From a virus: a stretch of 27,497 nt of DNA. Of the stretch, positions 1-27,497 are shown one piece after another. The position numbers and the translations under genes were made by a program. The notes beneath the pieces are model-generated. The model was not told where the DNA came from. It searched no databases and saw nothing but the letters and a program-made list of their open reading frames with translations. Location: the IMG/VR virus record IMGVR_UViG_3300017990_000051, positions 1-27,497 of that record; one strand, 5' to 3'. The number at the start of each line of letters is the position of its first letter. The first letter of the stretch is position 1.

Positions 1-30
1 GGACGCCTTCAGACTCTGACACAAGCCAAA

Positions 31-48
31 CGTAACGTTCAGACCTTC
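31..48 (+). repeat. Direct repeat copy 1 (CGTAACGTTCAGACCTTC)
   Basis: It matches 199-216 at 16 of 18 positions. The two copies bracket the inverted repeat at 118-135, an arrangement that could hold protein-binding sites. Confidence 0.5.
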
Positions 49-117
49 AGACACGGGCACGCTCTCGCTCGTCAGCGCTCGCACACAAACGCGCTCACGG
101 GCATAAAACGCCACCGT

Positions 118-135
118 CGTATATAAACATATACG
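118..135. repeat. Perfect 7-bp inverted repeat, possible operator
   Basis: CGTATAT, the spacer AAAC, then ATATACG form a perfect dyad. CGTC just to the left and GACG just to the right extend it with a short bulge. The AT-rich centre and position about 85 bases before the first gene would suit an operator. No poly-T follows, so a terminator is unlikely. Confidence 0.4.
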
Positions 136-163
136 TTGACGTAATAGAACAGGCGCGTACGAA
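136..163 (+). promoter_or_regulatory. Weak candidate sigma70-type promoter
   Basis: TTGACG at 136-141 is a good -35 match. A 16-base spacer leads to TACGAA at 158-163, which is only a poor -10. It would drive the first gene at 219. The -35 element directly follows the inverted repeat, as an operator-controlled promoter would, but the weak -10 keeps this tentative. Confidence 0.2.
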
Positions 164-190
164 TTTTTTCTAGTGCGTACAGGAGTATAC

Positions 191-265
191 ATGACATACG
201 TTACGTTCAGACATTCCTATGAAACTAACATCAAATCAGAAAAGAATTCTCTCACTTCTCAATGA
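191..265 (+). CDS. Possible 24-residue leader peptide
   Basis: ATG at 191 is preceded by AGGAG at 181-185 with a 5-base spacing, the best ribosome-binding site near the left end. The frame reads about 24 codons to TGA at 263-265 and overlaps the start of the 98-aa gene in another frame. It might be a translated leader that couples to or modulates the downstream start, or it may be chance. The peptide has no recognisable motif. Confidence 0.2.
   Translation: MTYVTFRHSYETNIKSEKNSLTSQ
199..216 (+). repeat. Direct repeat copy 2 (CGTTACGTTCAGACATTC)
   Basis: It matches 31-48 at 16 of 18 positions and ends three bases before the start codon of the first gene. A protein bound here could affect that gene; this is inference. 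Confidence 0.5.
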
Positions 266-515
266 TGGCTGGGAGATCAGAACAACTAACATACGAGGTT
301 CACGCAGTTACTGGCTACATCATGACGATCAACGTCTCGCTGAGACATTGACATACAAAACCTTCTATTCATTGTTAGACAGAGGGTTTCTAAAAATTAA
401 GCCTTCAGATCGTATAGACGTGAAGGCGTACGAGCTCGATCGGAAGGGAGTTCGTCAACAACAGATCGAACAAGCAGTACGCTATGCCGTCAAGAAGGCA
501 AGGAAGACAATATGA
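219..515 (+). CDS. Small winged-helix-like hypothetical protein
   Basis: This 98-residue basic protein opens with a helical segment (SNQKRILSLLNDGWEI) followed by a strand-rich stretch and the pattern TYKTFYSLLDRGFLKI. That order of helix, strand and 'LLDRGFLK' resembles small winged-helix proteins in which a recognition helix precedes a beta hairpin. The C-terminal 25 residues are helical and rich in Lys, Arg and Gln. A DNA-binding or regulatory role is inferred from fold impression only. It has no Shine-Dalgarno site and T stands at -1. Its TGA overlaps the next start (ATGA), so the two genes are probably translationally coupled. Confidence 0.65.
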   Translation: MKLTSNQKRILSLLNDGWEIRTTNIRGSRSYWLHHDDQRLAETLTYKTFYSLLDRGFLKIKPSDRIDVKAYELDRKGVRQQQIEQAVRYAVKKARKTI

Positions 516-793
516 ACTTTGGCAGACTTAAACAAAGCCAAGCACAAAAGAGCAAGGACATCAACAACCTTCTAAAGGACAAGAAGGTCAAAGAGAACCA
601 AGCTAAGATGAAGGCACTGATGGAAGACATTGACAATGTAGTAAGGAACCACCAGATTCCGCTCATTGCAGTGATAGAGGTATTTGGCCAGCTATCAGAA
701 GCCTATCAAAGGTATGCTCTTCTAAACTCTACTCTACAGAGGGCTCCGGGGGAACACCCCATAGATGGGCCAAAAGAACAGAAGACCTCATAG
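512..793 (+). CDS. Hypothetical helical protein
   Basis: This 93-residue protein is mostly helical, with a Lys- and Gln-rich first half and a more hydrophobic helix around residues 45-70 (VVRNHQIPLIAVIEVFGQL). The tail is Pro/Gly-rich. I do not recognise a family. It overlaps the previous stop by four bases and ends eight bases before the next start, so it belongs to the same transcription unit leading into the terminase genes. AAGGAAG lies about 6 bases before the start, but inside the upstream coding sequence, so it may be fortuitous. Confidence 0.6.
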   Translation: MNFGRLKQSQAQKSKDINNLLKDKKVKENQAKMKALMEDIDNVVRNHQIPLIAVIEVFGQLSEAYQRYALLNSTLQRAPGEHPIDGPKEQKTS

Positions 794-801
794 AGAATTT
801 T

Positions 802-1206
802 ATGATCAAGATCGAGAAATTAAAAGTGTATGCAGTCGTCGCAGATGTTGTAGTTAACAACCTGATCTACAATCATCTTCACGTCGGCTTATCCTATACC
901 CTCGACGAAGCATTGAAGGAGATGGAAGCCGTTCTCAAACGCGATCCATTTTTTTCCAAGTATCAGAGGATCCAACCTGCATACCACACTACACTCAGCA
1001 TAACCGAGATTTTACAGCACATCGGACTTACAGGTGAGTCAAGAAGATCTGATTTATTAAAACTCCTGATCAAGGAAGGAGACGAACAGTTGACGAAGCG
1101 TCTCTCACCTTACCTGAAACCATTTGAGCTTCAGTACATCAGGGAGAAGACAAATGACAAGAAGACTTCGAAAAAACAATCTTCGCCGAAGCCGTCGCAT
1201 TCATAA
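802..1206 (+). CDS. Hypothetical protein upstream of terminase
   Basis: This 134-residue protein has a hydrophobic, strand-like N-terminus (KLKVYAVVADVVVNNLIY), a helical middle and a low-complexity Lys/Ser/Pro-rich tail. No family is recognised. Its last 53 bases overlap the start chosen for the terminase small subunit, so the two are likely coupled. The start ATG follows TTTT with no Shine-Dalgarno site. The tail overlaps the next gene in another frame and may be constrained by that gene rather than by its own function. Confidence 0.55.
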   Translation: MIKIEKLKVYAVVADVVVNNLIYNHLHVGLSYTLDEALKEMEAVLKRDPFFSKYQRIQPAYHTTLSITEILQHIGLTGESRRSDLLKLLIKEGDEQLTKRLSPYLKPFELQYIREKTNDKKTSKKQSSPKPSHS

Positions 1207-1867
1207 GGAAGCTTTGCTTAATGGCAGAGAAGAGGAAAGCCCTATCAAGTTACCACAAGCAAAGAAGGATGAGATGTCTAAGCTTGAGAAGTTAGCAGAC
1301 AAACATAGACGTCAGCGGGCAAGGTTTACTCCAGAAGAGACTGATCCAGTCAGAAAGGGTCGTCTCAAGTCAAAAGCATACGACGTATTCAAGATCCAGT
1401 CATGGCCGAAGAAGATGACTAAAGCTTTCTCAGAGGGAGCATCTCTCGAGGAAGTCTTAATGATGCTAGGTCTTACAAAGAAGATGCATCGCTTTCTCAT
1501 CGATCGAGCAGAGAGTGCAAAGAGACAAGACATTCGTGAGAAGTGTGCAGAGTATCGTAAGACTGTCAATCATGGTCTTGAGCTTGCAGAAGCATGGTGG
1601 ATGAAGCTAGGAAGACAGGGAGTCCACATGGGCAAGTTCTTCAATACTGCGTTGTTTGCTCAGAACATGAGAAATCGATATGGCTGGTCAGACAAACAAG
1701 GCGGTTCAGAAAGTGAAGAGTCTCTCAGATCAATTCAGCAGTCTATGGCAAAGATCGCTGGACTTGGGAAAGAAGTAAAACCAACTGAAGAGACACCGAG
1801 AACTAGGATGCCAGTCAAGATTGAGAAGGGTATCATGGTTCCAACAAAAGAAGTTAATGACGCATAA
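1154..1867 (+). CDS. terS: Terminase small subunit (putative)
   Basis: The small subunit binds the phage packaging site and regulates the large-subunit motor. This 237-residue protein has a very basic N-terminus, a helix-turn-helix-like stretch at about residues 85-120 (KMTKAFSEGASLEEVLMMLG) and a C-terminal motif with AWW near 147-149 and NMRNRYGWSDK near 171-181. That pattern is familiar from phage small terminases ('WW...N.KNRFGW.D'). It lies directly before the large subunit. I chose ATG 1154 because AGGGAG at 1141-1146 sits about 7 bases upstream; a longer in-frame reading from TTG 1124 has less support. One base separates its stop from the next start. Confidence 0.75.
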   Translation: MTRRLRKNNLRRSRRIHKEALLNGREEESPIKLPQAKKDEMSKLEKLADKHRRQRARFTPEETDPVRKGRLKSKAYDVFKIQSWPKKMTKAFSEGASLEEVLMMLGLTKKMHRFLIDRAESAKRQDIREKCAEYRKTVNHGLELAEAWWMKLGRQGVHMGKFFNTALFAQNMRNRYGWSDKQGGSESEESLRSIQQSMAKIAGLGKEVKPTEETPRTRMPVKIEKGIMVPTKEVNDA

Positions 1868-1868
1868 T

Positions 1869-3467
1869 ATGCAGACAGACTATCTTTATCCAGATCCAAC
1901 AAAAGTAGACTTCGATGTCTTCGGAGGTACTTTGAAGATCAACAACTCTGATGACGAACTCAAAGAGATCATTCAACAAGAGTATCGTGAACTACAAGAA
2001 GATCCAACCTGGAACATGGTTGCTTCGATGTTTGTGACAGACCAGCAAGAGACATTCTTCTTAACTCCTGCTGAGACTCTGATCTTCAAAAGTATTTTCC
2101 AAAGACTTCATCCGAGAATGTTGATTGTCTCGAGTACTCAGTACGGGAAGACAATTACAATAGCAATGGCTTTACTAGCACGGATCGCAGTATTCCCTGA
2201 GGACTGGCTAGTGATTGTACCAGACTCTAAACGTGGTAAGCTACTCATCAATTACATTATCAAAGCGACATCGGAAAACGCATACTTCAAAGGAAAGCTT
2301 ACTGGAGTCAGAAACAAAAGCAGAGATGCTATGAATCGATTACTCGAAGAGAAGTCGAAGGTGAAGTTGACGTATCAAATCTTGTCTGAAGACAATGTTG
2401 CAAGATATGGCTCAGTAGAGATTGTATCTTGTGAAGCTCATAGAGTTAATGAAGCGATCAACGCTGTTATGGGATTTGGAGGAAGAAACGTTGTCTCAGA
2501 TGAGTCATCATTGATCTCCAATGAAATCGAAGCTGGTGTGTTCAGAATGTTAGCTGGTAAAGGCGAAGACACTTGCTACGTAAAAATTGGAAACCCATTT
2601 GCTCGTAATCATTTCTATCAATCTTTCAAAGACACGAAGTATAAGAAGATCTTTATCGATGAGAGAATCGGTTTAGCAGATGGACAATATAACAAACCGT
2701 TTCTAGAAGAGGCTGCAGAACGGCCTCTCTATTCAATTCTCTTTCAATGCAAATTCCCTGAGGAGGAGGCAGTCGATGCAGATGGTTACTCTCCTCTTGT
2801 TTTAGAAGAAAATCTAAACAAAGCTTTGAAGCCACAAGTTCAACTCTTTGGAGAGTTACGTCTTGGCATTGACTCTGCAGGAGAAGGACGAGACTATTCA
2901 ACTCTTGTGCTCCGTGGCGCAAATGCTGCGAAAGTCTTATGGAGAAAGAGAACGATTGATACAATGCTGATCTATTCTCAAGCATGTCATTTTATCGATG
3001 CTTTCAATATTGATCCGAGAAACGTCTTCGTTGATGCTATCGGAATTGGTAAGGGAGTATACGATCGACTTGCTCAGACATACAAAGGTATTGTCTCAGT
3101 CAAGGGTTCTAACTCTCCAGAGAGATCGAAAGACTCGCAAGACTTTAAGAATGCTAGGGCACAAATGCATTGGAGAGCAGCTCTCGCATTGACAGCTGGA
3201 ATGGAGCTTGAACATGATCGAAGCTGGGAAGAAGTCTTACAAGTCAAGTATTCGACAGAGAAAGGAATACTTCAGATCATGTCTAAGAAGGAGATGAGAA
3301 AGAGACGTATTAAATCACCAGACACCTGGGATGCCTTTGCTTTAACGTTCGCTAGAGAAACAATTGTCAGACCAAGAGCTGACGACGCTGAGAAGAATTT
3401 TATGAAGCAGATGAAAGCAAAGAGAAGAAAACGTGTTAGCAAAAGCTTTAGAAAGGTGCCTTATTAA
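1869..3467 (+). CDS. terL: Terminase large subunit
   Basis: This ATPase and nuclease pumps DNA into the prohead and cuts the concatemer. The 532-residue protein has a Walker A-like SSTQYGKT at 89-96 and Walker B NVVSDE around 207-212. The C-terminal RNase H-like nuclease domain has GIDSAG (Asp 335), VFVDAIGIGKG (Asp 389) and SPDTWDAF (Asp 485 and Asp 488) as the expected acidic metal ligands. The length is normal for the family and no frame is broken. The start at 1869 follows TAAT right after the terS stop; an in-frame ATG at 1821 would overlap terS and is not needed. The C-terminus is very basic. Confidence 0.93.
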   Translation: MQTDYLYPDPTKVDFDVFGGTLKINNSDDELKEIIQQEYRELQEDPTWNMVASMFVTDQQETFFLTPAETLIFKSIFQRLHPRMLIVSSTQYGKTITIAMALLARIAVFPEDWLVIVPDSKRGKLLINYIIKATSENAYFKGKLTGVRNKSRDAMNRLLEEKSKVKLTYQILSEDNVARYGSVEIVSCEAHRVNEAINAVMGFGGRNVVSDESSLISNEIEAGVFRMLAGKGEDTCYVKIGNPFARNHFYQSFKDTKYKKIFIDERIGLADGQYNKPFLEEAAERPLYSILFQCKFPEEEAVDADGYSPLVLEENLNKALKPQVQLFGELRLGIDSAGEGRDYSTLVLRGANAAKVLWRKRTIDTMLIYSQACHFIDAFNIDPRNVFVDAIGIGKGVYDRLAQTYKGIVSVKGSNSPERSKDSQDFKNARAQMHWRAALALTAGMELEHDRSWEEVLQVKYSTEKGILQIMSKKEMRKRRIKSPDTWDAFALTFARETIVRPRADDAEKNFMKQMKAKRRKRVSKSFRKVPY

Positions 3468-3470
3468 AGT

Positions 3471-5465
3471 ATGCCATCTAAAATCAAAGTAAGAGTAGAA
3501 GACGAAAAGTTCTTACAGCAAGATACAAGAAAGAACCAGCAACTGAAACCAGGCGAGAAAATCAAAGATCTTCATATCATGGTAAAGAAGTCGAAGCAGA
3601 CTGCACATGAAGAAGATTATGTTGCTGACAGAGTTGAAGAGATTCGAGTTATGAAGGACCAACGAGACAAGCCATCAGAGTTGTTAGGTCAGGGAGAGAA
3701 CCAAACTCAACTCAAGCCAGAGCAATACTGGAGAGAGAGTCACAAGAGAGTTAATTCGATCTCTGAGAAGCCTGATTACAAAGATGATTGGCAAGCAGAT
3801 GTCTTCGATCCAGTAACTCGAAACAAAATGCTAGCAGTCCTCGCTCGTCTTGCTGCTCAACGTATCATGGTCCGTTTCCGGGACGCCGAAGGCTTTGATT
3901 CGAAAACACCGAAAGTCATAACAAACCTATACGAGAACTCAGCAAGAGGTAAGTATGGGGTTGGCAGCGAAGAGATCCTTCTCTTCTATACAATGTTTGA
4001 AGCTGCGATCAAAGGTGCAGCTCTTCGAGAGGAGGGATATTACGAAGGGCGACGTCGAGTTAAAACTTCTAGATCTCGCAGAGGGAATTGGAAGTATAAG
4101 TCAATTTATGACTATGAAGATGTCATGAGTTGGCTTATACCGATCGAGAGTTTTGTCCCAGGCGATATAACGAAACTCTCAGTTCAAGAGATGGGTCGAG
4201 CTGCTATTGAATTGTTACCAGACTTCGACACATTTAAAAAAGAATACGCAGATTATTCGAATATCCATAAAGTACAGCCACTCTCAGCATATCAACAGTC
4301 TGAAGTAAAAACATTTGGACTCCCACACGGTGCTGAGGCTGGCGATAAAGTTATTGTTCGAAAGTATTGGAATAGCCTGACAGACACATTCGATGTTATG
4401 GCAAATAACATCTTGCTGACAGAGCCAGAGAATCCGTTATCTAAGACATACGTTCATGGACAGATACCATTACATCTAACTAGATTTGAACCTCTCAGTG
4501 TGAACTACTATCTCGGAATGAGCTTACCGTTTAAGTTAGCATCGTTTCAAGATATGACAAATGCAATCTGGAATATGTCTCTCGACCAGATGTTCATTGC
4601 ATTGAAGTCTCCTATCTTTAATGCATCTGGTTCTGACATCGATCTAGATTGGTTATATCCTGCAAACGTAATTGACTTAGACCAAGGTACAGATCTAAAC
4701 TCAATTAGAGAGTTCAAGATCTCTCCACAGACAAACTTCTCGACTGGGCTATTAAATGTGATGCAACAACGGATGAATGAGTCAACATCAACTGGACATG
4801 AACAATCAGGTATTGCTGGAGCAGGTCGTGTAAGAACAGCTGAAGAAGTTGCTACTGCAAGACAAGCTTCGTTAGAGATTATGGGTTTGTTTCTAAAACA
4901 GATGGAGTGGGCTGAAGAAGCAAGACTTGAACAAAGAGCTAAGAATTTACTATACTATTATTCAAAAAGACTAAAGTCAACTGGTAAGCATCGCAAGGTT
5001 GTAGTTGAGAACGTTAGACTTCTGAATGATGCTCTTGGAAAGATGGAGATTAATATTCGTCCGAATCCAAGATCGCAAGAGCAACTTAACGTTCTAAATG
5101 AGAGAACAGAAGAGAACTCACAAGTTGTTGATATTAAGCCATCAGCAATTCGTAATGCAAAGATCGTTGCTGAACTTGTTCCGAACTCATCTCTCAAAGA
5201 AACTGAGAGAGAAAAGAAAGAGAATGAGATTGCTTGGAGAAAACTTACTGGTGAAGATCCGATGGTTAATCAAGAAGAATCTCTCAAAGCTCTTGCAGAA
5301 GTCTATGGGAAAGATCCATCAAAAGTTATTAAGAGCCAACCAGCTCTGAGTGCTTTAGATCAAATACCAGGACAACAAGGTCAAGGAGGACAGAAGCTCG
5401 ATCCAAATAATTTGAAGAGAGCGATTAATCAATCAGAGAAAGTAATACCAAATGAAGGTATATAA
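3471..5465 (+). CDS. Portal protein
   Basis: The portal is the dodecameric ring at the packaging vertex that docks the terminase and later the tail. This 664-residue protein follows terL by three bases. It has the usual long mixed core with a helical region around residues 360-520, including EQSGIAGAGRVRTAEEVATA near 445-464. That resembles the '..G...TATEV....' stretch of P22- and SPP1-type portals. A charged N-terminal extension of about 100 residues and a Gln/Gly-rich tail are less conserved. I see no cysteine. Identification rests on position, size and this motif. Confidence 0.82.
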   Translation: MPSKIKVRVEDEKFLQQDTRKNQQLKPGEKIKDLHIMVKKSKQTAHEEDYVADRVEEIRVMKDQRDKPSELLGQGENQTQLKPEQYWRESHKRVNSISEKPDYKDDWQADVFDPVTRNKMLAVLARLAAQRIMVRFRDAEGFDSKTPKVITNLYENSARGKYGVGSEEILLFYTMFEAAIKGAALREEGYYEGRRRVKTSRSRRGNWKYKSIYDYEDVMSWLIPIESFVPGDITKLSVQEMGRAAIELLPDFDTFKKEYADYSNIHKVQPLSAYQQSEVKTFGLPHGAEAGDKVIVRKYWNSLTDTFDVMANNILLTEPENPLSKTYVHGQIPLHLTRFEPLSVNYYLGMSLPFKLASFQDMTNAIWNMSLDQMFIALKSPIFNASGSDIDLDWLYPANVIDLDQGTDLNSIREFKISPQTNFSTGLLNVMQQRMNESTSTGHEQSGIAGAGRVRTAEEVATARQASLEIMGLFLKQMEWAEEARLEQRAKNLLYYYSKRLKSTGKHRKVVVENVRLLNDALGKMEINIRPNPRSQEQLNVLNERTEENSQVVDIKPSAIRNAKIVAELVPNSSLKETEREKKENEIAWRKLTGEDPMVNQEESLKALAEVYGKDPSKVIKSQPALSALDQIPGQQGQGGQKLDPNNLKRAINQSEKVIPNEGI

Positions 5466-5886
5466 AACAATTACTCGGCCAATCAGAACATTGATGATCT
5501 GGTTGTTATTCAAGCTTCTTCGAGTTGATGCATATACACAGAACATGTATTTGTTCGAAGATCTTCCGAAGTTAGCAGAGAGTGAGAAAGCAATTGCACA
5601 AACGAACTTGGCCAAGTATAATCAAACAAAAGCGTTGGCTACTGCTTATGCCAATGTTAAATATAGAGAAGTCCTTTATTACGAGATCCTTAGCATGCAA
5701 CGTAAAAATGTTACAACGCTAGATCCTGATAAGCGAGATGTTCAGGCCGGAGCTATCTTGTTTATCTTAAAGCATCTAGATGACATGAAGAAGGCATGGG
5801 AAGGTCTCAGGAAGAGTGGACGACTCAACAATGATAAAGCATTAAGAAAAATCCTACGCTCGTTTCATTCAGATAATTCGGGCTAG
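5452..5886 (+). CDS. Hypothetical head-region protein
   Basis: This 144-residue, basic, mainly helical protein starts inside the last codons of the portal gene (14-base overlap). A hydrophobic patch at about residues 13-25 (LMIWLLFKLLRV) is short and flanked by basic residues, so it could be amphipathic or a membrane contact. The rest (KAIAQTNLAKYNQTKALATA) is helical. No family is recognised. Its place between portal and capsid genes suggests a head-assembly role, such as an accessory or minor head protein. Confidence 0.6.
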   Translation: MKVYKTITRPIRTLMIWLLFKLLRVDAYTQNMYLFEDLPKLAESEKAIAQTNLAKYNQTKALATAYANVKYREVLYYEILSMQRKNVTTLDPDKRDVQAGAILFILKHLDDMKKAWEGLRKSGRLNNDKALRKILRSFHSDNSG

Positions 5887-5899
5887 GGAAAGAACATTT

Positions 5900-6625
5900 A
5901 TGTTACCTGACAAGTTAACAAAAGACAAGATCTCTCCGGAGATCAACAAGGACAAAGAAGAAGAGAAGGTTATCGTCGGAAAGACAAGACGCTCTCGTGA
6001 AGACATCGAGAGAATCTTCGGCGAGAGCTATCTTCGAGAAGCTGGGATTGAACCCGGGAAAGAAGTTACAGAGGATCAAGCGAAGAAGCTGATCGGGCTT
6101 CTTACAGATCGCGAGCTAGCGAACTCTAAGAACCTCTCAAAAGTCATCGGTCAGAAGAGAGGCTATCGTTCAAAACTCGAGGCTGTCTTATTGACAGGCA
6201 AGAGAGACGATGACACAGACGACACTGATGACGACGAAAAGAAAAACAAAAACGAAGACAAAGCAATTGCAGTTGCTCGTCGCAGGGGTGCAAAGGAAGA
6301 ATTAAAATCTATTCTTTCTGAGTTCAAAGACGAGGGCTTAGATGCAGATGAAGTTTATAAAAACATTCGGAAGCATTATTCTGAAGACGACGAAGACATT
6401 ACGATCGAAGACTTCAGAAAACGAGTTAGGACTGCATTCAATCAAGCGTACCCCAAACTACACGAGGAGAGCATCATCTCTGCTAAGAAAAGGAAAGAAG
6501 CAGAAGATGAGAAGTTCGAAGGTGACAAGACTGGCAAGTCTTCAACCGGCTCTCCGAAGGGCAGGAAGACAACTGGTCGTCGGCTTGGTTTGGCCAATCC
6601 GAAAGACTGGTATTCTACAAAGTAG
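5900..6625 (+). CDS. Candidate scaffolding protein
   Basis: This 241-residue, highly charged protein has an Asp-rich linker (DDDTDDTDDDEKKNKNED, about residues 102-119) and predicted helices on both sides. The C-terminal tail is Lys/Gly/Ser-rich and basic. Scaffolding proteins are typically charged, helical, encoded just before the capsid protein, and bind capsid through a basic C-terminal end, so composition and position fit. No sequence family is recognised; a head maturation factor or DNA-binding head protein remains possible. Confidence 0.5.
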   Translation: MLPDKLTKDKISPEINKDKEEEKVIVGKTRRSREDIERIFGESYLREAGIEPGKEVTEDQAKKLIGLLTDRELANSKNLSKVIGQKRGYRSKLEAVLLTGKRDDDTDDTDDDEKKNKNEDKAIAVARRRGAKEELKSILSEFKDEGLDADEVYKNIRKHYSEDDEDITIEDFRKRVRTAFNQAYPKLHEESIISAKKRKEAEDEKFEGDKTGKSSTGSPKGRKTTGRRLGLANPKDWYSTK

Positions 6626-6661
6626 TCCATTTAATTAACCTACACATCTAGTGACACTATT

Positions 6662-7057
6662 ATGTTTATTCCAGTTCAATTCGATAGTGGGCTAGTCTGT
6701 CGTCGTCCAGCGACTACAACTCAGACAATCGTTAAAGGTGATCTTTTGAAATGGTCATCTGGTTATCTGGTAGTTGCTGCTGATGGCGATGATGAAGCAG
6801 AGTATGTTGCAATGGAATCAGTTACTACAACTGCTACCGGACAGATGATCGAAGTTCTTCGTATCACTGATCAGGTATACTTCCATGCTACTGTAGATGC
6901 TACATTAGCGCAAGCTACTCACGTCGGAAACGACTACGACATCAAAGACAAAGCCACTATTGAACTCGGTGAGACTACTGACAAAGTATTCCACATCGAG
7001 GAAATCATAAGTGATACTGTCGCTGGAGGTCACTTTAATAAACCCGCATTAGCGTAA
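6662..7057 (+). CDS. Capsid decoration-like protein
   Basis: This 131-residue beta-rich protein contains KGDLLKWSSGYLVVAADGDDE followed by alternating hydrophobic strands and ends at GGHFNKPALA. Small beta-barrel proteins with a 'G..L....G.l..a..gd....v' layout directly before the major capsid gene are usually head decoration or stabilisation proteins (DUF2190 or lambda gpD-like roles). It lies nine bases upstream of the capsid gene. It has no Shine-Dalgarno site and T at -1. Confidence 0.6.
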   Translation: MFIPVQFDSGLVCRRPATTTQTIVKGDLLKWSSGYLVVAADGDDEAEYVAMESVTTTATGQMIEVLRITDQVYFHATVDATLAQATHVGNDYDIKDKATIELGETTDKVFHIEEIISDTVAGGHFNKPALA

Positions 7058-7066
7058 AGTTAAAAT

Positions 7067-8044
7067 ATGCCAATACGTCGCTCTGACTTCGATGCATTAA
7101 CTGGTGATCTCCAAGATATCTTTGAAGAGACTTCAAACCTAGCGATCGCTCGCATGGGTGGTCTTGATCTGTTCGGAGTTCAGGAAACTGAACTTTATGA
7201 CTATGTCATTCAGAACTTACATGGTTTGACGGGTATTCGAAGAGTTGGCGATAGTGAGAATCTACCACGCATCGAAAACGTTGAGGGTGATCAACTTACT
7301 CTCACACAGAGACATTATGGTGCAATCGTACCTGTCTCAAAGGAAATGCGAAAGTTCGATCGATATGACAAAGCTTATGGAATGGTCGAAACCGTTGTCG
7401 ACGAAGGTTGGAACGGAATTGATCAATCCATGGCTGATGTTCTATTGCAAGGATGGAGCACTTCCTATACAGACTACTGGGGAGACACTGTCGCCTCAGT
7501 TGGTCCGGATTCGTTGGCTTTGTTTAGTAAAGTCCACTCAAATCCAATTAACAGTAACACCTTTAATAACGTCATAAACGATGGTACCAATGATAACCCA
7601 TCATTGAGTCGTACTGCTGTCGTTCAGCAAATCGCTACCGCAAAGGTAATGAAGGATGTTAACAATCTCGTACGTCCAGTTCGTCTTGACACCGTGATTG
7701 TTCCTCCATCTCTTGAAGATGAGGCACGAAGGATACTGTACTCTGACAAGATCTCAGGCTCTGCTAACAATGATACCAACATGATGTTGCGTTCAATGAA
7801 GCTGATCGTTTGGGAACGGTTAGAGGCAGCTGCAGATGGAACCGATACTTCTGCATATTGGTTCATGTGTGATTCGCAATACGTTGCGAAGACACTGCGG
7901 CTCTTATTCGCAGAACGACCTTCTCTAGATCCGCCTGAAGAAGTATATGCTAACAAAGACTGGGAATACAGTGTTGATTTCTTCTACACTCTCGGTACTG
8001 GTTATCCGATGTACATCTTCGGATCGAACGGAACTAACTCCTAA
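7067..8044 (+). CDS. Major capsid protein (HK97 fold)
   Basis: This protein builds the icosahedral shell. It has 325 residues, typical for an HK97-type capsid protein without a delta domain. Visible family-like pieces are the N-terminal helix, an E-loop-like region (RRVGDSENLPRIENVEGDQ, about 58-76), YGAIVPVSKEM, the long spine-helix region (about 108-130) and ALFSKVHSNPINSNTFNN near 150-167. The A-domain region includes DTVIVPPSLEDEARRIL (about 208-224). Portal, scaffold candidate and decoration protein upstream support the call. A strong hairpin follows the stop codon. Confidence 0.85.
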   Translation: MPIRRSDFDALTGDLQDIFEETSNLAIARMGGLDLFGVQETELYDYVIQNLHGLTGIRRVGDSENLPRIENVEGDQLTLTQRHYGAIVPVSKEMRKFDRYDKAYGMVETVVDEGWNGIDQSMADVLLQGWSTSYTDYWGDTVASVGPDSLALFSKVHSNPINSNTFNNVINDGTNDNPSLSRTAVVQQIATAKVMKDVNNLVRPVRLDTVIVPPSLEDEARRILYSDKISGSANNDTNMMLRSMKLIVWERLEAAADGTDTSAYWFMCDSQYVAKTLRLLFAERPSLDPPEEVYANKDWEYSVDFFYTLGTGYPMYIFGSNGTNS

Positions 8045-8054
8045 GCTAATTAAC

Positions 8055-8079
8055 GAGGGGGGAGGTACTCTCTCCCCTC
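8055..8079 (+). terminator. Strong hairpin after the capsid gene
   Basis: The purine arm GAGGGGGGAGG (8055-8065) pairs with the pyrimidine arm TCTCTCCCCTC (8069-8079) over up to 11 pairs, including two G-U pairs, leaving a loop of 3-5 bases. TTATACTTTTA follows. It looks like a rho-independent terminator or an attenuator that lets capsid mRNA accumulate. It fills the gap between capsid and the next gene. Confidence 0.65.
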
Positions 8080-8093
8080 TTATACTTTTACTT

Positions 8094-8576
8094 ATGACAG
8101 CAATTGCTAAAGTAAATTGGCATCGCCTTCTTTCGCAAGATCGGTGTAAAGACATCGGTATTCCTTGGGAAGACAAGGAACTGCATGCAATCCATGAAGA
8201 GAAGGTTCCTCCAGCTTATGTTCGAGATGGCATCTTAACTCGTGACGAGTATGAAGAAGTCATTGAGAAAGAAGAGGTTGAAGGAAAACCACTCGAGCAC
8301 ATGTCGATGGGTGAACTCAGTACTAAAGCTGCTGAGCTCGGAGTTGAGATACTCTCTCCGAATGCTTCTCGTCATGCGTACATGGAAGCAATCAGGAAGA
8401 AAGAAGCTGGTGAAGACGAGGAAGAAGAGGAAGAAGAGGAAGAAGCTGATGAAGAAGAAGTTGAAGAGGAAGAAGAAGTTGAAGCGGATGAGGTACCAAA
8501 AAAGAAAGCCGACGCAAAAAAGAAGTCGGATGCCAAGAAAACTAAGCGAACTCGTCGAGCACGAGCTCGCAAATAA
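8094..8576 (+). CDS. SAP/Rho-N-like protein with acidic-basic tail
   Basis: This 160-residue protein starts at ATG 8094, after the capsid hairpin; a longer in-frame reading would run back into the capsid gene. Residues 67-102 (LEHMSMGELSTKAAELGVEI onward) resemble a SAP, HeH or Rho-N helix-extended-loop-helix nucleic-acid-binding motif. Residues about 105-133 are almost all Glu or Asp, and residues 136-160 are almost all Lys, Arg or Ala. Such a polyampholyte tail could bind DNA or packaged cargo or self-associate. It sits where many phages encode head-completion proteins, but I cannot assign that role. Confidence 0.65.
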   Translation: MTAIAKVNWHRLLSQDRCKDIGIPWEDKELHAIHEEKVPPAYVRDGILTRDEYEEVIEKEEVEGKPLEHMSMGELSTKAAELGVEILSPNASRHAYMEAIRKKEAGEDEEEEEEEEEADEEEVEEEEEVEADEVPKKKADAKKKSDAKKTKRTRRARARK

Positions 8577-8591
8577 TAAAGTAAGCTACGT

Positions 8592-9269
8592 ATGAAAAAA
8601 CAACTACGGGCCTATGCTCCAGTATTACTCGGAGCATTAGCAATCGCGCTTGTAGCTACTGTTTCCTACGGTATAGCTCAGGAGTTACCACTCTCACCGA
8701 AGTCAGTAAACATCGAACATGTTGAGAACTTGACAATGGTTGTCAATGGTTCAGCAGACGATGCAATGGGCTTCACTGGTGGAGGTACGACTGGTTTAGA
8801 TACTCTAGCATTGACAGCAGACTTAACTGTTGCTGATGATGCTACAGTCGGAGATGAACTAACAATCGACGATGCAACTATTACTTGTGTTGACCAGACA
8901 ATGGCCGATGCAACGACTACAACTGTTGCTCTTCCTGCTACAGATCTATTTAGTTCTGGCAGCATGACAATTGTTAGTTTTACCTATAACCAAAATGGTG
9001 TTGCAACTTCTTCTGTTTCTTATGACTGCGGTGTAGCAGCAACTGCTTATACTTCATCTGACACTTTGATCGATGGATTAAGCGTTGCTACTTCTACTGC
9101 TGCTTATGAGACAGGAGACTACGGCACAAATGGTCGTATCAACCAAGCTCTTGACACTACCGAATATGTGACTTGTACTGCAACATTTACGAATGCTGCT
9201 TATGATGGTGCTTTACTTGATAATGATAACACTCATTCTGGTACTGCTACTGTCTGTGCAATTCAATAG
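8592..9269 (+). CDS. Exported Thr/Ser-rich protein with signal peptide
   Basis: This 225-residue protein has a textbook Sec-type signal peptide. MKKQLR is followed by a hydrophobic core (VLLGALAIALVATVSYGIA) and a likely cleavage after about residue 30 (IAQ/E). The mature part is acidic, rich in Thr, Ala and Ser, beta-like (LALTADLTVADDATVGDE), and carries four cysteines that could form two disulfides outside the cytoplasm. No lipobox is seen. Function is unknown; it may be a surface or fibre-like protein. Signal peptides are unusual among phage structural genes. Confidence 0.7.
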   Translation: MKKQLRAYAPVLLGALAIALVATVSYGIAQELPLSPKSVNIEHVENLTMVVNGSADDAMGFTGGGTTGLDTLALTADLTVADDATVGDELTIDDATITCVDQTMADATTTTVALPATDLFSSGSMTIVSFTYNQNGVATSSVSYDCGVAATAYTSSDTLIDGLSVATSTAAYETGDYGTNGRINQALDTTEYVTCTATFTNAAYDGALLDNDNTHSGTATVCAIQ

Positions 9270-9288
9270 ATACATAGCTTCAAGTTAA

Positions 9289-9329
9289 CAGAGGTCTGCC
9301 CACTCTTAGTTGGGTGGGCAGTCTCTCTG
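9289..9329 (+). terminator. Hairpin after the exported protein gene
   Basis: CTGCCCACTC pairs with GGGTGGGCAG (10 pairs, one G-U) around the loop TTAGTT, and outer CAGAG (9289-9293) can pair with CTCTG (9325-9329). No clear T-run follows, so it may be an intergenic RNA structure or processing site rather than an intrinsic terminator. Confidence 0.5.
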
Positions 9330-9338
9330 CAATTATCT

Positions 9339-9884
9339 ATGAGAACACTCCAAACAATACTCATAGCTTATATCGCAGTTGCAATCTCATTCTTCGTCTT
9401 GCCTTTCAATGTGACAGATGAAGGACTCGATCAAGGGTTTACTGGTGGTGCTATCAGTAATAAGAGAATCGCAACTGCGTCTGCTACAAGTACATACATC
9501 TACTTAGAACCAGAGACTTCATCGACGACTGATAATTATGTTACGTCTTATGATCTCGAATTTTCTACAGCTGATCTCGAAGGTTTCGATATGAGACTGA
9601 TCGCGATCGCAAGTACATCTGCAGAGATCGACTGGACATATTATTTTTCTGACGATGGAATTGATTGGTTCCCAGAAGATGGTACTACTGACTCATCTGA
9701 TGTAGCGATGTCGCATGGTGCTACTGCGTATGTTCATACATGGGTTCCAACAGCGGGCTCTGTTCAAATGCATAACACAAAATATCCAACATCGCCAGCA
9801 GAGAAGCTGAGGGCTAGATTTACTAAAGTAACATTCTCGACTGATGTAGCGAGTTCAACTCTCTACGCCGAGATCGTAAGATAA
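9339..9884 (+). CDS. Exported or anchored beta-rich protein
   Basis: This 181-residue protein begins with a hydrophobic segment at residues 5-25 (QTILIAYIAVAISFFVLPF) after one Arg, consistent with a signal peptide or signal anchor. The rest alternates hydrophobic strands and Ser/Thr/Asp loops (DWTYYFSDDGIDWFPEDGTT), like phage surface beta-sandwich proteins. No cysteine is seen. Its stop shares a base with the next start (TAATG). No family is recognised. Confidence 0.65.
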   Translation: MRTLQTILIAYIAVAISFFVLPFNVTDEGLDQGFTGGAISNKRIATASATSTYIYLEPETSSTTDNYVTSYDLEFSTADLEGFDMRLIAIASTSAEIDWTYYFSDDGIDWFPEDGTTDSSDVAMSHGATAYVHTWVPTAGSVQMHNTKYPTSPAEKLRARFTKVTFSTDVASSTLYAEIVR

Positions 9885-10183
9885 TGGCAATAGATAGATC
9901 AACGTATGACTCAGCAGCTTTCTCTGTAGCAAATGGTCAAACTAACAGAGATATCAAAGCTAATGAGGCATCAACATTTAACAATGTACCAGTCTATCGA
10001 AGACTTGAGTTACGAGTTGATGGTACAGTTACAATCAGACTCAGCTCAACTTCGAATGATGGTATTACAATTGGTGTCGAAGATAGTCCTTATGTTATTC
10101 CATTCGATGTAGAGGTAACAAACCTATATGTTACAAATGCATCTGGTGCAACTGTAAACATTAAACTACTCGGCACTGCATAG
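9884..10183 (+). CDS. Small beta-sandwich virion-like protein
   Basis: This 99-residue protein has no signal peptide. Short alternating strands run throughout (RRLELRVDGTVTIRLSSTSN, then FDVEVTNLYVTNASGATVNI), a pattern seen in small phage decoration or fibre-accessory proteins. I cannot assign a family. It overlaps the upstream gene by one base through TAATG, so translation is probably coupled. It is cytoplasmic by sequence, in contrast to its two upstream neighbours. Confidence 0.6.
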   Translation: MAIDRSTYDSAAFSVANGQTNRDIKANEASTFNNVPVYRRLELRVDGTVTIRLSSTSNDGITIGVEDSPYVIPFDVEVTNLYVTNASGATVNIKLLGTA

Positions 10184-10187
10184 ACTT

Positions 10188-11024
10188 ATGTCGAAGAAAG
10201 ATAAGCAAGATCGAGTCTATGAAGAATTAAATAGATCGATCAATAAAAAAGAAGTTCACCTCGAGAACTTACAGTCTCTCATCAAGGAGGCAGAAGAGGA
10301 AAAGACTTCTCTTGAAGAACAGATCCGTTCGAAGAGAGAAGTTAAAAGACATCTTAAAGCTGAGATTAAAGAGCTCGAGTCAAGTTTAAGTAATCTTGAG
10401 ACACAGTTTAGTCGAACTAAGTTAACTCAAGAGAATGAACTGACTCAACTAAAATCTGAGAGAGCAACGCTTAGTGATAAACATTTAGATCTCAAAAAAC
10501 GAATTGGAGAATTACGTCCGCAGGTTACTGAGAAGGAGAGAATACTTCAACGACTCAACGAGAAGATCACTGCCAAGAAAGATGAGCTAGCTATTCTTAA
10601 GAATCATCTTCAAACAGCAAGTACTCAACTCGAAAGCAGTCGTTCAAAGAATTCGTCTGTTTTAGAGAAAACATCGAATCTTCATGAAGAAGTAGCGATA
10701 CTTGAAGAAAAGATCTCTAAGAAGTCAGACTATCTCTTGTTCCTAAAAGAGAAGAAAGAAAAGAGACGCAAAGCAATCTCAAAACTTGAGAAGAAACGAG
10801 ACTCGATGTTAAAGGACGTCGAAGCACGAGAAAAGAAAGTTCGTAAGATTGAAGATGCTCTTGTCAAAAAAGAGAGTAGACTTGAACTCAAAGAAAAGAA
10901 ACTTGTTGCACGTGAAAAGAATCTTAAGCCGATCGAGGAAGGTCTAAAGCTTCGTGCAGCAGAACTCGATGACTTAGCTAAAGCTGTCAAAGCTAAAGAA
11001 AAAATAATTAAGATGAGACAATAA
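10188..11024 (+). CDS. Long coiled-coil protein
   Basis: This 278-residue protein is almost entirely Lys/Glu/Leu/Arg heptad-like sequence from about residue 10 to the end, such as SLEEQIRSKREVKRHLKAEI and KVRKIEDALVKKESRLELKE. It has no membrane segment, signal peptide or cysteine. It probably forms a long dimeric or trimeric rod. It could be a structural spacer, a fibre-assembly chaperone or an internal virion rod. Its place between surface and fibre genes fits the first two. It is too short and too purely coiled to be called a tape measure. Confidence 0.7.
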   Translation: MSKKDKQDRVYEELNRSINKKEVHLENLQSLIKEAEEEKTSLEEQIRSKREVKRHLKAEIKELESSLSNLETQFSRTKLTQENELTQLKSERATLSDKHLDLKKRIGELRPQVTEKERILQRLNEKITAKKDELAILKNHLQTASTQLESSRSKNSSVLEKTSNLHEEVAILEEKISKKSDYLLFLKEKKEKRRKAISKLEKKRDSMLKDVEAREKKVRKIEDALVKKESRLELKEKKLVAREKNLKPIEEGLKLRAAELDDLAKAVKAKEKIIKMRQ

Positions 11025-11025
11025 T

Positions 11026-11298
11026 ATGTTTGGTTCAAATCAAGCAGTTAAAGTTATAGATGGCGATGGAAACGTTTCTGTCGTCTCTGTAATTGCAGGT
11101 TACATTGCTTCAGAGATTGATGCAAGTTCGCCTGCTTACTACGGCTTTGAGAGACCTGATGGTGCATGGTATATCATGAAGGAGACTATCTCTGGCTCTG
11201 ATACTACTTACACGTTTGCAGCTGGTACATCTGGCTTTGCAACTGCATGGACTAACAGAGCGACTCAGTCGTATGATACTGTCTCAGCAACATTCTAA
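11026..11298 (+). CDS. Small protein ahead of the fibre gene
   Basis: This 90-residue beta-rich protein includes YYGFERPDGAWYIMKE around residues 38-53 and a Thr/Ser-rich C-terminus. It has no signal peptide. The stop-start junctions with both neighbours are short (TAATATG before it and a 4-base gap after it), which suggests joint translation with the fibre gene. A fibre chaperone or small tail-associated protein is possible; no family is recognised. Confidence 0.55.
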   Translation: MFGSNQAVKVIDGDGNVSVVSVIAGYIASEIDASSPAYYGFERPDGAWYIMKETISGSDTTYTFAAGTSGFATAWTNRATQSYDTVSATF

Positions 11299-11302
11299 GA
11301 TT

Positions 11303-13516
11303 ATGAGTAAACACTTTCAAGCGACAATGAGCGCTATCATCTGTCTTTACTCACTCTTCTTCATTGCTATCAGTGTACAAGCTGATTGGAGATTTAATCC
11401 TTTCACACAGAAATTAGATTACTATCAGCAAGACACAGCTGGTGCTGGTGCATTTGCAACTTCTTCAAGTTATGGTGTAAATCTTGTTTATCCAAATGGA
11501 GTAGCCGATGTTCTTATCATCGGTGGTACAGCTACAACTTCTAATGATGTAATCTTCGATGTTACTGGAGACAGTGAGTTTGACACAGCAAACTTTAGTG
11601 GTGCTGTAACACTCGGCTCAACTCTTAATGTTACTGGTAAGACAACTCTCTCGTATGGAACTTCTACTGCATTCACAGCCGATAACTTCTACGGTACTCT
11701 AACAGGTACTGCTTCTGGTAACTTGGAGAGTGCTGACATTGATACTCTTGTAGAACTTAATGCAATTCTTCTTGGAGAGACTCTTGCATCTACTACTACA
11801 ATAAGAGAGCCAGAGTATACTGCGTTAAATACTATTAGCGGTGCTACTTATGATGACCTCCAGGACTACATAAACAAAACAATGTCTTCTGGTAATGTTT
11901 CAGAGGTGGATATTACTGACAATGGAGATGGAACGGTAGCTGTTGACGGAGGGCAAGGTTATATCAGAGCTGATAGCGTATCAACCTCTACTCTTTACTC
12001 TTTTGACTGGTCTGCCTCAAGTTCTATGGATACGACTGATGACGCATTAAATTATGTTTATGTTGACTATAATAGTGGCTCGCCAAAGTTGGAATATACA
12101 ACGACATTATCTGGTTTAGACCATACCTCTCAATTTGTTGTTGGCTTGGTTTACCAGGAGGCAGCCGAAGCACATATCGCCGAAGCCGGACAGCAGTTAA
12201 ACAACGTTATTCATAATCTCTACTATTACCTTTGGGAGCATAACGGAATTGAACGGGCAAGTGGAGCAGTAACAAGCGAGGATGGGAGTGAGGACTTAAC
12301 ACTCAATATAAGTGCTGGCGTATTTTACTGGGCTTTGGAAAGAATAACTACCGCCGCTTTTGACAGCTCAACTGATGGCTCTGCTGATACCTTTGAATAT
12401 TTTTACCGAGACGGAGGTGGAGACTTTACTGCAAGCACTAGTTCTTGGGCATTAGAAACAGATGAATATGATGACGGAGACGGAACACCAGGTGCGGTTA
12501 CGGTTAATAAATACGGCACTCACTGGGTTTATATGACAATAGACGGAGATGTTTATGTTCAACTTGGTCAAGGAAATTACACTTTATCAGAGGCTTTAGC
12601 TGCCGAAAGACCAGCAACAATGGATGAATTGACGAATATTGGTATCTTTATTGCCAGAATAATTACACAAAATGGAGACGCTAATTTTATAGAGGTATCA
12701 ACTCCTTGGGGAACTGACCTCACTATTGAAGCTGCCACCGATCACGGAGACATGGCAGGGTTAACAGATGATGACCACACACAATACGGTGCTTTAGCTC
12801 AAGATGAAACAGTAACTGGAACCTGGACTTTTGGGAACGCCTCTACTACTAATTTAACGGCTACGAATATTTGGACAACCGACCTGGACGCTACAAACTT
12901 AACTGTTACTTATGCCTCTACTACTGGAATAACCGCTACGAATATATGGGCTACTACCTTTACTGGGGATTTGGTCGGAGATGTAACTGGAGATGTAACT
13001 GGCAACGCTGATACTGCTACTGCTTTAGCTGCTAACGGAGCTAATTGTAATGCTGGTGAATATCCCTTGGGTGTAGATGCTAGTGGGGCAGTAGAGAGTT
13101 GTACTGATGCGACCACAGAAATCAATAGCGAAATAGGCAATGTGCTTGATGGCACATATACTTTTACCGACTTTACTGGTAACGACATAATAGATACTGA
13201 TAACCTGAATTGGGGAAATTTTACAGACTTAGCAGAGGGCGGTGCAGTAAGCTGGGGAAATGTCGGCGCTGGCGAACTCGGTAATGATAGCGTAATTAAC
13301 GAGGATATAGATGATGATGGCGACTTTACATTTACTGGTGACTGGACATTTACCAATGCTTCTACTACTATCGGCAGTGCGACTGGTAGATTATTCGCTG
13401 ATGAGATAGAGGATATTACTGGCACAACTACGATACAGGATGCGGTTGAATTTACTGATGGCACTTATGGTTGTTACTTTGTATTCGGGGCTACTACTAC
13501 TTTAAAATGTTACTAA
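11303..13516 (+). CDS. Fibre-like protein with signal peptide, chimeric
   Basis: This 737-residue protein starts at ATG 11303, just after the previous stop; a longer frame beginning upstream would overlap that gene. Residues 1-24 form a signal peptide (hydrophobic IICLYSLFFIAISVQA, cleavage before DWRF). WRFNPFTQKLDYY follows it, then Thr/Ser/Gly beta repeats. DHGDMAGLTDDDHTQY at 480-495 is a motif common in phage tail fibres. Later repeats include TATNIW and GDVTGDVTG. The C-terminus has two cysteine pairs. Codon style changes near base 11880 (residue about 192), pointing to a native N-terminus joined to an acquired receptor-binding part. Confidence 0.75.
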   Translation: MSKHFQATMSAIICLYSLFFIAISVQADWRFNPFTQKLDYYQQDTAGAGAFATSSSYGVNLVYPNGVADVLIIGGTATTSNDVIFDVTGDSEFDTANFSGAVTLGSTLNVTGKTTLSYGTSTAFTADNFYGTLTGTASGNLESADIDTLVELNAILLGETLASTTTIREPEYTALNTISGATYDDLQDYINKTMSSGNVSEVDITDNGDGTVAVDGGQGYIRADSVSTSTLYSFDWSASSSMDTTDDALNYVYVDYNSGSPKLEYTTTLSGLDHTSQFVVGLVYQEAAEAHIAEAGQQLNNVIHNLYYYLWEHNGIERASGAVTSEDGSEDLTLNISAGVFYWALERITTAAFDSSTDGSADTFEYFYRDGGGDFTASTSSWALETDEYDDGDGTPGAVTVNKYGTHWVYMTIDGDVYVQLGQGNYTLSEALAAERPATMDELTNIGIFIARIITQNGDANFIEVSTPWGTDLTIEAATDHGDMAGLTDDDHTQYGALAQDETVTGTWTFGNASTTNLTATNIWTTDLDATNLTVTYASTTGITATNIWATTFTGDLVGDVTGDVTGNADTATALAANGANCNAGEYPLGVDASGAVESCTDATTEINSEIGNVLDGTYTFTDFTGNDIIDTDNLNWGNFTDLAEGGAVSWGNVGAGELGNDSVINEDIDDDGDFTFTGDWTFTNASTTIGSATGRLFADEIEDITGTTTIQDAVEFTDGTYGCYFVFGATTTLKCY
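12840..12949 (+). repeat. Degenerate fibre repeat
   Basis: CCTCTACTACT and CTACGAATAT recur at 12840-12874 and 12915-12949, encoding the ASTT ... TATNIW motif twice. The repeats are coding and reflect the repeated beta structure of the fibre shaft. Confidence 0.6.
12977..13000 (+). repeat. Perfect 12-bp tandem repeat
   Basis: GGAGATGTAACT occurs twice in tandem and encodes GDVT-GDVT. It lies in the fibre shaft and could change copy number by slippage without breaking the frame. Confidence 0.8.
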
Positions 13517-13665
13517 AATTTATAAAGAATAATAAACTTGAAATATGGCTGGTCTTAATATTTTTGTTCTGGGGATTTATAGTTTTTATGAACGAATTTT
13601 ATGATGGCAGGGTTGATTGTGAAAAGGTAAAAACAATACCAATAGATAATACTAAGTGCAAATAA
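13507..13665 (+). CDS. Small single-pass membrane protein
   Basis: This 52-residue protein has a basic N-terminus (LLKFIKNNK), one membrane segment (IWLVLIFLFWGFIVFM, about residues 12-27) and a short outer tail with two cysteines. ATG 13507 overlaps the last ten bases of the fibre gene; a longer frame upstream is less likely. Its role is unknown. It begins a run of membrane proteins whose codon use differs from the rest of the window. Confidence 0.55.
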   Translation: MLLKFIKNNKLEIWLVLIFLFWGFIVFMNEFYDGRVDCEKVKTIPIDNTKCK

Positions 13666-13666
13666 T

Positions 13667-13810
13667 ATGACACACAAATTGGAAAAACTTTATCGCAGGG
13701 TTTTAAAGTTAAAAACCCAAGCGGAAAAGGAGGGTGATGTTGATACAAGTGATGGTTTAGAAATTGTAAGCAGGGATATTGCTAGATTATATGCTATTCA
13801 AGACATTTGA
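13667..13810 (+). CDS. Small helical protein
   Basis: This 47-residue frame from ATG 13667 (one base after the previous stop) to TGA 13810 gives a charged helical protein with KLYRRVLKLKTQAEKEGDVD near the N-terminus. The start is preceded by TAAT and the end overlaps the LAB_N gene. Tight packing and a balanced composition argue for a real gene, but nothing identifies its function. Confidence 0.45.
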   Translation: MTHKLEKLYRRVLKLKTQAEKEGDVDTSDGLEIVSRDIARLYAIQDI

Positions 13811-14051
13811 TTGGTGGATAATTGTTGGCTTTTTAGCACAGGGATTATTCTTTTCAAGGACATTGATACAATGGTTAGCAATAGAAAAGGAAAAGCAAAT
13901 TGTTGTTCCCAAAATGTATTGGTGGCTTAGTATAATTGGCTCTGGGATATTACTCTTTTACTCATTTCACAGAAAAGATATTGTGTTCATTATCGGACAA
14001 ATTATTGCACTTATAATTTACATTAGGAGTTTAAAATTCTATGAAAAGTAA
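13791..14051 (+). CDS. LAB_N-domain membrane protein
   Basis: This 86-residue protein is nearly all a lipid-A-disaccharide-synthase N-terminal (LAB_N) domain. Three membrane segments are visible (about 8-27, 43-60 and 65-80), with the family's characteristic FFSRTLIQW, VPKMYWWLSIIGSG and DIVFIIGQ motifs. LAB_N occurs as a stand-alone small membrane protein near envelope and glycosyltransferase genes in many bacteria; its biochemical role is not settled. ATG 13791 is chosen; a TTG at 13779 would add four residues. Its last bases overlap the next start (ATGA). A LAB_N gene inside a phage late region is unusual and may affect the host envelope or superinfection. Confidence 0.8.
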   Translation: MLFKTFDWWIIVGFLAQGLFFSRTLIQWLAIEKEKQIVVPKMYWWLSIIGSGILLFYSFHRKDIVFIIGQIIALIIYIRSLKFYEK

Positions 14052-15408
14052 AAAATACATTTTAGGTGGAGCTTTGTCTGGAATAATTATTTCTGGTTGG
14101 TTTATTTTTGGGGGAGTTCCGAAATTAGGAATAGACCCCCCTGTTAATGAGGTATTAGAAGCGAGGAAAAGTAAGATTGTTGGGCAAACCATTATTAACA
14201 ATAAGTATGAAGATGGCAGTGAAGAAACTTGGGTTAAGTATTATTATGATACTGGAAAAGCTAACAAAGAAAAGAAAAAAATAAAAATTAAAGATAAAGA
14301 TGGTAAGAACATAGAGGTTGAGGTTGAGGAAGATTTTTCAAAGAAAACAAGTAATACATTTTGGTATTTAAAAGAAAAAACGACAACTACTACAATCTGG
14401 GTGATTGATATTGTCCCAGGTAGGCAATTTCGCAAGGTGGGTAATGATTGGCACAAAATTAAAAGTGCAACTACAACTCCAGGTCAATATGAGAAACAAA
14501 TCCTTGGTTATGGGCTTATAAGAAGAATGGTTAGTAGAAATGTCGCACTGGCTGACGATTTTTATTCTACTACTGGTGATGCTTTTTTCTTTCGTGGTGG
14601 TGCTACTGAAGCTTGGGATACAATTCGGACTGGTAATGGAACTGGTAATGAGGACGGATATTCAAGCAGGCAAGCTGCAAGAATACAAGCTCGGTCAACT
14701 GGAAGCAATTATAAAGTATTAGGCAGACCACAATTTGCCTTTGATACAAGTGCTTTAAGCGGAACAGTATCTGCCGCTACTTTTTCTGTAACAATATTGA
14801 ATGGGAGCATTGTTGGTGATGGAACTAGCCTTGGTGGTGTTGATTGGTATATCACAGATGGTGATATGGCTAACCCAGCCAGCCCCGCAAACTCAGACTT
14901 TGAAAGAGCTGCTGGTGAAGACATTCGTGATGCAGATGGTATTTTACACGGCGACCTTGATGATAGTGGAGATAGTGTAAATACTTGGACACTTGATAAT
15001 GATGGAAGCGATTATAGTTATATCAATCAAAGTGGAACAACACAATTAGCCATTCAAGCTGATTATGATGTAAATAATGCGGTTGCTGGCGACCCGACCT
15101 GGGAAGCTGATGGCTCAATAAATGAAACGATTTATTATGAGGAAAATGGGAGTAATTATCCAACACTAACAGTCACATTGGCTGCTACCGACACTTGCAC
15201 CCCCGATGGTGGTGACCACCAATTTAATGCTTCTGATAACTGCAATATTTATACTGATGTTTATGTCGAAGGCTCTTGTAACTTTTATTTGGACAGTGCT
15301 GGAGGAATAAATATCGGTGCAAAACTTGAATGTGAAGATGGCTGTTATATAGACCAGGGATTTAGTATTAACATAGGCTCTACTGGCAGCTTTATCTGTC
15401 AGCAATAA
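14041..15408 (+). CDS. Membrane-anchored surface protein, DNRLRE-like
   Basis: This 455-residue protein has an N-terminal membrane anchor (ILGGALSGIIISGWFIFGG, about residues 7-25) and a charged stalk. It then has a beta-rich region from about residue 170 to 380. GRPQFAFDTSALSGTVSAAT and, later, NETIYYEENGSNYPTLTVTL match the layout of DNRLRE-type beta-sandwich domains on bacterial surface proteins ('RFDLS.L...V.SA.L', then 'E......P.L.V'). The C-terminus holds six cysteines in about 70 residues. It is probably displayed outside the cell. It overlaps the LAB_N gene by 11 bases. Codon use is AT-rich and unlike the flanking phage genes. Confidence 0.65.
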   Translation: MKSKKYILGGALSGIIISGWFIFGGVPKLGIDPPVNEVLEARKSKIVGQTIINNKYEDGSEETWVKYYYDTGKANKEKKKIKIKDKDGKNIEVEVEEDFSKKTSNTFWYLKEKTTTTTIWVIDIVPGRQFRKVGNDWHKIKSATTTPGQYEKQILGYGLIRRMVSRNVALADDFYSTTGDAFFFRGGATEAWDTIRTGNGTGNEDGYSSRQAARIQARSTGSNYKVLGRPQFAFDTSALSGTVSAATFSVTILNGSIVGDGTSLGGVDWYITDGDMANPASPANSDFERAAGEDIRDADGILHGDLDDSGDSVNTWTLDNDGSDYSYINQSGTTQLAIQADYDVNNAVAGDPTWEADGSINETIYYEENGSNYPTLTVTLAATDTCTPDGGDHQFNASDNCNIYTDVYVEGSCNFYLDSAGGINIGAKLECEDGCYIDQGFSINIGSTGSFICQQ

Positions 15409-15425
15409 TAATTAAACACGATGTT

Positions 15426-15635
15426 ATGCAAGACAAAATTTGGTACAAAAGCGCCTCACTACAAGGCAATATCGTAGTGGTGCTAGGTATGTTAATTAAA
15501 TGGCTGGGCTTGCCAGTGCTTCAAGACGAAGTAACTGCCATTGTTTCGGCTTTATTCGTATTAATTGGCGTTGGCTACGCTATCTGGGGTCGGGTTAAGA
15601 CCAAAGGCGAGCCTATCGGCTGGAGGATTAAATAA
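15426..15635 (+). CDS. Holin-like two-pass membrane protein
   Basis: This 69-residue protein begins QDKIWYKSASLQGNIVVVLG and has two membrane helices (about 14-32 and 37-53) followed by AIWGRVKTKGEP. The pattern 'WY.S...G.IV... TAIVSALFVLIGVGYAIWGR' is typical of a common family of small phage membrane proteins annotated as holins or holin-like. A holin would form the membrane lesion that times lysis. Two more membrane genes follow at once, as in a lysis cassette. No endolysin is recognised nearby. Confidence 0.65.
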   Translation: MQDKIWYKSASLQGNIVVVLGMLIKWLGLPVLQDEVTAIVSALFVLIGVGYAIWGRVKTKGEPIGWRIK

Positions 15636-15724
15636 TGAGTAAACTTAATGAAATCCTGTTAGTGATATTGCTCTCCTTGTTTACTGGAATCGTAGGAGGG
15701 ATAATTGCTCTGGGTTTAATATAA
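15635..15724 (+). CDS. 29-residue membrane peptide
   Basis: ATG 15635 shares a base with the preceding stop (TAATG) and GGAGG (15622-15626) lies 8 bases upstream. The peptide is a single hydrophobic helix (ILLVILLSLFTGIVGGIIAL) after MSKLNE. It is below usual gene-calling limits. Spacing of two bases to the next gene and the SD site argue it is translated. It may be a holin partner or antiholin. Confidence 0.5.
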   Translation: MSKLNEILLVILLSLFTGIVGGIIALGLI

Positions 15725-15726
15725 AT

Positions 15727-16032
15727 ATGGGGGAAAAAACAAAACAACTGTTAAAAGACTATTCTTTTCACATAAGCGTAACCAGTATTGTATTGATAGC
15801 CAGCTTTCTAATTAGTACAGGTATTGGCTATGAAAAGATGCAAGCTAAAATAAAACACATTGACGGCAAGACTGACCTATACGCAGAACGCTGGGAACAG
15901 ATAGAAAGGCGAGTCGATAATAACGAAAAGCAAATTGAACTACATTATCTCGAGATCATTACACGCTTAAAGAGTCTAGAGACAAGCGGTCAAGAGATTA
16001 AACAGCTCATAAGAGAACACGACATAAACTAA
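15727..16032 (+). CDS. Membrane-anchored coiled-coil protein
   Basis: This 101-residue protein has one N-terminal membrane helix (VTSIVLIASFLISTGIGY, about residues 18-35) followed by a charged helical domain with heptad-like spacing (WEQIERRVDNNEKQIELHYL). It closes a three-gene membrane cassette and may act in lysis or envelope contact. Its layout recalls membrane-anchored coiled-coil lysis accessories, but a spanin call is not supported because no lipobox or partner is seen. Native-style GATC sites reappear at its end (15954). Confidence 0.55.
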   Translation: MGEKTKQLLKDYSFHISVTSIVLIASFLISTGIGYEKMQAKIKHIDGKTDLYAERWEQIERRVDNNEKQIELHYLEIITRLKSLETSGQEIKQLIREHDIN

Positions 16033-16035
16033 ACG

Positions 16036-16043
16036 AAGGAGGT
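16036..16043 (+). promoter_or_regulatory. Strong Shine-Dalgarno site for the HNH gene
   Basis: AAGGAGGT lies 5 bases before a TTG start. It supports TTG 16049 as the true start and marks the switch to an SD-led cassette. Confidence 0.8.
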
Positions 16044-16048
16044 AAACA

Positions 16049-16294
16049 TTGAAAACAAAGACAAAGAAGTATGGGTTTTGTCCACGGTGTAGAACAAAAA
16101 CAAATCTCGAAGCTCACCACATCTTTCCGCGAAAGTATTTTGGTCAGGGTTTATCAAATCCGTTCACAGTCTTATTATGTCCAACGTGCCATCAAGAGAT
16201 CGGTGTCTATGTTCATGACACACCAAAGTTTTCGATCGAACAATATGCAGTAATCACTTGGAAGTTTATCAGAAGGGAACGAATTAATCTCTGA
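16049..16294 (+). CDS. HNH endonuclease (small)
   Basis: This 81-residue protein starts at TTG. CPRC (11-14) and CPTCH (44-48) form a zinc site; HH at 23-24, Asn 37 and His 48 form the HNH-type core (LEAHHIFPRKYF ... N ... LCPTCHQE). Phage HNH enzymes nick DNA and often work with terminase in packaging, or act as homing nucleases. Here it is far from terminase and heads a cassette of tiny zinc proteins, so a homing or accessory role is as likely. Its TGA overlaps the SD site of the next gene. Confidence 0.85.
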   Translation: MKTKTKKYGFCPRCRTKTNLEAHHIFPRKYFGQGLSNPFTVLLCPTCHQEIGVYVHDTPKFSIEQYAVITWKFIRRERINL

Positions 16295-16304
16295 AGGAGG
16301 AAGA

Positions 16305-16466
16305 ATGAATTGTCCAGTATGTAAGCACACGCTGTGTCTTGTTAGAGAAGACTTATACAAATGTCCGTGGTGCGATCTGATGTTAGATCGACCAAAAGAA
16401 GAATATAAAAGGAAAGGAGGATGCGATGAGAAAAACATGTCCAAGCTGCGGCAACTTGATGAGTAA
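16305..16466 (+). CDS. Zinc-ribbon mini-protein 1
   Basis: This 53-residue protein has GAAGGAGG (16293-16300) just before ATG 16305. CPVC (3-6) and CPWC (20-23) form a two-knuckle zinc ribbon; the tail is charged. It overlaps the next gene by 41 bases in another frame. It could bind nucleic acid or a protein partner. It is too short for usual gene calling. Confidence 0.55.
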   Translation: MNCPVCKHTLCLVREDLYKCPWCDLMLDRPKEEYKRKGGCDEKNMSKLRQLDE

Positions 16467-16548
16467 GGATGGCAGGTATTATATCTGTCCATACTGCGGA
16501 ACAAGAATACTCGACTTAAGTCAGAGGAGGAACGATGCAAAAACTTAA
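16426..16548 (+). CDS. Zinc-ribbon mini-protein 2
   Basis: This 40-residue protein has AAAGGAGG (16413-16420) 5 bases before ATG 16426. CPSCG (5-9) and CPYCG (21-25) form a classic zinc ribbon with GRYYIC between. It overlaps both neighbours. The paired CxxC spacing resembles that of mini-protein 1, suggesting duplication and divergence. Confidence 0.6.
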   Translation: MRKTCPSCGNLMSKDGRYYICPYCGTRILDLSQRRNDAKT

Positions 16549-16648
16549 ACTCTTCAGTGCAATTCTATTGATGAGTATTTTGTTTCTCATCGTTCTTATT
16601 CTAAACAGGTTTTGTCCACGCCTAACAGACAGGCTTCTCGGTTTGTAA
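16535..16648 (+). CDS. 37-residue membrane peptide
   Basis: AGAGGAGG (16523-16530) precedes ATG 16535. The peptide has a basic start (MQKLK), one membrane helix (LFSAILLMSILFLIVLIL) and a basic tail. It overlaps the zinc-ribbon gene by 14 bases. Its role is unknown; small phage membrane peptides often affect lysis or superinfection. Confidence 0.5.
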   Translation: MQKLKLFSAILLMSILFLIVLILNRFCPRLTDRLLGL

Positions 16649-16659
16649 GGAGGTGATAG

Positions 16660-16851
16660 ATGAGACGATGGTATTGCCATGACTGTGTTTATTACGATCG
16701 ATGTAATCAATCGAAGACGACTAAACCTGTTCGAATCGAAAGTTGTGGCTACCATTGTCATAGATTTTATAACCCGCAGGCTTTCGAGTTCTGGGAGCTA
16801 TACTATGAAGACCTTCGACTTGGACGAGGTTTAGAACCAGATGAAGATTAA
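16660..16851 (+). CDS. Cys-rich mini-protein
   Basis: This 63-residue protein has a strong SD (AAGGAGGT, 16647-16654) starting inside the previous stop codon. Cysteines at 6, 9, 15, 29 and 33 plus nearby histidines (GYHCH) suggest a zinc- or metal-bound core; the C-terminal half is acidic and aromatic (FEFWELYYEDL). Family not recognised. It ends the SD-led cassette and is followed by two hairpins. Confidence 0.6.
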   Translation: MRRWYCHDCVYYDRCNQSKTTKPVRIESCGYHCHRFYNPQAFEFWELYYEDLRLGRGLEPDED

Positions 16852-16877
16852 CATACTCCTTCGTTGTTCTTTGAAAG

Positions 16878-16902
16878 CCATGGCTAATTTGCATTAGCCT
16901 GG
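16878..16902 (+). terminator. Hairpin 1 after the mini-protein cassette
   Basis: GGCTAAT (16882-16888) and ATTAGCC (16893-16899) pair perfectly around TTGC; CCA and TGG extend the stem past a one-base bulge, giving 10 pairs. No T-run follows directly, but a second hairpin does. Confidence 0.55.
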
Positions 16903-16904
16903 TA

Positions 16905-16930
16905 GGGGGAGACAAATGTAGCTCTCCCTC
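16905..16930 (+). terminator. Hairpin 2, terminator-like
   Basis: GGGGGAGA (16905-16912) pairs with TCTCCCTC (16923-16930) over 8 pairs with one G-U, and TTTAATTAATT follows. The purine/pyrimidine arms resemble the hairpin after the capsid gene, suggesting a shared terminator style in this phage. Confidence 0.6.
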
Positions 16931-16952
16931 TTTAATTAATTAAGTCTTAAAT

Positions 16953-18029
16953 ATGTTGCGAAGACTTATCTACAACTTGATGCATTGGAACAGCAAACCT
17001 GGCGGACTTGTTCTTGAGTCTGTCGGCGATGGTGCTTCTCCGAAGTTCGCTCGATACAGAGAAATCTTTGCGGAAGAGCTATTCGGCTATCAGCCAGTAA
17101 AGACACTGGGAAGGGCGAGAGCTATTATGAAGCATCCAAGCTATCCTAGAAACTTAGCGTTTCAAGATAGCATTCTTTCATGCGTTCCATCTTCACTTTG
17201 TGAACTTAAACAATTCTACCTAGATTGGGAGCTATACTTTACATGGAGATGGCCATACGGTAATGTCAGACACTTTAACGGTGGTACTCGTTTCAAAGAT
17301 ATCATGAGAGTCTGTCAAAGAGGTATGCTTCTCGATGTCAGATTACCTACTTCTCAATTCTGGGGAGGTGAAGCAAGAATGCAAACTGTACATCTTTATC
17401 GAGATGGTCGTTGGCATAAAGCTACAAAAGAAGAACTTGATGATCTTGCTAAAGCAGCAGACGACTTTGAGTTAGGTTCTTGGTCGTATGTCTATTATAA
17501 AGATCGAACAGCAATGAAGCATGCTTTACAGAAAGCTCCAATTCCAGTTGGTCTTTGGATCCAGAAAGGTAATTGGCATTCTTGGAAAGACACTAACAGA
17601 AAGATATATTGGGACACTACTCGTTCAGGCAATTGGGCACACCTCGTTCTAATGGTCGATTGGGACGATGACCTTGGTGGGTGGTGGATCACAGATCACG
17701 ATGGTAGTGGTCTAAAATTGTTAGACTATAACTACCCGCTTGTCTTTGCTGCATCAGTTAGTGATGGCAAGTCGGGAGAAGACAATCCTATGCTTCGAGT
17801 AATTAAACTCGCAGACAAGTCTGAATACTATGTCGTATTTACAGACAACACAAAAGCGCACATCCCAGAGTGGGAACTCTTTATCTGGGGAGCGAAGAAA
17901 GGAATTTGGGTTCCTAACGACAAGGTCGAAGTTGTTAGAGAAGATGAATTCAATACAATTCAAACAGACGATGAGAGTAAACATCTCTTCGAGATTATGA
18001 ACGCTTATCATAACTCTCATAAGAAGTAA
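16953..18029 (+). CDS. Papain-like cysteine peptidase
   Basis: This 358-residue protein matches the papain (C1) active-site pattern. Gln 71 and Cys 77 keep the exact six-residue spacing of the oxyanion-hole Gln and nucleophile (QDSILSC). His 230 lies in AHLVLMVDWDD, the usual 'HAV..VGYD' site. Asp 248 in WWITDHDG stands where papains have Asn in 'NSWG'. The fold order is therefore complete, with Asp replacing Asn. No signal peptide is seen. It may process head or internal virion proteins or ride in the virion to cut host surface protein; its place between lysis-type and tail genes does not decide. No SD; T at -1. Confidence 0.7.
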   Translation: MLRRLIYNLMHWNSKPGGLVLESVGDGASPKFARYREIFAEELFGYQPVKTLGRARAIMKHPSYPRNLAFQDSILSCVPSSLCELKQFYLDWELYFTWRWPYGNVRHFNGGTRFKDIMRVCQRGMLLDVRLPTSQFWGGEARMQTVHLYRDGRWHKATKEELDDLAKAADDFELGSWSYVYYKDRTAMKHALQKAPIPVGLWIQKGNWHSWKDTNRKIYWDTTRSGNWAHLVLMVDWDDDLGGWWITDHDGSGLKLLDYNYPLVFAASVSDGKSGEDNPMLRVIKLADKSEYYVVFTDNTKAHIPEWELFIWGAKKGIWVPNDKVEVVREDEFNTIQTDDESKHLFEIMNAYHNSHKK

Positions 18030-18032
18030 ACT

Positions 18033-19220
18033 ATGTCTTTAACTTACACAAACCTTGACACTGCATTACAGAACATGATTGGCTCAAGAGCAAACATCAA
18101 AGCTGATAGCAATACTCGCTATGAGACATTTGATCGAGTTCTTGATGATCTCTCATTAGAAGCTAACTGGAGGTTTGCTATACGTAGAACAACTCTTGAT
18201 TATCTTAGAGACGTTGATGCATACAGTCTTACGAACTATCTTGGTCTCTCTGACTTCAAAGCTCCTTATGAGTTAGGTGGTCTACCATTCTTAGAAGATC
18301 GTAGTTTTTATCCACAACGACGCAAGAAGGTACGTCGCAAATCAAATCTTACAGCAGACTCTACATTCCAAAGATTAAGTACAGAGTATGTCGATGGAGA
18401 ACATTATCTGTTAGTAAACATTGCTGATGGACAATCTTTTCAGATTGATGCTCTAGAGAATCTCTCATCTGATGGAGCATGGTCTGCAGTCGGAGATGGT
18501 TCATCTCTTGCAGTTGATGAGAATGAGTATGAGCAAGGCGCTGGTTCATTAAAGTTTCGAGGTACTGTCGCAGGTGGAAATAACTATGCAGGTATTCAGA
18601 ACACAACGAAGACTGCAATCGATCTATCTGACTATGAAGACCGAGCATACTTTCTGCTTCGAGTCTATCTCCCAACAATCACTGACTTTACAAGTGTGAC
18701 TCTTTTCTGGGGATCTGATACTTCGAACTATTGGTATAAGACTGTGACAGCTCCATTGAACAAGACAGCTTTCATTACTGGTTGGCAACAATTAGCCTTC
18801 CGCTGGGAGGATGCTTCAAGTTCTGGTTCACCAGATGATGAGAACGTTGATTACTTTGAGATCAGATTTAATTATGCTACAGGCTTTGCAGACAATCAAC
18901 TCTTCAGAGCAGATGATCTTAGAATTAACGAGAGAGTACAACTTGAGTTTGATTACTTTTCTCGCTATCTTGTTAAGTCAGCTGCAGGCGAATGGAAGAA
19001 GTCATTCTCAACTGGTACAGACTTATTTGTCGGTCCAGATGATTGCGAAGTAGCATTGCTTGAGATGGCATATTATGATCTGCTACGTACGAACAGACGC
19101 GTTGATAAAGCTACACGCTCAGAAGCACTTACTAGGTATAACATATACAGAGCTAAGATGAAACATAACTACGGTTATAGTATCTCCAAAGGACCTCGCA
19201 AGGTAAACATACTACGTTAA
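18033..19220 (+). CDS. Head-tail adaptor with inserted beta-sandwich
   Basis: This 395-residue protein has helical ends that fit a gp4/gp11-type adaptor ring of short-tailed phages. The N-terminal part (TNLDTALQNMIGSR...FDRVLDDLSLEANWRF) and the C-terminal part (DCEVALLEMAYYDLLRTNRR) would dock under the portal. Residues about 140-299 are a beta-rich insertion (YEQGAGSLKFRG ... TGWQQLAFRWED ... FRADDLRI) with the layout of galactose-binding or carbohydrate-binding jelly rolls. Typical adaptors are much shorter. The hub follows after one base, which supports the call. The adaptor assignment is from architecture, not a detected family. Confidence 0.6.
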   Translation: MSLTYTNLDTALQNMIGSRANIKADSNTRYETFDRVLDDLSLEANWRFAIRRTTLDYLRDVDAYSLTNYLGLSDFKAPYELGGLPFLEDRSFYPQRRKKVRRKSNLTADSTFQRLSTEYVDGEHYLLVNIADGQSFQIDALENLSSDGAWSAVGDGSSLAVDENEYEQGAGSLKFRGTVAGGNNYAGIQNTTKTAIDLSDYEDRAYFLLRVYLPTITDFTSVTLFWGSDTSNYWYKTVTAPLNKTAFITGWQQLAFRWEDASSSGSPDDENVDYFEIRFNYATGFADNQLFRADDLRINERVQLEFDYFSRYLVKSAAGEWKKSFSTGTDLFVGPDDCEVALLEMAYYDLLRTNRRVDKATRSEALTRYNIYRAKMKHNYGYSISKGPRKVNILR

Positions 19221-19221
19221 T

Positions 19222-21006
19222 ATGTCCAGAATAATACAGCGCAAAAATTTCCTCGGTTTGCATACAAGATACCCGGTGACGAAGAACCATCCAGAGTCTG
19301 CATTTGTTGCTCATAATATGAAGATCACTGGACACGGTGTTGAGCCAATCAAAGGCTTCTCTCGTTTCGGTCAAGAATCTCCAGCAAATCTTCAAAAGAT
19401 CAAAGACGCTTATACGTTTATTCTGCAGGATGGAACACAGATACCTGTCAGAGTAAGAGAAAGACCAGCGTCTGGCGATAATGTACTTGAATGGTATTCA
19501 ACAGACTCAGGTAGATGGGAGATCCTCCTGACTGGAATGACGCAAGGAGCAACGACTTCTTTCCAAGACTATAACACAAGTACGATCAATCAGTTATTCT
19601 TTGGAAACGGAAACGAGTATTACTCTGTCTGGTCTGGCAATACTACTTATTTAACTGCTGCTTTAAGTGGAGGAGAGACAGATGTTCTTGTTAACAGTAC
19701 AGCTGGCTTTCCTGCTTCTGGTACAATCATCTACAATGGTACAGAGATTGCTTATTCTTCTAAGACAGCTACGAAGTTCGTTGTTGCATCTGCACATGCA
19801 TCATCTGATACAGATGATCCTGTGGCTGAAGCTGTGGACGATGCTACTTATTCTGGCGTTGCTCTTAGCAGTATTCTACTCTCTGCTCAGAATCGAATGT
19901 GGGTTGTTGACGCAGGAGATCCAAACTCACTCGAGTACTCAGTCGAGGGTGATGCAACTGATTGGACATCAGGCAATAATAGAGCCGATGCAGGAGTCGA
20001 GGATTTTCCCATCGTTGGTGGAAAGATCACAGGTCTTGCAAATCAAGACTCATACATCTTCATCTTCAAAGAACGAACGATAATTCTATTTGAATGGCAA
20101 TATCCGACAGCAACGACAAAGACTCCAAGCTTCAAGCATATTGTTACAGCAGGCTCAATTGGTGCAATCAATCACAAAGGTATTGCAAGTATCTATAACG
20201 AGATCCTTTATACAGCACCTGATGGAGTACGAAGTTTATCTCGTAACATTGCAACGAATGATTGGAATGCAGACCCGATCTCTGATGAGATCAAAACAAC
20301 GATCGACGGTTATGACTTCTCTGAAGCAGCATCAATTTATTATGCGAAGGAGGATGTCTATCTTGTAGCTTGTAAATCAGACTCAGATCAGACAAACAAT
20401 AACAAAGTCATCGCGATCTGGTATTACGTTGGTACAGATGGGAAAAGACAGCGAGGCTTCTCAATTCTTGATTGGACAGTCGATAGCTGGTTCATTTATA
20501 ACAATGAACTCTACTTTGGTTCTTCGATGGAAGGAGCAACGTATAAAGCTTTCACTGGTCACACTCGTGGAGGAGCAGCAATGAGATCTATCTATACAGA
20601 CAACAGAAACGACTTCGGAGCAAAGAACTTAAAGGAAGCAGAGTCATATCTGATCATGGGTTTAATCGCACCTGGTACAGAGATTGACGTGTCATTCTTT
20701 TATGACGGTGGTGCTTCTGGTAGTCAGCAGATTACGATCGATGCTGCTGATGATTATGTTCAGTCTTCTGCAGTCAAGACACTCGGTGCTTTCAAGTTAG
20801 GAGAGCAAGTCTTAGGTGGAACACTCGATGCAGTCGAGGAACTTCGGCTATTCACAGTAATAGTCGAGTTACAAAAGATACAATGGTATGACCTCCAAGT
20901 CCAGCGTATCTGTGGTACAAAAGGAGGTTACTATAAAATATTTTTTGAAGGTATCATCAATCCAGGTGAAGGCTTTGATCTACCTCAAGACACATTAGAA
21001 GGTTAA
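19222..21006 (+). CDS. Tail hub/nozzle-like protein
   Basis: This 594-residue beta-rich protein follows the adaptor gene. Its layout fits the short-tail hub or nozzle (P22 gp10 or T7 gp12 role): an N-terminal FLGLHTRYPVTKNHPESAFV region, a repeated beta-propeller-like core (DSYIFIFKERTIILFEWQYP, then EILYTAPDGVRSLSRN) and a C-terminal beta domain. Residues about 141-212 look like an inserted small beta domain (TAGFPASGTIIYNGTEIAYS) common in phage fibres. No signal peptide or cysteine pairs. Call rests on order and fold impression. Confidence 0.65.
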   Translation: MSRIIQRKNFLGLHTRYPVTKNHPESAFVAHNMKITGHGVEPIKGFSRFGQESPANLQKIKDAYTFILQDGTQIPVRVRERPASGDNVLEWYSTDSGRWEILLTGMTQGATTSFQDYNTSTINQLFFGNGNEYYSVWSGNTTYLTAALSGGETDVLVNSTAGFPASGTIIYNGTEIAYSSKTATKFVVASAHASSDTDDPVAEAVDDATYSGVALSSILLSAQNRMWVVDAGDPNSLEYSVEGDATDWTSGNNRADAGVEDFPIVGGKITGLANQDSYIFIFKERTIILFEWQYPTATTKTPSFKHIVTAGSIGAINHKGIASIYNEILYTAPDGVRSLSRNIATNDWNADPISDEIKTTIDGYDFSEAASIYYAKEDVYLVACKSDSDQTNNNKVIAIWYYVGTDGKRQRGFSILDWTVDSWFIYNNELYFGSSMEGATYKAFTGHTRGGAAMRSIYTDNRNDFGAKNLKEAESYLIMGLIAPGTEIDVSFFYDGGASGSQQITIDAADDYVQSSAVKTLGAFKLGEQVLGGTLDAVEELRLFTVIVELQKIQWYDLQVQRICGTKGGYYKIFFEGIINPGEGFDLPQDTLEG

Positions 21007-21007
21007 T

Positions 21008-22447
21008 ATGAGAAAACTAATTCCAAGTCTTTGTGTAATATTCCTTCTAACAGCGACATCTGTTAATGCAACGCTCTGGGACTTCTTTCAAGGTAATCTA
21101 CCTTCGATCAAAGAACGAGCAGAGTATTACTCGCAGATCGCTGACGATGAGTATACTGGTACTTATGACCAGAATGTCTTATTGGAAGAATACTTACGCA
21201 ATCCTTACTCTGACGCATTCGGTGCAGTCAAACCCTTCCGGCCATCTGGGTTCTCGACTACACTTGCATCTTCGCTAGCAGAGGGAGGAACAGAGACAAC
21301 ACTGGTAGTTAACTCTATCACTCTCCCAGACGGAACTTCGTTAGCTTCAACATCGTTCGGAGATCTATTGATCTTGACAGTTGGAGAGGGAGACGGCGAA
21401 GAAAAGATAGCTGTGAATGATCTTAATCAAAGTACGAAGACATTCACAATTTATTCAAGAGGCCTAGAGTATGGTCGATGGGCTTCTTCATCTGCAAATA
21501 TTCTTCAGCATCTTCCAGGTGAGATCGTCTACGTTTCAGACGACGATCATTTTCTAAATCAACAATACTTTGATCTAGAGTCTGATCAGACAGTCTCAGG
21601 AAGTAATACGTTCTCAGGTACAAATACATTCTCAGGGAATACAACGTTCTCTGGTACAATTACAATACCTGAGCCGACTGCAGACTCTCATGCTGCATCG
21701 AAGAACTATGCTGACAATATTGCAAATCAAGGCGCAGCAACTTCGACAGAGACAGTTGCAGGTATATGTGAACTAGCTACAGAAGACGAAGCTGCAGCAA
21801 GTACATATCTTGGACTAAACAGCCCGTTGTGCTTACAGGCAAGAGATGCTTCATCTTCTCCTTCAATCTCAGACAATATGATTGTTGTAACTGAGTCAGA
21901 TGGTAAGATCAACCAGGGTTTTCTAGATTTAACAGAAGACTTTGCATTTACTGGAAACACAGCAATGACAAACATGGACGTTGCTTCTTCAACATTTACA
22001 GCAACAACGACATTTGAGAATGCTCCAAGTATCGAAGAAGACCCGGCGTATAATAACGACGCTGTTAGGAAAAGCTATGCTGACAGTACATATACGACGA
22101 AACATTACATCTCTGCTTTCGATGAACCAAGTTGTGGTAATAGTTGTTATACTGCTCAAACATTTGCTCACGGTTTTGGAGTAACACCAGACCACATTAC
22201 TCTGCACTGTCACAGTGAAGGAGCAACTGCAAATAGTTCATCTGGGTTTTATGATGGATCGACGATGTTTGTCGCATCAACAGTCTCTGGTTCAAGTAAT
22301 GATTATGTTGTTCAATGCGGCGATAACGGCAACGACTATACTGCAAGCTCAACACTCGATGCAACAAACATTACTCTGAAGTGGTGGAACGATGCTGATG
22401 CGAGTGGTCAAGCAATTAACTGCTTCCTTGAAGCTTGGGTTTACTAA
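21008..22447 (+). CDS. Tail fibre-like protein with signal peptide
   Basis: This 479-residue protein has a clear signal peptide (MRKLIPSLCVIFLLTATSVNA, cleavage before TLWDF). Residues 83-180 resemble the beta insertion of the preceding hub gene (TTLVVNSITLPDG). Then come three NTFSGT-type repeats (200-217), PTADSHAASKNYADN as a fibre-neck motif, and a beta-rich C-terminal domain with several cysteines (PSCGNSCY). These features match a tail fibre, yet the signal peptide would export it. It follows the hub by one base. Start has no strong SD; AAGG lies 5 bases upstream. Confidence 0.7.
   Translation: MRKLIPSLCVIFLLTATSVNATLWDFFQGNLPSIKERAEYYSQIADDEYTGTYDQNVLLEEYLRNPYSDAFGAVKPFRPSGFSTTLASSLAEGGTETTLVVNSITLPDGTSLASTSFGDLLILTVGEGDGEEKIAVNDLNQSTKTFTIYSRGLEYGRWASSSANILQHLPGEIVYVSDDDHFLNQQYFDLESDQTVSGSNTFSGTNTFSGNTTFSGTITIPEPTADSHAASKNYADNIANQGAATSTETVAGICELATEDEAAASTYLGLNSPLCLQARDASSSPSISDNMIVVTESDGKINQGFLDLTEDFAFTGNTAMTNMDVASSTFTATTTFENAPSIEEDPAYNNDAVRKSYADSTYTTKHYISAFDEPSCGNSCYTAQTFAHGFGVTPDHITLHCHSEGATANSSSGFYDGSTMFVASTVSGSSNDYVVQCGDNGNDYTASSTLDATNITLKWWNDADASGQAINCFLEAWVY
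21605..21658 (+). repeat. Three 18-bp tandem repeats
   Basis: Copies at 21605-21622, 21623-21640 and 21641-21658 encode NTFSGT, NTFSGN and TTFSGT. They lie in the fibre shaft and keep frame, so copy number could vary without loss of function. Confidence 0.8.
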
Positions 22448-22458
22448 CTAGAATAACT

Positions 22459-23979
22459 ATGGCAAAGAAAATCAAATCACAAACTCTTGCAGATGGTGGC
22501 ATCAAACAAATCTTTGATGATGGCACAGAAGCATTCGTTGCATTTACTGACAAGCCGTATTCTGGTAGTAACTTTCAATATCTGAAGAACCCAACAACTG
22601 GTAAGTCAGTCGGAGTCTCAAAAAGTTCTTCTTCAGAATATCTACAAGCTCTATCAGATGAACTCGGCTTTGTTCCAGTTGATCCGTCAGACGTTGGTAA
22701 AGCAATTGAGTCTACAGTAGGAGACTCTGCTGGCGAAGGTGTTGCAGGAGATGGTACAAATCTACCATCGAGCATTGATATCGATACAGACATCCCAGAC
22801 ATTACGTCGTCAGATGTCTTTACTTCGAGAGAAGAGTTTGAGTCAAGACTCGAGACAGAGACTCAATCAATTGAAGACCGGATTGCAGCAGAAGAAGATA
22901 AGAAGAGACAGCTGATCATGGATCGCTTTGCTCCATTGATTGCTGAAGCAGAAGAGTATCGTGAAGACATCACTGATGCAACAGAAGGTCAATTTGCTAC
23001 GAAGAGACGTCTCTCTACGGCTGCACTCTCTTTTGTACAACATCAGAGAGGTCAAGCACAGAAGAAAGTAGATGAGATCGTTAGTGCAAGAGAACAAGCA
23101 CTAGCACAACTTGATCTCACGATGGCTGACAAGCTACAGAAGGAGATCGATGCTTGGAAAGATCAAGAGTTCAAATGGGCTCAGTTTGAGTTGCAATTAC
23201 AAACAACTCAGTTCCAGCAAGCAATGTCAGTAGCTGGACTGAAGCTTGATTTAAAAGCAGATCAGAGAGCTGAGCAATCTCAACTCTTTGACATTGTTAC
23301 AAAGAAGTATGACATCATCAAAGATATTCCAGAAGGTGAGACTGTCACAATTGATGGTATGACTTTCACAGGAATTGCAGGTGGTGCATCTGATCCTTTC
23401 TTTACAGGATCAAACATTGTCTCACTAATGAAGAGTCTTCCGCAAGGTGAGACTACAACAATTACAGATCCCAATACTGGGAGAGAGTTTACTTTAACTG
23501 GTTTAGCTTCAACGATCGTTACAGCAACAGATGACTCTGGGAATGTCACTGGTATCAACAAGAATACTGGTGAAGAACTCTGGCGAGTCGCTGGTGCAGG
23601 CAAGACAAAGTCGTCTGGTCCAAGTACAACGATCTATATGAACGACCAGATGAAAGGTGCTTTAGGTGATGCTTCGGCAGTCCTCGAGGCTTCGAAGGGC
23701 GACGATGGATTTTATAATACTGAGACTTTTAGGAATGAGCGACTTAAGTTTGCTCAAACAACTGGAGGAGATACATCAACATTCGATGATACATTCAGAC
23801 GCGGTCTCAATCCAAACGATCCATCTGCTAAGATCTACTTCAGTAAGTCTGAGTTAGAGGTAGCCTCCGATGTCTGGACCGAAGAAACAAGAGCGTTCTT
23901 TAAAGATCTCGACTTTACAGACGAAGAGATCGCAGCATGGGAATCTCTTGGCTTATCACCGCAAGACCTTATGCAATAA
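22459..23979 (+). CDS. Internal virion protein candidate
   Basis: This 506-residue protein starts at ATG 22459 after the previous stop. It has a low-complexity N-terminal third, then a long helical coiled-coil region (residues about 125-270) rich in Gln, Glu, Ala and Lys (KDQEFKWAQFELQLQTTQFQ), and a Gly/Thr-rich region with GETVTIDGMTFTGI-type repeats around 310-360. A large helical protein between the tail genes and a giant protein fits an ejection protein that crosses the envelope at infection. No family is recognised. Confidence 0.55.
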   Translation: MAKKIKSQTLADGGIKQIFDDGTEAFVAFTDKPYSGSNFQYLKNPTTGKSVGVSKSSSSEYLQALSDELGFVPVDPSDVGKAIESTVGDSAGEGVAGDGTNLPSSIDIDTDIPDITSSDVFTSREEFESRLETETQSIEDRIAAEEDKKRQLIMDRFAPLIAEAEEYREDITDATEGQFATKRRLSTAALSFVQHQRGQAQKKVDEIVSAREQALAQLDLTMADKLQKEIDAWKDQEFKWAQFELQLQTTQFQQAMSVAGLKLDLKADQRAEQSQLFDIVTKKYDIIKDIPEGETVTIDGMTFTGIAGGASDPFFTGSNIVSLMKSLPQGETTTITDPNTGREFTLTGLASTIVTATDDSGNVTGINKNTGEELWRVAGAGKTKSSGPSTTIYMNDQMKGALGDASAVLEASKGDDGFYNTETFRNERLKFAQTTGGDTSTFDDTFRRGLNPNDPSAKIYFSKSELEVASDVWTEETRAFFKDLDFTDEEIAAWESLGLSPQDLMQ

Positions 23980-23982
23980 TTT

Positions 23983-26900
23983 ATGGCTACAAAAGAAGAG
24001 ATCAAACGACAAGTTCAATCTCGAGTCAGAGAAAAGATCAGAGAGCGTGCTCAGCTTAATGCCCCGATCAAGAAATCTCTTGCTGGGTTTGAGGAGAACT
24101 TCAAAGAAGATATCTCGTCGTTTGGTAAAGGGATGTTACATATCGGCTCTCAAGCTGTGCGGCATCCTGTAGAGTCAATCGGCACTGTCTTCGGTTTAGG
24201 TAGCGAGATCTTAAAACAAGCAGCAATCGGAACACCAGAGTTTGCAAAGTCTGCTTGGGATGTAATCTCAAATCCGATCGAGACAGCAAAACAATTTAAG
24301 AAGGACTGGGATACTGTGAGAGATGTCTCATATAATGAACAAAAGAAATTGATCGAAGAGTTCATGGTTGATCTCAATCAGGGTATGAGTAAGCAGTATG
24401 TTCAGAAAGAGAAGAAGATCTTAGCAAATCTTGGTACTGCAGTCGCGACTGATGTGTTACAGGAGATCACTCACCCTGTCGAGTTCATGTATGATAAACC
24501 ATTTACATTCGGACTTGATGCATTAGCAATCGCAACGTCTGGTATTACTTCGCCTGTTATTAAAGGAACAACAAAAGTTGCTGCGAGAGGTTTAAGTAAA
24601 GTTGGCAAAGCTGTCGAGAAGACAGGTGAAGCTGCAAGAAAGATTAAATATGTAGATGACATCGCAAAGGCAGGCTCAAAAGTTCTTGAGAGAACAGATA
24701 CTACTGGCAGAGCAGCACGCTTCGCGAAGACAATTAACGAGACAGTCGCAGACTTATTCACACCGCTTGGCAAGCTTCGGTCGAAGGGTTATGGTGGTTT
24801 AGCAGAGTCACTAGAGAAACTATACGTTAACTCACTAAAGATGCAAGAGGGTATCATCAGATCGACTGCACAAAAGTTTGAGAAGATCTTTAAGTTAAAT
24901 GGCGCAGAGAGAGTAAAGTTCTTCGAGACGATCGATGCAGCAAGACGCTCTGGTACAAAACTAGCAACATCTGATAACCCGAAGATACAATCTGCAATTG
25001 ATTGGTGGCTAACGCAAGAGGTACCAAAGCTTCGAGTACAAGCTGGCTTACCAGAAGAGTATGCAATCAGTAATTATCTGCATCACTTCTTCCCACCGAA
25101 GCTAAAGATGTCTGAGAGAATGATCAAACCATTCAAGAAGGGAGACCCTGGTTATTTGAAAAAATCGAAAGACGTCGAGGGTTTTGTCAAGGATCCAGTA
25201 GTCTCTATCTCAGCGATCAAGATTAAGGTTGCACTTGATAACATGAAGTCGGCTTTCCTTGAAGGTGTACGAAGAACATACGGTCTTGAGTTTGATAACT
25301 TACAAAAGCAACTGAAAGCAATGGTCGGTGACGAAGCATATCAGATCTTCAAGAAACAAGGAAGAGTTACTGCAGAGATTAAGAAGAGGTTTAACGTTGA
25401 CGAGTTTACTCCAGAGAAGGGTAAGACATGGTTTGTACCGAAGGAAGTAGCATCTGAGCTTAACAGAAGATTTGCTCCGAGTGCTTTTCAAGAGACGATG
25501 AGAAAACTCTTATCTCCTCTTGACTTCTTTAATCGTAATTGGAAACCATTAGCAACTGCAGTCAGACCTCGATATCATACTAGAAACGTAATTGGTAATC
25601 TGTACAACGCGATCGTTCTTGGGAGTATGAACCCGAAGAACATTCCGATCGCAGCGCTTCAACAGATTGCTGGATATATCAATGAAGCAAGAAAGATCCC
25701 AGGGTGGAAGGGTCAGATAGCAAGGAAGTTATTCCCTGAGAAGGTACCTGCTAAGTGGATTGACTGGGCACTTAAAGACGATGTGATCGGCAGAGGCTTC
25801 TTTGCTATCGACCTCCACGATATGGCAAGAGTTGCAGAACACACAGACGACATTATCAAAGTCGTAAACAAATACAAGAACCCAGCAGAGATCTATCGTA
25901 TTCCGATACTCAGACAGTATCTTAATTTGTCTCGCAATATCGGAACAGCACTTGAAGACAATGCAAGACTTGCTCTCTACATTGACAGACTCAAAACATT
26001 AGCTGGCAAATCAGGTAAAGTTACGAAAACAATGCGAGCAGATGCTAAGAAGTATGTGAACAAATATTTATTTGATTATCTTACTGGCTTAGGTGAAGGA
26101 GACAAGATCATCAAGAAGTTTATTCCATTCTGGGCTTGGTCTAGATTTAATATTCCTCTACAGATCTCGTCTCTCTGGAATACTCCAACTCGACTTGCAG
26201 TGATGCAGAAAATCTTCAATGCTCGAGTCGACGAGATCGAGAAGCAAGATCCGAATGTTAAGTATATGACAGGAAGAGAACGAGACATGGGCTTGATTAA
26301 GACTGGTGAGATTGAAGTTGCTGGAGAACTCTATGATAAATATATCAGAACTCAATCTGTCTTACCGCAAGCAGACTTGATCAGACTGATTAATATCTTC
26401 CAGCTTCCGCCAGACTTAAATGAGGTTGGCTTCAATCCGTTCTTGCAAGTTACTACAAATCTAAACAACAACTTGAACTACTTTGGTAACTCGATCGAAC
26501 AGTTCACAGGTGAGAGAGGTAAGTTTCTCGAAGGCACATTCGACAAGACAACAATCGAGTGGTTCAAGACAATTCCATTATTGAACGAGTTAAATAAGCT
26601 GATCGGTGGCTCATCTCCTGAGGGAGAGAAGTTTCCAGTTGACATTCGTCTCGAACAGATCCTCTCGCCATTAAGTACTACTCTGATCAACAGAGACGAG
26701 AAAGAATACTTTGGTTTGCTTGAAGAACAGAAGGAGTTAACTGGTTCTTATGAAGCTGGACTCGAAGCAATGTATACACGATACTATTCAAAGAGTCTCG
26801 TTAATAAAGAGGAAGTACAATACAAAGAGAACGTAATGAAGCTTGAAGAGATTCTAAAGGACAAGGGTATCACAGAGCTTGGCCTTCTCCCACTTAAGTT

Positions 26901-27497
26901 AAAGGCACTAAAGAAATCCGTTCAAGAGAAGATACAACGTCAAGCTAGAGAGAAGAAAAGAGATGTCAAGACAGAAAAGAACCAAGGAATACTTGATAAG
27001 ATCTTCGATCTCCCATCTCGTTTTCAACAAAAGATTAAAGACATCTTCACTCCAGAAGCAGGAGAGGTAAGAGTGAGAGACATCACAAGAGAACTCTATT
27101 CCATGATCGTACCAGACATCGCTCAGACTCCAGCAGAGGCATTAGCGATGGGGTATGAACCAGTTAATTTATACAGTGAGAAGGAACTTGCAAAGATGGC
27201 ACCACAAGACAGAGACCTCTATGATAAAGGCTATGGAATGTATATGAGTCCAGATGGTATTCTAGTTGGGATCGGACCAGACGGCGGAGCAGGTCTTGAT
27301 GTACTTGGTTCTGTCGGAGCTCTTAAACAAGTAACTGGCAAAACAACTCGAACTGCATTCCAAGGTTTCAAAGAGATTACATCAACTGTACTTGACGAGC
27401 TGAAGGGTAAAGTTAGAGTTAGTCAAGAGTCACTCAATAAGATACTCAAGAAGAACATAAGCCGAGAACAAAAAGAGATGGTGCAGAGAGAGTTCGA
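23983..27497 (+). CDS. Giant internal/ejection-type protein (partial)
   Basis: An open frame of at least 1171 codons runs off the right edge. Its first 200 residues are helical. The central part holds PRYHTRNVIGNLYNAIVLG and FIPFWAWSRFNIPLQISSLW, motifs I associate with very large phage internal or polyvalent-type virion proteins. A Lys/Glu-rich helical stretch follows and then SPDGILVGIGPDGGAG. It may enter the host with the genome. No membrane segment dominates; enzyme domains could lie beyond the window. No SD; T at -1, as in the neighbours. Confidence 0.6.
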   Translation, partial: MATKEEIKRQVQSRVREKIRERAQLNAPIKKSLAGFEENFKEDISSFGKGMLHIGSQAVRHPVESIGTVFGLGSEILKQAAIGTPEFAKSAWDVISNPIETAKQFKKDWDTVRDVSYNEQKKLIEEFMVDLNQGMSKQYVQKEKKILANLGTAVATDVLQEITHPVEFMYDKPFTFGLDALAIATSGITSPVIKGTTKVAARGLSKVGKAVEKTGEAARKIKYVDDIAKAGSKVLERTDTTGRAARFAKTINETVADLFTPLGKLRSKGYGGLAESLEKLYVNSLKMQEGIIRSTAQKFEKIFKLNGAERVKFFETIDAARRSGTKLATSDNPKIQSAIDWWLTQEVPKLRVQAGLPEEYAISNYLHHFFPPKLKMSERMIKPFKKGDPGYLKKSKDVEGFVKDPVVSISAIKIKVALDNMKSAFLEGVRRTYGLEFDNLQKQLKAMVGDEAYQIFKKQGRVTAEIKKRFNVDEFTPEKGKTWFVPKEVASELNRRFAPSAFQETMRKLLSPLDFFNRNWKPLATAVRPRYHTRNVIGNLYNAIVLGSMNPKNIPIAALQQIAGYINEARKIPGWKGQIARKLFPEKVPAKWIDWALKDDVIGRGFFAIDLHDMARVAEHTDDIIKVVNKYKNPAEIYRIPILRQYLNLSRNIGTALEDNARLALYIDRLKTLAGKSGKVTKTMRADAKKYVNKYLFDYLTGLGEGDKIIKKFIPFWAWSRFNIPLQISSLWNTPTRLAVMQKIFNARVDEIEKQDPNVKYMTGRERDMGLIKTGEIEVAGELYDKYIRTQSVLPQADLIRLINIFQLPPDLNEVGFNPFLQVTTNLNNNLNYFGNSIEQFTGERGKFLEGTFDKTTIEWFKTIPLLNELNKLIGGSSPEGEKFPVDIRLEQILSPLSTTLINRDEKEYFGLLEEQKELTGSYEAGLEAMYTRYYSKSLVNKEEVQYKENVMKLEEILKDKGITELGLLPLKLKALKKSVQEKIQRQAREKKRDVKTEKNQGILDKIFDLPSRFQQKIKDIFTPEAGEVRVRDITRELYSMIVPDIAQTPAEALAMGYEPVNLYSEKELAKMAPQDRDLYDKGYGMYMSPDGILVGIGPDGGAGLDVLGSVGALKQVTGKTTRTAFQGFKEITSTVLDELKGKVRVSQESLNKILKKNISREQKEMVQREF

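Follow-up and report, generated by a model that had tools for sequence, protein, structure and literature searches.

Five mini-genes packed into 0.8 kb of an uncultivated phage are each preceded by a near-perfect SD sequence, in a genome that otherwise starts nearly all of its genes without one. Our preferred reading, to which we give a probability of roughly 0.5, is that they form a horizontally gained accessory cassette that keeps SD-driven starts in an SD-independent phage. It appears to lie among the late genes, with a lysis-like module on one side and a structural gene on the other.

The window, as the analysed DNA is called here, takes in all 27,497 bases of a linear virus record from IMG/VR. 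Besides the features listed below, it holds genes for tail and fibre proteins and, in addition, a very long C-terminal ORF. Another record, G003, matches the window at 99.98% identity across 1-13287 and at 100% across 19173-27497; it carries the replication half, with PolB, primase-helicase, thymidylate synthase, UDG, and exonuclease. The window and the early half carried by G003 make up the composite genome used here, which the two sequences imply would be about 46.1 kb long, comparable with the relatives G006, G008, and G009 (45.8-46.6 kb). The final ORF of the window (23983-27497) is a portion of a 2,117-codon gene in G003 (G003 29081-35431). In the list, SD values are SD:anti-SD duplex energies in kcal/mol, and T-led means T at position -1.

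1869: terminase gene, from its match to phrog_2
3471: portal-like gene
7067: capsid gene, phrog_371
15426..16032, + strand: left flank, putative lysis module with holin-like 15426 and transmembrane/coiled-coil 15727, both T-led (weak Pfam/PHROG holin and XhlA matches)
15635..15724, + strand: sixth SD-led ORF, 29-aa membrane peptide within the lysis-like module (SD -9.3)
16036..16043, + strand: SD of the HNH gene, GAAGGAGGT (-11.7)
16049..16294, + strand: HNH mini-protein, 81 aa, TTG start, with HH...N...H and two CxxC pairs (PF01844 and PHROG HNH families); upstream GAAGGAGGTAAACA
16305..16466, + strand: zinc-ribbon-like mini-protein CPVC...CPWC, 53 aa, ATG start, below every family cut-off (SD -12.1); upstream GAAGGAGGAAGA
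16426..16548, + strand: zinc ribbon CPSC...CPYC, 40 aa, ATG start, PF13248 (SD -11.9); upstream AAAGGAGGATGCG
16535..16648, + strand: membrane peptide with a single hydrophobic helix, from its sequence MQKLKLFSAILLMSILFLIVLILNRFCPRLTDRLLGL, 37 aa, ATG start (SD -11.9); upstream GAGGAGGAACG
16660..16851, + strand: Cys-rich protein CHDC...C...C...CH, 63 aa, ATG start (SD -10.6); upstream TAAGGAGGTGATAG
16877..16932, + strand: pair of adjacent hairpins, with CTTTAATTAATTAAG after the second one (MFE -27.1, z -2.55)
16953..18029, + strand: right flank, T-led gene whose G006 homologue directly follows the lysis-like pair

The original prediction described five small genes with an SD-like site each, and its coordinates and features proved correct, with duplex energies of -10.6 to -12.1 kcal/mol. 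Duplexes of -7 kcal/mol or stronger precede 5/5 cassette starts and 3/54 other starts of the composite genome (Fisher P = 1.1e-5), the 54 being curated starts from the window and the G003 early half, including 13507 and 13791. Those three are 1154, whose start is uncertain, 15635, which adjoins the cassette on its upstream side, and G003 15390. Among + strand start codons that open at least 35 codons, a 6-base SD core is found at five of nine in the cassette and at 3/437 in the rest of the window. The bases at -1 are A, A, G, G, and G in cassette order; T, which had been claimed alongside A and G, occurs at none of the five, compared with 38/54 starts elsewhere (P = 0.004). The contrast drawn between these genes and the structural genes is real, but it extends further: the cassette stands apart from the entire SD-independent genome, including its early replication genes.

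T-led, SD-independent starts are the norm throughout this uncultivated phage group (whole window; L025-L041). In the composite genome, the non-T starts among the 54 mostly overlap an upstream stop codon or adjoin it. Structure is weaker around SD-less starts than at random positions (-2.7 vs -5.1 kcal/mol, P = 8e-9), and G is scarce there (0.16 vs 0.225). For the relatives, we counted the first ATG in every ORF of 100 aa or more, chosen blind to the -1 base, and compared it with later ATGs in frame. T(-1) was in excess at P < 0.05 in seven of nine records from other species (G006, G007, G008, L008, L005, L017, and L018), in five of the seven at P < 0.01; L010 gave P = 0.07, and G009 showed no excess and is exceptional in having A at -3. 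SD-like sites at starts lie at about the level seen at later ATGs in most of the relatives' records. Leaderless transcripts with a -10 box were considered as the source of T(-1) and rejected, as the positional counts showed no sign of them.

Low structure and scarcity of G at starts are published features of SD-less initiation (PMC5397173, PMC3121790). SD-scarce Bacteroidetes, cyanobacteria, and some archaea share with the phage genome-wide SD-less starts and unstructured, G-poor leaders (PMC5397173, PMC10783764); unlike them, the phage has T(-1) as its dominant signal, found at only 14/37 starts in the Bacteroidota loci fetched. In a Roizmanbacteria (CPR) genome, Prodigal assigned the ribosome-binding motif TAA to 353/946 ORFs (PMC6509639). 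This SD-less motif resembles the TAA-(N)-T-ATG starts of the phage, a likeness of motif to a single published genome and not a host link.

We suggest that the phage normally initiates without SD pairing, from unstructured, G-poor RNA and mostly at U-AUG, with the U at -1 probably pairing with A37 of the initiator tRNA. Such extended codon-anticodon initiation, in which U at -1 pairs with A37, was reportedly described by Esposito et al. in 2003 (cited in PMC9841429); the phage shares with it the UAUG context at SD-less starts. Other SD-less starts, which overlap or abut a stop codon, may be reached by re-initiation. The cassette genes, in turn, would recruit ribosomes individually via strong SDs retained from a donor that uses them, probably a different phage in the same host pool, which fits the phage-like codon usage of the cassette. 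All five are presumably co-transcribed on the late message, with the transcript ending at the hairpin pair.

The composition of the cassette is ordinary. Its GC is 0.403 vs a mean of 0.414 (23rd percentile of 803-bp windows), its GC3 0.38 vs 0.37, and its synonymous codon score -1.066 vs a mean of -1.068. Foreign composition as proof of import is thus rejected, and the lack of any sign of recent import counts against horizontal gain, for which the sample is also small (five genes) and no donor was found. If the cassette was imported, either the donor shared the codon environment of the phage or the import is old.

SD use does not follow protein type, since the early zinc-ribbon mini-genes G003 14628, 15070, 17930, and 24828 are T-led. 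An SD as a trait of zinc-ribbon or HNH mini-genes was likewise rejected, since the other examples in the phage and in its relatives have no SD. G003 15390, the other gene of the phage with a clean SD, is a member of phrog_1933 and at most 58% identical to Listeria phage genes; its relatives occur in 185 phage records, mostly from Mycobacterium, Listeria, Arthrobacter, and Microbacterium phages. This one example supports the view that the SD-led genes here derive from an SD-using gene pool.

Selection, rather than descent from such a pool, might also maintain the SDs, giving these tiny genes starts that are uncoupled from adjacent genes, or a timing or level of initiation different from that of the SD-less bulk, for instance upon accessibility of the host anti-SD. 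An SD on every cassette gene and on neighbouring 15635 suggests a set that is kept together, and the phage-like composition fits long residence. Moreover, G006 carries an adjacent pair of SD-led mini-ORFs at another genome position (22529 and 22650; L026:2729-2987), the second with CxxC...CxxC. Other tiny genes of the phage, zinc ribbons too, are nonetheless T-led without an SD, the neighbour 15727 is T-led, and the cassette has no evident promoter of its own; we regard a selected expression class as possible, though doubtful. We also consider, as an unlikely case, two initiation codes in one lineage, with U(-1)AUG for the core and SD for small accessory genes, where the start signal sorts expression, for example via ribosomes that differ in anti-SD accessibility.

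Among the relatives, only G006 has a syntenic junction, in the order fibre, holin-like, XhlA-like, 16953 homologue, and 18033 homologue. Between its XhlA-like gene and its 16953 homologue lie 3 nt, where the window holds the 0.9-kb cassette. The 16953 gene and its homologue are 26-30% identical over 335-345 aa; the lysis-like genes of G006 are without sequence similarity to those of the window, so the comparison is one by position. Searches of phages, plasmids, and viral contigs did not find the cassette as a unit, none of its products is convincingly related to proteins of the phage group, and the whole 13.5-16.9 kb block is without homologues there. Two matches were set aside. In G007, a match to 16660 (E 0.006) falls within the portal region, lacks the Cys pattern, and was taken as chance, and the HNH match in L046 (44%) is a lone T-led gene of another phage, without the cassette. 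Universal conservation in place, which the original prediction named as contrary evidence, is therefore not what we see: the cassette is missing from G006, the sole relative with both flanks in order, its products are without convincing relatives in the group, and the two kinds of start do differ. Because a single relative keeps the junction, and the whole 13.5-16.9 kb differs in it, the cassette may equally have been lost from G006 or gained in this phage. Nor is the distribution of SD-led genes significantly patchier than that of other genes up to 110 aa long.

Loss would make the cassette an old resident block, whose SDs record the state of an older SD-using lineage and not a recent gain. 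The match in composition and the coverage of the junction by one relative only are consistent with such a remnant. However, SD-like sites are near background in the relatives, which would call for an SD-using ancestor that left no other trace, and none of the relatives holds a cassette homologue; we judge this reading improbable.

A gap of 17 nt separates the start of the cassette from the stop codon before it. No promoter of its own is evident: promoter-like sites at 13400-19300 number 25 vs 16.7 +/- 4.8 in shuffled sequence, and the sigma-70 consensus may not apply. The two hairpins proposed as its end are present at 16877-16932, but they are not specific to the cassette, because a hairpin of similar type also stands behind the capsid gene (8055-8085); another strong hairpin follows the 8592 gene (9290-9325). 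Like the morons of lambdoid and other tailed phages, the cassette consists of small non-structural accessory genes between late genes, is missing in a relative, and is followed by a hairpin. The classical definition of a moron includes an own promoter and a different base composition; here the promoter was not found and the base composition is not different. The resemblance of an SD-led accessory cassette in an SD-independent phage to a moron-type unit is thus partly supported: presence/absence fits, and composition does not. Of the separate origin first proposed, the absence from G006 and the different start grammar speak in favour; GC, GC3, codon usage, and the promoter search do not. The different expression programme proposed as its alternative may still apply.

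Cys/His metal-site patterns occur in four of the five products, in agreement with the claim that four are cysteine-rich or zinc-binding. The HNH product passes the curated cut-off of PF01844 (23.5 bits, cut-off 21.4), and the catalytic HH...N...H residues are present (AHHIFP...SNPF...CPTCH). The 16426 product passes that of Zn_Ribbon_3 PF13248 (28.7 bits, cut-off 27), with a weak Lar-like match to phrog_6422 (7e-5). No Pfam family exceeds its cut-off for the 16660 product; its match to the TscT toxin (PF07342) scores 20.9 bits, below the curated cut-off of 27. Structure prediction, suggested for each mini-protein, was run for the HNH and Cys-rich products and gave unusable models: the single-sequence HNH model has a pLDDT of 58, and a PDB fold search with it returned no match at E <= 0.001, while the 16660 model is unreliable at pLDDT 49. 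Our guess is that the products most probably act in host takeover or in excluding competitors. It is hardly credible that some frames are not genes, with the GGAGG repeats having another role or arising by chance in a purine-rich stretch: codon statistics are positive, in frame, for the HNH gene only, and frames overlap at 16305/16426 and 16426/16535, but the other four frames are too short and Cys-rich for such statistics to decide, SD spacing is correct five times vs 3/437 start codons elsewhere, the HNH and zinc-ribbon matches exceed curated cut-offs, and synonymous codon use in the cassette is phage-like.

If horizontal gain of an SD-led cassette is right, the start signal tells an accessory block and the resident genome apart where base composition fails, and could mark accessory gain on short contigs from SD-poor lineages of phages. 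SD-led and SD-independent starts could then be compared on a single natural transcript. The group-wide T(-1) pattern offers a testable handle on SD-less start choice and on the hosts of these uncultivated phages.

Other parts of the window also deserve mention. L002 (99.97% identical) and G003 both stop exactly at window 13287, and G003 picks up again at 19173; this hints at strain variation with a variable 5.9-kb block around the cassette, a point in favour of the preferred reading, although contigs may also end for other reasons. A small protein at 13791-14051 matches LAB_N, the lipid A biosynthesis N-terminal domain, at 91 bits, which is unusual for a phage. The nearest LAB_N matches found are from Bacteroidota (45-48% identity); a Bacteroidota host was not adopted, given this identity and the lack of a clear T(-1) there. 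The fibre-like protein at 11303-13516 has STTNLTATN-type repeats, which we take to resemble Parcubacteria surface proteins. A portal tblastn against phages gave no match, as did Rfam and tRNA scans. Finally, the exact repeat AATTAACTCTCGC occurs at L037:13961-13973 and 16351-16363, just 5' of early genes, along with three weaker copies, and is a possible early promoter element.
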